From IMG/VR virus record IMGVR_UViG_3300017917_000746, positions 1 to 57,257 of that record: 57,257 nucleotides of DNA. The stretch is one strand, 5' to 3'. Shown here in pieces: positions 1-57,257 of this stretch. The notes beneath the pieces are model-generated. The model saw only the letters and a program-made list of their open reading frames with translations, did not search any database and was not told the origin of the DNA. How positions within the stretch are numbered: the first letter of the stretch is position 1; every line of letters begins with the position of its first letter. Origin of the DNA: a virus. Position numbers and translations under genes: made by a program.

Positions 1-1686
1 AACTGTTACACTAGAACTAGTTACTAAAACTGTACCACTGATTGAAGTTTCTCTAATTTGTACTTGAAAGGTTTCTGAAGCATCTGTGAGGTAATCAATC
101 ACAGGTGTAACTGTAAATGATCCACTTCCGTTCAGAGTTGATGTTGTAAAACTTCCACTAACAGCACTAAAGTCTGCGTTAGTTGTTGTCCCGTTAAGTA
201 TAGTCCAGTAATAGGTTCCGGCTGGACCTAGATTGTTTACAATAAATGTTCCAGCATTACCTTCGTTTATACTTCCTGGTGTTGTAGTAAATGCTGGAGT
301 TAATGATGTATCGTTAATTGTTACGCTGGCACTGGTTATAATAACAGTTCCGCTAACACTACCACTGCGAACTTGAACCTGGAATGTTTGACTTCCTTCT
401 GTTGACCGATCTGAAGTTGTTGTTACAGAGAAAGATCCCGAACCATTTTCTATTCCGCCCGTACTACCACTAACAGTAAATGATCCGCTGGTTGCTGAAA
501 AATCCGCACTCGCTGTAGTACCATCTAAAATAGTCCAATAATATGTTCCGTCTGGACCAACGTTTTGTACAGTAAACGATCCAGAACTTCCTTCGTTGAT
601 CGATGTTGGCGTTACTGTAAACGCTGGAGTAATTGATATATCAGTAATAGTTATTTCTGCGCTGTTACCAATCACTGTTCCGGTTGTTGAGGTCTGTCTA
701 ACAAATACAACAAAAGATTCAGTTCCTTCTGTTAATAGATCTTTTATTGGGGTAATATTAAAACTGCCACTGTTTCCAGTGATCGTAAATGATCCGCTTA
801 ACGTAGAACCTGAAAAATCGGCAGCCGCAACAACGCCTGAAACGCCTTCTTCAATAGTCCAATAATAAGTTCCATTGGTTGTGTTTGTGCCCGCCACTGT
901 AAATGTTATTGTTGTTCCTTCATTTACAGTTGTTGCATTTGGTGTAACAACGGCGCTGACAACAACTACCGCAGGAGGAGTTACATAAGGACCTGTGTAT
1001 GGACTTAGAGCACTATAAGTAACTCCATTATTATCAAATGTGTTAGCCGTTGCAGATGAATCTGTACTTAATGCTGTGGATGAAAACACATTTAATAACA
1101 GCGTAGTAGTTGAAGATCCTTGGCTAGTTCTAGTAAAAGGTAATCTACTTGGAGCAAAATCCGCTGTATACAGTGCCTGTTTGGTTATTCTAAAATTAGT
1201 CAGGTATCCTCGATAACCATAACTAGAATTATTCCATACCCACTGTCCAATAACAGGTAGAGTGTCAGGATTTCCAATAGTGGCTGTCATCGATGCTGAA
1301 GTATAGCCTACTCCATTTAAAAATATTCTTGCAGAGTTTCCGTTTCTTACTACGGCTATATGATTCCACGAATTAAGAGTCAAACCATTAGTAGTAATTG
1401 GATAACTTCCCTGTCCGTAATAAAAAACTAATTGACCGGTACCGGGATAAACATAGAGATAAAAATTAGTTGCCTGTCTCCATAAGATACCATAGTTTGA
1501 ATAACTTGTAGGATACGCCCACATCTCTATGGTAAAATTTCCTGTACCATAGGCAAAAGGAGTAACTGCGGAAGTTATTGCTAGACGATCACCAGTAGCA
1601 TCAAACAGAGCAGATCCACCTGTGATTATTCCTCGATTACCAAATGCTTGTATTCCTGCATTACCTAATGTACTGACTAAAGGCAT
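1..1686 (-). CDS. Tail fibre/adhesin-like protein, LamG plus Calx-beta-like repeats (3' end outside window)
   Basis: The reading frame is open leftward from ATG 1684-1686 to the window edge, at least 562 residues, so the C-terminus is missing. Residues about 1-180 look like a LamG/concanavalin-like lectin fold (TIEMWAYPTS, LNSWNHIAVVRNG, IFLNG, LTNFRITKQALYT). After it come at least three copies of a repeat of about 109 residues with SINEG, TYYWTI and ADFSA, resembling Calx-beta or Ig-like repeats; the NEG codons recur near 920, 592 and 263. Such proteins usually sit on the virion surface and bind glycans. It lies 8 bases downstream of the leftward fibre gene and probably shares its late promoter. 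Family assignment is by pattern only. Confidence 0.8.
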   Translation of the reverse strand, partial: MPLVSTLGNAGIQAFGNRGIITGGSALFDATGDRLAITSAVTPFAYGTGNFTIEMWAYPTSYSNYGILWRQATNFYLYVYPGTGQLVFYYGQGSYPITTNGLTLNSWNHIAVVRNGNSARIFLNGVGYTSASMTATIGNPDTLPVIGQWVWNNSSYGYRGYLTNFRITKQALYTADFAPSRLPFTRTSQGSSTTTLLLNVFSSTALSTDSSATANTFDNNGVTYSALSPYTGPYVTPPAVVVVSAVVTPNATTVNEGTTITFTVAGTNTTNGTYYWTIEEGVSGVVAAADFSGSTLSGSFTITGNSGSFNITPIKDLLTEGTESFVVFVRQTSTTGTVIGNSAEITITDISITPAFTVTPTSINEGSSGSFTVQNVGPDGTYYWTILDGTTASADFSATSGSFTVSGSTGGIENGSGSFSVTTTSDRSTEGSQTFQVQVRSGSVSGTVIITSASVTINDTSLTPAFTTTPGSINEGNAGTFIVNNLGPAGTYYWTILNGTTTNADFSAVSGSFTTSTLNGSGSFTVTPVIDYLTDASETFQVQIRETSISGTVLVTSSSVTV

Positions 1687-1694
1687 AACTATCC

Positions 1695-3722
1695 TTACGC
1701 AAATCTAGCCTGGCTAGCAAATACTGTATAAGTTGATGCCGCTGTTTTAACTATAGTAAAACTATAAGAGTCAACACTGCTGGCATTACCACCTGTAGGA
1801 GCCGAACCGCCTAGCCATTCTACAGTTACCCCAACTGCCGTTCCATCTATAGTAAATGCAGTTGGATAATAAGCAGTGCCGCCTTGAGTGGCTAATAGCA
1901 CAACTGTTACTGCCTGGCCCGTGCTTAAGAACGTATTCATTGTTGTAGAACCATCACCACGGAAGTTTAATGTCCAATTGTTGCTGGCATTGGCTGTATA
2001 ATAATGCACTGAATTTGTTTTTGCATCTAAAGTAATTGCACCAGTTAATGCGCTGGCTACTACGTTTACTGCTTCAATTGTTGAAGCACCTAAGGTTGCT
2101 GTGCTACTTGCTGAAACTGTGCTACCACTGATAATACCACTAAATGTTCCCGCAGTTAAAATATTTGTACTAGGATTATATGTAAGACTAGTATCTGTTT
2201 TAATATCTTCATTACCTGTAGCAGTGTCTACAAATGTAATAAAATGTGAAGCATTGGTTGTATTAGTGGCGGTCAGTGTTACCTGTGTAGCAGGACCATT
2301 AAAACTAGTAGCATATATTGTACCAAATGTATTTCCACTTTGACCAATGTCGCCTGTACCTGTTGTTCCAGTTTTAGTAATAGATTGTAGACTAATAGTA
2401 CGTGCGGCAAAGTCGCCATTAGTATCTCTAAATACAATGGTTTCACCTGTGTTAACAGAGGTAGCATTTGAGCTGACTGTAAATGTAGCACCTTCTGAAC
2501 TGGCAGATCCCGAAAGTCCGTTGCCACTTACACCTGCTGTAGCAACATAGTTGCCTGTTGTGTCGGTACCTAATGCAACTTTATCTGTTTCAACTGTGGC
2601 TGTTAATGTAACATCTCCACTACCATCAATACTTACACTACCACTTAAATCTCCTGCAAGTGTAATTGTTCTGGCTGTATGCCACTTGCTGGCCGTAGCG
2701 GCTTGTAAATTTGCCACTGCGGTTGTACTGGCTACAGTAAATGGTGCTGTGCCTGTGGCCACTGTACTTTCTAATGTTGTGGCTTTTACGTATCCGCCAA
2801 CGTTAGCGTTTTCAAATACTGCTAGACCGCCTGCTGTAATTTTTAATGCGCCAGTTGATGTATTGCTGGATCCTGTGGCATTTGAGATTGTTATAGCGTT
2901 AGTAGAACTTGCACCGCGACCTGTTACATTTTCTAAAGTAGATGTAACTGCTAGATCAATGTTATCGGATGCAATAGGTGTTCCAGTAACACTGCTAATA
3001 GTTAAGATAGCACCAAAGCCATCAACACTACCAACTGTAATTGTAACGTTGTTAGCAGGATTCAGTCCTCCTGGAAATTGTGTTCCGTAAACGGTTACTG
3101 TATTTCCTAGAGCAAATCCTGAACCCCCATTATTGACGCTGGCAACATAGGTATTGTTAATAATAGAAATATTAAACACTGAATTAATACCGGCGCCGCT
3201 GGTTGCATCTTGTGCAAACACAGAGGGCAGTGTAGCAGAATCCTGATAGGTTACTGTTAATTCTGTGTGCGTTCCGTTGGTTAGTAATGCCGCAGAAAGA
3301 TCTTCAATTTGCTCTTGGCTAAAGGGTAAACTAGGACTATTTGATCCAATTGTAATTTGGTTTGTGCCAGTTCTTGTAATAAGAATAGGACTTAAGGGAT
3401 CAGGAATTAGTTCAATGTCACTAGATTCTGCGCCAAGGTCACGCTCTAATCTTAATTTTGTAGTGCCCAAAGGTACGTAAGTTTGATAATCTGGGCCATG
3501 AATTGTAATTGTATCTGTAGTAAAAAATGTACCACCCGGACCGCCTGTTGTGCTATCTTCTACAGTAAATGCAATATTTTGACCTGCTACAAATGTTGCT
3601 GTATCAGTAACACTGTCTGCTTCTATTTCAGTGTCCGCAATGATTGCATTAGGGATCGTTGTTGTACTTTCGCTAGGTCTAAAGCGAAGTTTTCTAAAAA
3701 AATCATAAAAGGCTGCTGGCAT
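1695..3722 (-). CDS. Tail-fibre-like virion structural protein
   Basis: A 675-residue protein rich in Thr, Ser, Gly and Asn with few charged residues, typical of beta-structured phage fibres. It contains the fibre phrase TITLAGDLSGSVSIDGSGDV and a segment GLSGSASSEGATFTVSSNAT that is nearly repeated near the C-terminus of the 3134-residue protein at 8907, so the two share a fibre module. The C-terminal 120 residues (WTLNFRGDGSTTMNTFL, AFTIDGTAVGVTVEWLGG) resemble tip or trimerisation regions seen in cyanophage fibres. A leftward CATAAATA late promoter lies 26 bases upstream. Its exact place in the virion cannot be read from the sequence. Confidence 0.8.
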   Translation of the reverse strand: MPAAFYDFFRKLRFRPSESTTTIPNAIIADTEIEADSVTDTATFVAGQNIAFTVEDSTTGGPGGTFFTTDTITIHGPDYQTYVPLGTTKLRLERDLGAESSDIELIPDPLSPILITRTGTNQITIGSNSPSLPFSQEQIEDLSAALLTNGTHTELTVTYQDSATLPSVFAQDATSGAGINSVFNISIINNTYVASVNNGGSGFALGNTVTVYGTQFPGGLNPANNVTITVGSVDGFGAILTISSVTGTPIASDNIDLAVTSTLENVTGRGASSTNAITISNATGSSNTSTGALKITAGGLAVFENANVGGYVKATTLESTVATGTAPFTVASTTAVANLQAATASKWHTARTITLAGDLSGSVSIDGSGDVTLTATVETDKVALGTDTTGNYVATAGVSGNGLSGSASSEGATFTVSSNATSVNTGETIVFRDTNGDFAARTISLQSITKTGTTGTGDIGQSGNTFGTIYATSFNGPATQVTLTATNTTNASHFITFVDTATGNEDIKTDTSLTYNPSTNILTAGTFSGIISGSTVSASSTATLGASTIEAVNVVASALTGAITLDAKTNSVHYYTANASNNWTLNFRGDGSTTMNTFLSTGQAVTVVLLATQGGTAYYPTAFTIDGTAVGVTVEWLGGSAPTGGNASSVDSYSFTIVKTAASTYTVFASQARFA

Positions 3723-3747
3723 TTAGGTCGTTTCCCGTTGTTATCAA

Positions 3748-3755
3748 TATTTATG
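3748..3755 (-). promoter_or_regulatory. Late promoter, leftward (CATAAATA)
   Basis: The complement reads CATAAATA, one base from the T4 late element TATAAATA. It lies in the 63-base divergent gap, 26 bases before the ATG of the leftward fibre gene, and mirrors the rightward element at 3771. Confidence 0.6.
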
Positions 3756-3770
3756 CTATGTTGAAATCTA

Positions 3771-3778
3771 TATAAATA
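3771..3778 (+). promoter_or_regulatory. Late promoter, rightward (TATAAATA)
   Basis: Exact T4 late consensus TATAAATA. Only 7 bases separate it from ATG 3786, so transcription would start at or next to the start codon, and no Shine-Dalgarno sequence fits between. The message is probably leaderless. Confidence 0.75.
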
Positions 3779-3785
3779 CTACACT

Positions 3786-5393
3786 ATGAGCTCAAACATC
3801 GATAAAATTCTTCAAGATCTAGGTAATGCAATCAAATCTGCGGGCGGAATTTCCAGCAAGGGAATTACCGATACTGCTACAAGAGAGCAACTAATTGTTT
3901 CCGATCGAGGCGTACAAATCGGAGTATTAACTGCTGACAGAATATCAGGTAATATTAATGTAGAAGGTGTGCTAGGTGCAGGTAAAATTGTAGCCGCAGG
4001 CACTAGCGAATTTGCTAATTTACGTGTTAAAGGTAAATTAGAAGCAGATACATTAACAGTTAAAAATGTTATTTCTGAACAAAGCCTAGAATCATTTACA
4101 AAATCTATTGCATTTGCTTCAAGACAACTTAGCGATCTTGATGGCAAGGGTCTACAATGGGATAGCCCAGATGTAAGTTATCAATTTGTTTTTAAATCAA
4201 ATCCCCGTAGAATTTTTAGCACAGAAACAATTGATCTGTATAGAGGCGCAAAATATCAAATAGAAGGTATTGATGTTTTAGAAAAAACAAGATTAGGAAA
4301 TTCTGTACGTGATAGTAATTTGCGTACGGTAGGTCCATTAGAAGAATTGCGTGTTACAGGTGAAGTTAATCTTGGGGACACAGTGTTTGTTAACGCTGTT
4401 GGACGATTAGGTGTAAACACTCAAGAACCAAATGCTGTAATTAGTGCAGTAGATAACAACGTTGAAGTGATGCTCGGTGCAAACGAAGATGGTGCAGGAT
4501 TTGTTGGTACTTGGGGCAATGAAAGTTTTAGCATTGTTACAGACAATACGAAAAGAGTTACATTCTTAGGCAATACTACTGAATTTGGAAATATAAAAAG
4601 TAAAAATGCTGTAGTGAAAATACACGGAAGTTTAGAAGTTAACAGTATTGTTTCTGACACCCGCATTGAAAGAACTACACCGCTTGAATTTTTAGCAACA
4701 AAAGACACTTCTATTTTTGGCAAGGGTATGATTTGGAAGGGCGAGGGAATGACTCGTCAACTGATCATTGCTCCAAACCCAGACCGTTTATATTCTTCAG
4801 AAACGATTGATTTAGGTATAAACAAAGAATACTGGATCGATGGTAAAATAGTTTTATCAAGAACAGCATTAGGCCCAAGTGTTAAAGAATCTAGTTTAAC
4901 TAAATTAGGTACGCTAACCAGTTTAGATGTAGAAGGTGATATTAATCTTTCAAATAGCATTAGTATAATAAATCACAATGTTACTGTTAATAATTTGCTA
5001 ACAGTCAACGACGGAAGTGGTACATTAACTATATCAAGCAAGGGTATACAATCAGATAAATTTAGCATAGGCGACAATTTTGAAGTTGATTCCTTAGGTG
5101 GCATCACTGTAGGTAATAAAGAAAACACATCAAGAAACGTAAATGTTTATGGAAAATTAAGCGTTAATATTACTAATCCGCAGGAAGATGCGGCATTTAG
5201 TGTTGACGGAATTATGGTTGTTAACGGAAAACGATTTGCACACGGTGTCAGTGCTCCAACTGAAAAATCTTGGAACAAAGGCGACCTTGTTTGGAACACT
5301 AATCCTGTAAGAACTAGTTATGTAGGATGGATCTGCGTAATGAGCGGAACACCGGGCGTTTGGGAACCGTTTGGTTATATCGGCGGAAGATGA
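3786..5393 (+). CDS. Fibre-like structural protein with internal duplication
   Basis: 535 residues. The N-terminus (IDKILQDLGNAIKSAGG) is helical, followed by beta-rich fibre sequence. Two segments are clear duplicates. Residues about 118-195 carry GKGLQWDSP, STETIDLYRGAKYQIEG and GPLEELRVTGEVNL. Residues about 312-390 carry GKGMIWKGE, SSETIDLGINKEYWIDG and GTLTSLDVEGDINL. The C-terminal end (WNKGDLVWNTNP, GWICVMSGTPGVWEPFG) matches a short terminal motif common in phage fibre and pectate-lyase-like appendage proteins. The start has no ribosome-binding site but a consensus late promoter just upstream. Virion location is inferred. Confidence 0.8.
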   Translation: MSSNIDKILQDLGNAIKSAGGISSKGITDTATREQLIVSDRGVQIGVLTADRISGNINVEGVLGAGKIVAAGTSEFANLRVKGKLEADTLTVKNVISEQSLESFTKSIAFASRQLSDLDGKGLQWDSPDVSYQFVFKSNPRRIFSTETIDLYRGAKYQIEGIDVLEKTRLGNSVRDSNLRTVGPLEELRVTGEVNLGDTVFVNAVGRLGVNTQEPNAVISAVDNNVEVMLGANEDGAGFVGTWGNESFSIVTDNTKRVTFLGNTTEFGNIKSKNAVVKIHGSLEVNSIVSDTRIERTTPLEFLATKDTSIFGKGMIWKGEGMTRQLIIAPNPDRLYSSETIDLGINKEYWIDGKIVLSRTALGPSVKESSLTKLGTLTSLDVEGDINLSNSISIINHNVTVNNLLTVNDGSGTLTISSKGIQSDKFSIGDNFEVDSLGGITVGNKENTSRNVNVYGKLSVNITNPQEDAAFSVDGIMVVNGKRFAHGVSAPTEKSWNKGDLVWNTNPVRTSYVGWICVMSGTPGVWEPFGYIGGR

Positions 5394-5965
5394 TATCTGT
5401 CTTTGGCAACGGCCAATCAAGAAAACATTTAAATCTAAAAAACTTTACAGAAATTAAAATAGGCTGTAACGCCATCCACAGAGATTACTATGTGGATCAT
5501 CTAGTCTGCGTTGACAGACGCATGGTTCAAGAAGCACTGGACGCAGACTTTCAAGGTACAATCTATACTAGGACAGACTGGTCACACTTTTTTAAAAACA
5601 AGCCAGTAACCCTACTACCTAATCTTCCCTACCAAGGAACAACTAGACCTGATGAACCATTTCAATGGGGTAGTGGACCTTATGCTGTTTTGTTAGGTGC
5701 TATGCTAGATCAACATATAAATCTTTTTGGTTTTGATTTATACAGTGATACAGCCTATGTAAACAACATTTACAAAGACACAGTCAATTACGATGCTAGT
5801 ACAAAGCCTGCTATCGATCCTAGATATTGGGTCTATCAGATTTCTAAAGTCTTTGAATGCTTTCCTGATAAGTACTTTACAGTTTACAATTATGCAGATT
5901 GGCAACTTCCAGAAAGTTGGAATTTGGCAAATGTTAAATTCAAAACACTTGACACAATAGAGTAA
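5390..5965 (+). CDS. Rossmann-like protein, possible DUF115/GT42-like glycosyltransferase
   Basis: 191 residues. I choose ATG 5390 because it overlaps the preceding stop as ATGA and gives the N-terminus MISVFGNGQSR; an upstream extension would run inside the fibre gene. The pattern FGNGQSR followed by IGCNAIHRDYYVDHLVCVDR resembles the nucleotide-binding start of DUF115 and sialyltransferase-like (GT42) proteins, with GSGPYAVLLGAMLDQ and INLFGFDLYSD further on. Function is unproven. It precedes queD and a second glycosyltransferase, which suggests sugar or nucleotide modification. Confidence 0.6.
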   Translation: MISVFGNGQSRKHLNLKNFTEIKIGCNAIHRDYYVDHLVCVDRRMVQEALDADFQGTIYTRTDWSHFFKNKPVTLLPNLPYQGTTRPDEPFQWGSGPYAVLLGAMLDQHINLFGFDLYSDTAYVNNIYKDTVNYDASTKPAIDPRYWVYQISKVFECFPDKYFTVYNYADWQLPESWNLANVKFKTLDTIE

Positions 5966-5984
5966 ATTCTGTAAACTGTGTCAA
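5949..5984 (+). promoter_or_regulatory. Possible sigma-70 promoter within an inverted repeat
   Basis: TTGACA (5949-5954), 17 bases, then TAAACT (5972-5977, four of six matches to TATAAT) could drive queD. The same stretch holds an inverted repeat, TTGACACA at 5949-5956 and TGTGTCAA at 5977-5984, so an operator or a weak transcript hairpin is equally possible. A poorer late-like TTAAATAC lies at 6011. The 78-base leader ends in AAAGGAGA before ATG 6062. Confidence 0.4.
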
Positions 5985-6061
5985 TAGTGGTCTTAGGCGT
6001 TCATCCCACTTTAAATACTCTGCATGTCATCAAACTTGCTACTTTTTAAAGGAGACTAGAG

Positions 6062-6586
6062 ATGGCAAAATATCTTTCTACAAAAACTTACGGCAACGAT
6101 AGGGGTCTATCATGTTGCTTTAGACAATGGCGTTCAACCCATAGCCATTGCTCGTTATTACACGGATACTCAATTGGTATCAAATTAATATTTGAATCAG
6201 AAACACTAGATGACCGTAACTGGGTTATGGACTTTGGCGGTCTCAAAGCATTTAAAGAATGGTCAGAATGGATGTTTGATCATACCCTTTGTATTGCCGA
6301 AGACGATCCCCATCGGGCTATGTTTGAAAAAATGGCTGAGTTAGGTTTGCAAGACAAAGGCGGTGTTTGCGATATTCGAATTGTTCCCGCAGTAGGTTGT
6401 GAAAAATTTGCAGAACTTGCTTATAAAGAAATGGCTACTATACTACATATCTTTAAAACAGGCAATGACTACTATTGTCCTAATGGCAATGTCTTTAAAG
6501 CCAGATATCCAGTAGGAGAAGGTGTTAAACTACGATCAGTAGAAGTATTTGAACATGCAGGCAACTCTGCAACCTATGAGGGATAA
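6062..6586 (+). CDS. queD: 6-carboxy-/6-pyruvoyl-tetrahydropterin synthase family protein (QueD-like)
   Basis: 174 residues, T-fold family. QueD converts dihydroneopterin triphosphate to 6-carboxytetrahydropterin, the first dedicated step toward preQ0, the base used for queuosine and for 7-deazaguanine in phage DNA. Visible motifs are HSHCSLLHGY around residues 29-38 (catalytic Cys and metal-site His region), NWVMDFGGLK, FDHTL, and a late GCEKFAEL where family members often have PTxENxA. The usual HGH triad reads HGY here, and the first metal His is not in its usual place, so metal binding or substrate may differ. Strong ribosome-binding site AAAGGAGA. The DpdA-like gene at 54723 is the natural partner. 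Confidence 0.85.
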   Translation: MAKYLSTKTYGNDRGLSCCFRQWRSTHSHCSLLHGYSIGIKLIFESETLDDRNWVMDFGGLKAFKEWSEWMFDHTLCIAEDDPHRAMFEKMAELGLQDKGGVCDIRIVPAVGCEKFAELAYKEMATILHIFKTGNDYYCPNGNVFKARYPVGEGVKLRSVEVFEHAGNSATYEG

Positions 6587-7281
6587 TGCTTAACGTAATT
6601 TGTTTAAAACACGGTACCAAATATGGTCCGGAATATGTAAACAAATTGTATAATATGATACAGAGGCACTTAACTGTGCCTCATCGTTTTTATTGTTTCA
6701 CAGAAAATCCCGCTCATTTAAATTCAGAAATAAAAATTATACCCTTGCCCAAGGGTCAATTTTCTGGCTGGTGGTGGAAACCTTATATCTTTAAACATGG
6801 ACATTTTCCCGACGGCGATATAAATTTATTTTTTGATTTAGATATGGTTATCGTAGGCAACATAGATAAACTAGTTTCTTATCTGCCAGGCGAGTTTATT
6901 GGTCTAGAAGATGTGGGCAGAGTGTTTAGACGGGTACCTCCAAAATTAGGCAGTGCTGTGTTAAGATGGCCTAGTAATCACTATACAGATATTTGGACTA
7001 ATTTAGAAAACAATCAACAGACTACTAGACAGTTTCCTGGAGATCAAGATTGGATTTGGCATTTACACAAGAATCATATCAAATTTTTTCCCGATACATG
7101 GATACAAAGTTATAAATGGGAAATAAGAACTCGAGACGAATTGATTCGTGTAAACGGGAAAAATGTTTTTAAAACTATTAGAAATCCAAATATCAATCTA
7201 GACTGTGCGGTAATAGCGTTTCATGGAACACCAAATCCTGAAGATGTACAAGATCCAATCATTGTTGACAACTGGCAATAA
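6586..7281 (+). CDS. Glycosyltransferase, GT8-like (DxD motif)
   Basis: 231 residues, starting in a TAATG overlap with queD, so translation is probably coupled. It has an N-terminal Rossmann-like start (LNVICLKHGTKYG), the metal/sugar-nucleotide motif FFDLDMVIVGNID near residues 82-94, GDQDWIW near 148, and FHGTPNP close to the end. This order (DxD, acidic QDW, C-terminal HG) is typical of GT8-like enzymes that move a sugar from a nucleotide sugar to an acceptor. The acceptor is unknown. Coupling to queD raises the possibility that it decorates a modified base; LPS or virion targets are also possible. Confidence 0.75.
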   Translation: MLNVICLKHGTKYGPEYVNKLYNMIQRHLTVPHRFYCFTENPAHLNSEIKIIPLPKGQFSGWWWKPYIFKHGHFPDGDINLFFDLDMVIVGNIDKLVSYLPGEFIGLEDVGRVFRRVPPKLGSAVLRWPSNHYTDIWTNLENNQQTTRQFPGDQDWIWHLHKNHIKFFPDTWIQSYKWEIRTRDELIRVNGKNVFKTIRNPNINLDCAVIAFHGTPNPEDVQDPIIVDNWQ

Positions 7282-7293
7282 TTGTGCTACAAT
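7265..7293 (+). promoter_or_regulatory. Sigma-70 promoter, leaderless type, for uvsE
   Basis: TTGACA at 7265-7270, 17-base spacer, TACAAT at 7288-7293, then exactly 6 bases to ATG 7300. The transcript should begin at the start codon, and no Shine-Dalgarno sequence is present. The -35 box lies inside the end of the glycosyltransferase gene. Confidence 0.8.
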
Positions 7294-7299
7294 ACTGAC

Positions 7300-8319
7300 A
7301 TGACTAAACGAATTGGCTTTGCCTGCAAATGGATTGACCGCCCTGATCAAGTGGACGGTATCAAACCCAAAGATGACTGTAAAAAATACAACACAGGCGC
7401 TACCACTGTGGCTTGGCTTAATCGCCAGACTAAAGATGTGGCTGTTGAAAAATTATGGTCTTTACTTGAACAAAACATTAATTCAACTAAATTACTAGTA
7501 GAAAGGGTGGGTCAATTAGATGACGAACTTCGTATGGTACGCCTTAGCAGTGACATTCTTCCTGTGTATACTGAGCCTACTTGGTGCTGGTTTTGGCGTG
7601 AACATGATGTACAAGCATACGCCCAAAAACATTTTGCAGAGGTGGGAGATATTGCTCGCTCCCGCAACGTTCGTCTCAGTTTTCATCCTGGTCAATTTAC
7701 TGTGCTGGCATCTGACAGCCCTGATATTGTTCAGCGTTCTATAGAGGAGTTTGAATATCATGCGGATATGGCGAGATGGATGGGGTACGGTAAAAGATAT
7801 CAGGACTTTAAGATCAACGTCCACATTGCCGGTAGAGCCGGTCCAGCCGGTATTAAAAGTGCCCTCAAGAGACTTACCCCCGAAGCAAGAAACTGCATCA
7901 CCATCGAAAACGACGAAATCACCTGGGGAATCGACGCAAGTCTCGAACTTGCCAAAGATCTCGCTTTGGTGCTAGACATACATCATCACTGGATTAATAC
8001 AGGAGAATATATTGAAGCATCTGACGACCGTGTTAAAAGGATTATCGATAGTTGGCGCGGTGTGCGTCCTGTCATACATTATAGTGTTTCACGGGAAGAG
8101 CATCTTGCTAGCCATTCCACAGACACCGCTCCCTCGTTACTTTCACTAATGGAGAGTGGTCATAAAAAAGCAAAACTCAGAGCACATTCAAACTTCTACT
8201 GGAATACAGCAGTGAACAAATGGGCTTTGAGTTTTTGGGATCAGTTTGATATTATGTGCGAAAGCAAGGCTAAAAATCTAGCCTCGTTTGCACTACACAA
8301 ACAGGCGATTACTTCTTAG
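7300..8319 (+). CDS. uvsE: UV damage endonuclease UvsE/UVDE
   Basis: 339 residues, TIM-barrel UVDE family. The enzyme nicks DNA 5' to UV photoproducts and starts an alternative excision repair. Recognisable blocks are GFACKWID at the N-terminus, LSFHPGQFTVLASDSPDIV, INVHIAG, CITIENDEITWGID, LVLDIHHHWINTG and IHYSVS, which carry the His, Glu and Asp residues of the metal cluster. I choose ATG 7300 because the sigma-70 -10 box ends 6 bases before it; the earlier TTG at 7282 lies upstream of the predicted transcription start. Its last 11 bases overlap the end of the convergent small gene. UvsE is common in phages of sunlit waters. Confidence 0.92.
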   Translation: MTKRIGFACKWIDRPDQVDGIKPKDDCKKYNTGATTVAWLNRQTKDVAVEKLWSLLEQNINSTKLLVERVGQLDDELRMVRLSSDILPVYTEPTWCWFWREHDVQAYAQKHFAEVGDIARSRNVRLSFHPGQFTVLASDSPDIVQRSIEEFEYHADMARWMGYGKRYQDFKINVHIAGRAGPAGIKSALKRLTPEARNCITIENDEITWGIDASLELAKDLALVLDIHHHWINTGEYIEASDDRVKRIIDSWRGVRPVIHYSVSREEHLASHSTDTAPSLLSLMESGHKKAKLRAHSNFYWNTAVNKWALSFWDQFDIMCESKAKNLASFALHKQAITS

Positions 8320-8524
8320 GTGCTCTTGGCTTACGTGGTTTTTTAGCGCCTGCGGCAGGTTTCTTAGCAGGTGCTTTCTTTTTGGCTGGAGCGATACTTT
8401 CTACTACAGCCTGTGTTGCTTGTTCTGCAACCGGTGTTGGAGCAGGTGCTTCAACTTTATACGGTGCTTCTACAGCAACTTCTTCTTTTTTACCGCCAAA
8501 TAATTTTTTTAATAATGACAACAT
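8309..8524 (-). CDS. Small Lys/Ala/Pro-rich basic protein, histone-H1-like tail
   Basis: 71 residues. The start is ATG 8522-8524, preceded by GGAGG with 8 bases spacing and by a consensus late promoter; the longer frame back to 8569 would start upstream of that promoter. The N-terminus MLSLLKKLFGGKKEE is amphipathic, the middle is acidic/Ala-rich, and residues about 44-71 are a KAPAKKPAAGAKKPRKPR-type tail like eukaryotic H1 or bacterial H1-like proteins. Late expression and charge suggest DNA binding during packaging or in the virion. This is inference, and no domain is recognised. Confidence 0.75.
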   Translation of the reverse strand: MLSLLKKLFGGKKEEVAVEAPYKVEAPAPTPVAEQATQAVVESIAPAKKKAPAKKPAAGAKKPRKPRAPKK

Positions 8525-8546
8525 TCTAGTGTCCTCCATGAGCAAA

Positions 8547-8554
8547 TATTTATA
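8547..8554 (-). promoter_or_regulatory. Late promoter, leftward (TATAAATA)
   Basis: The complement is an exact TATAAATA, 22 bases upstream of ATG 8524 with GGAGG in between. It overlaps the stop region of the next gene upstream (8550). Confidence 0.75.
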
Positions 8555-8837
8555 GTTTGCTAATATCATCTAGGCTAGAAACAGTCTTATCCCATATAAT
8601 TTTACGTTCTGCTCCTTTTTTCTGTGCAAAACGTTTAGGATTACAGTTAGTACAACAATGAAAGAAATTGTTGTTGAGCCTATTAGGATCCATCTTTCCT
8701 TTATCGCGTTTAAAGACTTCCCCACAGTTATCACAGCGTAGTACAACTACACTCTTCTTTCGTTCATAATTATGTTCTACTCCTAGTTTACTAGTTCGAG
8801 TATGCGTTGTTTTTTCCACATCAATCTTAATGAACAT
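8550..8837 (-). CDS. Small zinc-ribbon protein of unknown function
   Basis: 95 residues with a Cys4/5 cluster: LRCDNCGEVF near residues 33-42 and FHCCTNCNPKRF near 59-70, a treble-clef or zinc-ribbon arrangement. The rest is basic (NYERKKSVV, AQKKGAERK). Such proteins bind nucleic acid or act as small transcription factors in T4-like phages. I do not recognise a specific family. No clear Shine-Dalgarno sequence precedes ATG 8837; the 69-base divergent gap before the giant fibre gene must hold its promoter, but I find no convincing -35/-10 pair. Confidence 0.65.
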   Translation of the reverse strand: MFIKIDVEKTTHTRTSKLGVEHNYERKKSVVVLRCDNCGEVFKRDKGKMDPNRLNNNFFHCCTNCNPKRFAQKKGAERKIIWDKTVSSLDDISKL

Positions 8838-8906
8838 CAGTTATTTACATTAAGGTTATAAAATTATCTGCTAAATATTGAGTACAAAGACTTTTTGGAG
8901 TATTCA

Positions 8907-11900
8907 ATGGCACGTAAAATAGTTGATATTGGTGTATCAGGCAACGACGGAACTGGTGATAGTATCCGTGAAGCGTTTAGAAAAACGAATGAAAATTTTT
9001 CTGAATTATATGCTGTATTTGGTCAAGGCGGATTCCTAAAATTCACAGATCTCAGTGATACTCCAGATACACTTGTAGGACAAGGTAATAAGATTCCAGT
9101 AGTTAATTCAATTGGAACTAGTCTTGTATTCAAAGAATTTTTTAGCCCTAACGGCACTATACAATTTGATTATTCTGAATCAGAAACGTTTGATATTGTA
9201 TCTGTTAACCGTTCAGGAAACATTGCCACTGTTACAGTATCTACTAATCATAATCTAGTCCCAGGTCAAAAAATTGCTGTTGCATCTACAGATAATACTT
9301 CATTCAACACAGCATCAGCAACACTTCTATCAGGAACTGCTACTAGTGTTCTTGTATATTCTAATCCCGGAGCAGATTTAGGAACTTCTTCCGCACTGGG
9401 TACAGTATCTAGTTTTGGATCGTTAAAAATTGATACTCTTAGTTCTAAAGTAGAAGACGATCCTTTACCAAAATTACAGTTTGGTTTAAATGCCGCTAGC
9501 CAAGTAATTGGTGGATTACGCAGTCCTATAAATCAAACAGATTTTCAAACTTCCGTTAATGCGTTTAATACGGCACACGGAACAACATATAATATTGATA
9601 CCTTTGCAATTAACAAAGGTTATGCTGACGCCAAGTATGTAAACATCACTGGCGATACAATGACCGGGCATTTAAATGTTCCAGCAAACGCCACAGGAAA
9701 TCAAGCACCAAGAGCCTCAGAGGTTGTATTAAAGAGCGGTGCTGACATGACCGGTGTGTTAAATCTTTCAGATCATCCGGGAGAACTTGCAGGTGCAGGA
9801 ACTCCAAACGGTACAGACGATTTACAGGCCGCAACAAAATATTATGTAGATAATGCTAGTTACTCTAGTAATTTTAATCTATATGTTACTACAGGCGGTG
9901 ACGACAGTCAAGCACGTACTCCTAGAGGAAAAGAAGGTAGAGATCGTTCTTATGCCTATGCAAGTATTAACAAGGCCTGTCAAAAAGCCGAACAGTTAGT
10001 TGACGAAGCACCATGGGAAACTGGTCCATATCGTCAATTGATTGCCTACGGTGAAGGTTCAGCATTTTCAGAAGTTACAAGAATTGAATCGGGTGCCGCA
10101 GGTACTACAAGAGTCTATTTTACCAACGACGGCGGCTCACGTGTAGATCAAGGTAAATTACCTAAGCCGGATATTGTATCTGGAAAAATTGTTGTTGGTC
10201 GTACCAGCGGAGCACAGGGTTTCATTTATCAGTACTACGGTGCTGACGGTAGTTCGTCTATTGGCGAAGACTATTTTGATCTACAAGATGTTATTGGAGA
10301 GTTTGTTCCTGGAGAAAACTTAGAGTTTGATCAAGCAGTTAAGAAGATTCAAATTAGTATCATTATTGAATCTGGAATTTATTTTGAAGACTATCCAATT
10401 CGTATTCCGCCAAACGTTGCCATTGTTGGTGACGAATTACGTAGATGTATTGTTCGTCCAGCAGACCGCCCAAGTCGATCACCATGGGTTGATGTTTGGT
10501 TCCGCAGAGATAAAACATTTGACGGCTTAGATCTTGCCAGCACAGAATACGGATATCACTATCTAACAGATCCTAGCGACCCGTTAAGCGAACCAAAGAA
10601 TAACAGAGATATTGACGTATTCCTATGTAACGATGCTGTGATCATTCGTCAGATTACCTGTCAAGGTCATGGCGGCTTTATGATGGTGCTTGACCCAGAA
10701 GGTCAAATTTTAACTAAGTCTGCCTACATTCAACAGTCTGGTTCTTTTGCTGGATCATTAAACAAACAGCGTTTTGCTGGTGGTCAATACGTTGACGGCT
10801 TTGCTGGTAATAATCCCGTTGAAATTCAAAACAAACTAAGCAATACAGAATTAATTGTTACTGGTAGTGAACGTGCTCCAACAACACCGTGTTCGTTTGT
10901 TGTTGATGGCAGAACATACAAAGTTGATGCTTACACTGACGACGGCACAGGCTACGGTGGTGCAAGAAAATTAATTCGAAGAAACATTGAATTTATCAAA
11001 GCAGAAGTTATTGGCTATATTAATGAAGAACTAAGTCCTCCCTTCCAGTTTAATAGAACTAAATGTGCTAGAGACATCGGTTATATTGTTGATGCATTAG
11101 GTTACGACCTAGCATTAGGAACAAATTTTAATGCTATACGTGCTGGAGAATCTTATTACAGAGGTACACAGTATAGTATTTTACCAGACCAAAAAGACGA
11201 ATACTTAGATGCATTAATCTATACTAGAAGTCTAATTTCTGAAGTATTGTCAGGAAACTCTGTTGCACGTCTACGAGCCGAGGATAGTTTTGACGAAATA
11301 ACTGACATCATTGATAATGGTGTTGTTGCTTCTGACCCTTATACATTTACAGATCCGTCAGGCATACCAACATCTAGAGTAAATGCAAAAAATCTTTTAA
11401 TATCTAATATTGCATTTATTAGAGAAGAAGTTATTGCATTTATCGCAGAAGAATACCCAGACTTTGTCTACGACGAAGATAAATGCCGTCGAGACACAGA
11501 AACTATTGTTAATTCTGTAGTCTATGATATTTTATACGAAGGTAACAGTGCTACTGTTGAGGCCGGTCTACAATATTATGACGGCAACGGTAGTTTACAG
11601 ATTCCTGGACAGACATTACAAACAACTGCGGCATTGTCCTATGCCAGTGGTATCGCTCAATTAGTAGTTACAAATACTCCAGTACCGTTTCCAAAACAAG
11701 AAGCGGAAGATCAAGTATTTGATGCGCCAAATCCTGGAAGTGCTACAGAAGCCACACGCATTGGCGTACTAATGGGCTACATTAATACAATTATCTTAGG
11801 TGGTAGAAATGCCGCTCCTACAGTTGAGTATCCATCATTCACTGGTATTGCAGGATCACTAACTGACAGTAGAACACTGCTACTGCAAAATAAGGAAAGC

Positions 11901-14900
11901 ATTAAGTCTGATACTATTGTTTATTTGGATCAACGTTATTCATATAATCAAGAAACCTGTGCGAGAGATACAGGTTATATCTGCGAAGCCATTGCACATG
12001 ACATTTATTACAGCGGTAATTTAAAAACTGTACAAGCGGCTCTTGCCTATTTTAATGCCAGTGCTAGTTCTAAGATTGTTATTGATACACAATTAACCAA
12101 TACACTAGCGGCTATTAATTATATTGAAACATTGATCTTAAATGTAATCAATAATGAAGACCCAGATGTTCGATATCAGCAAGAAGTTTTACAATATATC
12201 GACGCTACTATAACAGACGGAAATCTTGCGGCGTCTACCGTTGCAGATTTATTTGATGAGTTTATTAACATATTAGAAACTCCACCAGATGCAAGAGGTG
12301 CAAGAAATCTGTTAGTTGATAATAAAGAATTTATCAAAGCAGAAGTTATTAACTATATCAACAACAAGTATGTAAACTTTACCTACGATGATGTAACCTG
12401 TCAACGAGATGTTGGTTATGTTATTGATGCTATTGGCTATGATTTAATGTTTGGCAGTAACTTCCAAACAATAACCTGTGCAAGAAGATATTACAGCGGG
12501 GCGGCCAGCGTAGCAATTGGTGTGCAAAAAGCCGCTACTATAGATGCATTTACTTTCTTAAAGAATGAAATGTTATCTATTGTTTCTGGTAATGCAACTG
12601 CTGTTGCTCGTGTAACTGCGAATATGGACATGTTCCTAGACGTAATTACTAATGGTCTAGATGAATTGCCAACCAGCGTAAATCCTAATCCAACAGGTTA
12701 TGATGTTAATTTTAACAGTGCTAGAACACTGATTGAAAGTAACAGAAGTTTTATTAAAGCAGAAATTATTCAATATATTACCAATAACTATATTGGTTTA
12801 AGTTACGATCCGTTGGTCTGCCAACGAGATGTTGATTATATCTTAGATGCATTATACTATGATTTGACCTACGGTGGAAACTTACAAACATTAATTGCAG
12901 GTAAGGCCTATTATTCATATAGTGTATTACAAGTAGGAATTCTTGAAAAACCAGCAACATTGGCTGCCTACGGTTATCTAAAAGATCTAGTGGAAGACAT
13001 TGCTCTAGATATTCCTATTTCTGCACTGCAAGTATCTATTCCTCAAGTTCGCGGAACTCCTGGAAACGTTTCTGCTAGTACTACAGCAGGAACAAGAATT
13101 AATGATATTATTACAATTATCGATCTAGGACTTGGATCTGTTCCAGCAACAATTACTCCTAGCACAGCATGGGTGGCTGCTGGATTAACTGGTGCTAACT
13201 CTGCATTACAGAGTGCAAGATCCACACTGCAAACAGATGTAACTGATTATATTGATGCAAATTATACAAACACCCTAGTTTATAACGAAGAAATTTGTTC
13301 TCGAGACGTTGGATTTATTGTTGCCGCTGTATCAGCAGATTTATTATATGGCGGAACATACTTAACTATACGTGCGGCTAAACGTTACTATGTTGGAACT
13401 GCTAGTTCGCGTGTAGTACTAGAACAACAATTAAGTCAAACTTTAGATTCATTTGCCTATGCTAAAGAAGTTGCACAGGCAGTTCTACAACAAATTCCTC
13501 CAACACTGAGTTTCCAAGAACTCAATGGTGTTACTGAACCAGTAACACAGGTGTTTAGTTCAGACTATGACGGATCGGCATTCGTTACTAGAACTGGAGA
13601 ATTATTTGATTTATTAAATGAGGTAATCACTGATCCAGAAGTCGATGTTGATAGTGTATTAACTGGAGCACTGCCAATAGTGTATCCTACATATAGACTT
13701 GTGCTATCCAACACCACAGAGATGACCAACGAACTTGAATACACCATTACAGGATTTGTCAGTGGTGGTGATTCAGGAGTAGGTGATGGTTCATACGATG
13801 TAGTGTTTACAATTATAACTGCACCTGTAGCACCATTAACTAAAACTCGTTATAGAATATTTGGCAACAGTAACAGCAACTATAATGGTGATGCTGTAGA
13901 GTGCGTAGCATCTTCAACTACCAGTGTGACTTTCCGATATCTTAGCAACCCTGGAGTATTTGGTACAGGCCCAACTACAATGGAGTATGTAAAAAATCTA
14001 CAGATGCTCAGTGCTGGTAACACCAGTATGTGTTCAAACGACTTTACGCAGATCAACGACTTAGGCTACGGCTTAGTTGCTACAAATATTGGTTTGATTG
14101 AAACTGTGTCTGTGTTCTCATACTACTGCTGGACTGCTTACTATGCCAACAACGGCGGACAGATTCGTTCATTGAACGGTTCTAACGCACACGGTGAATT
14201 TGGTATTATATCCGAAGGCAGCGATCCGTTAGAGGTTCCAGATAAGGTTAACCTATCTGATAACATGATGCAGGTTGCTCGTGTTTATAAACAAGACATT
14301 TACTCCACAGACAGTGCTGCCGACGACCTAGCAGTTTACTTCTATCAACATGATTATGCACCATACAACGTATCCGAAGTTGAAATTAATCACGGATCTG
14401 GTGTTATCACCGAACTTGACAATACTAGTTTAATAGGCGGAAGTTTATACACTAATGGAACATATATTAACGTTCCATTGACAGGTGGTACCGGTACTGG
14501 CGCTACTGCTAATATTGTAGTTTCGGGTAATGTTGTAACTACGGTTGCTCTAGTGGCTACAGGTATTAGATACACCGAAGGCGATATTTTAAGTTGTTCA
14601 AACACTAGCGTTGGTGGTACTGGATCTGGATTTAATATTTCAGTTAAGACTGTTATTGGTAACGGTATTGCACGTTACGAAGTTGCATCAGTCACCGATG
14701 TATCTAGTACTATTCCGATGTCAGTAAGCGGTACACCAAGTAAGACTGGTCCAACTCTTGGAAAATATTACGTAACTTACTCATTTACTGCTGTTCCTTA
14801 TACACCAAGAATTAATGTGCCGTACACAGTTAGTGGTGCAACTACCACAGGATTTAATGGAATACATACTGCTACAGCCAGTACCACAACTAGCGTTACA

Positions 14901-17900
14901 TTAGAATATGATAGCAATCCCGGAACATGGGCAGGCGGTTTAGCCAGTCTATGGGGGCTAGGCAATATTCTAAGATTGAATATTAACACTGGTGGTAACA
15001 ATGAAACTGCTGCCAACGGTCTAGCAGTTGATCTATCACATGATCAACCAATTATTATTCGCGGGAACCAAAACTTTAAGTTCTACGAAGTAGATGATAC
15101 AAACCCAGTTCGTCCAAGTACTGCGTTAACCTTTGTTGGAGATCCAGACTCTGGTGCTATTGTTTATCGTGTATTAGCCTATGGTAACAAAGGTCCGTTA
15201 AATGAAGACCTAGCTCTAGATGAATCAATCTTAGGGTTTGACACTACCTACGACTATATTAAAATTCTAGTAAATGAAGACAGTGCTTCTATCAGTGATC
15301 CAGATAAGACTATTAGTTTGGGCTCAACCAGCGGTAGTGCAGGAACAGTAACTCTAAACTTTAGCACTCCGCAGGTAACTGCTCCGTTTGTTGTTGGTCA
15401 ACAAATTAAAGTTGATGGTGTATCAATATCTGGATACAACGGCTATCAAACTGTTACGTTCTGCGATCAAACACTAGTTCGTTATGCTGGATCAACAACT
15501 GGATCAGCCACAGGTGGTACTGTTTCCAGTACACTAGGTGCATGTAAAGGCGACACAAAGATCGCTGTTGATCGTGTTAACGAAATTGATATCGAAGACA
15601 GACTTAATACTGGAGAAATGATATTAGCCTGGGACGGTAAACTTCACACTGTGCTAAGTTATGAAGATCAAGGTCTAGTAGCAGGTTATGCTATTGTTGA
15701 GATTCAAGATATTACTTCTAAATGTCTAAGTGGAACAACTAGTGTACCTGGTTTAAATTCTACAGTATATCCAGTAACCAACTTAGATATTGCGGAACCA
15801 CCAACACTACGTTGCGGTCTAGCATCAACCGAGCCAGCAGAAATTATTGTACGTATTAGTACCTGTCGTGTAACAGGACATGACTTCTTAGATATTGGTA
15901 CTGGTGGTTACAATGACACCAACTATCCAACAAAGATTTACGGTGCTCCAAAAGAACCAAACCAAGCACGTGAAGTTACAGAACGCACAAGAGGACGTTG
16001 TTTCTATGTAACCACAGACCAGGATGGTATTTTCCGTGTAGGTAGATTCTTTACAGTTGACCAAGGTACTGGTCGTGTAACATTTGCGGCTTCTATTGCG
16101 TTGAGTAACTTGGACGGTTTAGGATTTAAACGTGGTGTTACAGTAAGTGAATTCTCAAACGATGATAGATTTACTGACGGTGCTAACGATGCACTACCAA
16201 CTGAAGCGGCTGTTCAAGGTTATATTGATCGTCGACTTGGTATGGATCGTACCAATAACACATTGGATGCAAGTCAATTAGTAGGTCCTGGTTATTTAGA
16301 TCGTGCTGGTATTTTAACATTTAGTGGTCCTGATCCATTAGACATGGGCGGATTTAATGTCAGCAACCTTGCTAATCCTGTAGCAGACACCGATGCCGCT
16401 AACAAGTTCTATGTAAGAAATCAAGAACTAAGTGACGACAGAGTTGACACATCAACTAGTCCTGCACGTAGTTTCAATGACCTATTAGTGTATAACGGAA
16501 CAAAATGGGTCAATGCTGAAACAATTACCTCAGGTGATATTCAAACAAGTCTAAGCGGCAAGAATCTTGCACTAAACATTAAATCCGGTGTAATTATTAA
16601 CGCCGATGTAAATGCTAGTGCGGCTATTGCACAAAGCAAGTTAGATATGAATGCGGCAACTACTCGTGCTAATGCCACTGGTATTTCACAGGCAGATCGA
16701 GGACTTGCTAGTTTTAAGAACACAGAATTTACTGCTACTAACGGATGGATTGAATTACAAACTTCATCTAGTACAACAACTGGTGTTCTACAGACTAAAC
16801 TACAATACATTGCCAACGACACTTACTTAGGTAATAATACCGGCAGTGCTACATACCCACGTCAAGTAACGTCGGGAACTATTGTTACCAACGGCGACGG
16901 TATTAAGAATGCGGCTTTTGCTCCAGGCAGTGTTGGATCAAACGGTCGTGCAATGATTTTAACTGCTATAGGTCCAAACACTTACAGCACAATTAATATT
17001 TCAACTTCTGCACAGGCAAGTTCTTTAGTTCAATCTGACGGTAGTGGCCGTGTAGCAGTAGCACAGTTAGATTTAACTTCAAGCAGTTATAAGACCTTAA
17101 GTGTATCTAGTACAACACTTAACTTAACTACACCTGGTGGTGTAGACTTTATGACAGCCGTTGGAGCAACTGCTGGTGCAACTACAATTACTACAATTGG
17201 TACATTAAGTGCAAATGCACTATCAACTGCAAGTACAACAACATTTAGTCCTTCTAATGCCAACGTTACACTAAGCCCAAGCGGCACAGGTACAGTAACT
17301 ATTGCTCCGGCCAGTGTTGGTACTATCAATAATATGAACATTGGTGGTACTACAAGAGGCAGTGCGGCATTTACAACATTAGCGGCTAACAATACAGTTA
17401 CTATGACTGCTAACCAAGCAGTAACTGGTGCATCTAACGGTACTGGTACATTACAAGTTACTGGCGGTGCCGGTATTAGCGGTGATCTACGTGTTGGTGG
17501 AAGTATATATGCTACTACATCATTTAGTGGTAGTTTAAGTAACACACTAACTATGAACACTTCGGGAACTGGTCTAAGTGGTTCAACAACATTTAACAAC
17601 TCAGGTGCGGCAACATTTACTGTTACAAGTAATGCTACAAATGCTAATACTGCAAGTACAATAGTTGCTAGAGATGCCTCTGGTAATTTCAGTGCTGGTA
17701 CTATAACTGCTACACTGTCAGGAACTGCTACACAAGTTTCAAACACTTTAACTATGAACGTGTCAGGAACAGGTCTAAGTGGTAGTGCTTCATTTACTGG
17801 TGCAAGTGCTCAGACATTTACTGTGACAAGTAATGCAACATCTGCTAATACTGCAAACACAATAGTTGCCAGAGACGGATCAGGAAACTTTAGTGCTGGT

Positions 17901-18311
17901 GTTATAACAGGTACTGCTACTGCGGCACGTTATGCTGACTTAGCAGAAAAATACTTAGCAGATGCCAATTACGAAGTTGGAACAGTAGTTGTATTTGGAG
18001 GTGACAAAGAAATAACTGTTACAGACAAACACAACGATACAAGAGTTGCTGGTGTAATTTCTGGAAAACCTGCTCATTTAATGAATAGCGAGTTAGAAGG
18101 AGAATTTGCACTGGCTGTAGGCCTAACTGGACGATTACCATGTAAAGTACTTGGTAAGGTTAAGAAAGGTGATATTTTAGTTACATCTGCTAAGCCAGGT
18201 TATGCAGTTGTAAACAACAATCCTACATCAGGCACAATTATTGGAAAGAGTTTAGAAAATAAAGATGATCTAAACGAAGGCATAATTGAAATTGTTGTTG
18301 GTAGATTCTAA
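8907..18311 (+). CDS. Giant virion appendage protein (3134 residues) with six cysteine-containing repeats
   Basis: The start is ATG 8907, placed by TTTTTGGAG 7 bases upstream; TTG 8895 lacks such a site. The N-terminal module (GNDGTGDSIREAFRKTNENF) recurs in the next gene and probably docks the protein on the baseplate or fibre. Residues about 685-1500 contain six degenerate repeats of 140-158 residues built around C-x-RD-x-GYI-x-DAIGYDL. The remainder is beta-rich with GTG/SGT fibre repeats. The C-terminal 125 residues (ARYADLAEKYLAD, TVVVFGGDKEITVTD, KKGDILVTSAKPGYAV) form a tail domain common in T4-like aquatic phage fibres. A weak CTAAATAT late element lies at 8871. It is likely a long tail fibre or collar appendage. 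Confidence 0.88.
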   Translation: MARKIVDIGVSGNDGTGDSIREAFRKTNENFSELYAVFGQGGFLKFTDLSDTPDTLVGQGNKIPVVNSIGTSLVFKEFFSPNGTIQFDYSESETFDIVSVNRSGNIATVTVSTNHNLVPGQKIAVASTDNTSFNTASATLLSGTATSVLVYSNPGADLGTSSALGTVSSFGSLKIDTLSSKVEDDPLPKLQFGLNAASQVIGGLRSPINQTDFQTSVNAFNTAHGTTYNIDTFAINKGYADAKYVNITGDTMTGHLNVPANATGNQAPRASEVVLKSGADMTGVLNLSDHPGELAGAGTPNGTDDLQAATKYYVDNASYSSNFNLYVTTGGDDSQARTPRGKEGRDRSYAYASINKACQKAEQLVDEAPWETGPYRQLIAYGEGSAFSEVTRIESGAAGTTRVYFTNDGGSRVDQGKLPKPDIVSGKIVVGRTSGAQGFIYQYYGADGSSSIGEDYFDLQDVIGEFVPGENLEFDQAVKKIQISIIIESGIYFEDYPIRIPPNVAIVGDELRRCIVRPADRPSRSPWVDVWFRRDKTFDGLDLASTEYGYHYLTDPSDPLSEPKNNRDIDVFLCNDAVIIRQITCQGHGGFMMVLDPEGQILTKSAYIQQSGSFAGSLNKQRFAGGQYVDGFAGNNPVEIQNKLSNTELIVTGSERAPTTPCSFVVDGRTYKVDAYTDDGTGYGGARKLIRRNIEFIKAEVIGYINEELSPPFQFNRTKCARDIGYIVDALGYDLALGTNFNAIRAGESYYRGTQYSILPDQKDEYLDALIYTRSLISEVLSGNSVARLRAEDSFDEITDIIDNGVVASDPYTFTDPSGIPTSRVNAKNLLISNIAFIREEVIAFIAEEYPDFVYDEDKCRRDTETIVNSVVYDILYEGNSATVEAGLQYYDGNGSLQIPGQTLQTTAALSYASGIAQLVVTNTPVPFPKQEAEDQVFDAPNPGSATEATRIGVLMGYINTIILGGRNAAPTVEYPSFTGIAGSLTDSRTLLLQNKESIKSDTIVYLDQRYSYNQETCARDTGYICEAIAHDIYYSGNLKTVQAALAYFNASASSKIVIDTQLTNTLAAINYIETLILNVINNEDPDVRYQQEVLQYIDATITDGNLAASTVADLFDEFINILETPPDARGARNLLVDNKEFIKAEVINYINNKYVNFTYDDVTCQRDVGYVIDAIGYDLMFGSNFQTITCARRYYSGAASVAIGVQKAATIDAFTFLKNEMLSIVSGNATAVARVTANMDMFLDVITNGLDELPTSVNPNPTGYDVNFNSARTLIESNRSFIKAEIIQYITNNYIGLSYDPLVCQRDVDYILDALYYDLTYGGNLQTLIAGKAYYSYSVLQVGILEKPATLAAYGYLKDLVEDIALDIPISALQVSIPQVRGTPGNVSASTTAGTRINDIITIIDLGLGSVPATITPSTAWVAAGLTGANSALQSARSTLQTDVTDYIDANYTNTLVYNEEICSRDVGFIVAAVSADLLYGGTYLTIRAAKRYYVGTASSRVVLEQQLSQTLDSFAYAKEVAQAVLQQIPPTLSFQELNGVTEPVTQVFSSDYDGSAFVTRTGELFDLLNEVITDPEVDVDSVLTGALPIVYPTYRLVLSNTTEMTNELEYTITGFVSGGDSGVGDGSYDVVFTIITAPVAPLTKTRYRIFGNSNSNYNGDAVECVASSTTSVTFRYLSNPGVFGTGPTTMEYVKNLQMLSAGNTSMCSNDFTQINDLGYGLVATNIGLIETVSVFSYYCWTAYYANNGGQIRSLNGSNAHGEFGIISEGSDPLEVPDKVNLSDNMMQVARVYKQDIYSTDSAADDLAVYFYQHDYAPYNVSEVEINHGSGVITELDNTSLIGGSLYTNGTYINVPLTGGTGTGATANIVVSGNVVTTVALVATGIRYTEGDILSCSNTSVGGTGSGFNISVKTVIGNGIARYEVASVTDVSSTIPMSVSGTPSKTGPTLGKYYVTYSFTAVPYTPRINVPYTVSGATTTGFNGIHTATASTTTSVTLEYDSNPGTWAGGLASLWGLGNILRLNINTGGNNETAANGLAVDLSHDQPIIIRGNQNFKFYEVDDTNPVRPSTALTFVGDPDSGAIVYRVLAYGNKGPLNEDLALDESILGFDTTYDYIKILVNEDSASISDPDKTISLGSTSGSAGTVTLNFSTPQVTAPFVVGQQIKVDGVSISGYNGYQTVTFCDQTLVRYAGSTTGSATGGTVSSTLGACKGDTKIAVDRVNEIDIEDRLNTGEMILAWDGKLHTVLSYEDQGLVAGYAIVEIQDITSKCLSGTTSVPGLNSTVYPVTNLDIAEPPTLRCGLASTEPAEIIVRISTCRVTGHDFLDIGTGGYNDTNYPTKIYGAPKEPNQAREVTERTRGRCFYVTTDQDGIFRVGRFFTVDQGTGRVTFAASIALSNLDGLGFKRGVTVSEFSNDDRFTDGANDALPTEAAVQGYIDRRLGMDRTNNTLDASQLVGPGYLDRAGILTFSGPDPLDMGGFNVSNLANPVADTDAANKFYVRNQELSDDRVDTSTSPARSFNDLLVYNGTKWVNAETITSGDIQTSLSGKNLALNIKSGVIINADVNASAAIAQSKLDMNAATTRANATGISQADRGLASFKNTEFTATNGWIELQTSSSTTTGVLQTKLQYIANDTYLGNNTGSATYPRQVTSGTIVTNGDGIKNAAFAPGSVGSNGRAMILTAIGPNTYSTINISTSAQASSLVQSDGSGRVAVAQLDLTSSSYKTLSVSSTTLNLTTPGGVDFMTAVGATAGATTITTIGTLSANALSTASTTTFSPSNANVTLSPSGTGTVTIAPASVGTINNMNIGGTTRGSAAFTTLAANNTVTMTANQAVTGASNGTGTLQVTGGAGISGDLRVGGSIYATTSFSGSLSNTLTMNTSGTGLSGSTTFNNSGAATFTVTSNATNANTASTIVARDASGNFSAGTITATLSGTATQVSNTLTMNVSGTGLSGSASFTGASAQTFTVTSNATSANTANTIVARDGSGNFSAGVITGTATAARYADLAEKYLADANYEVGTVVVFGGDKEITVTDKHNDTRVAGVISGKPAHLMNSELEGEFALAVGLTGRLPCKVLGKVKKGDILVTSAKPGYAVVNNNPTSGTIIGKSLENKDDLNEGIIEIVVGRF
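10960..13410 (+). repeat. Six tandem protein repeats within the giant appendage gene
   Basis: The conserved Cys codon of the C-x-RD core falls near 11064, 11484, 11958, 12399, 12819 and 13295, giving spacings of about 420, 474, 441, 420 and 476 bases. Each unit has FIKAEV-like helix, a variable strand, C-[AQS]-RD-[VI]-GY, DL-x-[YF]-G-[GS]-N and RYY. Nucleotide identity is low, so the duplication is old. Confidence 0.85.
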
Positions 18312-18322
18312 GGAACAAAACT

Positions 18323-18901
18323 ATGGCAATATATGACGATTTAGAAGAAATTAATTTAGGCAGTATTGTCAATGACGGTACTGGCGACGATCTTCGAACT
18401 GCGTTTGAAAAAGTTAAAACTAACTTTGAAAGACTTTACGATTTTGGTAATGCTCCGACCACAGCCAGTAACATAGGTGCTAGTGGGCAGGGTGTTTTTA
18501 AACAAAAAAACGGAACTGATTTTGAATTTAGAAAAATAAATGCGCTAGGGCCTATAAGATTACAATTAGTAGGAGATGTACTACAATTAGATTTTAATCC
18601 TACTACTGCTGTTGATTTTAACGGGCAAGGAATTACAAACGCTGGCACAATCACAGCCACAACATTTTCCGGAAATTTAACTGGAAATGTTGTAGGATTA
18701 ATTAGAAACGGTGGCACAGAAGCGCAAAACCCGTTTGTGGACGTTACAGTTTTAAATAGACAGGTAAATACATTTGACTATGGTGGCATTGAACCTACAT
18801 ATACCAATCCTATAGCATATTTGCTAAACGAAATTGGTACTGACATGGGCACATTTACAGATCCTAGTCCAATTAGCATAGATGCTGGAACCATAGCATA
18901 A
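18323..18901 (+). CDS. Small virion appendage/adaptor protein
   Basis: 192 residues. The N-terminus (NLGSIVNDGTGDDLRTAFE, then KTNFERLYDFG) matches the docking module at the start of the upstream giant protein. The middle contains TTFSGNLTGNVVGL, a fibre-type motif. AAGGAACAAAACT precedes ATG 18323. It is probably part of the same appendage; a short partner carrying only the docking domain would suit an adaptor or chaperone role. Confidence 0.75.
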   Translation: MAIYDDLEEINLGSIVNDGTGDDLRTAFEKVKTNFERLYDFGNAPTTASNIGASGQGVFKQKNGTDFEFRKINALGPIRLQLVGDVLQLDFNPTTAVDFNGQGITNAGTITATTFSGNLTGNVVGLIRNGGTEAQNPFVDVTVLNRQVNTFDYGGIEPTYTNPIAYLLNEIGTDMGTFTDPSPISIDAGTIA

Positions 18902-18913
18902 GGAGAGAACAGA

Positions 18914-20152
18914 ATGGCATTACAAATCCGCAGAGGAACAACCGTTGAGAGAACCGCAAGAAGATTCCTCGAAGGCGAATTAATTTATGACGTAACACTA
19001 CAACAGGTGTTTGTAGGTGATAGCACTACCGGTTTAGACGGAACGCTAGGCGGTAAGGCTGTAACTGCCTTTACTCAAGAAGATGCACGTGATGCTGTAG
19101 CGCAGGTTTTTGCGGCAGGCACACATACAAATATTAACTTTTCATACAACGACGATGGTTTAAATGTTGGCAGTTTTAGTGCCGCTGTTAATTTAACCAG
19201 TACTCCTTATGTTGGTAACGTAAATGTTACTGGAAACGTTAATGCTAACGGTTTCAATGGCTGGCTCGAAGGTAATGTATTTGCTGACAATTCTACTCTC
19301 CTAGTTGATGCAGGCAATGCAAGAATTCCAGCAGAAGTTGTTCAAGGAACGTTTACAGGCAGTGTTACAGGTAATGTTACAGGTAACTTAACAGGCAACG
19401 TATCCGGAAACTTAACAGGTTCTGTATTAACTGCCTCGCAGACAAATATTACCAGTGTTGGCACATTAACCAGTCTTGCAGTTACAGGCGCAATTACAGG
19501 CGCTAGTTTTGCCGGTAATGTTATCACTAGTTCAATCACAACTGCTAGTGGAGATTTAACTGTTACCCCTAACACTAATTTTTCAAACGGGTTAGATGTA
19601 ACATCAGGAACTACTACATTGTTAGCCACTACTGTAACAGGGCAGGCTACAATTAATTCATTGGCCGCTAGTCCATCAACTATTAATGCAAACGACAGTA
19701 CAACATCGGGTGCTAGACCGCTGGCGCTTGTATTAAACGGGCAGGCCAGCGATTTTGCATTCTCGGGTGTTGGTATTGAATTTAAAGTAAACGATGGTAC
19801 TACCACAGAGCAGTTAGTTAAGATTGAAGGTTATAGCCAAAGTCCGTTACTTGATAAACCAGCATTTGATGTTAAAATATACAATTCTGGAACCAGTGCC
19901 TACGACGTAATTCCGTTTATTGCAGACGGTGGTGGTGTTACTGTTAATGGTGCTATTAACTTAAATAATCAGTTGTTTTTAAGCACAGCAAGTGCTCCTA
20001 CATCATCGACAGGTGCCGACGGCGACGAAGCGGGTGCTGTAATTATAGATAACGAATATGTTTATCGTTGTATTGCTACCTGGGCAGATGCTTCTCCCGA
20101 TCCGCAACCTGACATTTGGGTTCGTGTAGCATTTAGCACAACTCCTTGGTAA
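18914..20152 (+). CDS. Tail fibre protein with Mtd-like N-terminal domain
   Basis: 412 residues. MALQIRRGTTVERTARRFLE followed by GELIYDVTLQQVFVGD matches the N-terminal domain of major-tropism-determinant-type and related fibres (xLQxRRGT, GExxYxxDxxxVFVGDG). Near residues 145-175 a run of GNVTGNLTGNVSGNLTG units is encoded by imperfect 12-base repeats. The C-terminal half (EFKVNDGTTTEQLVKIEG, VYRCIATWADASPDPQPDIW) resembles receptor-side fibre domains. No variable repeat or reverse transcriptase is seen, so there is no sign of diversity generation. AAGGAGAG ribosome-binding site. Confidence 0.82.
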   Translation: MALQIRRGTTVERTARRFLEGELIYDVTLQQVFVGDSTTGLDGTLGGKAVTAFTQEDARDAVAQVFAAGTHTNINFSYNDDGLNVGSFSAAVNLTSTPYVGNVNVTGNVNANGFNGWLEGNVFADNSTLLVDAGNARIPAEVVQGTFTGSVTGNVTGNLTGNVSGNLTGSVLTASQTNITSVGTLTSLAVTGAITGASFAGNVITSSITTASGDLTVTPNTNFSNGLDVTSGTTTLLATTVTGQATINSLAASPSTINANDSTTSGARPLALVLNGQASDFAFSGVGIEFKVNDGTTTEQLVKIEGYSQSPLLDKPAFDVKIYNSGTSAYDVIPFIADGGGVTVNGAINLNNQLFLSTASAPTSSTGADGDEAGAVIIDNEYVYRCIATWADASPDPQPDIWVRVAFSTTPW

Positions 20153-20171
20153 GAATTTAATTCCCGGTGCC

Positions 20172-20179
20172 GATAAATA
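20172..20179 (+). promoter_or_regulatory. Late promoter (GATAAATA) inside a small inverted repeat
   Basis: GATAAATA lies 20 bases before ATG 20199. It sits within CCGATA (20171-20175 region) and TATCGG (20183-20188 region), a 6-bp stem that could also act as a weak terminator hairpin for the upstream gene. Confidence 0.6.
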
Positions 20180-20198
20180 CAGTATCGGGGATTAAAAA

Positions 20199-23100
20199 AT
20201 GCTGAATATTTGGAATCAACCGTCTGGGTACAGTTTTAGCACTTACAGCGAGCGAGAAACTCAGACAATACCATTGCCCTTAATTCCGGGCGCAGATCTA
20301 ACAAATTTAACGTTCACAATCATTGCGGGCAGACTGCCCGGCGGATTACGTATCGCCTACGATACCGATTTAAGTACCTGGGTTATTAAAGGATCTCCTC
20401 TAGAAGTTGCAACTAACACTACTTCAACATTTGTAATAAGAGCTAAAAATACAGTTACAGAGGATATATCTGACAGAACTTTTTCAATGACCATAGAAGG
20501 GCCCGATGCTCCTGTTTGGGTCACAGAAGGCCAAGATCCCGACATACAAATTTACGACTTTGATGCTACTGAAACATATTTTAAAGATATGATCATTAGA
20601 AGAACAGTCAGCAACGTTAGCACTCTTTACATTGTAACTGCTAACACTGTTACGGGAATTACACCACCAAATAGCACGTATTATCAAATATACACAGAAC
20701 CATCAAACTTATTACCCGTAGGTCCTGTAATTACTCGTGTTGCACAATTAGTCAGTGCTAAAAGAACTAGCAATTTAATCACAGTCACTACATCAACTGC
20801 ACACAATTTTGTATTTGGAAATATAGTTACTATTGCTAGTAATTTGTCTAGCATCAATGCAGTTAATGTAGAAGTTTTGCAACCCGTACCGCTTCCTGGC
20901 GAAGAATATGAAGATTATCTCACAAGAACTTCCACAACTATTACCTATAATAAACTAGGAGGAAATTTTTCTTCTCAGTCAGTTACAGGAACTGCAACAT
21001 TAGTTAGAGATCCATTAACATTTGTTTTAGATAACACTCTTGTAGATTTTCAACTACAGGCAGTAGATACTGATTTATCATCTAATGATAGTTTAGAATA
21101 TTTTATTGCCGAAGGAGGCGGAGAACTTCCTCCAGGATTAACTTTAAGTTCAACTGGTAGAATTTCTGGAATTGTTGATCCTATATTAGCATTAGACATC
21201 ACAGCAAGAACTGGATTCTACGATACAAACTTATACGACGCTTACGCATACGACTTTGGTAAAGTTCCAAATATTGGAGAAGAAGATTATTTAAATGTTG
21301 TTACTCCAAGAAAATTAAACCGTAACTACGAATTTATTGTCAGTGTTACCGACGGAGAAAGTATAGCCAGACGAAGATTTAGAATTTATGTTGTTGGAGA
21401 TGACTTTTTACGAGCAGACAATACTGTTGTACAAATTGGTGCCGGAACATTTACCGCAGACTCTACATATCTAAGAGCACCAATATGGTTAAGTGCTGGA
21501 AATCTAGGACTGCGTCGAGCAAACAATTATATAACCATTATCCTAAATGCATTTGATCCAAATCCAGAAATAGGACCTGTGAAATATAGACTAGCAACAT
21601 ACAATGACGATTCAACTCCTAGTATTTTGCCCGATGGTGTATTTTTAGATCCAGACACCGCAGAAATTTTTGGATTCGCCCCATACCAACCTGCTATTAC
21701 TAAAGAATACAAATTTACAGTTGAAGCAGTAAAATATGATAAAGAAAATATTACAGAAGTAGAAGTTGCAATTATTGTAGCAGACGACGCACCCATTGGA
21801 CAAAACTTTTTAAAAATATTACCTTTGCCTGCCGAAGACGTAGACTTGCTTGTTGGGGATCTTTTAAGAATTGGTCCAAGTGTATACACTATTACAGAAT
21901 ATATCAGTAATACTGCAAGTGGCGGTACTATGGCTACATTAAAACTTTCTGAAAATCTTTTAACAAATGTGTTAGACGGATTAATTATTACTAAGACATA
22001 TAATCAATCTGTTAGTGATTTTTCAACCGCAGTTGCTTCTAAAACATTTACAATCAGTGTATTAGGAGAAGTAGAATCTGTAATTAGTTTTATTACTGAT
22101 GAAAATTTAGGTTCTATTAAACCTAGTTTCCCAAGTAATTTTTATGTTGAAGCAACTACCACTGTTCCAAATGCTAAACTTAGATATAGTCTAGTTGATG
22201 GTAGTCTGCCAGAGGGACTAACATTAAAAGAAAGCGGAATTATAGAAGGCAAAATTAATCAGTTTAGAGCAAATAGTGTTTCTGGATTTACATTATTTGA
22301 CAGTGGCGAAACAACCTTTGATGGCGATTTATTAACTATTGATCGAACATATAGATTCACTGTTAATGCTCAGGATCAGTTTAGATACAGTTCAGTAAGC
22401 AAAGAATTTTTAATCACAATTAGCGAAGGTACATTAACTTTATACAGTAACATTTACACTAAGCCTTTACCTAAACAGTCAAAGCGAGAATTATTTTATA
22501 ATTTCATCAACGACACTACTGTATTTGAACCTAATAGAATATATCGATTAGGCGATCCTAGTTATGGACTTCAAACAGAATTAAAAATGCTGATATATCC
22601 AGGAATTGAAAGTAAAGAAATTTCAAGATATATTGCGGCTATTAGTAAAAATACAAAACGTAAAAGATATCGCATTGGAGAATTAAAGAAAGCCATTGCA
22701 AAAACACAGGGCACTAACGATATAGTCTACGAAGTAGTTTACCTAGAAATTTTAGATGACTACGAAACTGATGGAAAATCAGTTTCTAAAAAAATTAAAT
22801 TATCAAATAACATTAATAGTCCACTAAAAATTAACCAAGCTCGTAGAAATGTTGTAGACGGTAAACTAGGAACTTATGACTCAGCAACTGGTACAGTTAA
22901 TTATGAAAATTCTGTTGTTGAAGCACGTTTAAATTCACAGGCATCGGATAGATTTAGTCCTGTTACTACACCAACAACCATTGATACTGCAAATGTAAAT
23001 ATCAGCGGAACTGATCTAGAATATGTGTATCCTAGTACTATTAAAAATATTAGATCAAATATAGCAGAAATTGGATTAACTGAAAACGAATTTTTACCCC

Positions 23101-23333
23101 TGTGGATGACTACCCCGCAAGATTCAAGAACTGCGGCCACTGGGTTTGTAAAGGCTGTTCCTCTGTGCTACTGCAAACCCGGAGAAGGACAGTATATTTT
23201 AGAAAACATTATTAATAGAAACTTTGATTTTAGTCAGTTAGATTTTGAAATTGACAGATTTATTATTGATTCCGACATTAATGATGTGCAAGAAAAGTAC
23301 TTAAAATTTTCAGATGCACGTTATAACATCTGA
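20199..23333 (+). CDS. Large virion protein with putative Ig/cadherin-like domains
   Basis: 1044 residues. Repeated phrases of the He_PIG/cadherin-like type (GRLPGGLRI, GELPPGLTLSSTGRISG, GSLPEGLTLKESGIIEG) mark at least three Ig-like domains, each followed by a strand such as YEFIVSVTDG or YRFTVNAQD. The C-terminal 300 residues are different, more charged (KRKRYRIGELKKAIAKTQG) and end with YCKPGEGQYILENIINRN. This layout suits a baseplate or tail-fibre attachment protein that binds cell-surface sugar. Start supported by a late promoter and a G-rich site. Function inferred from domains only. Confidence 0.8.
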   Translation: MLNIWNQPSGYSFSTYSERETQTIPLPLIPGADLTNLTFTIIAGRLPGGLRIAYDTDLSTWVIKGSPLEVATNTTSTFVIRAKNTVTEDISDRTFSMTIEGPDAPVWVTEGQDPDIQIYDFDATETYFKDMIIRRTVSNVSTLYIVTANTVTGITPPNSTYYQIYTEPSNLLPVGPVITRVAQLVSAKRTSNLITVTTSTAHNFVFGNIVTIASNLSSINAVNVEVLQPVPLPGEEYEDYLTRTSTTITYNKLGGNFSSQSVTGTATLVRDPLTFVLDNTLVDFQLQAVDTDLSSNDSLEYFIAEGGGELPPGLTLSSTGRISGIVDPILALDITARTGFYDTNLYDAYAYDFGKVPNIGEEDYLNVVTPRKLNRNYEFIVSVTDGESIARRRFRIYVVGDDFLRADNTVVQIGAGTFTADSTYLRAPIWLSAGNLGLRRANNYITIILNAFDPNPEIGPVKYRLATYNDDSTPSILPDGVFLDPDTAEIFGFAPYQPAITKEYKFTVEAVKYDKENITEVEVAIIVADDAPIGQNFLKILPLPAEDVDLLVGDLLRIGPSVYTITEYISNTASGGTMATLKLSENLLTNVLDGLIITKTYNQSVSDFSTAVASKTFTISVLGEVESVISFITDENLGSIKPSFPSNFYVEATTTVPNAKLRYSLVDGSLPEGLTLKESGIIEGKINQFRANSVSGFTLFDSGETTFDGDLLTIDRTYRFTVNAQDQFRYSSVSKEFLITISEGTLTLYSNIYTKPLPKQSKRELFYNFINDTTVFEPNRIYRLGDPSYGLQTELKMLIYPGIESKEISRYIAAISKNTKRKRYRIGELKKAIAKTQGTNDIVYEVVYLEILDDYETDGKSVSKKIKLSNNINSPLKINQARRNVVDGKLGTYDSATGTVNYENSVVEARLNSQASDRFSPVTTPTTIDTANVNISGTDLEYVYPSTIKNIRSNIAEIGLTENEFLPLWMTTPQDSRTAATGFVKAVPLCYCKPGEGQYILENIINRNFDFSQLDFEIDRFIIDSDINDVQEKYLKFSDARYNI

Positions 23334-23339
23334 TAAATA
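23332..23339 (+). promoter_or_regulatory. Late promoter (GATAAATA) overlapping a stop codon
   Basis: GATAAATA shares bases with the TGA stop of the preceding gene and lies 21 bases before ATG 23361, with AAAGGATAA between. Confidence 0.65.
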
Positions 23340-23360
23340 TAGTTAAAGGATAATATAAAC

Positions 23361-23945
23361 ATGGCATACCGTGAGACACAAATTAATGAACAATTTCCCG
23401 TAGCGGGAGTAGATAACGAAAGTCAAGGATTTCGTGACAACTTTTCTGCGATCAAAGATACATTAATTCAAGCCAAGAGCGATATTTCAGATTTACAAGA
23501 ATCAAGATTGGATATTTCCAGTCCTAGCACAGATTTAAGTTCAAATACTATTGAAAACGTAAATTTAAAATCGGCAACATTTGAATTTAATGCGGGCGGC
23601 AATGTTGTGGCTAGTCAAAATGTAAGTTACGATGCTGGCTCATATCATGTGTATACCCTAGCAAAAGTTGGTCCTAGTTCAGGAGATCCTATTGAACTTA
23701 CACTGTCTGGTCTACCAGCGGCTGGCAAGTTGGCTGTTATTCGTGTACATTTATATGGTAACGGAGTAGAACAGTGGTTTAGTTTTAATTCTGAAAATGA
23801 ATCAGTTACATTTTATAAAGACCCTAGTTGGCCAGCAACATTGAGTGTAACCAGTGCCACACTTCCAAAGATTTTTGAATTTTGGACTTGGGACGGCGGT
23901 CTAACAATATACGGCCAATATTTGGGCGCATTTACCGCATTATAA
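23361..23945 (+). CDS. Virion appendage protein, short fibre-like
   Basis: 194 residues. The start AYRETQINEQFPVAGVDNES and QGFRDNFSAIKDTLIQAK is a variant of the docking helix seen in the genes at 8907 and 18323, followed by a short coiled coil (KSDISDLQESRLDI). The C-terminal 110 residues form a compact beta domain (HVYTLAKVGPSSGDPIELTL, FEFWTWDGGLTIYGQYLG). It is probably a trimeric knob protein in the tail or collar. Late promoter directly upstream. Confidence 0.75.
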   Translation: MAYRETQINEQFPVAGVDNESQGFRDNFSAIKDTLIQAKSDISDLQESRLDISSPSTDLSSNTIENVNLKSATFEFNAGGNVVASQNVSYDAGSYHVYTLAKVGPSSGDPIELTLSGLPAAGKLAVIRVHLYGNGVEQWFSFNSENESVTFYKDPSWPATLSVTSATLPKIFEFWTWDGGLTIYGQYLGAFTAL

Positions 23946-23946
23946 T

Positions 23947-24180
23947 ATGCATCCTCTAGCAGAAGATTTTAGCAAACTCAAAGATGCAGAGCTTGAAACT
24001 AAGATACAGGATCTTAGTAAAAAATATTTTATGGCCGCTAACAATCTTGCAGTACAGCAACAGATTATTATGTTACTAGAAATGTACAAAGCAGAATTGA
24101 ATACACGACGCCAAAAACTCTGGGAAGAACAATACCAAAAACGTGACACAGATCTTGACAGTCTTATTAATGTAAGTTAA
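23947..24180 (+). CDS. Small helical protein of unknown function
   Basis: 77 residues, almost wholly helical and charged (KLKDAELETKIQDLSKKYFM, AVQQQIIMLLEMYKAELNTR), consistent with a coiled coil. ATG 23947 overlaps the region after the fibre stop by one base spacing, so it is probably co-translated with that gene. I do not recognise the family. The -35 box of the next promoter lies within its 3' end. Confidence 0.65.
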   Translation: MHPLAEDFSKLKDAELETKIQDLSKKYFMAANNLAVQQQIIMLLEMYKAELNTRRQKLWEEQYQKRDTDLDSLINVS

Positions 24181-24183
24181 AAT
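24155..24183 (+). promoter_or_regulatory. Sigma-70 promoter, leaderless type
   Basis: TTGACA at 24155-24160, 17 bases, TAAAAT at 24178-24183, then 6 bases to ATG 24190. It has the same geometry as at 7265 and 25666. No Shine-Dalgarno sequence precedes the ATG. Confidence 0.75.
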
Positions 24184-24189
24184 ACTTGC

Positions 24190-24696
24190 ATGAGACTGGA
24201 CAATCTTGGTATTCCCGTATTTTCATCAACGGACATAGTTGACTTACTTTATCAAGGTAAGTTAGATTCTCTCCCCAAAATATTAGCAGATTCGTCCGAT
24301 CCAGAAATTAAAAAATTCAACGAATTATCAGACTCTATAAAAATTAAAGAATATTCAGAACTGTCCTTTACCAAAGAAGAGTTTGATCAAACTTTACAAA
24401 AAGATTGGTTTATGCCCAACGAATATAAGAACATGGACATAGAAGGATTTCTAGTCAATGTCTGTCCAAAGGAAAACTATCAAAGACTTATAGAAGAATT
24501 ACAAGAATATCGTGCTAGAAATATGCTAGACCTACTGCGATGGCTCAAATATTTTGTAGATACTTGTAGGGCTAATAATATTGTTTGGGGTGTAGGAAGG
24601 GGCAGTAGTGTGGCCAGTTATGTACTTTACTTAATTGGGGTACATAAAATAGACAGTTTGAAATATAAATTAGACTGGCGAGAATTCTTGAGATAA
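24190..24696 (+). CDS. DnaE-like fragment (bacterial DNA polymerase III alpha GRGS region)
   Basis: 168 residues. Residues about 95-168 align by eye with the helix and GRGS loop of bacterial PolIII alpha: ELQEYRARNMLDLLRWLKYF, then WGVGRGSSVASYVLYLIG, then IDSLKYKLDWREFLR, comparable with E. coli [24 protein letters not shown] and FERFL. It stops just before the catalytic PDFDVDF segment, so it cannot be a polymerase on its own. The N-terminal half has no match I recognise. It may bind nucleotide or compete with the host replicase. A leaderless sigma-70 promoter suggests early expression. No frameshift to a longer frame is seen downstream. Confidence 0.75.
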   Translation: MRLDNLGIPVFSSTDIVDLLYQGKLDSLPKILADSSDPEIKKFNELSDSIKIKEYSELSFTKEEFDQTLQKDWFMPNEYKNMDIEGFLVNVCPKENYQRLIEELQEYRARNMLDLLRWLKYFVDTCRANNIVWGVGRGSSVASYVLYLIGVHKIDSLKYKLDWREFLR

Positions 24697-24716
24697 GTAC
24701 ATATATTAAGGAGGAC

Positions 24717-24947
24717 ATGAAAATGCCTATGAAACCAGCACCAAAGAAAGTGTATAGATCAGCCAATGGTAAATCTATTGATATGGATCTTTTACGCCAA
24801 CGCAATGAACTAACGCCCGCAGTGGGTAATGCTCGAGTAAATGCTCGAGGAGATGAGTTAGGCCCAGGTGGAAAAATTGTTAGAACACGCGAACAAATTT
24901 TACAAGAATTCTACGAACAATCCGAATTACCACAAGAAAAGGAATAA
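24717..24947 (+). CDS. Small basic conserved phage protein
   Basis: 76 residues from ATG 24717. The second ATG at 24723 sits 9 bases after AAGGAGG (24709-24715 region) and may be the real start. The sequence PAPKKVYRSANGKSIDMDLL, then VGNARVNARGDELGPGGKIV, is extended, Gly- and Arg-rich and looks highly constrained. I recall similar proteins in T4-like cyanophages without known function. It leads an operon with the GroES-like and MazG-like genes. Confidence 0.7.
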   Translation: MKMPMKPAPKKVYRSANGKSIDMDLLRQRNELTPAVGNARVNARGDELGPGGKIVRTREQILQEFYEQSELPQEKE

Positions 24948-24950
24948 TAA

Positions 24951-25295
24951 ATGACTGTAGTCAAAGGAACTATTCGTCCCCTACACGACAAAGTTATTGT
25001 AACAGATATGGACTTTGGTGATACCAAAACGCAAAGCGGTATCATTATTCAAAGCGATGACGGCAAGGATCGCGGCATCCATCCAAGATGGGCTAAAGTT
25101 TTTGCTGTTGGTCCAGAACACGACGAAGAATACGGAGTTGGAGATTGGATCCTAGTCGAGCATGGAAGATGGACTAGAGGTATCAAATACGAAAATGAAA
25201 ACGGTGAAGAAATAACTATTCGTATGATTGATAACGATGCTGTTATGATGTGGGACAACGAAGAACCTAAAGATATGATTATTGGACATCTATGA
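24951..25295 (+). CDS. GroES-like co-chaperonin (gp31-type)
   Basis: 114 residues, close to T4 gp31 (111). IRPLHDKVIVTDMD and SGIIIQSDDGKD match the Cpn10 start and mobile-loop region; KVFAVGPEHDEEYGVGDWIL and IDNDAVMMW match the core strands. In T4 gp31 replaces GroES on host GroEL so the major capsid protein can fold. The mobile loop has charged residues and an insert (GKDRGIHPRW) unlike GroES. AAAAGGAATAA precedes ATG 24951, and its end overlaps the next gene as ATGA. Confidence 0.85.
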   Translation: MTVVKGTIRPLHDKVIVTDMDFGDTKTQSGIIIQSDDGKDRGIHPRWAKVFAVGPEHDEEYGVGDWILVEHGRWTRGIKYENENGEEITIRMIDNDAVMMWDNEEPKDMIIGHL

Positions 25296-25669
25296 CAAAT
25301 CCATTTCGCGATCAAGAAAAATTTATGCGGGCCTGCGACCAAAGTGTTGAAGGACTCAACGAATCACAATTTAAGTTATATTGCAATCTAATTGAAGAAG
25401 AATATAACGATGAACTTAAAACTGCCGTTGCTAATAACGATCCTGTTGAAACGTTAGATGCACTTATTGATATTTTGGTTGTAACTATCGGTGCTATACA
25501 TAGTATGGGAGCAGATGCCGAGGGTGCTTGGAAAGAAGTTATGCGTACTAACTTTGCTAAAATTGACAAAGAAACTGGCAAGGTTCGAAAACGAGAAGAT
25601 GGAAAGGTGCTAAAACCCGTAGGATGGACTCCGCCGGATTTAAAACCTTTCGTTACCAAAGGGTCTTGA
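25292..25669 (+). CDS. MazG-like nucleotide pyrophosphohydrolase
   Basis: 125 residues, all-alpha NTP pyrophosphatase type. The metal site is EEEYNDEL near residues 35-42, with DALIDILVVTIGAIHSMG giving the second acidic pair (ExxD). The tail TNFAKIDKETGKVRKREDGK, then PVGWTPPDL, is typical of phage and HisE/MazG-like short forms. The family hydrolyses NTPs or dNTPs to monophosphates; phage versions are thought to alter nucleotide pools or (p)ppGpp. Translationally coupled to the co-chaperonin gene. Its stop codon is the loop of the terminator at 25658. Confidence 0.82.
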   Translation: MTNPFRDQEKFMRACDQSVEGLNESQFKLYCNLIEEEYNDELKTAVANNDPVETLDALIDILVVTIGAIHSMGADAEGAWKEVMRTNFAKIDKETGKVRKREDGKVLKPVGWTPPDLKPFVTKGS

Positions 25670-25682
25670 CAGACCCTTTTTT
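25658..25682 (+). terminator. Intrinsic terminator overlapping a sigma-70 promoter
   Basis: Stem AAAGGGTCT (25658-25666) and AGACCCTTT (25671-25679), loop TGAC, followed by a T run. The loop contains the stop of the MazG-like gene, and the -35 box TTGACA of the next promoter spans the loop. Confidence 0.85.
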
Positions 25683-25694
25683 AATCTCTATAAT
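25666..25694 (+). promoter_or_regulatory. Consensus sigma-70 promoter, leaderless type, for the gp44 operon
   Basis: TTGACA 25666-25671, 17 bases, TATAAT 25689-25694, then 6 bases to ATG 25701. Both boxes are perfect. Because the -35 box lies in the terminator loop, transcription ends and restarts within 40 bases. Confidence 0.88.
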
Positions 25695-25700
25695 GTAGAA

Positions 25701-25907
25701 ATGAATGATTTAAAATTTACTACAGCAGGCGAATATATGAAAGATAACAAATGTACTACCTGCGGACAAGAATATAGTCCTAGTTGCGATTGGCGTCAGG
25801 GTCGCTGTCCCCATCACCCAAGTATGTTTGAACAACTTATGAGTGATCCGTATAAAACAAGATATTATAATTTAATTAACTCTATAAAAGGCTGGTTTAA
25901 AAAATGA
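25701..25907 (+). CDS. Small zinc-finger protein of unknown function
   Basis: 68 residues. NKCTTCGQEYSPSCDWRQGR followed by CPHHPSM gives a CxxC...C...CxHH pattern likely to hold one zinc. The C-terminus (YYNLINSIKGWFKK) is an amphipathic basic helix. It is the first gene after a perfect sigma-70 promoter, has no ribosome-binding site and is probably translated from a leaderless mRNA. It overlaps gp44 by 4 bases (ATGA). Function unknown; early regulation or replisome assistance is possible. Confidence 0.75.
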   Translation: MNDLKFTTAGEYMKDNKCTTCGQEYSPSCDWRQGRCPHHPSMFEQLMSDPYKTRYYNLINSIKGWFKK

Positions 25908-26830
25908 GAGATTTATGGGTAGAAAAATATCGTCCTAAGACTGTAGAAGGTTATGTTTTTAAAGACGAAACATTAAAACAACAAATTGAAAAATGGATTA
26001 GCGAAAAGTCTATTCCACATTTACTGTTTAGTGGTAATGCCGGTACAGGAAAAACCACACTAGCAAAAGTACTATTAAACGAGATTGGTGTAGAAAGCAC
26101 TGATGTCCTATTTGCCAACGGCAGTAAGGAAGGTCGTAAAATTGAATGGGTAGACAAACTAATTGGCTTTTGTCAAACTATGCCGTTTGGTGATTATAAG
26201 GTTGTGCTAATCGACGAAGCAGATTATATGAACAAGGAATCTGTACAGCCGGCACTGCGTAATTTAATGGAAGATTACAGTGCCAGTGTTCGTTTTATTT
26301 TTACTTGTAACTATCCTCACAGAATTATTACTCCAGTTAAAAGTCGCTGTCAAGAAATTCATATTGAAAAGACAGACATTACAGAGTTTACTGCTCGTGT
26401 AGCAACAATTCTTGTAGAAGAAAACATTGACTTTGATCTAGATACCCTAGACACTTATGTAAAAGGAACATATCCGGATCTTCGTAAGTGCATTAATAAC
26501 GTACAGGCAAATAGCGTAACTGGTAAACTAATTGTACCTGATGCCGTTGACGGCAGTGCAGACTACAGAGTTGAAATGGTTGAACTATTTAAGAAGGGTA
26601 AAATTCAAGAGGCACGTAAATTACTGTGTAGTCAAGCTCGTCCGGAGGAGATGGAAGAAATTTATACATGGATGTATAACAATGTTTCATTGTTTGGTAA
26701 GGACGAACAAACACAAGACAACGCTATTCTTATTATTAAACAAGCCTTAGTAGATCATCCTAGTATGGCTGATGCAGAAATTAATCTAGCGGCTACGCTG
26801 ATTAGACTAGCAAGACTCAATGAAACCTAA
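25904..26830 (+). CDS. 44: Clamp loader large (ATPase) subunit, gp44-like
   Basis: 308 residues (T4 gp44 is 319). RFC-small-type AAA+ ATPase that, with gp62, opens and loads the gp45 clamp. WVEKYRPKTVEGYV is the RFC box II start, GNAGTGKT (44-51) Walker A, VVLIDEADYMNKESVQPALR Walker B and sensor region, FTCNY sensor 1, and SRCQEI the arginine-finger SRC box. The C-terminal part is the helical collar. No gp62 gene is recognised beside it; dCMP deaminase follows with an 11-base overlap. Confidence 0.95.
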   Translation: MRDLWVEKYRPKTVEGYVFKDETLKQQIEKWISEKSIPHLLFSGNAGTGKTTLAKVLLNEIGVESTDVLFANGSKEGRKIEWVDKLIGFCQTMPFGDYKVVLIDEADYMNKESVQPALRNLMEDYSASVRFIFTCNYPHRIITPVKSRCQEIHIEKTDITEFTARVATILVEENIDFDLDTLDTYVKGTYPDLRKCINNVQANSVTGKLIVPDAVDGSADYRVEMVELFKKGKIQEARKLLCSQARPEEMEEIYTWMYNNVSLFGKDEQTQDNAILIIKQALVDHPSMADAEINLAATLIRLARLNET

Positions 26831-27335
26831 ACTAGTAAAAGCCTACATGAAAACCGCAGAAACATTTGCGGAACTCAGTCATGCACGTAGATTACACGTT
26901 GGCGCTATCGTAGTTAAAGACGATAGAATTATTTCAATTGGTTATAACGGCATGCCGGCGGGCTGGGATAACAACTGCGAAGATATTAATTGGGACAAGG
27001 GTGCAGGAGGTTGGTTAAGTCCTGAAGAAATAGAAGCGCAGTACCCATATGAACAGTGGCATGAAGAAGCAGGCCGAAATGTTCGTTATGGTTTAAAAAC
27101 TAAACCAGAGGTATTACATGCTGAAACAAATGCTATCGCAAAACTGGCACGTAGTAACGAGTCTGGGCTTGGTGCTAGTATTTTTGTTACTCATAGCCCT
27201 TGCCTCGATTGCGCCAAACTTATCTATCAGTCTGGGATTAATCGTGTTTACTATAGCGAAAACTATAGAGATGACACGGGAATCAAATTCCTCAAAGCGT
27301 CAGGAATCGAAGTAACTCAAGTAGAAGGGGAATAA
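26820..27335 (+). CDS. cd: Deoxycytidylate (dCMP) deaminase
   Basis: 171 residues (T4 Cd is 193). Converts dCMP to dUMP to supply dTTP. Motifs: RRLHVGAIVVKDDRIISIGY, NGMPAGWDNNCE (substrate and second zinc region), LHAETNAI (HAE, catalytic zinc His and proton-shuttling Glu) and SPCLDCAKLI (PCxxC zinc ligands). Start ATG 26820 lies inside the gp44 gene, indicating coupling. The stop codon is the loop of a terminator. Confidence 0.93.
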   Translation: MKPKLVKAYMKTAETFAELSHARRLHVGAIVVKDDRIISIGYNGMPAGWDNNCEDINWDKGAGGWLSPEEIEAQYPYEQWHEEAGRNVRYGLKTKPEVLHAETNAIAKLARSNESGLGASIFVTHSPCLDCAKLIYQSGINRVYYSENYRDDTGIKFLKASGIEVTQVEGE

Positions 27336-27347
27336 TCCCCTTCTTTG
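27323..27347 (+). terminator. Intrinsic terminator after dCMP deaminase
   Basis: AGAAGGGG (27323-27330) and CCCCTTCT (27337-27344) with loop AATAAT, followed by TTGTT. The dCMP deaminase stop codon lies in the loop and the convergent phoH stop begins at 27350. The other strand lacks a T run, so it acts mainly rightward. Confidence 0.75.
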
Positions 27348-28082
27348 TTAATCACCGTAGACTGATAACACCTCCTTTACTGCCTCGTGGCGCTCGATAT
27401 CTTTCATACCAAACTGCACAAGATCCAAATGATCAAGATTTTTGTCTTGTAGTCTTTGGCAGAAGTCGATTAAACCGTTATCTTCTAATCTATCGGCTTG
27501 TCTCAAATCTCCTGTTACGACCATTTTAGAGCCTTCACCTAGTCTAGTTAGCAACATCTTCATTTGATTTGGCGTAGCATTTTGCATTTCATCTGCAATA
27601 ATATACGCATTCTTGAAGGTGCGACCTCTCATATATGCTAACGGACTAATTTCAATCACGCCCTCACGAATCATATTCTCAATATCCCTAGCGTAATAGT
27701 ACTCGGCTAGCACATCAAAGATAGGTCTAGTCCATGGAGCCATTTTTTGCTCAAGGGTACCTGGGAGGAATCCGTGTTCTTCATCTACAGAAACGGCTGG
27801 GCGAGTTACCACGATCTTATCTACCAACTTTTCTTTGAAAAGTTTTATACCGACCTGGCACGCTATTAATGTTTTACCTGTGCCCGCGGGACCCAGAGCA
27901 AAAACTATGTTTTTTGATGGATCTAGTAATTTAAATAGATATTCTTCTTGATGTCGATTACGAGGAACAACGTGTACTCGCTGTTTTTTCTGTGGAAGTT
28001 GTTGTGGGACTGTGTGTTGAAAGTGCTGAAACTCAATAACGTTTTCGTTATGAAAGCGTTTTTTGGCTCTCTTTGTCGTCAT
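27348..28082 (-). CDS. phoH: PhoH-like ATPase
   Basis: 244 residues. Walker A GPAGTGKT near residue 64, TRPAVSVDEEHGFLPG, the PhoH signature YMRGRTFKNAYIIADEMQNA with Walker B, and VVTGDLRQAD. PhoH proteins are ATPases/helicases linked to RNA handling and, in some bacteria, phosphate stress; they are very common in marine phages. The N-terminal 35 residues are basic and Gln-rich (HFQHTVPQQLPQKKQR). AAGGAGAG precedes ATG 28082. The leader holds competing hairpins (28117-28157). Confidence 0.93.
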   Translation of the reverse strand: MTTKRAKKRFHNENVIEFQHFQHTVPQQLPQKKQRVHVVPRNRHQEEYLFKLLDPSKNIVFALGPAGTGKTLIACQVGIKLFKEKLVDKIVVTRPAVSVDEEHGFLPGTLEQKMAPWTRPIFDVLAEYYYARDIENMIREGVIEISPLAYMRGRTFKNAYIIADEMQNATPNQMKMLLTRLGEGSKMVVTGDLRQADRLEDNGLIDFCQRLQDKNLDHLDLVQFGMKDIERHEAVKEVLSVYGD

Positions 28083-28116
28083 TAACTGCTCTCCTTATGA
28101 GGCGTAGGACGTCCGT

Positions 28117-28157
28117 TGTCTACAAACTTTGTAGGACAACTTGAGAGGTCCTACAAA
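28117..28157 (-). promoter_or_regulatory. Mutually exclusive hairpins in the phoH leader
   Basis: Three related arms lie 35-75 bases before the phoH start: TTGTCTACAAA (28117-28127), TTTGTAGGACAA (28128-28139) and GTCCTACAAA (28148-28157). The middle arm can pair with either neighbour but not both, as in an attenuator or RNA thermometer. An adjacent GGACGTCC palindrome at 28107 adds a third possible element. Confidence 0.5.
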
Positions 28158-28210
28158 AATATTTAACGATCTATGAAAAAATAGAACTGATACGGTATCA
28201 AAATTATATA

Positions 28211-28218
28211 GATAAATA
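28211..28218 (+). promoter_or_regulatory. Late promoter (GATAAATA)
   Basis: GATAAATA followed by CTCTAG, 24 bases before ATG 28243 with AAAGGATAA between. A short dyad TGATAC-G-GTATCA lies just upstream at 28189-28201 in the divergent phoH intergenic region (160 bases). Confidence 0.7.
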
Positions 28219-28242
28219 CTCTAGTAAAGGATAACCTTAAAA

Positions 28243-28809
28243 ATGCACGATATTTTAGATATTATAGAAAACATAAACACCATATATAACAACAATAACA
28301 GTCTTGCAATCCTTAAAGACTTTGAACGTGTATTTGACGAGTTAGATATGTATGTGTTTGAAAATTGGCGCGAGGGCGAGTTAATCAAAGGCCCTGTAGT
28401 TGATCGCCACTGGGTCACTTGTGAATTTATGTGGCCACATAAACAAATGCCAAATCCGCAAGCAGGCAAACGTCTTTTAGAATACGGCTGCGGAGTAAAA
28501 TATAGAAAAGACAGTTTAATTAAACCAAGAAAGATTAAAAATCCAGACGACATACGTCCAGGAACAAAATTAGGAAAACTAGACGAACAACCAATTTGGG
28601 TGGTCGAAGTTAGTATGCCTAAAAAATTAATGTTAGATATTTTTAGAGGATATCACAATCAACTAATGGACGAACTTGAACCTGCAAACAGTCAAAAGGC
28701 TCCTGAGCTTGCTGTGCCACCCGCAGGCGAGGCTACAGCCGGAGCATCACCAGCGGCTCCTGCCGCACCAGTACCAGGAGGAGAAGCCAGTGCACCACCA
28801 GCCGCTTAA
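28243..28809 (+). CDS. Conserved T4-like late protein of unknown function
   Basis: 188 residues. The first 150 are a mixed alpha/beta domain (FERVFDELDMYVFENW, GVKYRKDSLIKPRKI, PIWVVEVSMPKKLM) and the last 40 are a Pro/Ala-rich tail. The N-terminus MHDILDIIE also ends in hydrophobic-x-E, like the leaders in the 36704-50171 block, but may simply be a helix. Its 3' end overlaps the next gene by 20 bases. A virion or head-assembly role is inferred from late expression only. Confidence 0.65.
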   Translation: MHDILDIIENINTIYNNNNSLAILKDFERVFDELDMYVFENWREGELIKGPVVDRHWVTCEFMWPHKQMPNPQAGKRLLEYGCGVKYRKDSLIKPRKIKNPDDIRPGTKLGKLDEQPIWVVEVSMPKKLMLDIFRGYHNQLMDELEPANSQKAPELAVPPAGEATAGASPAAPAAPVPGGEASAPPAA

Positions 28810-29536
28810 TGAAGAAAGTCTATTAGCCAACGATCTTATAAATTTAGTAGATCGTGTATTTGAGGTAGACAATTATAAATCAAAGATGGGCGACGACGAA
28901 GATGTTGTTGTTTTAAGTTTTACTGTTGAAAGTCGCTCGCCAGCAGAAGACCTTGTAAGTTTTGTAGAAAAAGGCTACAACTTCGTATTAGATGCTGACA
29001 TGAGTCCAGGCGAATTAGAAGATGGTAAATACCGTGTCTTCGTAGAACTACAAAGAACTAGTAAAGTAGCAGAGCAAATTAGCGAAATGCTTTACGGATT
29101 AAGTAAATTAACCGGAATCGATGATTTTAAATTTAGGTATCACAAGAGTTTTGATAGTTTAGACGCCAACGAAGAAAAATTAAACGAAGTAGTTCCAACT
29201 AATCCCCTGCTGTACACACAACGTATGCAAGAAAAAGAAATGGACAATTATGAACAGTTCTTCAATAACAGTATGTTAGAAAATGTACGCATGTCTGGGG
29301 ACGTTATTGAATTTAAAAAAATATATGCAGAGCCTTTAAAGTTCAAATATATCACTTCAGGTAATACAACAGAACTTTTAGAAAATATCGAGGACAGGAT
29401 TGCTGTTTCGCACAAAGACATGGCAGAAGTAATGTTTTTAACCAAGTACATTGGAAATTATAACATCACAAAACTTGGTAATAAATTCATGCTAGAGAAT
29501 AAAGGCCATGCAATTATATTGGAGAAATTACAATGA
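28790..29536 (+). CDS. Conserved T4-like protein of unknown function, GTG start
   Basis: 248 residues. No ATG is available at the 5' end in this frame. GTG 28790 is the best start because GGAGGAGAA (28777-28785) lies just upstream inside the previous gene; starting at TTG 28676 would add 38 residues that are only a frame-shifted copy of the preceding Pro/Ala tail. The protein has an N-terminal alpha/beta domain (VVVLSFTVESRSPAEDLVSF, then KYRVFVELQRTSKVAEQI) and a C-terminal domain near VIEFKKIYAEPLKFKY. Family not recognised. It runs into the endolysin by an ATGA overlap. Confidence 0.65.
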   Translation: MHHQPLNEESLLANDLINLVDRVFEVDNYKSKMGDDEDVVVLSFTVESRSPAEDLVSFVEKGYNFVLDADMSPGELEDGKYRVFVELQRTSKVAEQISEMLYGLSKLTGIDDFKFRYHKSFDSLDANEEKLNEVVPTNPLLYTQRMQEKEMDNYEQFFNNSMLENVRMSGDVIEFKKIYAEPLKFKYITSGNTTELLENIEDRIAVSHKDMAEVMFLTKYIGNYNITKLGNKFMLENKGHAIILEKLQ

Positions 29537-30162
29537 GTTTTACCTTTGAATTTACAAGAAATCAATTAGCACAGATGATTCCTGGAAATCCTTATGTTGA
29601 TCAATGGTTTCATGCACTAAATGAAATTCTTCCTGAATATGAAATCAATACCCCACAACGTGTAGCGGCTTTTATTGCACAGTGCGCTCACGAGAGTGGT
29701 GGATTCAAATTTTTAAAAGAAAATTTAAATTATCGTGCTGAAAGTCTTTGTAAAGTTTTCCCCAAATACTTTCCAAATTTAGAGTTAGCAAAACAATATG
29801 AAAAAAGACCAGAGAAAATCGCTAATAAAATTTATGGCGGCCGCATGGGTAACGGACCAGAAGAGTCCGGTGACGGATTCCGCTACTGCGGTAGAGGCCT
29901 TATCCAACTTACCGGAAAAGATAACTACACATGGTTTGCCGCTAGTCTTGAAATCCCCGTTGAAGAAGCGTCGGAGTATCTAGAAACATTTGAAGGTGCT
30001 GTACAAAGTGCCTGTTGGTTCTGGGAAAATAATAACTTAAATGTTCAAGCCGATGCGGGGGACATTAAGTTAATGACTAAGAAAATCAATGGCGGGTTCA
30101 TTGGCTTAGAAGATCGTATTAAACATTATAATCACGCACTGCATATTTTTGGAGCACATTAA
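29533..30162 (+). CDS. Endolysin, GH19 chitinase-like muramidase
   Basis: 209 residues. Glycoside hydrolase family 19, cleaving the peptidoglycan glycan strand. FIAQCAHESGGF carries the catalytic Glu, LNYRAESL and the signature YCGRGLIQLTGKDNY follow, then ACWFWENNNLN and a terminal helical segment. There is no signal peptide or membrane segment, so release needs a holin. It opens the lysis block, followed at 3 bases by the inner-membrane spanin candidate. Confidence 0.92.
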   Translation: MSFTFEFTRNQLAQMIPGNPYVDQWFHALNEILPEYEINTPQRVAAFIAQCAHESGGFKFLKENLNYRAESLCKVFPKYFPNLELAKQYEKRPEKIANKIYGGRMGNGPEESGDGFRYCGRGLIQLTGKDNYTWFAASLEIPVEEASEYLETFEGAVQSACWFWENNNLNVQADAGDIKLMTKKINGGFIGLEDRIKHYNHALHIFGAH

Positions 30163-30164
30163 TT

Positions 30165-30632
30165 ATGTGGCAATTTCAGTGGATGCTTAGTTTAATTCCA
30201 GACAGTATATTTGTTTGGATTACTTATATCCTCATGATTATTGGTGCTGGGTTATATGTAGCCAGCAAATTAGTTAAGTGGATTCCACTAATGGGGCAAT
30301 ACAAGTTGCCAGCAGAGTTGATTGGCGTTGCCGTATTACTCTTAGGGACTTATTTGTTTGGCGGTTACGGAGTTGAAATGAGTTGGCGAGATAAAGTTCG
30401 TCAACTGGAAGAAAAAGTTAAGGCTGCTGAAGCAAAGAGCCAAGAAGTAAAAATACAGATACAGGAAAAAATTGTTTACAAAACAAAAATTGTTAAAGAA
30501 CGAGAAACTGTATATGTAGATCGCGTAAAAGAAATAGCCAAAGAAGTGGATGCTAAATGTGAAGTAGATACTAGAGTAATAGAATTACTTAACAAAGCCG
30601 CAGAAGATCCTAACAAAGGAGATGCTAAATGA
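30165..30632 (+). CDS. Inner-membrane spanin (Rz-like) or holin candidate
   Basis: 155 residues. Two hydrophobic segments (about 11-36, FVWITYILMIIGAGLY; and about 48-66, LIGVAVLLLGTYLFGG) are followed by a long charged coiled coil (RQLEEKVKAAEAKSQEVKIQ) reaching residue 135. A membrane anchor plus periplasmic coiled coil, directly before a small lipoprotein with a 4-base overlap, is the Rz/Rz1 arrangement. Two membrane segments rather than one is unusual for Rz, so a holin role cannot be excluded. Confidence 0.65.
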   Translation: MWQFQWMLSLIPDSIFVWITYILMIIGAGLYVASKLVKWIPLMGQYKLPAELIGVAVLLLGTYLFGGYGVEMSWRDKVRQLEEKVKAAEAKSQEVKIQIQEKIVYKTKIVKERETVYVDRVKEIAKEVDAKCEVDTRVIELLNKAAEDPNKGDAK

Positions 30633-30892
30633 AAACTTGGTTTTTAGCATTTGCTGTATTATTAACAGGTTGTTCTACCGTACCAGTGACAATGAAGTTT
30701 CCTGAAGTTCCTGAAGCATTATTACAAAAATGCGAGGAATTAGAAAAAATACCTACAGATACAAAACAACTTAGCACTACTTCAGAAGTAGTTATAAAAA
30801 ATTACGGCAAATATCACGTTTGTCGTATCAAAGTAGAAGAGTGGCAAGAGTGGTATAACGCCAACAAAAAACTCTACGAAAGTGTTAAATAA
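30629..30892 (+). CDS. Small lipoprotein, outer-membrane spanin (Rz1-like) candidate
   Basis: 87 residues. Signal peptide with lipobox LLTGC (Cys15 becomes the lipidated N-terminus), then a Pro-containing stretch and charged helices with two more Cys. Overlap with the preceding coiled-coil membrane gene by 4 bases supports a two-component spanin that fuses inner and outer membranes during lysis. This requires a Gram-negative host. Confidence 0.7.
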   Translation: MKTWFLAFAVLLTGCSTVPVTMKFPEVPEALLQKCEELEKIPTDTKQLSTTSEVVIKNYGKYHVCRIKVEEWQEWYNANKKLYESVK

Positions 30893-30916
30893 ACGTAGTT
30901 AATTAAAGGAGCGCCA

Positions 30917-31483
30917 ATGGCTAACGTAGTAGATACAGTTTTAAAAATGTTTACAAAAGAAGCAAAAGATCCAGATGCACCAAAACCAGCGCCTGGCTCT
31001 CGTAGCGAACGTGAAGCAAAGATTAAAGACAAAGCAGGTATGGTTATTTCTGTATTTGCTTTATTTCTAGCAGTTAATAGTTGGTATGGTGGTAAATTGT
31101 CTAGCACAGTTTTAAACAATACATTAGGTGCTAACAATGCGTGGGCACAGTATCAAGCAAAGAATAATCGTTTAGTAAGTTATGAAATTGCCAGCAAGAC
31201 TACTAGCGATCCTGCTCTAAAGAAAGAGTTTAAAGCAGAAGCAGAGCGCATGGACAGTGATAAAAAAGAAATTGCTGTCAATGCCCGTAAGATGGAGGCA
31301 GAACGTGAACTAGCAAAGAAGTCTAGTCCATGGATTGGTTATGCAAGTACAGCATATCAGTTAGCCATTGTTGTGCTATCAGCAAGTATTTTAGCAGTAA
31401 GTATGCCCATGTTTTGGGCAAGTTTTGCAGTAGCAGGTGTTGGGCTTGTTTTAAGTGCCCAAGGTGTATTGCTATTCTTTTAA
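30917..31483 (+). CDS. DUF4337-like membrane protein
   Basis: 188 residues. Hydrophobic segments about 41-58, 143-163 and 166-188 flank a charged helical region with WAQYQAKNNRLVSYEIASKT and KAEAERMDSDKKEIAVNARK, the DUF4337 pattern of bacterial and phage proteins. Function is unknown. It lies inside the lysis block with its own AAAGGAG site, so a role in membrane disruption or holin control is a reasonable guess. Confidence 0.7.
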   Translation: MANVVDTVLKMFTKEAKDPDAPKPAPGSRSEREAKIKDKAGMVISVFALFLAVNSWYGGKLSSTVLNNTLGANNAWAQYQAKNNRLVSYEIASKTTSDPALKKEFKAEAERMDSDKKEIAVNARKMEAERELAKKSSPWIGYASTAYQLAIVVLSASILAVSMPMFWASFAVAGVGLVLSAQGVLLFF

Positions 31484-31498
31484 ATTTAGGAGCATTAA

Positions 31499-32026
31499 AT
31501 GAGCGATCAACAGAAGAGTTATGCAGAAATGAGTGACAGTGAAAAGAAAAAAGAAGATTGGATGAATAGCAAATGGCGTCCCATGATGGGGTGGATGTAT
31601 ATGGTTGTATGTGTATGCGACTTTGTACTATTTCCAGTTCTTTGGAGCATCTTACACGCTGTAATGCATTCCACTAATGTTACACAATGGCAACCGTTGA
31701 CATTACAAGGTGCTGGTTTATTCCACATCGCAATGGGTGCTGTGTTAGGTTTAGCGGCATGGGGTCGCACACAAGAAAAATTAGGAGGAGCAAATAATGG
31801 CGGACTCAACGTACCATCAAGCGGGTCTTCAACATTTAGCCCTGCTCCAACAAGCAGTTTCGGTTCAGCACCTGCGCCAAGTTTCTCAGCACCAAGCACC
31901 TCAGGTAGTTTTGGCGGAGGCGGCTTTGGAGGCGCATCTAAGCCAGCAACACCAGCATTTGGCGCAACAGCAACATCTAGTACTGGAAAACCAATGCCGG
32001 TCCAACCAGATCATCCAGAACTATAA
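31499..32026 (+). CDS. Holin candidate with Ser/Gly/Pro-rich cytoplasmic tail
   Basis: 175 residues. SKWRPMMGWMYMVVCVCDFV resembles the start of the 3TM holin family found in gene-transfer agents and phages (WRPxxGW, then CxxDF, then P). Two or three membrane segments (about 28-58 and 70-90) are followed by a low-complexity tail with FGGGGFGGASKPATPAFGA ending in VQPDHPEL. AGGAGCATTAA precedes ATG 31499. As the last membrane gene of the lysis block it is the best candidate for the pore that releases the endolysin. Confidence 0.68.
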   Translation: MSDQQKSYAEMSDSEKKKEDWMNSKWRPMMGWMYMVVCVCDFVLFPVLWSILHAVMHSTNVTQWQPLTLQGAGLFHIAMGAVLGLAAWGRTQEKLGGANNGGLNVPSSGSSTFSPAPTSSFGSAPAPSFSAPSTSGSFGGGGFGGASKPATPAFGATATSSTGKPMPVQPDHPEL

Positions 32027-32039
32027 GGAACAGTAAATT

Positions 32040-32243
32040 ATGACAACAACGACAAGATGGTCTATTGAATATCCATCAAATTCATTATTAACCGCAGAAC
32101 AAAAATCTCAGATTGATGCTGTTTTCAATAATCCCGAGATTCAGAATCGCGAGACTCGAGACGAAATTAAACAAGTTATTTTAAAATTAACTGGTATTCC
32201 GTTTCTAACACCATCGTATATTATACGAGATTTATCAAAATAA
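32040..32243 (+). CDS. Small protein of unknown function
   Basis: 67 residues, soluble and mainly helical (LLTAEQKSQIDAVFNNPEIQ, ETRDEIKQVILKL). AAGGAACAG precedes the ATG, 13 bases after the holin candidate. No family recognised. Confidence 0.6.
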   Translation: MTTTTRWSIEYPSNSLLTAEQKSQIDAVFNNPEIQNRETRDEIKQVILKLTGIPFLTPSYIIRDLSK

Positions 32244-32254
32244 GGAAACATATC

Positions 32255-32446
32255 ATGAAACATCTTATATTTGTAGCAGGATTAGTGTTTGCAGTACCAG
32301 CAATATCGGCCGACGAAGCACCAAAGACTAAAAAAGTCTGTGTAATGCAAAAGGACGCCAAAACTGGTAAAGACAAAGAAGTTTGCAAAAATGTGAAGGT
32401 ACATAAAAAGCACGAGGGAACAGCAGTTCCAGAAAAGAAAAAATAA
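32255..32446 (+). CDS. Small secreted basic protein
   Basis: 63 residues. Signal peptide MKHLIFVAGLVFAVPAISAD with a likely cleavage at AIS-ADE, then a Lys-rich mature part with two Cys (VCVMQKDAKTGKDKEVC) that could form a disulfide loop in the periplasm. AAGGAAACA site. Function unknown; last gene before a terminator. Confidence 0.65.
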   Translation: MKHLIFVAGLVFAVPAISADEAPKTKKVCVMQKDAKTGKDKEVCKNVKVHKKHEGTAVPEKKK

Positions 32447-32450
32447 TTTC

Positions 32451-32479
32451 TTGACACCCTATAAAAGGTATAGTATAAT
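32451..32479 (+). promoter_or_regulatory. Consensus sigma-70 promoter for the dnaJ-def-clpA operon
   Basis: TTGACA 32451-32456, 17 bases, TATAAT 32474-32479, both perfect. The -10 box lies inside the terminator hairpin at 32463. The predicted start near 32486 leaves about 23 untranslated bases without a Shine-Dalgarno sequence. Confidence 0.85.
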
Positions 32480-32499
32480 TACTACTATACCTTTTTTCA
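32463..32499 (+). terminator. 13-bp perfect hairpin terminator overlapping a promoter
   Basis: AAAAGGTATAGTA (32463-32475) pairs with TACTATACCTTTT (32483-32495), 7-base loop, then TT. It should end lysis-block transcripts. The downstream arm would also be the 5' end of the dnaJ mRNA, and the -10 box straddles arm and loop. Confidence 0.78.
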
Positions 32500-32508
32500 T
32501 CATAGACT

Positions 32509-33324
32509 ATGGATTATTACTCAATATTAGGAATTTCAAAATCTGCAAGCCAAGACGATATAAAAAAAGCATATCGCAAATTGGCGGCTAAGCATCATCC
32601 CGACAAGGGCGGAGATACCGCAGAATTTCAAAAAGTTCAAGAAGCCTATGCTACATTAAGCGATGAACAAAAGAAAGCCGAATATGATAATCCAATGCCG
32701 CAGTTCCATTTCCATACTGGAAACATGGGCGATATGGGAGATATATTTGGTTCTATGTTTGGTGGTGCACCTTTTGGATTTCATCAACGACAAAGAAAAA
32801 ATCGAAATATCAATATTCGAGTCGAAATGACGCTGGAAGAAATTCTAGTCGGAAAAGAAGTTACAGGAACAATACGATTGCCCAGCGGAAAAGATCAAAA
32901 TATACAGATATCTATACCAGCCGGTGTAATGCATGGCGATAATATTAGATTTAGAGGATTAGGGGATGACTCCGCACCGGGGACGCCCCGTGGTGATTTA
33001 ATTGCACAGATTATTGAAATACCTCATCATAGGTTTAGAAGAGACGGAAAAAATCTTTATGCAGATTATCAAATATCCGCTTTTGATGCCATTCTTGGAA
33101 AAACTGTTAGATTTGAAACACTGGAAGGTAAAGAATTAGAGATAAAAATTCCAGCAGGCATCCAACCTGGACAATTAATTAAATGTGATAGTTACGGATT
33201 GACTTCACCGCATAATTCGCACAGAGGCACATTGTTTATTCAAATACAAGTCACTATTCCTAAAACTTTGTTTACCGAAGACCTTAGGGAAGTTGAGAGG
33301 TTAGCACAACGCTATGCATCCTAA
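32509..33324 (+). CDS. DnaJ/CbpA-like co-chaperone (no zinc finger)
   Basis: 271 residues. J domain 1-68 with YYSILGISKSASQDDIKKAY and HPD at 30-32, a short Gly/Phe/Met linker (FHFHTGNMGDMGDIFGSMFG), then the two C-terminal substrate domains (VEMTLEEILVGKEVTG, IPAGVMHGDNIRFRGLGD, GTLFIQIQVTIPKTL). The CxxCxGxG zinc region is missing, as in CbpA-type proteins. It would stimulate host DnaK. Its end overlaps def by 11 bases. Confidence 0.93.
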   Translation: MDYYSILGISKSASQDDIKKAYRKLAAKHHPDKGGDTAEFQKVQEAYATLSDEQKKAEYDNPMPQFHFHTGNMGDMGDIFGSMFGGAPFGFHQRQRKNRNINIRVEMTLEEILVGKEVTGTIRLPSGKDQNIQISIPAGVMHGDNIRFRGLGDDSAPGTPRGDLIAQIIEIPHHRFRRDGKNLYADYQISAFDAILGKTVRFETLEGKELEIKIPAGIQPGQLIKCDSYGLTSPHNSHRGTLFIQIQVTIPKTLFTEDLREVERLAQRYAS

Positions 33325-33814
33325 AGATTTTTCATTACGACTCGAAACTGATCCTATACTGTACCAAAAATTAGAAAAATATGATTTTAACTGCGGTGTA
33401 GACGCCGGTGAAATAGAAGCGTCTATGATTGCTATTATGAAAACTTTTCGAGGAATTGGTATAGCCGCAAATCAAGTTGGCTACGATAAACGTGTTATTG
33501 TTATTAAACCAAAAAATCAAGAACCCTTTGCTATGTTCAATCCGGAAATAGTAGAAAGTTCAAAATCTCGAGTAGACGAAGAAGGATGTTTAAGTTTTCC
33601 AAACTTGTATATTCCCGTTGAAAGACCAAACCAAGTTACTGTCAAATACCTTGACAAAGAACAAAAAGAATGTACAATAATACTAAATGGTTATGATGCC
33701 AAATGTGTTCAACATGAAATTGACCATTTAGACGGCATAACATTTACCAAACGTGTAAGTACATTAAAGTTAGCAATGGCATTAAAGAAAAGGAAATCAA
33801 ATGGTAGAACCTAG
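33314..33814 (+). CDS. def: Peptide deformylase
   Basis: 166 residues. All three motifs are intact: GIGIAANQ (47-54), EGCLSF with Cys92, and HEIDH with His134, Glu135 and His138. It removes the N-formyl group from new proteins and, in cyanophages, is thought to favour turnover-sensitive photosystem proteins; here no photosynthesis gene is visible. The N-terminal helix is slightly longer than in cyanophage forms. Overlaps dnaJ upstream and the clpA-like gene downstream by 14 bases. Confidence 0.95.
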   Translation: MHPKDFSLRLETDPILYQKLEKYDFNCGVDAGEIEASMIAIMKTFRGIGIAANQVGYDKRVIVIKPKNQEPFAMFNPEIVESSKSRVDEEGCLSFPNLYIPVERPNQVTVKYLDKEQKECTIILNGYDAKCVQHEIDHLDGITFTKRVSTLKLAMALKKRKSNGRT

Positions 33815-36041
33815 TGATCAGTTACAAGTAGTTTTTGAAAAAGCAGTTGCAGATTGCAAAAAGTTAGGTCATGAGTATGTGACTCTAGAGCATCTTGTTT
33901 TTGCCATGCTCTGCGAAGAAAAATTCTACGAACTAATTGTAAATTTTGGTGCTGATGGTGAATATATTAAAACTAACCTAGAGCACTATCTTAAAAATCA
34001 ATTAGACGAAATTAAAATTGATCCTATCCCCAAAGGATTTAAGCCTAAGAAAACACAGACTGTAGAACGTGTTCTTAATCGTGCATTCACGCAGGTATTA
34101 TTCAGCGGACGTCAAAGTATTGAACTAGTTGACGTATTCATGAGCGCACTTAGCGAAAAACGCAGTTATGCTGTGTTTTATATTAACAAGGGCGGAATTG
34201 ATAGAGAAAAGTTTGCTAACTTTATTGATAGTGAGATTGATGACGAAGAAGAAGAAAATACATCAGATGTACAAAGCGAAAAGGCTTTACGTGCATACAC
34301 TACAAATTTAAATGATCAAGTTAAAAAGAATAAAGTTGATCCTGTAATTGGACGCAGTGAGGAACTAGAATCTATTTCACTAGGACTCGGTCGTAGAACT
34401 AAAAATAATGTTTTGCTAGTTGGTGATCCGGGTGTTGGTAAGACTGCTATCGCAGAGGGCCTAGCATTTAACATTATTAATGGTGATGTTCCGGAATTCC
34501 TAAAAGAATACACTGTTTATAACTTAGATATCAGCGCCATGCTTGCTGGATCTAAGTATCGTGGCGATTTTGAAGAACGTTTTAAAATGGTTCTCAAAGC
34601 CTTGCAGGGCAAAGGCAAAACCGTATTGTTCATTGACGAGGCACATATGATCAGCGGTGCTGGCGCAGGAGGCAACGGCAACAGTAATGACCTTGCTAAT
34701 ATGATGAAACCTGCACTGAGCAAAGGCAATATCAAAGTTGTAGCATCAACTACTTGGGAAGAATATCGCAAGTACTTTGAAAAGGATCGTGCCCTAATGC
34801 GTCGATTCCAACGTGTTACTGTTGACGAGCCTACACCAGAAATGGCTGTAGAAATTCTTAAGGGTATTAAGAAATACTACGAGAAGCACCATAATGCTAC
34901 TATCACAGATGCGGCTATTGAAAGTGCTGTAAAATTATCTGTACGTTACATGACTGATAAGAAACTACCAGACAAGGCCATTGATTTAATCGACGTGGCT
35001 TGCAGTCGTTTCAACATTAAATCTAGCGATAATAAGGTTGTAGATGTTGCTGAGATTCAATACGAATTAGCCAAGATGGTTAAACTACCCGAAGATACTG
35101 TTAAGGAAAAGGAAAATGACAACCTTGCAAATCTTGAAAAGAATCTCAAAGGAGAAGTCTATGGACAGGATGAAGCCATTACAGAAATTGTAGATAAGAT
35201 TCTTGTTGCACAGGCTGGATTAAAATCAGAAAACAAACCAGTTGGTAGTTTTGTATTCATGGGGCCAACCGGCGTTGGTAAAACAGAAGCCGCAAAACAA
35301 CTTAGTAAGCAACTAGGTGTTCCGCTAATCCGCTTCGATATGAGCGAATATCAAGAGAAACATTCAGTATCTAAATTAATTGGTAGCCCTCCAGGTTATG
35401 TTGGCTTTGAAGAAAACGCTGGCTTGCTGATTACTAAACTACAAGAGAATCCGCATTGTGTTCTATTGTTAGATGAAATTGAAAAGTCACACCCAGATGT
35501 GTCAACTATCTTGTTGCAGATTATGGATAACGGTTTTGTAACTGGCAGTAACGGTAAAGTAGCAGATGCCCGTAATGTTGTATTGATTATGACTACAAAC
35601 TTAGGTGCAAGTGATGCCGAAAAGAATACTATCGGATTTGGTAGTCAAGACAATGACTATGAAGACAAAGAACTTAAGAAATTCTTTGCTCCTGAATTCC
35701 GTAATCGTTTAGATGGAGTAATTACATTTGGTAAACTCAGCAAAGAAACTATGATTAAGATCGTTGGTAAATTCTTAGTAGAATTAAAGAACCAAGTTAA
35801 GGATAAAAATATTAAGATTACTATCGATAATGATGCTATTGATTGGTTAGTGGACAAGGGTTTTGACAAGAAGATGGGTGCTAGACCTCTACAACGTGTC
35901 ATTGATAAGGATATTAAACGTCCGCTATCTAGACAAATGCTGTTTGGTGACTTGAAACACGGTGGCTCTGTAAACATTATTGTTGCAGATAACGAAATAC
36001 AGTTAGAAGTTAAAAATGAAACCGTTCAAGCACACGCCTAA
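33801..36041 (+). CDS. clpA: ClpA-like AAA+ unfoldase with ClpP-binding IGF loop
   Basis: 746 residues, close to E. coli ClpA (758). Order: double Clp-N domain (1-145; SDQLQVVFEKAVADCKKLGH, YVTLEHLVFAML), AAA1 with GDPGVGKT near 209-216 and FIDEAH near 277, and AAA2 with GPTGVGKT near 488-495, then LLDEIEKSHPDV. There is no ClpB middle coiled coil. The segment NTIGFGSQDN places IGF at 611-613, where ClpA has its IGL ClpP-docking loop, so it can probably dock on host ClpP. No clpP is seen in the window. It forms an operon with dnaJ and def. Confidence 0.93.
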   Translation: MVEPSDQLQVVFEKAVADCKKLGHEYVTLEHLVFAMLCEEKFYELIVNFGADGEYIKTNLEHYLKNQLDEIKIDPIPKGFKPKKTQTVERVLNRAFTQVLFSGRQSIELVDVFMSALSEKRSYAVFYINKGGIDREKFANFIDSEIDDEEEENTSDVQSEKALRAYTTNLNDQVKKNKVDPVIGRSEELESISLGLGRRTKNNVLLVGDPGVGKTAIAEGLAFNIINGDVPEFLKEYTVYNLDISAMLAGSKYRGDFEERFKMVLKALQGKGKTVLFIDEAHMISGAGAGGNGNSNDLANMMKPALSKGNIKVVASTTWEEYRKYFEKDRALMRRFQRVTVDEPTPEMAVEILKGIKKYYEKHHNATITDAAIESAVKLSVRYMTDKKLPDKAIDLIDVACSRFNIKSSDNKVVDVAEIQYELAKMVKLPEDTVKEKENDNLANLEKNLKGEVYGQDEAITEIVDKILVAQAGLKSENKPVGSFVFMGPTGVGKTEAAKQLSKQLGVPLIRFDMSEYQEKHSVSKLIGSPPGYVGFEENAGLLITKLQENPHCVLLLDEIEKSHPDVSTILLQIMDNGFVTGSNGKVADARNVVLIMTTNLGASDAEKNTIGFGSQDNDYEDKELKKFFAPEFRNRLDGVITFGKLSKETMIKIVGKFLVELKNQVKDKNIKITIDNDAIDWLVDKGFDKKMGARPLQRVIDKDIKRPLSRQMLFGDLKHGGSVNIIVADNEIQLEVKNETVQAHA

Positions 36042-36663
36042 ATTATTTTTTGACAAATATGTCAATAAAATTAGTTTGGTAACAGTGCTGGCTTCTGAGT
36101 TTCGATACCATAATTTAGACAGAACTATTTCAAAAATTTCGTCTCTATCTAAACAAATTGAAAAATCAAAGTCAGGAAAAATACAAATAGGCGGTTATCA
36201 TAAAAAAACTGTATCTGTTGATGACATTTTTCACTCTACTAAACTTTGTAATATTTTAAAAACCCAAACAGACTATGTACTTCGCGTAGAAGGCAACTGT
36301 TTGGGTGTGTATACCAACGAAGATAGTGTAATTGAAAATATCAATAATCTTGGTAAGACTAGAGAAATATCGATGCCCAGCAGTGTTGCTGTACGAGAAT
36401 TTTTACTAGCAAACCCACACTCAATTATTGCTAAAAAGTATACACACAAATATAGGATTACTGTAAATCCGTTAAGAGATATTACTGAAAACTTTCATCA
36501 ATGGGCTGAAAAAATACCCAGCATTAAACTACTCAGACGCACATATCACACAGAAGGATACTTTTACGCCGCCAACGAAAAGACCTTAGGTATGTGTAGA
36601 CTATTTTTAGGCGATAGAATACGCAGAGTAGACGAAATGTTCCTAGAAAGTGAAATTTCCTAG
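36016..36663 (+). CDS. Conserved protein of unknown function
   Basis: 215 residues, basic, alpha/beta (KLFFDKYVNKISLVTVLASE, then FRYHNLDRTISKISSLSKQI, and VAVREFLLANPHSIIAKKYT). ATG 36016 lies 26 bases inside the clpA-like gene, so expression is probably coupled. The end (YHTEGYFYAANEKTLGMCRL, then DRIRRVDEMF) looks constrained. I cannot place it in a family; nucleic-acid binding is possible from its charge. Confidence 0.65.
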   Translation: MKPFKHTPKLFFDKYVNKISLVTVLASEFRYHNLDRTISKISSLSKQIEKSKSGKIQIGGYHKKTVSVDDIFHSTKLCNILKTQTDYVLRVEGNCLGVYTNEDSVIENINNLGKTREISMPSSVAVREFLLANPHSIIAKKYTHKYRITVNPLRDITENFHQWAEKIPSIKLLRRTYHTEGYFYAANEKTLGMCRLFLGDRIRRVDEMFLESEIS

Positions 36664-36676
36664 ACTCGCAAAATAG

Positions 36677-36684
36677 CATAAATA
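36677..36684 (+). promoter_or_regulatory. Late promoter opening the cargo block (CATAAATA)
   Basis: CATAAATA followed by CTCTATT, 19 bases before ATG 36704, with TGGAG between. It lies in the 40-base gap after the early-type operon. Confidence 0.7.
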
Positions 36685-36703
36685 CTCTATTACTGGAGTA
36701 TCT

Positions 36704-37135
36704 ATGAATATTCGCGAACTTTTAAACGCATTAGATTCTATTGTTGAAAACCCTGAAATAGGGGATCAATTTGATATAGAATTTGACGACACTATTATTG
36801 AGTCTACAATCGTCGATGTCACAGTTGACGGAGTTATTGTTCAAGTTGACGAAACTGCTGAACAGTTACTTACATCACTGGGTTGCCAACTAGAAGAAGC
36901 AGAGTACCAAGGACGAAGTGTACCTTTAGGCAAGCCCATGAAGGGCGATGTTAAAAAATCCAAAGTTTATGTAAAAGGCCCTAAAGGCAATGTAGTTAAA
37001 GTAAACTTTGGTGATAAAAAGATGCGTATTAAGAAAAGTATTCCAGGACGACGTAAGAGTTTTAGAGCAAGACATAACTGTGCAAATCCTGGGCCAAGAT
37101 GGAAAGCACGTTATTGGTCGTGCAGGGCATGGTAA
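36704..37135 (+). CDS. Putative capsid-targeted protein with basic Cys/Trp C-terminus
   Basis: 143 residues. The leader MNIRELLNALDSIVE ends in I-V-E, a possible prohead-protease site; the 44994 and 47814 genes start similarly (LQALDSIS, LDKLDNVM). Residues 16-70 are acidic. Residues about 112-143 are a basic motif (GRRKSFRARHNCANPGPRW followed by KARYWSCRAW) with two Cys that recurs in unrelated proteins of aquatic phages and large viruses and is probably a small metal- or DNA-binding unit. Role inferred: packaged with the genome. Confidence 0.72.
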   Translation: MNIRELLNALDSIVENPEIGDQFDIEFDDTIIESTIVDVTVDGVIVQVDETAEQLLTSLGCQLEEAEYQGRSVPLGKPMKGDVKKSKVYVKGPKGNVVKVNFGDKKMRIKKSIPGRRKSFRARHNCANPGPRWKARYWSCRAW

Positions 37136-37139
37136 TATT

Positions 37140-37484
37140 ATGAAAATTAAAGATCTTGACAAACAAGCAGAAAAATTTGAAGACGTTGATTGGATTGACG
37201 ATCTAAAATTTTTTATGCATAACGAACCGCGTTTTTATCGAAAATTTATATATCCAGTAATTTCTGAATTAAAAAATCGATTAGAATCTGGATCCAAATG
37301 CGACGAGATGAGTTTTGCACCTTGTATCGAAAAAGCCATACCAATCTATTGTAACAAATTTAAAATTACACAGAATCCTCAAAAATTATTTGATGATGAA
37401 AAATTACATGACCTTGCTATGAAAATGTTTCATGAAGAAAAATCAAACATTGAAAAGGGCGTGTATAAAGGGAGTGACGAATGA
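37140..37484 (+). CDS. Small helical protein of unknown function
   Basis: 114 residues from ATG 37140; the longer frame from 37008 only overlaps the preceding gene and is rejected. Helical with three Cys (ESGSKCDEMSFAPCIEKAIP, IYCNKF). The start MKIKDLDKQAEKFEDVDW has the Lys-hydrophobic opening of its neighbours but no clear cleavage site. It overlaps the nucleotidyltransferase gene as ATGA. Family not recognised. Confidence 0.65.
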   Translation: MKIKDLDKQAEKFEDVDWIDDLKFFMHNEPRFYRKFIYPVISELKNRLESGSKCDEMSFAPCIEKAIPIYCNKFKITQNPQKLFDDEKLHDLAMKMFHEEKSNIEKGVYKGSDE

Positions 37485-38335
37485 TTTTAGTAGAAGGCGG
37501 AAATGTATTTTCTGACGTAGATCCCTTTTCTAAAGAAGAAGCCAAGGAAGTCTTAGAGAAGGCTCAGGCTATGATGCCCAGCGGCATCGAATTAATCCCT
37601 GTAGGTAGTGCAGGGCATAAAGCCAGTTCAGGCGACATGGATCTAATGGTTGACGAACAGGCTATGCTAGATTATTTTAAAGTTAAGACTGCTAAGGAAG
37701 CCAGACAACGTTTAAAAACTTATTTTCAAGATCGCGGAACTGAATCTGCATTAACAGGTATCAATGTACACATTAAAGTTCCAAACGGAAATAAATTTGC
37801 ACAAGCAGACATCATGTTTGTTAAAGATGCCGGTGCTGTAAGTAAATTTCATCAACATGATTACAGTATTGAAAATACTCCCTATAAAGGATTACACAAA
37901 CATATATTACTTTCTAGTATTGCTAAAGAAACTCGCAATCAAAAATATCCGTATGGTCTCATGTGGAGCGGATTCCAAGGACTGTTTGCTCGAGATGAGA
38001 ACGGAAAAAAGGCAGACTTTGTTTCTAGTAACGCAGACGAAGTTGCTAAAATTTTAATCGGTGCTCAAGCCACTGCCGCAGACTTAGGAAATGTTGAACG
38101 AATTATTGATGCATTACCTGGCAAGGAAAAAAATCCTAAAATACAACATGCTCTATCAGACGAAAATTGGCCTGGCAACGAAGGCAAGAAACCCGAAGAT
38201 GTAAAAGAAGGGTCTTCTGAATGGTTTGCTTGGATGCAAGGTGTTGTAGAAGGAACCTACGGACGCTATTGGTGCAGTACTGATAAGCGTTGGAAAGATC
38301 GTAAAGGCCCTAAGCAGTCAAGGGGCAGTGAATGA
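37481..38335 (+). CDS. Nucleotidyltransferase-fold protein, possible capsid cargo
   Basis: 284 residues. The leader MILVE is very short, ending in L-V-E. The polymerase-beta-type fold shows in VGSAGHKASSGDMDLMVD (helix-turn GS...DxD, near 42-59) and ADIMFV (third Asp, near 108). The C-terminus has SSEWFAWMQGVVEGTYGRYW, then CSTDKRWKDRKG, another short basic Cys/Trp motif like that at the end of the gene at 36704. It could add nucleotides to RNA, DNA or protein; the substrate is unknown. ATGA overlaps on both sides. Confidence 0.75.
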   Translation: MILVEGGNVFSDVDPFSKEEAKEVLEKAQAMMPSGIELIPVGSAGHKASSGDMDLMVDEQAMLDYFKVKTAKEARQRLKTYFQDRGTESALTGINVHIKVPNGNKFAQADIMFVKDAGAVSKFHQHDYSIENTPYKGLHKHILLSSIAKETRNQKYPYGLMWSGFQGLFARDENGKKADFVSSNADEVAKILIGAQATAADLGNVERIIDALPGKEKNPKIQHALSDENWPGNEGKKPEDVKEGSSEWFAWMQGVVEGTYGRYWCSTDKRWKDRKGPKQSRGSE

Positions 38336-39483
38336 GATTAAGAGAACTATTTGTCGAGACTGTTGAAGTAGCAAAAAAGAAACTAGGCCGTGCGTTTAAT
38401 CACTTAGAAGACCTAGTGTTTTTTTACGGCACTGAAGGAACTATCGAAGCATTAGACCATCTTAAAGAAATAGCCACAGAAGAAGGATCAAAGAGTATTC
38501 GTATGAAATGGGACGGCAATCCTCAAATCTATTGGGGCAGAGAAACTGCTAATGGACCGTTGATTCTTTCAGGACATAACGGTTGGTCGCGTGGCGCTAA
38601 AACAGACAATCCAGAAGCAGTAAAAGATTTTATTGCCAATAAAAGTGGTACGCCAAAGACTCCAGAAGAAAAAGCACAGAGAGATGCCTTTGCAGAAAAA
38701 TTTGCTAATTTATATCCAGCGTTTGATGCCGCAACTCCTAAAGACTTTGTAGGATTTGTATATGCTGATGCATTATTCTTAGAAAGACCACAACTAGATA
38801 ATCAAGGAATTTATAATTTTTGCCCTAATCCTAAAAGCAAAACTTGTTATCATGTACGTGCTAGTAGTGAATTAGGCAAACGAATTAGCGGTGCAGATGT
38901 TATGGTGGTAGGTCACGCATACTTTCCAAAATTTGGTATGGACGATAGCGAACAAGAACCATTAGACGATTTTAATCAATTTAACTCAAATCCTAAATTA
39001 ATTGTTCAAGGACCTATCTATAATACAAAACCCGTAAAAATCGATACTAGTAAAATTGACAGTGTTGAACAATATTCTCAACAGCACAGTGCAGAGATAG
39101 ACGGATTCTTATCTGATACTGCGGGCCTAAGTGATCTTAAAAATATCCTGTATACCTATGTAAATCAGACAGCCAAAGCAAGACAGTTGGCCAACTTAGG
39201 TATACAGAATTTTAAAAATTGGTTACAGGCTTCTAAGGTCAGTGCAGGAAAGCAACAAAAAATACAAGAAAAAATGAATGCTCATCCTAATGCTGTTGAA
39301 TCAATGTTTTCTATGGTTAAACAAATACAAGCAGTAAAAAATGATATATTAAAACAAATCGACGGCGAGCAAGGCGATATATGGGACACTAACGGAGAAG
39401 GTCGCGTACGATATGCTGGTACTAATAAAAAGTTTGGTAATATTAAACTAGTGAACAGAGATCTGTGGACTCCCGGAGAATAA
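38332..39483 (+). CDS. DUF6267-like protein with nucleic-acid-ligase motifs, possible capsid cargo
   Basis: 383 residues. Leader MRLRELFVE ends in F-V-E. KWDG at 59-62 fits ligase motif I (KxDG, the AMP-accepting Lys59). GFVYADALF near 140-148 could be motif III. GEGRVRY near 355 and FGNIKLV near 368 fit motifs IV (EGxV) and V (KxV). Together these suggest the covalent nucleotidyltransferase (RNA/DNA ligase) superfamily, though I recall the family only as a domain of unknown function. Three Cys/His residues lie at FCPNPKSKTCYHV. It is coupled to the nucleotidyltransferase upstream by ATGA. Confidence 0.72.
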   Translation: MRLRELFVETVEVAKKKLGRAFNHLEDLVFFYGTEGTIEALDHLKEIATEEGSKSIRMKWDGNPQIYWGRETANGPLILSGHNGWSRGAKTDNPEAVKDFIANKSGTPKTPEEKAQRDAFAEKFANLYPAFDAATPKDFVGFVYADALFLERPQLDNQGIYNFCPNPKSKTCYHVRASSELGKRISGADVMVVGHAYFPKFGMDDSEQEPLDDFNQFNSNPKLIVQGPIYNTKPVKIDTSKIDSVEQYSQQHSAEIDGFLSDTAGLSDLKNILYTYVNQTAKARQLANLGIQNFKNWLQASKVSAGKQQKIQEKMNAHPNAVESMFSMVKQIQAVKNDILKQIDGEQGDIWDTNGEGRVRYAGTNKKFGNIKLVNRDLWTPGE

Positions 39484-39484
39484 A

Positions 39485-40168
39485 ATGAGATTAAGACAAT
39501 TATTTGAACAAAAAATTAATGAAGTGGCTATTATATTTGGACGCTTTAATCCTCCGCACAAGGGTCACAAAGCCGCATGGGAAACTGCGGCTACTAAAGA
39601 TATCTGGTATGTTGGCACAAATCAAAGTACAGTTGGTGCTAAGGATCCTTTGCCTTACGAAGTTAAAGTTGAATGTATGAAAGTTATTTGGCCTGAGGTT
39701 GCTAGTCATATTGTACCGGAAACTAGTTGGCTTACTTTAGCCAGTTATGTTTATCAAGAACACGGTGCCGTAAGATTAATCATCGTTACAGATGAAGCAT
39801 GGGTCGTTCCTACTGTACAAGAATACAACGGTAAATCTGGACCACACGGCGAATATAATTTCCCAGAAATTAGATTATACCACGATAGCATAGAAGAAGC
39901 AAAATTAGAACTACGTAAGAGCAGTGCCACAAGTTTACGAGATGCTGTTTCTAAAGGAGACAGACAAGGATTTAGTGATGCTGCCGGAGTCAGTTCCGAA
40001 ACGCCAGTTATGGGTAAACCATTCTTTGATTTAGTTGCTGAGTATTTGTTACCGTATCAAGAAAAAATTAAAGCCAAAGCAGATAAGGCTAAAAAGAAAG
40101 ATTCAGAAAAGAAAAAAGAAGAACCTAAAAAAGAAAAAGAATCTAAAAAAGAAAAAGAACATGGATGA
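39485..40168 (+). CDS. NadR/NadM-like cytidylyltransferase-fold enzyme, possible capsid cargo
   Basis: 227 residues. Leader MRLRQLFEQKINE offers two sites (L-F-E and I-N-E) before the core strand VAIIFGRFNPPHKGHKAAWE, which holds the HxGH adenylyl-transfer motif. KSSATSLRDAV near 142 is the second signature (usually ISSTxxR). This fold makes NAD from NMN and ATP, or similar nucleotide conjugates. The last 30 residues are a nearly pure Lys/Glu tail (KAKKKDSEKKKEEPKKEKE), unusual for the family. Starts one base after the ligase-like gene. Confidence 0.8.
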   Translation: MRLRQLFEQKINEVAIIFGRFNPPHKGHKAAWETAATKDIWYVGTNQSTVGAKDPLPYEVKVECMKVIWPEVASHIVPETSWLTLASYVYQEHGAVRLIIVTDEAWVVPTVQEYNGKSGPHGEYNFPEIRLYHDSIEEAKLELRKSSATSLRDAVSKGDRQGFSDAAGVSSETPVMGKPFFDLVAEYLLPYQEKIKAKADKAKKKDSEKKKEEPKKEKESKKEKEHG

Positions 40169-40379
40169 ACTAGCTCAAATTAAACGCCTAGCCGGTATTA
40201 CAGAATTTAAAGGTTACCAGCCGTATGGTGGTAGCAATATCAGTATCACTGGTATGGAAAAAAGAGAGTTAGAACGTAAACACAATATTAAACCAGGAAC
40301 AGACGAATGGTTCCAACTATGGTTTAGTAAACCTTACTTAACAGGTGAACCACCGGTAGGAAAAAATGAGAGCAAGTGA
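40161..40379 (+). CDS. Small protein with RLAGI motif
   Basis: 72 residues from ATG 40161, overlapping the preceding gene by 8 bases; the frame further upstream reads only the Lys/Glu tail out of frame. It begins MDELAQIKRLAGITEFKG. The QIKRLAGI element resembles the C-termini of two cargo proteins (LKFLSGL at 44992 and MRQIAGLR at 47612), so it may be a shared scaffold-binding peptide. The rest (ELERKHNIKPGTDEWFQLWF) is a short helical domain of unknown role. Confidence 0.65.
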   Translation: MDELAQIKRLAGITEFKGYQPYGGSNISITGMEKRELERKHNIKPGTDEWFQLWFSKPYLTGEPPVGKNESK

Positions 40380-42213
40380 TTTTATCAACGAAAGACCAAA
40401 ACGTGTCCTAACTATATTTGATATAGACGATACGCTGTTTCACACCACTGCTAAGATTAACGTAGTAAAAGACGGTAAAGTAGTACGCTCTCTAACCAAT
40501 CAAGAATTCAATAACTACGAATTACAAGACGGTGAAGAATACGACTTTGGCGAATTTCGTAATGCTGAAAAATTCCGTCAAGAAAGCGAGCCTATTGGCC
40601 CTATGCTTGACGAGTTAAAAACTATTTTAGATCATACACAGGGCAAAGTTATAATGCTAACTGCTCGTGCAGATTTTGATGACAAAGAAACATTTCTACA
40701 AACGTTTGCCGATCATGGCATAGACATGAGTAAGATTCATGTTCATCGTGCAGGAAACTTGCCCGGGAAAGAAGGCCCTGCTGAAAAGAAAGCAGTATGG
40801 GTTAGACGTTATCTAGACACAGGAAAATTTAATCAAGTAAGTTTATATGACGATTCAATGAGCAACTTACGTGTGTTTAAATCATTGGAGCAAGAATATC
40901 CAGATGTAAAGTTTGATGCATATCATATCACCGGAGAAGGTGATGTTAAATCTTTAGAAGAACGTAAAAAGAAAAAACGCAAATCTAAACGTGTCTATGG
41001 TGCGGCCTGGGGTCCTGGACCTTATGGTTTATATGGATGGGACTCAGGGTACAGCAGTGCAGCCGGAGTATCTTCTGGAGAAGTTGGAGGAGGCGACGGC
41101 GGTGGAATGGAAAGTCGCCTTAATGAAGCATGGACTCAGGATAAACAACAGCGTATTAAAGATTTTGCATTATGGGCTATTAAACTTTTAGAAATAGAAC
41201 AAGCACCAAAGATTAAATTAGTTGCTGATAGTGGCACTACAGCATTGGGGTATTTTGATCCTGAAACACAGAACATTGTTGTTACAGTTAAAGATAGGCA
41301 TCAGATGGACATTATGCGAACACTGGCACACGAACTAGTGCATCGCAAACAAAACGAAGCACGTGAACTTGATGGTGCTACAGGCAGTGATGACGAAAAC
41401 GAAGCCAATGCACTTGCAGGTGTGTTATTACGTTGGTGGGGTAGAAAAAATCCTGAACAATTTAACGAAGCATGGAGCGCAAAATATAAACGTAGTATTA
41501 ACTGTAATAATCCTAAAGGATTCAGTCAACGTGCTCATTGTCAAGGACGTAAAAAAGAAGATATTAACACAGAAACAAATAAGTTAATTCCTTATCCTAA
41601 AGGTACAGTCAAAGTAGATGTAGATGACGTCTATGACTGGTATAAGTTAGGTATGAATATCAGCGATCTAGACGATGCTGATCCTGAAGACTTTGGTAAA
41701 GGTCCTCCACAAACTGTATTATCATTTGGCAGTGAACCTATTGAACACAAATACATGAAGGCACTACAACGTCTAAAAATGAAAACACATGATTTAGATG
41801 AATTTGCTCCTAGCAACGATGACAGTGGCGATGAAGATATGTTGTTCAAGTATGCTAAAATGTGGTACAACAACGATACAGATGTGCAGGAAAAGATTGA
41901 AAAAATATTAGACCAAGAAGGTTGGGAAATAGGCGAAATAGAATCTGAGGAAGGCGGAGTGTTTGTTGTTCAATCTGGAGACGAAAACGGCAATTCATAT
42001 ATTGGCTGGCCAGAGGCAGAATTAACTAATATCGATGAAAACTTTGCTGATGGTCGCAATCCACAAGACAAAGGTGATAGTAAGCGCCATGGCATTACTA
42101 AAGGTATGAGTATTGCACAACTTAAAAAAATTCGCAGTAGCAAAACAGCAAGTCCACGTAAAAAACAATTAGCGCATTGGCAAATTAACATGCGTCAAGG
42201 AAAGAAAAAATGA
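40366..42213 (+). CDS. Multi-domain cargo polyprotein: HAD phosphatase, zincin metallopeptidase, basic modules
   Basis: 615 residues. Leader MRASDFINE is followed directly by a HAD domain (LTIFDIDDTLFHTT; MLTAR motif II; LYDDSMSN motif IV; 12-185). A KKKKRKSKR patch and Gly-rich linker lead to a zincin domain with HELVH (322-326) and ENEANALAG, likely a metallopeptidase. Then come AWSAKYKRSINCNNPKGFSQ (369-388), an acidic domain (about 400-555), and a basic tail (NPQDKGDSKRHGITKGM...). Hydrophobic-x-E occurs at Glu9, Glu254, Glu368 and Glu558, each at a domain boundary, as expected for processing by a gp21-like protease. Confidence 0.8.
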   Translation: MRASDFINERPKRVLTIFDIDDTLFHTTAKINVVKDGKVVRSLTNQEFNNYELQDGEEYDFGEFRNAEKFRQESEPIGPMLDELKTILDHTQGKVIMLTARADFDDKETFLQTFADHGIDMSKIHVHRAGNLPGKEGPAEKKAVWVRRYLDTGKFNQVSLYDDSMSNLRVFKSLEQEYPDVKFDAYHITGEGDVKSLEERKKKKRKSKRVYGAAWGPGPYGLYGWDSGYSSAAGVSSGEVGGGDGGGMESRLNEAWTQDKQQRIKDFALWAIKLLEIEQAPKIKLVADSGTTALGYFDPETQNIVVTVKDRHQMDIMRTLAHELVHRKQNEARELDGATGSDDENEANALAGVLLRWWGRKNPEQFNEAWSAKYKRSINCNNPKGFSQRAHCQGRKKEDINTETNKLIPYPKGTVKVDVDDVYDWYKLGMNISDLDDADPEDFGKGPPQTVLSFGSEPIEHKYMKALQRLKMKTHDLDEFAPSNDDSGDEDMLFKYAKMWYNNDTDVQEKIEKILDQEGWEIGEIESEEGGVFVVQSGDENGNSYIGWPEAELTNIDENFADGRNPQDKGDSKRHGITKGMSIAQLKKIRSSKTASPRKKQLAHWQINMRQGKKK

Positions 42214-42935
42214 AAATAGATGATTTACTAGAAGGTACTATTAACATGATGGAGTTGGCAAAGAAGGCCAAAGCATTATTAGAGCAAGGACTTTCTGAAC
42301 AACAAGCACAAGATAAACTTGTAAAAGATGGTATTCCCGCTAGACTTGCCGCACAAGCAGTACAAATGGCACAGATGCAGGAAACTGTTGCTGATCAACT
42401 TACCGATGGATTTACTCAAGCACATGCTGATGCTAAACGTGCTAAACAAGAAAAACTATCAGCAGAAAAATATGAAAAAAGTCTAGCAGGTCAATATAAA
42501 TTACCCTGTCAGCCTATGGATTCTTATGTAGTAGATTCAACAAACAAACCTATTGTTCGATGCGCGAATCCTAATCATTCGATTGAAGTATCCGTTGCTC
42601 TTAATCAGTATATCTCAAAAGCAAAACGAGTAGACGAAACACCCATCGCCTCTACAGATGATCCTATGGATCCTATGATTCACGGACATGAAAAAGCCAA
42701 CCCTATGCGCCTTAAAGATCGTATTAATCAAACTAGACGTCAACTTAAAGAACTAGCACAGATGGCAGAAAGTGATGATTTTTCTACCTGGATACAAATA
42801 TGTAAATTAGCCAAGGGCGGAATGTTTATGGGTTTAGAACAAAATTTAGAACAAGTAAGACATGGACTAGAAGAACTGGCTAAAAAACGTAGTAAGGGCG
42901 GAGCACAAAGTAGAGGCATTGAAAAATTTGATTAA
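42210..42935 (+). CDS. Helical protein of unknown function, possible capsid cargo
   Basis: 241 residues. Leader MKIDDLLE ends in L-L-E. A helical region with LLEQGLSEQQAQDKLVKDGI resembles a UBA-like or scaffold helix pair; the middle has a Cys pair (LPCQPMDSY, VRCANPNHS) and the end is helical and basic (GLEELAKKRSKGGAQSRGIE). ATGA overlap with the polyprotein gene. No enzymatic motif seen. Confidence 0.68.
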   Translation: MKIDDLLEGTINMMELAKKAKALLEQGLSEQQAQDKLVKDGIPARLAAQAVQMAQMQETVADQLTDGFTQAHADAKRAKQEKLSAEKYEKSLAGQYKLPCQPMDSYVVDSTNKPIVRCANPNHSIEVSVALNQYISKAKRVDETPIASTDDPMDPMIHGHEKANPMRLKDRINQTRRQLKELAQMAESDDFSTWIQICKLAKGGMFMGLEQNLEQVRHGLEELAKKRSKGGAQSRGIEKFD

Positions 42936-42945
42936 CAATAGATCA

Positions 42946-42953
42946 AATAAATA
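42946..42953 (+). promoter_or_regulatory. Late promoter (AATAAATA)
   Basis: AATAAATA, 20 bases before ATG 42974, with AAGGACG as ribosome-binding site. Confidence 0.65.
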
Positions 42954-42973
42954 TTGTTAAGGACGAAAATATT

Positions 42974-43642
42974 ATGAGAATTATAGACATTATTACCGAA
43001 GCCAAGCAGCCACAAGCACCTAAGCCTCGAAACTTTGTTGCTAAGAATGCCAAGACGGGCGGTGCTGGCGCACACAAGGATAAAAAGAAAGCCGAAAAAC
43101 AAGGCGATGTAAAACATAAAGGCAAAGTTGAGATGGACGAATCTTTTGGACGAAGAAGCAGTTATAGTTATAATCCAGACAGAGACGCAGAACGCGAATG
43201 GGACGCGGCTCGACGTGCAGATCAAGACTTTAGAAATCGAGAGCGTAATGCGGGAGACGATGGCGAAGATTACTATCGTCAGCAGATGGACAAAGATCGA
43301 GGTCCTTGGTACATAAAAATTGACGGTAAAATTTACAAGCAAAAAGGCATTCCAAAATCATTTGATTGGAAAAGCGGTGCTAAAAAGTACGGAATGGCTA
43401 TTCTTAAAAATAATCCAGATCTGCAGGGTAAAATTTATATTACTAAAAAAGCAAAAGACGATGCTCCAAACAACATTACAGAAGACCCTAGTGCTAGTAC
43501 AACTAACGCTGGAAATGTAACAATCGGTGCAATCTATAAAAATAAAGCAGGAAAAACTCCTAAAAATAAGGACGGCACTGCTAAAAATGCTCTAGACATG
43601 AAGGGTGTTGGATTGCTTACCGGCGGAAGCATAAAACGATAA
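42974..43642 (+). CDS. Basic modular protein, possible capsid cargo
   Basis: 222 residues. Leader MRIIDIITE ends in I-T-E. Residues about 18-52 (RNFVAKNAKTGGAGAHKDKK, KQGDVKHKGK) form a very basic motif that I recall from many T4-like phage proteins. An Arg/Asp-rich segment with RDAEREWDAARRADQDFRNR follows. A small domain, WYIKIDGKIYKQKGIPKSFD near 115-140, resembles a short beta unit in other phage proteins. Likely DNA-associated inside the head; function unknown. Confidence 0.7.
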   Translation: MRIIDIITEAKQPQAPKPRNFVAKNAKTGGAGAHKDKKKAEKQGDVKHKGKVEMDESFGRRSSYSYNPDRDAEREWDAARRADQDFRNRERNAGDDGEDYYRQQMDKDRGPWYIKIDGKIYKQKGIPKSFDWKSGAKKYGMAILKNNPDLQGKIYITKKAKDDAPNNITEDPSASTTNAGNVTIGAIYKNKAGKTPKNKDGTAKNALDMKGVGLLTGGSIKR

Positions 43643-43645
43643 ATA
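43638..43645 (+). promoter_or_regulatory. Late promoter (GATAAATA) overlapping a stop codon
   Basis: GATAAATA contains the TAA stop of the preceding gene and lies 21 bases before ATG 43667, with AGGAGAT between. Confidence 0.7.
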
Positions 43646-43666
43646 CCATATTAGGAGATTTTAACC

Positions 43667-44992
43667 ATGCACGACGAAATGAGACCAGCGATGCCAGGAC
43701 CCATAGATGACCACGAAGGTTCTATGGCACGTTCTGAGCTTTACAGAGCCGCAAAATATTCAATGAAACTATTTCAAATGATTGAAGACGGACAGGATTT
43801 AGAAGGCTGGGTGCAGGCTAAAATTACTAAATCAGCAGATTATTTAGATTCTGTGTATCATTACATGGAATACCAGGTAAAGTTTGGCGATGGCAGCAAC
43901 GCATCCAACATCGACGATATCACAGGTGATGCTGAACAAGAGCTACCAAGCGATGAACCAGTATCCGATATGGATGACGAGGAAAGGAAAATTGACGAAA
44001 TGACCACATACGAACAAAAATTACAATCATTATTAGAAGGTGCCATTAAAGCATCCGGTGTACGTGCTACAGATAAAAAGAAAGGCAAAGTAGATAAATC
44101 AGAGCGCAAACAATACTTTGTTAAACTTGAAAAAGACAACAAGACTAAAGGTATGACTATTGTTGCAGACGAAGGCGAAAGTCAAGGCGAATTACGCGAT
44201 CGTGTTAAACGTGACAACATTGGTTGGACCGTAGCCAGTATGCGTGTCAAAGACGAAATTGACGAAGCCGCTGAAAAAATTGCCAAGGCAGAAAAAGATG
44301 CTAAGAACAAGAAAGAAAAAGACAAAATGATTAAGGAAGCTCTTACTCAGGTTGTTGAAAAGGCTGTTAGCAAAGCACAACAAAAGTTTATGGGTATGGT
44401 ACACGCCGCTAAGAAAGGCGAGAAGCCAGCAAGTAAAGAAGTTGCTAAAGCCGCTAAAGGTATGAGCAAGAAGTCTGCCGAAGACTTTGCTAGTACAAAA
44501 CACAAAGGTCTTCCAGAGAAGAAAAAGAAAACTGACGAAGCACAGGTAATGAGCCCACCGGATGGTGCAACTGCTCCTCCGCCAAAAGATCCAAAGACTG
44601 GCAAGTATCCTAAAGTAACTTCTGGTCCTAACAAAGGTAAAGAGTGGAGTGAAAAGACTCCAGGTCCTACAAATCCAGCAATGAAGGAAGGTAGCAAGCC
44701 AGACTTTTTAGACATGGACAAAGATGGTGACAAGAAAGAACCAATGAAAAAAGCAGTTTCCGACAAAAAGAAAGGTGCTGTTAAAGAAGATCAAGATTTA
44801 GTTAAAAGCATTGTTAGAAAAGTTGTTGCTGAAAAGAAAGCAGGCAAAGGTAAGCCAGATTTTTTAGATATGGATAAGGATGGCAACAAAAAAGAAACAA
44901 TGAAACAAGCAATTAAAGATAAAGAAACAAAGAAAGAAACTGTTAAAGAGTCTGCTGATTTATCTCGCTTGAAATTCTTATCAGGACTATAA
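43667..44992 (+). CDS. Lys-rich modular protein with two DxDxDG repeats
   Basis: 441 residues. The N-terminal domain (MARSELYRAAKYSMKLFQMI, EGWVQAKITKSADYLDSVYH) is a helical unit that I recall from related phage proteins. After MTTYEQKLQSLLE, a possible internal hydrophobic-x-E site, come basic coiled regions (KIAKAEKDAKNKKEKDKMIK). KPDFLDMDKDGDKKEPMKKA (about 345-364) and KPDFLDMDKDGNKKETMKQA (about 395-414) are near-identical EF-hand-like or dockerin-like loops. It ends LSRLKFLSGL. It has no obvious N-terminal targeting leader. Probably an internal head or DNA-compaction protein. Confidence 0.7.
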   Translation: MHDEMRPAMPGPIDDHEGSMARSELYRAAKYSMKLFQMIEDGQDLEGWVQAKITKSADYLDSVYHYMEYQVKFGDGSNASNIDDITGDAEQELPSDEPVSDMDDEERKIDEMTTYEQKLQSLLEGAIKASGVRATDKKKGKVDKSERKQYFVKLEKDNKTKGMTIVADEGESQGELRDRVKRDNIGWTVASMRVKDEIDEAAEKIAKAEKDAKNKKEKDKMIKEALTQVVEKAVSKAQQKFMGMVHAAKKGEKPASKEVAKAAKGMSKKSAEDFASTKHKGLPEKKKKTDEAQVMSPPDGATAPPPKDPKTGKYPKVTSGPNKGKEWSEKTPGPTNPAMKEGSKPDFLDMDKDGDKKEPMKKAVSDKKKGAVKEDQDLVKSIVRKVVAEKKAGKGKPDFLDMDKDGNKKETMKQAIKDKETKKETVKESADLSRLKFLSGL

Positions 44993-44993
44993 T

Positions 44994-45563
44994 ATGGATC
45001 TTAGACAAATTCTACAGGCGTTAGACAGCATTTCTACAAAACCTGTAGAAAATGTCGTAGCGGAAGAACAAGTTCCGCCAATGCCCGATGTAAGTGATCT
45101 ACAACCTGGAACTTCAAAAGACGGAGAAGAAGGATCTAGAATTACTAAAAATGCAGACGGCACCGTATCATATGCAGGAGCATGGGGCACTTATGTTTAT
45201 AATGCACAAGGACAACATGTTAAAACTGTAAGTCCTACTTTTGCTGGATACTCACAAACATCTGATCCTACAGGTAAAGTAACTCAACAAACATACAATC
45301 AAGGACCTCTAAATGTTAAACGAGGACCAGAAGGCGATGAAGTTGAATACGATCTTGGAACTACTACCCTAAGTGCAAAAGGACCTACTGGTGCTAAACC
45401 AACACAAGTGGCTGTTAGAGAAATGGGGTTTAAAGATTACTTGCAACAAATTGAAGAAGGGCTAAAGGATCCTAAAGATAATCCATGTTGGAAGGGTTAC
45501 AAGCCAGTTGGTACTAAAAAGAAAGGTGGCCGCACAGTTCCTAACTGTGTACCAAAAGAATAA
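44994..45563 (+). CDS. Possible capsid cargo protein with NPCWKGY basic C-terminus
   Basis: 189 residues starting one base after the previous stop. The leader MDLRQILQALDSIS parallels the 36704 and 47814 starts, though the nearest cleavage-like site (VVAEE) is less typical. The middle carries two short beta repeats (ADGTVSYAGAWGTYVYN, GEVEYDLGTTT-like). The C-terminus, after QQIEE, is GLKDPKDNPCWKGYKPVGTK and KKGGRTVPNCVPK, a two-Cys basic motif shared by aquatic phage proteins. It overlaps the lipoprotein gene as TAATG. Confidence 0.68.
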   Translation: MDLRQILQALDSISTKPVENVVAEEQVPPMPDVSDLQPGTSKDGEEGSRITKNADGTVSYAGAWGTYVYNAQGQHVKTVSPTFAGYSQTSDPTGKVTQQTYNQGPLNVKRGPEGDEVEYDLGTTTLSAKGPTGAKPTQVAVREMGFKDYLQQIEEGLKDPKDNPCWKGYKPVGTKKKGGRTVPNCVPKE

Positions 45564-45949
45564 TGCGAGCCCTTGTCTTAGCACTAGCACTAACATTAAC
45601 AGGTTGCGCTACTGTTAAGGAATGGGTTCCTAGTTTCAGTGATCCTAATCAATCCGCACGTATTATCGATGTGCGTCAAAGTGTTCAGCAATTAGATTGC
45701 AAACAAACACATGCTCCCCAGGTTAAGCGCATCAAAGACAATTTAGATTGGTTTCAACTTTACAGCGACAGCAAAGGTTGGAGACAGAACGATGTTCTTA
45801 AGTTAATTAAACCTATGCAAGAAACCGTCGACGATTTTTATAAACGTAGCAACGAAAAACAGGGTAGCGAAACCTACTGCGAAATTAAAAAGAAATTAAT
45901 GACTACCCAATCTGAAAAAGCCGCTAGTGCTATATTGGGGAGATTCTAA
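45563..45949 (+). CDS. Small lipoprotein
   Basis: 128 residues. Signal peptide MRALVLALALTLTGC with lipobox Cys15, then a soluble helical region with two further Cys (LDCKQTHAPQVKRIKDNLDW, SETYCEIKKKL). It is anchored in the host envelope after late expression, so unlike its neighbours it cannot be a head protein. A role in superinfection exclusion or lysis is possible but unproven. TAATG overlap upstream; the last base is shared with the next ATG. Confidence 0.72.
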   Translation: MRALVLALALTLTGCATVKEWVPSFSDPNQSARIIDVRQSVQQLDCKQTHAPQVKRIKDNLDWFQLYSDSKGWRQNDVLKLIKPMQETVDDFYKRSNEKQGSETYCEIKKKLMTTQSEKAASAILGRF

Positions 45950-46182
45950 TGATTGAACAGTTACAACAGTTAACGCAGTGCGGTCGTCCTTGGGCTTCCG
46001 ATAGAGCTACAATGGCTTTACAGATGTGCGAAGCCTTTCAACAAGGACAGATCAGCAACGATGAATTTAAAGAATTAATGTTAGATCTAGTTAGAACAGA
46101 TAAATTAGACAGTGAAGCCGATGACATAAATTTAAAAACTATGTTAGTAACGGCAGTATACGCAGTAGCACAGGTGGCCTAA
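45949..46182 (+). CDS. Small helical protein of unknown function
   Basis: 77 residues, helical (ASDRATMALQMCEAFQQGQI, NDEFKELMLDLVRTDKLDSE). It begins on the last base of the lipoprotein stop and ends one base before the Dps gene, so it is co-expressed with both. Family not recognised. Confidence 0.65.
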   Translation: MIEQLQQLTQCGRPWASDRATMALQMCEAFQQGQISNDEFKELMLDLVRTDKLDSEADDINLKTMLVTAVYAVAQVA

Positions 46183-46617
46183 ATGGAAGAACTTAGTAAA
46201 GCACTTAAAATAGCATTTGCCAGTGAATTTAGTTTTTATCTAAAAGCTCATTATTTTCATTGGAACGTTGAAGGAATAAATTTTCAGCAATTTCACGAAC
46301 TGTTTGGTGGTATCTACGAAGAAGTCTATGACAGTATAGATGACTTTGCAGAAAACATTCGTAAGACTGGCAGTTATACTCCTGGAAGTTTTGAACGTTT
46401 TACTATGTTGTCAAAGATTGACGATGAAACAGAAATTCCTAATGCAGAAACAATGGCACAGATCCTGTTAGAAGATTCTGATAAAATGGCTGAGATTTTT
46501 AGAATGGTTTTTGCTATTTCTGAAAAATATGGTGAGCACGGACTTAGCGATTTTATTGCAGGTCGTCAAGATGCACATCGCAAACATTCATGGATGCTAA
46601 GGGCTACATTAAAATGA
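46183..46617 (+). CDS. dps: Dps/ferritin-like iron-binding protein
   Basis: 144 residues, four-helix Dps family. The ferroxidase ligands are all present with exact spacing: His26, His38, Asp53 and Glu57 match E. coli Dps His51, His63, Asp78 and Glu82 (12, 15 and 4 residues apart), in YFHWNVEGINFQQFHELFGG and SIDDFAENI. Dps oxidises and stores iron and protects DNA from Fenton damage. The Lys-rich N-terminal DNA-binding tail of E. coli Dps is absent. It lies in the late block among cargo proteins, with no targeting leader of its own. Confidence 0.9.
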   Translation: MEELSKALKIAFASEFSFYLKAHYFHWNVEGINFQQFHELFGGIYEEVYDSIDDFAENIRKTGSYTPGSFERFTMLSKIDDETEIPNAETMAQILLEDSDKMAEIFRMVFAISEKYGEHGLSDFIAGRQDAHRKHSWMLRATLK

Positions 46618-46769
46618 AAGATATAACCTTAGCAGACTATATTAAAAGAACTACAGAAGAATTAAAAAAAGATTTATTGGATTCGACACAGGCCGAGGAA
46701 AAATACCTAGTCTATCCAGAACAACACGGTGAGGAAGATCGGCCAGTAAACCCATACGGAGAACATTAA
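46614..46769 (+). CDS. 51-residue protein of unknown function
   Basis: Starts in an ATGA overlap with dps and ends directly before ATG 46770. The sequence MKDITLADYIKRTTEELKKD, then QAEEKYLVYPEQHGEEDRPV, is acidic and helical. The tight overlap on both sides supports it as a real gene. No family recognised. Confidence 0.6.
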   Translation: MKDITLADYIKRTTEELKKDLLDSTQAEEKYLVYPEQHGEEDRPVNPYGEH

Positions 46770-47615
46770 ATGAAAATTTCAGATATATTAATCAACGAGG
46801 CACCGGCCGCAACAGGTAAAGTTCCTCCTCAACCAACATTAAAGGGCAAACCATCTACTGGTCCAAAAGGTCAAGCATGGTTGAAAAAATACGGTGCTAC
46901 TCATAATCCAGACGGCACACCAAAGTCAGCGCCTGCACCGGCACAGGTAGCACCACAACAGGGCAATGGGCTCACGGGTCAAAATGCTCCCGGAGTTGCC
47001 CCGGAAGTAGGTGTAGCACAGGCATCCAGCAACACCACTCCAGATCCTGTTCCAGCACAAGAACCAACACCGGCACCTGCTCCAGCACCTACTACACCCC
47101 CACCACAGGCAAATCCACTAGGAGTACAAGCACAGGCTGGCGGTGCGTTTGGACAACAAACTCCACAGGCGGATGTTAGTCGCGCACCAACTGAGCCAGC
47201 ACCTGCTCCTGCAGAACCTGCTCCGGCATCTGCTCCTGCAACAAAACAAGCACCTCCAGGACTATCCAGTGCAACAACAGCCCAAGGTTCTTCGGCACCA
47301 ACTGGACCAACAGCCCAAGCCAATCCTGACGGAACTGGTATTGGTGCTAATGCTCAGGTCAATCCAGATACTAATTTAAGCACACAGGCTAAACCAGTTA
47401 CAACTGCCTCAGGGGCGAAAACTAATATAACTACTGCGTCTGACGACGAGTTGGCTTGGAGATCTAAACAAACCGGGATGGTAAATTTCAGTGCGTATCC
47501 AGGGCCCGGTAAATGGGATCCAAAAACTGGACGTACAAAACGTGAAAGCATCGAATATCACGAAAGAGACAATCAGTTATTACAACGTATGCGTCAAATT
47601 GCTGGTTTGAGATGA
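46770..47615 (+). CDS. Pro/Ala/Gln-rich protein, possible capsid cargo
   Basis: 281 residues. Leader MKISDILINE ends in I-N-E, very like the T4 internal-protein leader. GPKGQAWLKKYGATHNPDGT near 31-50 is a motif repeated in other phage cargo. Residues about 55-225 are disordered, with PAPAPTTPPPQAN and similar runs. The end has SGAKTNITTASDDELAWRSK, then RERDNQ-like helix and MRQIAGLR. Intrinsically disordered proteins can be threaded through a tail tube. No catalytic motif. Confidence 0.7.
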   Translation: MKISDILINEAPAATGKVPPQPTLKGKPSTGPKGQAWLKKYGATHNPDGTPKSAPAPAQVAPQQGNGLTGQNAPGVAPEVGVAQASSNTTPDPVPAQEPTPAPAPAPTTPPPQANPLGVQAQAGGAFGQQTPQADVSRAPTEPAPAPAEPAPASAPATKQAPPGLSSATTAQGSSAPTGPTAQANPDGTGIGANAQVNPDTNLSTQAKPVTTASGAKTNITTASDDELAWRSKQTGMVNFSAYPGPGKWDPKTGRTKRESIEYHERDNQLLQRMRQIAGLR

Positions 47616-47770
47616 AAGAATTTTTAGATAATTTTATAGAATGTTTAGCCCGCTTTGGTTGTGGGTTAGGTGGTATTCCGTATGAATTATGAGAACATAC
47701 CCTAGGACCGTTTGGGGTTATGTGGCCGGCTGCTGGCCTAATCAACGGATTCGCTACCCTGAAGATTTAA
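47612..47770 (+). pseudogene. Small membrane-like frame interrupted by an in-frame TGA
   Basis: ATG 47612 overlaps the preceding stop (ATGA) and encodes MKEFLDNFIECLARFGCGLG, then GIPYEL and TGA (47690-47692). The same frame continues without gap as EHTLGPFGVMWPAAGLINGF and ATLKI to TAA at 47768-47770. The two halves together read like one 53-residue amphipathic protein, so TGA may be a nonsense mutation or a readthrough site. Alternatively ATG 47689 (ATGA overlap) starts another frame of 28 residues, MRTYPRTVWGYVAGCWPNQR..., to 47775. Neither reading is proven. Confidence 0.45.
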
Positions 47771-47780
47771 AGTGAGCACT

Positions 47781-47788
47781 GATAAATA
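47781..47788 (+). promoter_or_regulatory. Late promoter (GATAAATA)
   Basis: GATAAATA followed by TTATATAAG, 25 bases before ATG 47814, with TGGGGAT between. Confidence 0.68.
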
Positions 47789-47813
47789 TTATATAAGATT
47801 TTGGGGATCATAA

Positions 47814-50171
47814 ATGGATATTAGATCAATATTAGATAAACTAGATAATGTAATGCTCAGCGAAGCAATTACATTACAAGACGTCGAGGCTGCTGTTGCT
47901 GGTAAAAAAGACGAACAAGAACGTGCAGGCATACTTAATGACCTAGCATGGAAACATAAACTACCTGGACTATACGATCCTGTTAGCGGAGGATTTGTTG
48001 GTAAACAAAGCATGCCAGTAGGTGGCGCTATGGGCGGTCGATATAGTATTGCTGCCACCGGTAGTGAACGATCAGACAGAGCATTGGCAGATATGGGTTT
48101 AATTCCTGATAATGCAAAAACTTCCACAGCACTAGGAAGAGCGTTTAGAGGAGACGATAAAGGTCAATACGACCAAGATCTTAGAACTAGAAGTCAAGGT
48201 GCTGTTGCCCAACAAAAATATGAAAAATTTAAAACAGAAAATCTTCCAAAATTAAAAGATCTAGCATCACAGTTAAGCGCCGCTGTAGAAAAATTTAAAA
48301 CAGCAGGTCCCGACACAAGTTCAAGTGGCGGCTATTTTGGTCTTGATGCATCTAAATATAAACGTGAATCAAAAATTTACGAGTCATTAATGAATGAATT
48401 TCAAGACGAAATCTTGGACATTGATTTAGAAGAAGTAGCAGTTGAACCAGGTAACGAAGAGATTAAAAAATTAATTGATCAACTTAACAGTATAATTGCA
48501 CAATTTGACGGTCAATCTGAATTTTTAAAACGTGATCCTGATACACAAAAAGAACTCAACGCAATAAGACCACAGATTGCAGATGCTGTTAATGCTGTTA
48601 AAGCCGCACAAGAAAAAGCCAAAGCAGATGCAGAAAAGGCTAAAGCAGATGCTGAAAAGAAAACTAATACTACTATACCAGGAAATCAAGATCCTACAAA
48701 AGGAAAAGTTGATTTTAGTTTAACTAAGCCTGAGCCTGAGAAAAAATTTCCAGCAGATTACAACAAAGACGGATCTCAAAAATCTAAAGAAGAAAGATTG
48801 GCTAGAGCAAAAGAATTACTGGCTAAGGCTAATCAGCCTAAAGTTGAAAGCGTTCAGCCTGAGAGTATGAGCGAACTAATGGCTCGTATACAACGCATTG
48901 CCGAAGGTACAACAATCAATGAACAATTAACCGCGGCTGAATATAAAGAATTACAAACTATCGCCGCAGGATTAAAACAAGAGTTTGGTGATGATCCTGA
49001 AATTTTAAGTTTGACGAATCGTGCTCTTAACCTTCCGGCAGTTTGGAAGTCAGACGAAAAACCAAGTACAACTACAACTACCACAACTGACCCAGACAAG
49101 AAACCAGATGACAAGAAACCCGACGATAAGAAAACAGGAGTTGCTGATCCTAAAGTACAAAAAGTTCAAGAACAACTTAAAGCATTAGGTGTAGATCCAG
49201 GTCCTATTGACGGGCGCATGGGTCCAAAAACTATTGCAGGTATCAAGGCATTTGAAAAATTAGCAGGTGTTCCTGAAACAGGAAAAATTACTCCAGAATT
49301 AGAAAAACTATTAGCAGACGGTAAAAACGTAATTGCTCGTAGCAAACTAACACAATCATTAACTGCTATCGAAGCACTAATGACCAAATACAAAATTTCT
49401 GAATCTGTAACTGTAGAAGATTTAGAAACAATGACCGAAGATGAACTTCGTGCTTTTGTAATGGCTAATATTAAAATGTTTACAGAAGCAGAACAAATGT
49501 CTATCATGAAACAGTTTATTACTGAATCTGAAAGATTAGACGAAAAATTTGTTAACGGTAAATTTTATCCAGATACTGCACAAGATACAAAACCAAGACG
49601 TAGTGCTACAGGTAATGTTGATTTACCTAAAGACTTTGGCAAACAGCCAGTTGATAGTAAAGGTAATCCAATTAGACCGGATTATATGGGGTCACAAGGA
49701 AAGACCGGTACAGCACCTACACCCGGACCGACACCTACACCTGCGCCTGGTCCAACACCTACACCGGCGCCAGGACCCGATGGAAAGGCAAGTTGGTTAG
49801 ATCGAGGAAAAGCATTAATTAGTAAAATTGCCGATAAGACCAAAGCGGCTGCTATGCGAAATCCAAGAGTAGCGGCTGGTGTGGCTATTCTGTCTACTGC
49901 GGCTGCTGGATTTGGTATCAGTAAATTCATAGACTGGATCAAAGGCGGCGACATTAAAATGGATCCAGCCGATCTTGCTGAACTACAAAAACATTTAAAA
50001 GTTCTTGAGGAATTTGGTAAGAATCCAGAAGTGGTTAAAGGTTTGCCGGCAGACGTTCAAAAACGTTTAGAAAGTGTATTAGGCAAATTAAACAAGTTGC
50101 AGAAAGTTCAGGCAACTGCGCCTGCCCAAACAGCAAACAGCGGTCAAGTAAGCAACACGCCAGCCGCTTAA
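47814..50171 (+). CDS. Large capsid-targeted protein with peptidoglycan-binding domain and membrane helix
   Basis: 785 residues. The leader MDIRSILDKLDNVMLSE ends in L-S-E. Next are helical and acidic regions. Residues about 446-505 are a PG_binding_1 domain (PKVQKVQEQLKALGVDPGPI, then GRMGPKTIAGIKAFEKLAG). A Pro/Thr linker (GPTPTPAPGPTPTPAPG) and a hydrophobic helix near 682-706 (RVAAGVAILSTAAAGFGISK) follow. Further hydrophobic-x-E sites (TTINE, RLDE) lie between domains. If ejected it could bind the cell wall and insert in the membrane, helping DNA entry. A terminator follows. Confidence 0.78.
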   Translation: MDIRSILDKLDNVMLSEAITLQDVEAAVAGKKDEQERAGILNDLAWKHKLPGLYDPVSGGFVGKQSMPVGGAMGGRYSIAATGSERSDRALADMGLIPDNAKTSTALGRAFRGDDKGQYDQDLRTRSQGAVAQQKYEKFKTENLPKLKDLASQLSAAVEKFKTAGPDTSSSGGYFGLDASKYKRESKIYESLMNEFQDEILDIDLEEVAVEPGNEEIKKLIDQLNSIIAQFDGQSEFLKRDPDTQKELNAIRPQIADAVNAVKAAQEKAKADAEKAKADAEKKTNTTIPGNQDPTKGKVDFSLTKPEPEKKFPADYNKDGSQKSKEERLARAKELLAKANQPKVESVQPESMSELMARIQRIAEGTTINEQLTAAEYKELQTIAAGLKQEFGDDPEILSLTNRALNLPAVWKSDEKPSTTTTTTTDPDKKPDDKKPDDKKTGVADPKVQKVQEQLKALGVDPGPIDGRMGPKTIAGIKAFEKLAGVPETGKITPELEKLLADGKNVIARSKLTQSLTAIEALMTKYKISESVTVEDLETMTEDELRAFVMANIKMFTEAEQMSIMKQFITESERLDEKFVNGKFYPDTAQDTKPRRSATGNVDLPKDFGKQPVDSKGNPIRPDYMGSQGKTGTAPTPGPTPTPAPGPTPTPAPGPDGKASWLDRGKALISKIADKTKAAAMRNPRVAAGVAILSTAAAGFGISKFIDWIKGGDIKMDPADLAELQKHLKVLEEFGKNPEVVKGLPADVQKRLESVLGKLNKLQKVQATAPAQTANSGQVSNTPAA

Positions 50172-50184
50172 AAATCACAACCAC

Positions 50185-50211
50185 AAAAAGGCTCTTCGGA
50201 GCCTTTTTTTA
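50185..50211 (+). terminator. Intrinsic terminator with TTCG tetraloop
   Basis: AAAAAGGCTC (50185-50194), loop TTCG, GAGCCTTTTTTT. A textbook stable hairpin plus T run that ends the late cargo block. Confidence 0.92.
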
Positions 50212-50230
50212 TCTTTCGAAAAAATATCTC

Positions 50231-50259
50231 TTGACTCTAGTCAAGCATACATATATAAT
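50231..50259 (+). promoter_or_regulatory. Sigma-70 promoter for the dsbA-pol operon
   Basis: TTGACT 50231-50236, 17 bases, TATAAT 50254-50259. About 20 bases of leader contain AGGAGAA before ATG 50282, so this one has a normal ribosome-binding site. Confidence 0.82.
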
Positions 50260-50281
50260 AAGTTTTATTTAGGAGAATTAC

Positions 50282-50542
50282 ATGGGCGACAGAACCTATG
50301 GACCAGAAGAAAAAGCCAAATTAGAAAGGCTTATCAGCGAAGGCGTTCAAATCCAATACGAAGTAGAAAGTCTACAAGAAGGCTTAAAAGAAACAGTTAA
50401 GGCTGTGGCAGAAGAATTAAATGTCAAGCCGGCACTGATCACCAAGGCTATTAAGATTGCACACAAAGGCAATTGGAATGAAGTTTACAGTGACTTTGAT
50501 GATTTAGAAACAATCTTAGTTACTGTTGGCAAAGACAAATAA
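50282..50542 (+). CDS. dsbA: DsbA-like double-stranded DNA-binding protein
   Basis: 86 residues (T4 DsbA is 89). Helical throughout: GPEEKAKLERLISEGVQIQY, then LKETVKAVAEELNVKPALIT and AIKIAHKGNW. The order of helices and the ALITKAIKIAHK segment resemble T4 DsbA, which binds DNA near late promoters and boosts late transcription. The similarity is modest, so the name is tentative. Expressed from a sigma-70 promoter and overlapping the next gene at TAATGG. Confidence 0.6.
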   Translation: MGDRTYGPEEKAKLERLISEGVQIQYEVESLQEGLKETVKAVAEELNVKPALITKAIKIAHKGNWNEVYSDFDDLETILVTVGKDK

Positions 50543-50841
50543 TGGATCATATTACCAACGTTGTAATTGATATTTACAAATGGGCTGAAAAGGATTATAA
50601 AGAATGGCCTTTTCGATTTGTAATTGAAATACTAGCATGGGCAATCAGTATTGGCTGTAGCATTACTATGGCCTTTACTGTGCCTACTCCTCCCCTATTA
50701 ATCCTATATCCTATTTGGATTTTAGGCTGTGCTATGTACGGCTGGGCGTCATGGACCAGAGGCAGTTTTGGCATGCTGGCTAATTACTTGTTACTAGTCA
50801 CTATTGATACTATAGGACTAGTAAATATGCTAATTAAATAA
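50542..50841 (+). CDS. Small membrane protein, three predicted helices
   Basis: 99 residues. Hydrophobic segments about 24-46 (FVIEILAWAISIGCSITMAF), 48-68 (PPLLILYPIWILGCAMYGWA) and 77-98 (MLANYLLLVTIDTIGLVNML). Starts on the stop codon of the dsbA-like gene. It resembles small PnuC-like or other phage membrane proteins, but I do not recognise the family. Conserved placement before the polymerase suggests early expression. Confidence 0.65.
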   Translation: MDHITNVVIDIYKWAEKDYKEWPFRFVIEILAWAISIGCSITMAFTVPTPPLLILYPIWILGCAMYGWASWTRGSFGMLANYLLLVTIDTIGLVNMLIK

Positions 50842-50855
50842 TATAGAGAAAGGTT

Positions 50856-50903
50856 AGCGAGCCATAAGTCGCTGTTATTGGTATTTGTGAGCCTTAAGTC
50901 ACA
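50856..50903 (+). promoter_or_regulatory. Tandem hairpins before DNA polymerase, probable autogenous translational operator
   Basis: Two hairpins with 5-bp stems and 8-base loops: AGCGA-GCCATAAG-TCGCT (50856-50873) and TGTGA-GCCTTAAG-TCACA (50886-50903). The stems differ, while the loops match at 7 of 8 bases, a sign of selection on the loop. The second ends 3 bases before AAGGAG of the polymerase gene. T4 gp43 represses its own mRNA by binding a 5-bp, 8-base-loop hairpin at the same place. Confidence 0.75.
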
Positions 50904-50914
50904 TAAGGAGAAAA

Positions 50915-53584
50915 ATGAGTTACGTTGACGCTCTCTTTGACAGAGAGAATGATATTATCAAAGTCGTTGAAAGAAACGATAAAGGCGAAAGGATATTTAA
51001 AGAACATCCTGTACGCTACACATTCTACTATCCAGATCCCCGAGGTAAATTTACATCAATCTACGGCGACCCTTTGACCCGAGTAGTTTGTAAAAACACC
51101 AAAGACTTTCGCAAAGAATTAGCCATTAACAGTGGCAAGGAACTTTATGAAAGCGACATCAATCCAATCTTTGTGCATTTAAGCGAAAATTATCTTAATC
51201 AAGATGCACCCAAACTAAACATTTGTTTTTTCGACATTGAAGTGGACTTTGATCCTGAACGAGGCTATAGTACACCAGACGATGCTTTTATGCCTATCAC
51301 TGCTATCACTGTTCACTTAAAATGGTTAGATAAATTAATCACCCTTGCTATGCCACCAAAAGGTATAAGCATGGATAATGCTAAGAAATTAATAGAGGAT
51401 ATTCCAGACACACACTTGTTTGACAACGAAGCAGACATGTTGGAAACATTCTTAGACTTGATCCAAGACGCAGATATTATTAGTGGTTGGAACTCAGAAG
51501 GCTATGACGTGCCTTATACCGTTAACCGTGTTACTCAAGTATTGAGCAAAGAAGATACACGCAGATTTTGCCTGTGGAATCAATTTCCCAAGCGTAGAGA
51601 ATACGAAAAGTACGGCAAGACTGCAATCACATATGACTTTGTGGGTCGTGTACACTTAGATAGTCTCGAACTGTATCGCAAATACACCTATGAAGAACGC
51701 CATACATATCGACTAGATGCAATTGGTGAAATGGAAATTGGTGAGAACAAAACTGTCTACGAAGGCACATTAGATCAATTATATAACAATGACTTTAAAA
51801 AGTTTATTATCTATAACAGACAAGATACTGCATTGTTGAACAAACTAGACGATAAACTAAAGTTCATTGATCTTGCTAATAAACTAGCACACGAATGTAC
51901 TGTATTGCTACAGACTACCATGGGTGCTGTGGCTGTTACTGAACAGGCTATTATCAATGAAGCACATCGTAGAGGATTTCAAGTTCCTAATCGTCCTAAA
52001 CGAGATGATGACGAAAATACTGCGGCGGCCGGTGCGTATGTTGCTTATCCAAAGGAAGGTCTTCAAGATTGGATCGGTTCATTAGATATTAACTCACTGT
52101 ATCCGTCAACCATTCGTGCATTAAACATGGGTCCAGAGACTATTATAGGACAACTGCGCCCAACACATACAGAAGCGTATATTCACGAACAGACTACATT
52201 AAAAAATAAATCCTTTGCAGGAGCATGGGAAGGAATGTTTGGTAGTATGGAATATACTGCTGTAATGGAACAGCGACGAGATACTGAAATTATTATTGAT
52301 TGGGAAGACGGCAACAATACTGTACACAGTGCCGCAGAAGTGTATAAACTTATTTTTGACAGCAATCAACCTTGGATGCTCAGTGCCAATGGCACTATCT
52401 TTACCTACGAAAAAGAAGGTATCATTCCTGGATTGTTAAAACGTTGGTATGCTGAACGTAAGGACATGCAGGCTAAACTAAAAGAATGTATTGCCAGCGG
52501 AAATAAGATTGAAGAAGAATACTGGGACAAACGTCAGTTAGTTAAAAAGATTAACCTAAATAGTTTGTATGGTGCTATTCTTAATGCTGGCTGTAGGTTC
52601 TTTGACAAACGTATTGGACAATCAACTACATTAACGGGTCGTCAAGTAGTTAAGCACATGGCAGGTAAAGTTAACGAAATTATCACCGGAGAATATGACT
52701 ACAGAGGAAAAGCCATTATATATGGAGATACAGATAGTTGCTACTTTAGTGCCTACACAACATTAAAGAAAGATATCGAGTCAGGTGTTATTCCTTGGAC
52801 TAAAGAAAACATCACAGCACTGTATGACCAAATTGGTGAGGAAGTAAACGGTACATTTGTTAAGTTCATGCAAGAAGCATTTCACTGTCCACCAACTAGA
52901 GGCGAAGTTATCAAAGCCGGTAGAGAAATTGTTGCTAGTAAAGGATTGTTTATTACTAAAAAACGTTACGCAGTTCTTTATTATGATAAAGAAGGCAAAC
53001 GTGCAGATATAGATGGTAAACCAGGTAAAATTAAAGCCATGGGATTGGATCTTAAGCGTTCGGATACTCCGGCATTTATTCAAGACTTCTTAAGCGATGT
53101 CCTTGAAAAAGTATTAACTGGATCAACTGAAGAAGAAGTTTTAGATTTTATCACAAGATTTAGAACTGAGTTTAAATCTCGTCCAGGCTGGGAGAAAGGT
53201 AGTCCCAAACGTGCCAACAACATTACAGAGTATGAAGCCAAAGAAAAGAAGGCAGGTAAAACTAACATGCCAGGACATGTTCGTGCTAGTTTAAATTGGA
53301 ATACTCTGCGTAGGATGAACAGTGACAAATACAGTATGCAGGTTACAGATGGTGCAAAGGTTATCGTCTGTAAACTAAAAGCCAATCCATTAGGCTATAC
53401 TAGTGTTGCATATCCTGTCGATGAACTACGTTTACCAAAATGGTTTATGGAACTTCCATTTGACGATGCAGAAATGGAGGCAACAATTATCGATAATAAA
53501 TTAGAAAATCTTATCGGTGTACTAAACTGGGACATCAAGTCTACAGAAGAAAAAAATACATTCAATAAATTATTTGAATTTTAA
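50915..53584 (+). CDS. 43: DNA polymerase, family B (gp43)
   Basis: 889 residues (T4 gp43 is 898). Replicative polymerase with proofreading. Exo I FFDIEVDFDPE (Asp107, Glu109), Exo II ISGWNSEGYDVPYT, Exo III YNRQDTALL; motif A LDINSLYPS (Asp391), motif B KKINLNSLYG, motif C YGDTDSC (Asp605, Asp607), and KKRYAVLYYD. The C-terminus ends KNTFNKLFEF, a likely clamp-binding peptide like that of T4. AAGGAG site close behind the tandem hairpins. No intein or intron is seen. Confidence 0.97.
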   Translation: MSYVDALFDRENDIIKVVERNDKGERIFKEHPVRYTFYYPDPRGKFTSIYGDPLTRVVCKNTKDFRKELAINSGKELYESDINPIFVHLSENYLNQDAPKLNICFFDIEVDFDPERGYSTPDDAFMPITAITVHLKWLDKLITLAMPPKGISMDNAKKLIEDIPDTHLFDNEADMLETFLDLIQDADIISGWNSEGYDVPYTVNRVTQVLSKEDTRRFCLWNQFPKRREYEKYGKTAITYDFVGRVHLDSLELYRKYTYEERHTYRLDAIGEMEIGENKTVYEGTLDQLYNNDFKKFIIYNRQDTALLNKLDDKLKFIDLANKLAHECTVLLQTTMGAVAVTEQAIINEAHRRGFQVPNRPKRDDDENTAAAGAYVAYPKEGLQDWIGSLDINSLYPSTIRALNMGPETIIGQLRPTHTEAYIHEQTTLKNKSFAGAWEGMFGSMEYTAVMEQRRDTEIIIDWEDGNNTVHSAAEVYKLIFDSNQPWMLSANGTIFTYEKEGIIPGLLKRWYAERKDMQAKLKECIASGNKIEEEYWDKRQLVKKINLNSLYGAILNAGCRFFDKRIGQSTTLTGRQVVKHMAGKVNEIITGEYDYRGKAIIYGDTDSCYFSAYTTLKKDIESGVIPWTKENITALYDQIGEEVNGTFVKFMQEAFHCPPTRGEVIKAGREIVASKGLFITKKRYAVLYYDKEGKRADIDGKPGKIKAMGLDLKRSDTPAFIQDFLSDVLEKVLTGSTEEEVLDFITRFRTEFKSRPGWEKGSPKRANNITEYEAKEKKAGKTNMPGHVRASLNWNTLRRMNSDKYSMQVTDGAKVIVCKLKANPLGYTSVAYPVDELRLPKWFMELPFDDAEMEATIIDNKLENLIGVLNWDIKSTEEKNTFNKLFEF

Positions 53585-53588
53585 TAGG

Positions 53589-53617
53589 TTGACTTTAAAC
53601 AAAAACCTAAATATAAT
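53589..53617 (+). promoter_or_regulatory. Sigma-70 promoter for the sliding clamp gene
   Basis: TTGACT 53589-53594, 17 bases, TATAAT 53612-53617. A 20-base leader contains AAGGAGA before ATG 53638. The clamp can therefore be made independently of polymerase. Confidence 0.82.
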
Positions 53618-53637
53618 CTAAATTAAGGAGAACTATA

Positions 53638-54372
53638 ATGATTAAAGACATTTTGACAGATATCGTAGCGCATACACACAGCCTAGGATTTCTACCATTA
53701 GTAAAAATTAGCGGAGCCAAAGATTCTACAACAATTGAATCTATGGCAGAAGATCGCAGTGTAATTGTTACCGCAGTTGCACATAAACCTGTTGCGGAGT
53801 TTGACGGCACATTTGGTATGCCAAATTTAGATAAACTAAGTTTGCATTTAAAAAATCCAGAATACAAAGAAAATGCTAAAATTGAAGTTGTTAAAGCAAA
53901 TCGAAACGGAGCAGATGTTCCGGTAGGATTACATTTTGAAAATCAAGCCAGCGACTTTCAAAACGACTATCGTTTTATGGCCGCAGAACTTATCAACGAA
54001 AAGTTAAAGTCAGTTAAGTTCAAAGGTGCAAGTTGGGAAGTAGAGTTTGAACCAAGTGTTGCGGCTATTCAGCGTTTGAAGTTACAAAGTGCGGCACATA
54101 GCGAAGAAACTGTTTTTCAAGTACGCACAGAAGACAATAACTTAGTTTTCTTCTTTGGCGATGCTAGTACACACGCAGGTTCATTCGTATTCCAACACGA
54201 TGTTCAAGGAAAATTAAAACACACATGGTCATGGCCTGTTGCACAAGTACAGAGCATTCTTAACCTAGATGGTAAGATTACTATGAAGATTGCAGATGCG
54301 GGTGCTATGCAGATCACTGTTGACAGCGGTGTTGCTGTTTACGATTACATTTTACCAGCACAGAGCAAATAA
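53638..54372 (+). CDS. 45: Sliding clamp (gp45-like processivity factor)
   Basis: 244 residues (T4 gp45 is 228). Trimeric ring that tethers polymerase to DNA and, in T4, also activates late promoters. Matching features: IKDILTDIVAHTHSLGFLPL start, VAEFDGTFGMPNLDKLSLHL, FQNDYRFMAAELINEKL, the clamp strands VFQVRTEDNNLVFFFGDAST, and the C-terminus AVYDYILPAQSK. It carries a longer loop between the two domains than T4. It lies directly after gp43, unlike T4 where 45 precedes 44. Confidence 0.92.
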   Translation: MIKDILTDIVAHTHSLGFLPLVKISGAKDSTTIESMAEDRSVIVTAVAHKPVAEFDGTFGMPNLDKLSLHLKNPEYKENAKIEVVKANRNGADVPVGLHFENQASDFQNDYRFMAAELINEKLKSVKFKGASWEVEFEPSVAAIQRLKLQSAAHSEETVFQVRTEDNNLVFFFGDASTHAGSFVFQHDVQGKLKHTWSWPVAQVQSILNLDGKITMKIADAGAMQITVDSGVAVYDYILPAQSK

Positions 54373-54375
54373 TAG

Positions 54376-54726
54376 ATGACAACGGAACAAATAATATACG
54401 CAACAGCGGCTTGGGCTATCTTTATTGCCGTGGTTTACGGTCATAGTACATGGAAGGCAATTAAAGATTGCTATGGCATGTGGTTTACAAAAGAATACTG
54501 GACCGACTATAATATTGTAGAATTTGTCAGTTGGGCCGCCAAGGCTGTTATTATTGTTCCAGGTCTTATTTTTGGAATACAAATTTGGTGGCTTTATTTC
54601 TTAACTCTAGCAACTAGTCTTACTCTTATTTGGGCTAGTAATAAAAAACTTTTGCCAACTTTAGTAGGATTTAATACTATATGGGTCTGGATTAGTTGTA
54701 TGGTATTGGCACAACACTTAATATGA
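54376..54726 (+). CDS. Small membrane protein of unknown function
   Basis: 116 residues with three or four hydrophobic helices (IIYATAAWAIFIAVVYG, FVSWAAKAVIIVPGLIFGIQ, IWWLYFLTLATSLTLIWASN, FNTIWVWISCMVLAQHLI). Starts 3 bases after the clamp gene stop without a strong ribosome-binding site and overlaps the next gene as ATGA. Similar in size and layout to the membrane protein at 50542, possibly related. No function can be named. Confidence 0.65.
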   Translation: MTTEQIIYATAAWAIFIAVVYGHSTWKAIKDCYGMWFTKEYWTDYNIVEFVSWAAKAVIIVPGLIFGIQIWWLYFLTLATSLTLIWASNKKLLPTLVGFNTIWVWISCMVLAQHLI

Positions 54727-56285
54727 ATATAAACCTAACAGCAACACAAAACGATTACGCAATTTTTCTTCCCGCATTAAGTGGATTTTATGCTACCTAT
54801 GTGGGTAAACAACGATATCCTGATCCAGTTAAAGGACTATACATTGATCCGGCTAGGATTCCTAGCAATTTTAAAAACGGTGTAGAAAGTCTTAACTGGT
54901 TAAATTCTCAACAAGGTCAATTTCAATATCATTGGAGTTTGTATTCAGCAGGTCACGCCGACTTAGATACTAATAAATTTTCTGCTAAAGAAGATATGGT
55001 TCGTAATCGTAATCGTTCTGACAGTTGGTTGTTAGGTGATTCAGGTGGTTTCCAAATTGGTAAAGGTGTGTGGGAAGGTGATTGGAAGAATCCTAACTGC
55101 CCTAAAGCACAAAAGAAACGTGAACAAGTTCTTAAGTGGATGGATGCTTACATGGACTACGGAATGATTCTTGATATTCCAGCATGGGTCTGTCGTAGTC
55201 CTAGAGGCAGAGAAGCCACAGGCATTAACAGTTACATGGAAGCCGTACAAGGAACATATATTAATAACGACTGGTTTATTAATAATAGAAATGGCAACTG
55301 TAAATTTTTAAATGTTTTACAGGGAGAAAATCATACCGAAGCAGACGATTGGTATGATCGAATGAAGAAATACTGCGATCCTAAACAATATCCAGGTCGT
55401 CACTTTAATGGTTGGGCAATGGGCGGACAGAATATGTGCGACATTCATCTTGTGTTACGACGCCTTGTTGCATTAAGATTTGATGGATTATTAGAACCTG
55501 GCATCCATGACTGGATGCATTTCTTAGGTACAAGTAAATTAGAATGGGCTACGCTATTAACTGATATTCAACGTGCTGTTCGTAAGTACCATAATCCTAA
55601 TTTTACAATTAGTTTTGACTGTGCATCGCCATTTTTGGCCACTGCTAACGGCCAAGTGTATATTCAAACTGAAATAACTGATAGAGAAAAATGGGTTTAT
55701 CGCATGGTGCCAAGCATCGATGATAAAAAATATCACACAGACAACAGACCGTTTGGTGTTGCCGGTGTGCAAGACGGTCGATTTAAGGGATTCCAAGATA
55801 GTCCAATTTCGTCAGAACTCAAAGTATCAGATGTTTGTATCTACGGGCCCAATGACATGAATAAAATTGGAAAGATTGGAAAAACATCTTGGGACAGTTT
55901 TAGTTATGCTATTCAAATGGGCCATAATGTTTGGATGCATATCAATGCTGTACAAGAAGCCAATCGCCAATATGATACTGGAATTGTTCCTGGTATGTTA
56001 GTACAAGAAAAATTTGATAGACTATTTTTTAAAGATATCGTTGAAGCAGTTTTTGCCGCACCGGATCGAGCAACCGCAGATGCAGTAATTGAAGAATATA
56101 GTAGATTTTGGATGAGCATTATTGGAACTAGAGGAGCAACCGGTAAGAAAACCATTAATGCTAGTACTCAGTTCGCCAAACTGTTTGACGAAGTGGAAGA
56201 AGATGTTGTACAATCAGAACACGGTGAAGAATTTACTGAAGAAGAATTGGCTAAACTTGACGAACTCGAAGAAGGCGTAGAATGA
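54723..56285 (+). CDS. dpdA: DpdA-like DNA/tRNA guanine transglycosylase
   Basis: 520 residues; ATG 54723 is chosen for its ATGA overlap, an earlier TTG lacking support. TGT-type TIM barrel: LLGDSGGFQIGKG (Asp106, matching the TGT base-binding DSGGFQ), MILDIPAW, FNGWAMGGQNMCD, LLEPGIHDWMHFLG and FDCASPFLATANG, where Asp299 lines up with the nucleophile of bacterial TGT (FDCVxPTRxxRNG). The TGT CxCxxC zinc site is not seen. Phage DpdA proteins swap guanine in DNA for preQ0 or derivatives to resist restriction. An acidic tail (FTEEELAKLDELEEGVE) ends the protein. Confidence 0.85.
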   Translation: MNINLTATQNDYAIFLPALSGFYATYVGKQRYPDPVKGLYIDPARIPSNFKNGVESLNWLNSQQGQFQYHWSLYSAGHADLDTNKFSAKEDMVRNRNRSDSWLLGDSGGFQIGKGVWEGDWKNPNCPKAQKKREQVLKWMDAYMDYGMILDIPAWVCRSPRGREATGINSYMEAVQGTYINNDWFINNRNGNCKFLNVLQGENHTEADDWYDRMKKYCDPKQYPGRHFNGWAMGGQNMCDIHLVLRRLVALRFDGLLEPGIHDWMHFLGTSKLEWATLLTDIQRAVRKYHNPNFTISFDCASPFLATANGQVYIQTEITDREKWVYRMVPSIDDKKYHTDNRPFGVAGVQDGRFKGFQDSPISSELKVSDVCIYGPNDMNKIGKIGKTSWDSFSYAIQMGHNVWMHINAVQEANRQYDTGIVPGMLVQEKFDRLFFKDIVEAVFAAPDRATADAVIEEYSRFWMSIIGTRGATGKKTINASTQFAKLFDEVEEDVVQSEHGEEFTEEELAKLDELEEGVE

Positions 56286-56542
56286 AAAAAATATTAGGCT
56301 TATGTGTAATATCATTTATTATTGGATTTTCTATACCGCTTATTAAAGCAAATGCTAGTAATCCAAACGAATATTATGTTGTAATTAAAGTTAAAGAAAC
56401 AGGCAATACTATTGCACTATCTGATAAATTTATCGGATATGAAAAGTGCGTCAACTCCGCCGATTACCAAATCCATACATTAGTTAGTAAAGAATCTAAT
56501 GTTGACATTCAATGTTCTACTACCCCAACATATAAATTATGA
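56282..56542 (+). CDS. Small exported protein of unknown function
   Basis: 86 residues with a signal peptide or single anchor (KILGLCVISFIIGFSIPLIK, then ANAS as likely cleavage site). The mature part has two Cys (YEKCVNSADY, VDIQCSTTP). ATGA overlap with the dpdA-like gene. No family recognised; a periplasmic helper or exclusion protein is possible. Confidence 0.6.
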   Translation: MKKILGLCVISFIIGFSIPLIKANASNPNEYYVVIKVKETGNTIALSDKFIGYEKCVNSADYQIHTLVSKESNVDIQCSTTPTYKL

Positions 56543-57087
56543 AAAGAAATTATAAGTCTGGAACACTAGACGACGTAAGTTTTTTTATTGGTAACGAAGT
56601 TGAGCATACTCCTGCATTTGGTATGCGTACACTATTTGTTACTGGTGTTCATCACGAGCAAGTTATTGAACATCTGCTTAATGAAGAAAATTCATACAAC
56701 GATTCATCAAAACATATCAAGCATATTTTCTTTGGTGCTAATCATAGTTTTAATCCAGAATACGATAATTATCAAGAATGGAAATCTTGGGAAGATATGA
56801 TCATGTATTTTCTTGAGAAAGACTATCTATGCAGTTTAGACATTCCTTTGAGTGCTGTTGAACAATTTAATGATGGGGGGCTAAACGAATACAACAATTT
56901 TATTCCGCAAATTAGAGTTCCAATTCCCTACATTAAATTGTGGAATTATAATACAATGCTTAAACTCGATGATAAAGATTTTAAAGCAACTAATCCTGGC
57001 GTGTGGTCCCACAGTCTGCACACACTAATGGATCGTAGTAAATTTACAGACTGGTCACAATATAAAAACGACGAAATTATCAAATGA
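56539..57087 (+). CDS. Conserved phage protein of unknown function next to dpdA
   Basis: 182 residues, soluble alpha/beta. DVSFFIGNEVEHTPAFGMRT, LFVTGVHHEQVIEHLL, HIFFGANHSFNPE, CSLDIPLSAVEQF and IRVPIPYIKLWNYN look like a small barrel or Rossmann-like fold with conserved His and Asp. ATGA overlaps on both sides place it in the dpdA operon, so it may help 7-deazaguanine modification. I do not recognise a catalytic motif. Confidence 0.65.
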   Translation: MKRNYKSGTLDDVSFFIGNEVEHTPAFGMRTLFVTGVHHEQVIEHLLNEENSYNDSSKHIKHIFFGANHSFNPEYDNYQEWKSWEDMIMYFLEKDYLCSLDIPLSAVEQFNDGGLNEYNNFIPQIRVPIPYIKLWNYNTMLKLDDKDFKATNPGVWSHSLHTLMDRSKFTDWSQYKNDEIIK

Positions 57088-57257
57088 TTATTAAGCAAGA
57101 CGTCCGTCCAAACAAAATGATCTGGGTGACTTTCCGCAAAGAAGGCATTCACAAATATCCTGCGGCACTTACAGATCCTAATTTAGCAACAGGAGATGAA
57201 TACGATGTATCGTTCCTTGGTTATCCTCACCGTCATATCTTTCATTTCAGGGTGTGG
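57084..57257 (+). CDS. Conserved phage protein, 3' end outside window
   Basis: Starts in an ATGA overlap and stays open to the window edge (58 codons). The sequence IIKQDVRPNKMIWVTFRKEG, then YDVSFLGYPHRHIFHFRV, has a His-rich PHRHIFHF run that I recall from conserved T4-like cyanophage proteins of unknown role. Belongs to the dpdA operon. Confidence 0.65.
   Translation, partial: MIIKQDVRPNKMIWVTFRKEGIHKYPAALTDPNLATGDEYDVSFLGYPHRHIFHFRVW

Follow-up and report, generated by a model that had tools for sequence, protein, structure and literature searches.

A late gene block with T4-like N-terminal leaders, a probable expanded set of internal proteins, in a virus related to jumbo myoviruses

The 57,257-base linear IMG/VR virus record analysed here (the window) contains, between positions 36704 and 50171, a block of genes in which a short N-terminal leader is repeated in front of unrelated proteins. 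This leader block is real and non-random, and it probably represents an expanded set of internal (cargo) proteins of the T4 style. Packaging and cleavage of the block proteins are likely, and we infer their docking, cleavage, ejection and enzyme roles. The closest matches to the DNA polymerase of the window, at 43-50% identity, come from jumbo myoviruses, among them Sinorhizobium phage Phosso, Agrobacterium phage Atu_ph07 and Rak2-like phages. Close relatives of the window were found only among environmental contigs of up to 270 kb, and blastp of the block proteins against Atu_ph07 gave no matches. The features are as follows (proteins are named by the first coordinate of the gene, and a slash marks the predicted cut).

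36677..36685, + strand: late promoter CATAAATAC, 18 nt 5' of the first block gene
36704..37135, + strand: block gene with second-type leader (MNIRELLNALDSIVE/) and C-terminal RKSFxARHxCAN module (Melnitz homology)
37481..37495, + strand: nucleotidyltransferase leader MILVE/ (18/24 orthologues)
37481..38335, + strand: nucleotidyltransferase of Pol-beta/Pol X fold (AlphaFold2 and Foldseek)
38332..38358, + strand: leader MRLRELFVE/ (44/46 N-termini, E9 invariant)
38332..39483, + strand: DUF6267 protein with KxDG motif, ligase-like but unproven (PF19782, E 1.3e-16)
39485..39508, + strand: leader MRLRQLFE/, boundary corrected (30/30 orthologue N-termini)
39485..40168, + strand: cytidylyltransferase-like enzyme of NMNAT/NadR type (phrog_3041, E 5.6e-16)
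40179..40199, + strand: scaffold-like IKRLAGI peptide at the N-terminus of 40161-40379 (motif match)
40366..42213, + strand: probable polyprotein with MRASDFINE/ and HAD, metallopeptidase-like, WSxKYK and NFADG modules (profiles, modules)
41119..41127, + strand: predicted internal cut site RLNE/AWTQ (pattern only)
41461..41469, + strand: predicted internal cut site QFNE/AWSAKYK (boundary Glu in 20/20 contexts)
42031..42039, + strand: predicted internal cut site NIDE/NFADG (Glu before the module in 11/11 contexts)
42210..42935, + strand: leader MKIDDLLE/ and small protein (G002 orthologue)
42946..42954, + strand: late promoter AATAAATAT (window motif)
42974..43642, + strand: leader MRIIDIITE/ and KPRNFVAKNA protein (6/7 orthologue N-termini)
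43638..43646, + strand: late promoter GATAAATAC (window motif)
43667..44992, + strand: leaderless protein with KPDFLDMDxDG modules and C-terminal LKFLSGL at 44969-44989 (S-CREM2 gp111)
44994..45563, + strand: second-type leader and NPCWKGYKxxG..NCVPKE module (S-CREM2 gp160, Melnitz fusion)
46770..47615, + strand: leader MKISDILINE/ and C-terminal MRQIAGLR at 47589-47612 (sequence)
47781..47789, + strand: late promoter GATAAATAT (window motif)
47814..50171, + strand: leader MDIRSILDKLDNVMLSE/ and peptidoglycan-binding domain protein (PF01471, E 1.4e-11)

All ten N-termini listed in a preliminary description of this DNA are present at the genes given for them, and nine of the ten proteins carry, by sequence, a short leader ending in hydrophobic-x-Glu (44994, with no LxE in the first 17 residues, is the exception). 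The T4 proteins IPII and IPIII indeed read MKTYQEFIAE/A, the leader chosen there for comparison. The leaders of 36704, 44994 and 47814 make up a second type, M(D/N)(I/L)R-x-(I/L)L-x-x-LD, and about six block genes (37140-37484, 40161, 43667, 45563, 45949 and 46183) show no such leader. The loose pattern, [LIVFM]xE within residues 5-17, was dropped as the main support because it is too common, occurring in ~26% of the Atu_ph07 genes outside the virion clusters. The narrow pattern was set as M(K/R) followed by [LIVFM]xE with the Glu at residues 7-12. A motif search of the window proteins, as had been proposed, returns it in 6/16 block genes vs 0/45 other window genes (p=1.4e-4); it was picked after viewing the window, so that this comparison is descriptive and the window p-values are optimistic. 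In the window and three relatives the pattern is present at 30/679 N-termini vs 37/2978 internal Met residues (p=6e-7). The orthologue, junction and S-CREM2 tests described below lean less on this post hoc pattern than the window count does.

A set of 80 environmental loci and long contigs supplied the orthologue N-termini. Their start codons were picked by a simple script using the ribosome-binding site, ATG and proximity, so that the starts are approximate and individual ones may be wrong. Among distinct orthologue N-termini the hydrophobic-x-Glu leader is kept in 30/30 for 39485, 44/46 for 38332, 6/7 for 42974 and 18/24 for 37481. Retention of at least 60% is observed for 4/12 block families vs 0/15 non-block families, the latter being the window families with enough data (Fisher p=0.028). 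The leader sequence varies among orthologues and the position of the boundary is fixed. For 38332, one and the same body is found behind MRLRELFVE/, MRANEFLRE/, MRAFEFLKE/ and MRLRQLFKE/, with E9 invariant in an alignment of 18 sequences. The 37481 orthologues mostly read MILLE/GGNVF, and two relatives are leaderless at the same boundary (M/GGNVF and M/GGKVF). The relatives of 47814 (VVLSE/AITLQDV, VVLAE/AITIKDV and YLTE/AITMADV) differ in leader length and keep LxE/AIT, and the 42210 orthologue in G002 has another leader, MRLIDIINE/G, with an identical mature start.

Three of the leader ends proposed in the preliminary description need correction. For 39485 the cut had been placed after INE (residue 13), which is not conserved; the conserved site is LFE, with the Glu at E8. 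No site of this kind is present in 44994, as noted above. In 40366 the window has INE, the two nearest relatives have VKD or IKD, and the others have no Glu. Since a T4 leader with Asp in this place still targets its protein but is not cut (PMC9026906), this evidence is ambiguous, and by analogy the relatives with Asp may carry the protein as uncut cargo. The cut-site Glu is conserved in four families (39485, 38332, 42974 and 37481) and not in 40366; the remaining families have few orthologues. The 36704 leader is weak (2/7 orthologues), and 46770 has no detectable relative. A role of the leader as an N-degron for the adjoining ClpA-like gene is not favoured, since A/S/K/T/G/N predominate behind the cut.

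The proteins behind the leaders belong to distinct folds and families, and modules are exchanged behind the leaders, in agreement with the earlier remark that the leader is joined to unrelated bodies. The AlphaFold2 model of 37481 (pLDDT 78.7, residues 1-6 below 50) matches DNA polymerase lambda best in Foldseek (E 2.6e-6, fold probability 1.00); this protein has no match among 50,697 phage records. The leaders fall in low-confidence stretches of both structure models and are probably flexible. The 39485 enzyme keeps the HxGH cytidylyltransferase motif in its mature part. For 38332 the best fold-search matches are ligases, but at E 0.1 and probability 0.28 this fold was not accepted; the KxDG motif makes a ligase plausible. 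The 40366 protein shows weak profile matches to polynucleotide-kinase/HAD and metallopeptidase families, and PDB profile searches with three enzyme families gave no match. Of the enzyme names first suggested, the cytidylyltransferase (PHROG E 6e-16) and the nucleotidyltransferase fold stand, the ligase-like assignment depends on the KxDG motif and the fold matches that were not accepted, and the HAD/zincin assignment comes down to the weak profile matches; the peptidoglycan-binding domain is borne out in 47814. Nucleic-acid repair and nucleotide/NAD metabolism are the probable tasks of the cargo when the phage enters the cell.

The WSxKYK..GFSQ and NFADG modules of 40366 occur in relatives as separate leader-bearing genes (for example MRANEFITE/AWSQKYK and MRAKEIFE/NFADG). 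In distinct contexts, stand-alone and fused, a Glu is found at the boundary in 20/20 cases for the WSxKYK module and 11/11 for the NFADG module; these contexts are partly related to one another, and the independent number, counted by eye, is about six to nine for each. The sequence upstream of the module boundaries is frequently unrelated. Internal cut sites in fused cargo would look like these Glu junctions. In Methylophilales phage Melnitz one leader-bearing protein of 650 aa (MKKFSEIIE/A) unites what are three separate genes in the block, with homology to 39485 at E 1.5e-15, to the 44994 module at 5e-11 and to 36704 at 2e-18 (over Melnitz residues 509-631).

The degenerate motif NATAAATA(C/T), near the T4 late promoter and read off the matches themselves, occurs 10 times in the window, in 10/10 cases on the coding strand and a short way upstream of a gene start (expected 3%). 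Block genes follow four of the copies, and probable tail genes follow others. The exact T4 late promoter TATAAATA alone has two matches only, below chance, and it is the degenerate form that is informative. Late expression of the block is predicted from these promoter motifs. The gp21-type protease gene, for which a search had been suggested, was not found on the 57-kb fragment, but gp21-type (S77) protease genes are found in 3/6 long contigs of relatives, beside portal, scaffold and capsid genes, and one protease-carrying relative is 80% identical to the window in the 38332 protein. The relatives also carry a gp22-type scaffold and a capsid protein with a hydrophobic-x-Glu prodomain end. The capsid prodomain ends, predicted by reference to where the mature protein begins in T4, are YLSE/S, LME/N (Atu_ph07), MLRE/S (CBB) and LLTE/A (S-CREM2).

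Virion data are available for S-CREM2 (PMC10665884 Table 3), although its authors could not exclude contamination (PMC10665884). A leader pattern slightly narrower than that of the window test is present in 6/52 virion proteins vs 1/167 undetected ones (p=8e-4), and the pattern of the window test itself in 6/52 vs 3/167 (p=0.006). The leader-bearing virion proteins include a cytidylyltransferase (MKNFSSFLTE/A), a SAM hydrolase (MKDFDSFLEE/) and a kinase (MKRFDAFLTE/). In blastp against S-CREM2 the block proteins have three matches only, all of them virion proteins: gp154 (homologue of the 39485 cytidylyltransferase), gp111 (sharing the 43667 module, E 2e-5) and gp160 (sharing the 44994 module). 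Several non-structural virion proteins of S-CREM2 are without the leader, and leaders or targeting are unmentioned in that paper (PMC10665884). A scan of viral contigs with the S-CREM2 enzyme gave one locus. In Atu_ph07, taking the published cluster ranges as the virion set, leaders are found in 14/155 proteins of three virion-protein clusters (PMC6102473) vs 14/707 elsewhere, an excess that comes mostly from one paralogous tandem array, M(R/K)W(E/H/D)QL(T/N)E/. Almost no virion protein in the CBB stretch examined has such a leader, and the leader is not general in the CBB group. Leaderless homologues include the GAP32 and S-RSM4 cytidylyltransferases and cyanophage relatives of the DUF6267 protein.

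The scaffold proteins of the relatives end in ...DIRRLAGLK or ...NDLKRLAGIKK, and the motif (K/R)xL(A/S)G(L/I) also ends or begins several cargo proteins. Several of the proteins with the motif at the C-terminus are also leader-bearing (46770, 37481 orthologues, L045 and L054), and the motif lies at the start of the 40161 family. Among 1,907 distinct proteins the motif is found 18 times at the C-terminal end and 16 times near the N-terminus, vs 23 times in 380,615 internal residues. Such a peptide is a possible second docking tag. In a wider scheme, which we regard as tentative and rather doubtful, cargo would be modular with two tags, a cleavable leader and a separate terminal scaffold peptide, (L/I)(K/R)xL(A/S)G(L/I), both recruiting it to the prohead core, and the fused polyprotein would be cut in the head, so that a kit for repair and nucleotide metabolism is delivered.

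The preliminary reading is supported in part: its core, a T4-type capsid-targeting leader on unrelated bodies that a gp21-type protease cuts after hydrophobic-x-Glu, is well supported by the relatives, the promoters, the module junctions and the cyanophage virion proteomics. Cargo proteins would be made late in infection from T4-type late promoters, and their leaders of 5-17 residues would attach them to the core (scaffold) of the prohead during assembly. Cutting after hydrophobic-x-Glu by the gp21-type prohead protease would then free the mature proteins, and fused cargo would probably be cut at similar sites within the chain. Once mature, the proteins would remain in the head and be ejected with the DNA. 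Such cargo would comprise the Pol X-fold nucleotidyltransferase, the cytidylyltransferase, a possible ligase and a possible HAD phosphatase.

It is quite possible, if short of probable, that the leaders are real and packaging is limited to a part of the ten proteins, with 40366, 44994 and 36704 being ordinary late proteins whose N-termini are alike by chance or ancestry, which is compatible with the cargo explanation. Of the ten leaders, two to three have a poor match or no conserved Glu, as given above for these proteins (non-conserved Glu, no LxE and 2/7 orthologues, respectively). On the other hand, the 44994 and 36704 modules are fused to the leader-bearing Melnitz protein, and the 44994 module is part of an S-CREM2 virion protein. 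It is unlikely that the leader proteins belong to the prohead core, docking and being cut like gp67, gp68 and IPIII to help build the head, and are not delivered as enzymes: scaffold and capsid proteins in this lineage start with similar hydrophobic-x-Glu termini, the terminal LAG peptide of the scaffold is common to several cargo proteins and T4 IPIII affects head assembly (PMC9026906), but the mature parts retain catalytic features (the HxGH motif of the cytidylyltransferase and the Pol X fold) and homologues were detected in S-CREM2 virions. Chance, given that phage genes often have a Glu close to N-termini rich in Lys/Arg and hydrophobic residues and that the loose pattern is met in about a quarter of genes, is very improbable, being already contradicted by the four conserved leader families and by Glu at 31/31 module junctions, with the narrow pattern in 0/45 genes outside the block.

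That T4-like phages may load varied proteins by means of capsid-targeting sequences has already been put forward as an idea (PMC9026906). As in T4 IPI-III and Alt, which are processed by gp21, the cargo explanation has a short M-K/R...hydrophobic-x-Glu/A leader on unrelated bodies, with T4-type late promoters and, in relatives, a gp21-type protease, gp22-type scaffold and gp23-type capsid. The block differs from T4 in having more cargo types, several of them enzyme-like and some fused with internal cut-like sites, in leaders that vary more (LFE, ITE and the second LD type), and in the scaffold-like terminal LAG peptide, absent from the three T4 internal proteins compared. S-CREM2 is alike in that its virions contain a cytidylyltransferase, the nucleotidyltransferase-like gp156 and the NCVP and KPDFLDMD modules (PMC10665884), and its cytidylyltransferase, SAM hydrolase and kinase have MK-x-F..FL-x-E leaders. 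In phiKZ and SPN3US many head proteins are also cut after Glu and ejected, as is predicted for the block, but these phages use an S/A-x-E motif and mostly long (>100 aa) propeptides, and a gp22-type scaffold is unconfirmed there (PMC5694885); at the conserved boundaries the block has L/I/F/V in place of S/A, after leaders of 5-17 aa. The P1 DarB/polyvalent injected proteins are likewise enzymes packaged via an N-terminal signal, with multidomain cargo; however, no consensus leader was found for the Dar proteins (PMC9024508), and gp21-type cutting of a leader is not described there. In the open-licence literature we found no paper that describes the leader for cyanophages or for jumbo relatives. 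The new parts are the enzyme-rich cargo, the fused cargo and the scaffold-like tail. The probable cargo set is expanded and more modular than that of T4.

If the cargo explanation is true, the virion cargo of T4-related phages, including many uncultured ones, would be predictable from sequence, and the presence of cytidylyltransferases and similar enzymes in cyanophage virions would be explained. The leaders would be usable to load chosen proteins into large phage heads, and it would become directly testable what large phages bring into the cell on entry.

The C-termini of the orthologues of 37481, the Pol-beta/Pol X-fold nucleotidyltransferase gene of the late block, carry three interchangeable tails in their alignment (A1).

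Tail 1, A1 alignment: ELQRIKQLSGL
Tail 2, A1 alignment: GTNEWFRHMLDKV
Tail 3, A1 alignment: YGRYWCSTDKRWK..PKQSRG

A scaffold-like peptide, recognized by its sequence motif, is found at the ends of unrelated proteins.

Window 40179-40199, 44969-44989 and 47589-47612, and also the scaffold gene of locus L083: (L/I)(K/R)xL(A/S)G(L/I)

Leader-like sequences are also seen in other phages. In the Agrobacterium jumbo phage Atu_ph07 (39484-49507), about 10 tandem genes start with M(R/K)W(E/H/D/N/Q)(Q/D)L(T/N/I)E, and this array sits within a virion-protein-rich cluster. The gp12 of cyanophage S-CREM2 (7704-10313 of locus L129), detected in the virion, shows a leader-like LRFASFMAE/A at residue 25 (the slash marks the predicted cut after Glu); its Cas9-like annotation looks doubtful.

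Within the block, 46183-46617 encodes a leaderless Dps/ferritin-like protein (PF00210, E 1.5e-19), and the TTG ORF listed as 37008-37484 probably has its true start at 37140 (MKIKDLDKQ...), in agreement with the relatives. A little upstream (32509-36041) lie DnaJ-like, peptide deformylase (PF01327) and ClpA-like genes. Outside the block, gene 28243-28809 is preceded by a late promoter and starts with MHDILDIIE/N; the Glu pattern of this N-terminus is retained in 6 of 12 relatives.

The late promoter is a degenerate T4-type motif, and all 10 of its occurrences in the window are located 6-24 nt upstream of gene starts.

Window 36677-47789 and other places: late promoter motif NATAAATA(C/T), matched before starts

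Judged from sequence, this motif appears to mark the late genes in the lineage of the window phage.

Follow-up and report, generated by a model that had tools for sequence, protein, structure and literature searches.

The 57,257-nt IMG/VR virus fragment analyzed here (the window) contains, at 40366-42213, an ORF of 615 aa that we regard, with a probability of roughly three in four, as a head-packaged, protease-jointed modular polyprotein of the prohead interior. Packaging of this protein is supported through its homologues, and we infer its cleavage at the joints, the retention of its parts in the head and their ejection with the DNA. In the proposed scheme, a T4-like N-terminal leader would bring the entire chain into the core of the prohead. 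There, a prohead protease of the gp21 type (S77) would, while maturing the capsid, cut after the Glu of hydrophobic-x-Glu joints, most confidently at Glu254, Glu368 and Glu558, probably at Glu199 and Glu479, and optionally at Glu9. The freed HAD phosphatase, zincin and small basic modules would then remain in the head and leave with the DNA. At the level of sequence, the modularity, the conserved joint, the leader and, in relatives, the protease with a matching capsid site can be taken as demonstrated.

Judged by profile and fold matches, several unrelated enzymatic domains are joined in one chain, a HAD phosphatase and a zincin together with small modules, in the following layout.

40366..40392, + strand: leader MRASDFINE, residues 1-9, resembling T4 capsid-targeting sequences
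40393..40962, + strand: HAD phosphatase domain, residues 10-199, with DIDDT, MLTAR, KKA and YDDS, ending SLEE
40963..41127, + strand: basic Gly/Tyr-rich linker module, residues 200-254, pI 9.8, ending RLNE
41128..41469, + strand: zincin-like metallopeptidase domain, residues 255-368, with HELVH and a downstream ENEAN, ending QFNE
41470..41565, + strand: Cys module AWSAKYKRSINC..GFSQRAHCQGRKK, residues 369-400, pI 10
41566..41802, + strand: acidic DVYDWYKLG domain, residues 401-479, ending DLDE, mobile in homologues
41803..42039, + strand: acidic domain, residues 480-558, ending NIDE, separately mobile in homologues
42040..42210, + strand: basic C-terminal (tail) module NFADGRNPQDKGDSKRHG..., residues 559-615, pI 11.5, net charge +13

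Modeling with AlphaFold2 (11 sequences) gave folded units at residues 10-198, at 255-366 and in the tail, separated by low-confidence stretches at 199-253, 368-414 and 477-565; because the overall pLDDT was 59, only the well-scored domains were used. The HAD model matched the T4 Pnkp 3'-phosphatase (Z 12.6, rmsd 2.9, 134 aligned residues), and a profile match linked the same domain to PHROG_415 polynucleotide kinase (E 5e-6). For the zincin domain, weak matches to PHROG_87 metallo-protease and DUF6782 were obtained, along with Foldseek matches of marginal E-value to abylysin, jannalysin, selecase and Wss1. The tail module is predicted to form a three-helix fold (pLDDT 77), for which a fold search with the module alone returned no significant match, and a Pfam search with the 615-aa protein yielded sub-threshold matches only. 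The HAD and zincin identities are thus predicted at the level of fold, where the models resemble the T4 Pnkp 3'-phosphatase and minimal gluzincins (abylysin, jannalysin, selecase) at low sequence identity. If all six edge sites were cut, the pieces following the leader would have calculated masses of about 22, 6, 13, 13, 9 and 6.5 kDa.

An earlier note, made from the sequence alone, had singled out FINE (Glu9), RLNE (Glu254), QFNE (Glu368) and NIDE (Glu558) as sites of a prohead protease at every domain boundary. All are present, as are the HELVH motif (322-326), the Cys motif and the basic tail that it listed. However, they are four of the 12 hydrophobic-x-Glu sites in the protein, the others being Glu63, Glu83, Glu199, Glu276, Glu479, Glu509, Glu524 and Glu550, and 12 is no excess over the 13.9 expected from shuffling. 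With the count at chance and four of 12 sites picked, homologues were needed for a test. The narrower form [FLI]NE is enriched in a post hoc comparison (3 vs 0.4, p about 0.006). The probability that 12 randomly placed sites would coincide with module edges at 254, 368 and 558 alike is about 1e-5, for edges drawn with the sites in view rather than blind. Two sites overlooked by the earlier note also lie at domain edges, Glu199 where the HAD fold ends and Glu479 at the end of another domain, so that the sites allow up to six products plus the leader instead of the four proposed. Glu83, Glu276 and Glu509 fall within predicted helices and Glu63 inside the HAD fold; therefore, a cleaving protease must ignore several sites located in folded domains. 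The Ala-Trp dipeptide that follows both Glu254 and Glu368 does occur as noted, yet it is incidental and without signal value, because the Trp is part of each module and the first residue of the Cys module varies across contexts (K, G, E, A, D or S).

An IMG/VR scan for homologues yielded 78 loci, whose ORFs were compared for module order. There, the order and combination of the HAD, zincin, Cys, DVYDWY and tail units change from ORF to ORF, and they may stand alone or beside further units; on this sequence comparison, the 615-aa protein is a mosaic built from mobile modules. The linker module, for example, stands directly after the leader in L003 and after a different N-terminal HAD-like domain in L007. 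The boundary claim of the earlier note holds for 254, 368 and 558, which are module starts in homologues; the site at residue 9 is not kept in the closest HAD orthologues. The degree of conservation also differs among the sites. QFNE (368) persists while the module that follows is exchanged, being either the Cys module or a HIVKVKGGY module, whereas site 254 is retained among close relatives only (RLNE, QINE, IINE, SINE and GLME). Zincins at protein starts follow leaders both with and without Glu. The Glu479 site is present in 4 of 15 homologues; in L014 its equivalent runs directly into the tail module (THDIDE/NFADG), and in L022 the acidic domain corresponding to residues 480-558 ends in PQELTE ahead of a Cys module. 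Separately, in L014, L017 and L019 a lysozyme- or chitinase-like domain, recognized by eye from the sequence, occupies the zincin position of the same polyprotein architecture. The HAD-like domain at the N-terminus of L007 (5401-7146) is followed by a retained joint, VDE/GRKKK.

The joint was quantified before the tail and Cys modules, for which alignment-based scans followed by ORF profile searches provided 72 non-redundant contexts each. Glu occupies position -1 of the tail module in 71 of 71 unrelated contexts, the 72nd copy beginning at a contig end, and a hydrophobic residue occupies -3 in 57 of the 71 (80%). For the Cys module, Glu is found at -1 in 60 of 62 contexts and a hydrophobic residue at -3 in 86%, with 10 start-Met copies set aside; the remaining upstream positions are near background for both modules. 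Because no tail module lacked Glu in these contexts, this residue could belong to the module itself. Such invariance would suit a chain that stays uncut, packaged or not, in which hydrophobic-x-Glu travels with each module as a structural cap or linker preference. Nevertheless, 10 of the 72 Cys modules lie directly after the start Met without Glu, which is thus dispensable for the Cys module itself, and in 19 of 23 homologues a hydrophobic-x-Glu site closes the HAD fold (the Glu199 position). Several unrelated modules are preceded, at variable spacing, by a joint of the same two-position form, and this form coincides with the known specificity of gp21. An uncut chain is therefore considered unlikely, and processing by a prohead protease is preferred.

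Other modules of these phages follow the same pattern. A joint lies just upstream in 15 of 15 DWxKVN, 11 of 12 KPDFLD, 11 of 11 AEYQGR, 16 of 25 KDACY, 17 of 27 CWKGY and 6 of 7 AAWQRK contexts. These frequencies are mostly far above those in control windows, with variable spacing, and the contrast is weak for AEYQGR because its upstream region is acidic and the control windows score high too. In proteins of four or five units, the joint precedes most units. We also searched for the joint at BLAST homology breakpoints in 3,156 genes, using a window of four residues and excluding tail and Cys module starts. Hydrophobic-x-Glu was enriched 1.84-fold (295 vs 160), whereas the 14 other hydrophobic-x-residue motifs ranged from 0.75 to 1.18, without enrichment, and non-hydrophobic-x-Glu reached 1.16. 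The subset intended as a control, from which known modules had been removed, was likewise enriched (1.69-fold); it still held module proteins, for instance with KQDACY, and this contamination by packaged-like proteins makes it unusable as a control. The comparison shows, at the sequence level, that joints mark homology breakpoints in these phages, and it does not single out packaged proteins. The feature described in the earlier note is accordingly not special to the 615-aa protein; it is a trait of a large protein class. With the joint serving as a universal connector, modules could be freely recombined provided that each brings or meets a site.

The leader provides the proposed route into the head. 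In T4, a capsid-targeting sequence (CTS) directs proteins into the head, and the N-terminal 10 residues of IPIII are sufficient for head incorporation (PMC9026906). The leader form M[KR]..[ED]hh.E opens 33 of 170 genes with a tail or Cys module against 94 of 2796 others (Fisher p 2e-14), and modules near protein starts follow leaders such as MRAREFVTE, MRAGEFITE and MKINEIITE. Short genes consisting of a leader and a module also occur: MKSFKQFQE/SWSNKYK (Bellamy_122), MRINELFE/NFADG and MKIKEIVVE/KWS. The Glu9 site itself is not maintained, as the closest three HAD orthologues read FIKD, FVKD and FVKK. In T4, a protein with Asp at P1 of this site is targeted yet unprocessed (PMC9026906); since targeting in T4 thus persists without processing, the Glu9 site may be optional. 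Genes such as Bellamy_122 would also be expected if the internal sites were fusion scars, that is, worn remnants of the capsid-targeting leaders of once-separate genes, with no present role. Internal joints keep P3 and P1 alone and have lost the M[KR]... half, which points to selection on a cleavage site, so that we find the scar explanation extremely improbable beside a joint that is cut.

A further peptide was observed in the same setting. The C-terminal I[KR]RLAGL of the gp22-like scaffold of relatives (L241-L256) reappears in ORFs of the window, at the C-termini of ORF 43667 (43667-44992; LSRLKFLSGL) and ORF 46770 (46770-47615; MRQIAGLR) and at the N-terminus of ORF 40161 (40161-40379; MDELAQIKRLAGITE). 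It is perhaps a second prohead-core targeting peptide. A different N-terminal leader, M[ND][IL]R[EQS][LI]L..LD, is common to ORFs 36704, 44994 and 47814.

Relatives with the gp23 capsid protein also encode the protease. Among 23 long relative contigs, gp23 was found on 13, the identical 13 carry an S77 (gp21-type) protease, and orthologues of the 615-aa protein sit on some of them; the 57-kb fragment holding the 615-aa protein gave no gp21 match. When the gp23 N-termini of relatives were lined up by eye, L-x-E (V-x-E once) stood opposite the T4 cut position, which we take to be FLTE. T4 gp21 cleaves after L/I-X-E (PMC9026906), and the hydrophobic-x-Glu conserved before the tail, Cys and other modules matches this substrate rule. 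That correspondence bears on a different model, in which the protein is a polyvalent conflict effector that its own zincin processes, either in the producing cell or in one newly infected, and in which the joints are no sites of the prohead protease. Iyer et al. (2017) described proteins from phages and plasmids with 2-15 domains, the zincin being the commonest, and proposed autoprocessing (PMC5512222), and the HExxH motif of the 615-aa protein is intact. In contrast, the same joint occurs in proteins with no detected zincin (Bellamy_122, S-CREM2 gp160 and many tail-module proteins) and matches the capsid-protein site of relatives, making self-processing by the zincin very unlikely.

The proposal of packaging in the head gains from cultured phages. 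The KDACY module was found in 366 phage records, mostly of cultured cyanophages, and the Cys module in 17; the KDACY genes among the matches listed are annotated solely as hypothetical protein. Module genes lie between the terminase genes in S-SM2 and Bellamy, and adjoin gp23 in P-TIM68. S-CREM2 gp160 consists of three modules with the joints LSE, LEE and ISE, and the leader of gp154, a cytidylyltransferase, is MKNFSSFLTE. The joint glutamates of gp160 are E127, E218 and E252, with ARDGK, KKNCWPGYEK and GKKDACYHK respectively behind them, and the leader of gp154 ends at E10, ahead of ADEKQQ; in Bellamy, joints fall at E9 of Bellamy_122 and at E144, E351 and E403 of Bellamy_123. The virion proteome of S-CREM2 lists gp154, gp155, gp156 and gp160, the last at 13.1% coverage from 7 unique peptides (PMC10665884 Table 3). 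Its authors considered carry-over possible for regulatory proteins in the virion-detected set, and peptides are reported per ORF (PMC10665884). These virion data support packaging of the module-protein class, not cleavage. Taken with the joints of the homologues, the leader and the protease and capsid site of relatives, they support the core idea of the earlier note, several head-packaged products from one gene with prohead-protease joints; its product count and N-terminal site are set aside.

Three known kinds of protein come closest. The T4 internal head proteins (IPI-III, Alt) resemble the 615-aa protein in a leader of about 10 residues with hydrophobic-x-Glu at its end, where the closest HAD orthologues have Asp or Lys for the Glu, and also in small basic units, L/I-X-E joints, a gp21-type protease (present here in relatives) and packaged homologues. 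However, they have a single cut close to the N-terminus, and Alt has a C-terminal one as well, whereas proteins of the 615-aa class are chains of units with joints between them, and these units are shuffled among many genes, unlike the T4 internal proteins. Polyvalent proteins, as described in the available text of PMC5512222, likewise place unrelated enzyme domains, zincin included, in one packaged or injected polypeptide; the joints found here differ in matching the prohead protease and in occurring without a zincin, and the short basic modules do not appear in that text. Ejected head proteins of the giant phages phiKZ and SPN3US are similarly cut after x-Glu, some at several places, yet cleavage there takes off N-terminal propeptides and, in the protease itself, the tail, and the accessible portions of the two reports describe no chain of retained modules (PMC10052503, PMC5694885). 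A literature search on polyproteins and prohead protease, most subscription journals lying outside its scope, found no description, and a search for DUF6321, DUF3008, DUF6267 and the KVKSRYKV string found nothing. Chains of retained modules with prohead-protease joints are therefore provisionally regarded as new, as far as the consulted parts of these sources extend.

More broadly, we lean slightly toward the view that aquatic T4-like phages share a cassette grammar, in which many small basic modules and enzymes, each behind a prohead-protease joint, are shuffled among packaged polyproteins and capsid maturation releases a mixture of internal proteins in fixed ratios from few genes, the joint making the shuffling tolerable. 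If the joints are cut, many hypothetical genes of these phages would encode head-packaged and probably injected proteins, and the arrangement would be a natural counterpart to engineered T4 packaging-and-processing fusions.

Finally, the 615-aa ORF lies in the following cluster:

36704..47615, + strand: gene cluster with many of the same leaders and modules

It includes ORFs 36704, 38332, 39485, 40161, 42210, 42974, 43667, 44994 and 46770, and its content resembles S-CREM2 gp154-gp160, with a cytidylyltransferase and a module protein. At 37481-40168, a nucleotidyltransferase-like ORF, a DUF6267 ORF with a KWDGN (KxDG-like) motif and a cytidylyltransferase-like ORF adjoin the Pnkp-phosphatase-like HAD. 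Together with the HAD, these ORFs possibly form a packaged nucleic-acid repair or NAD set.
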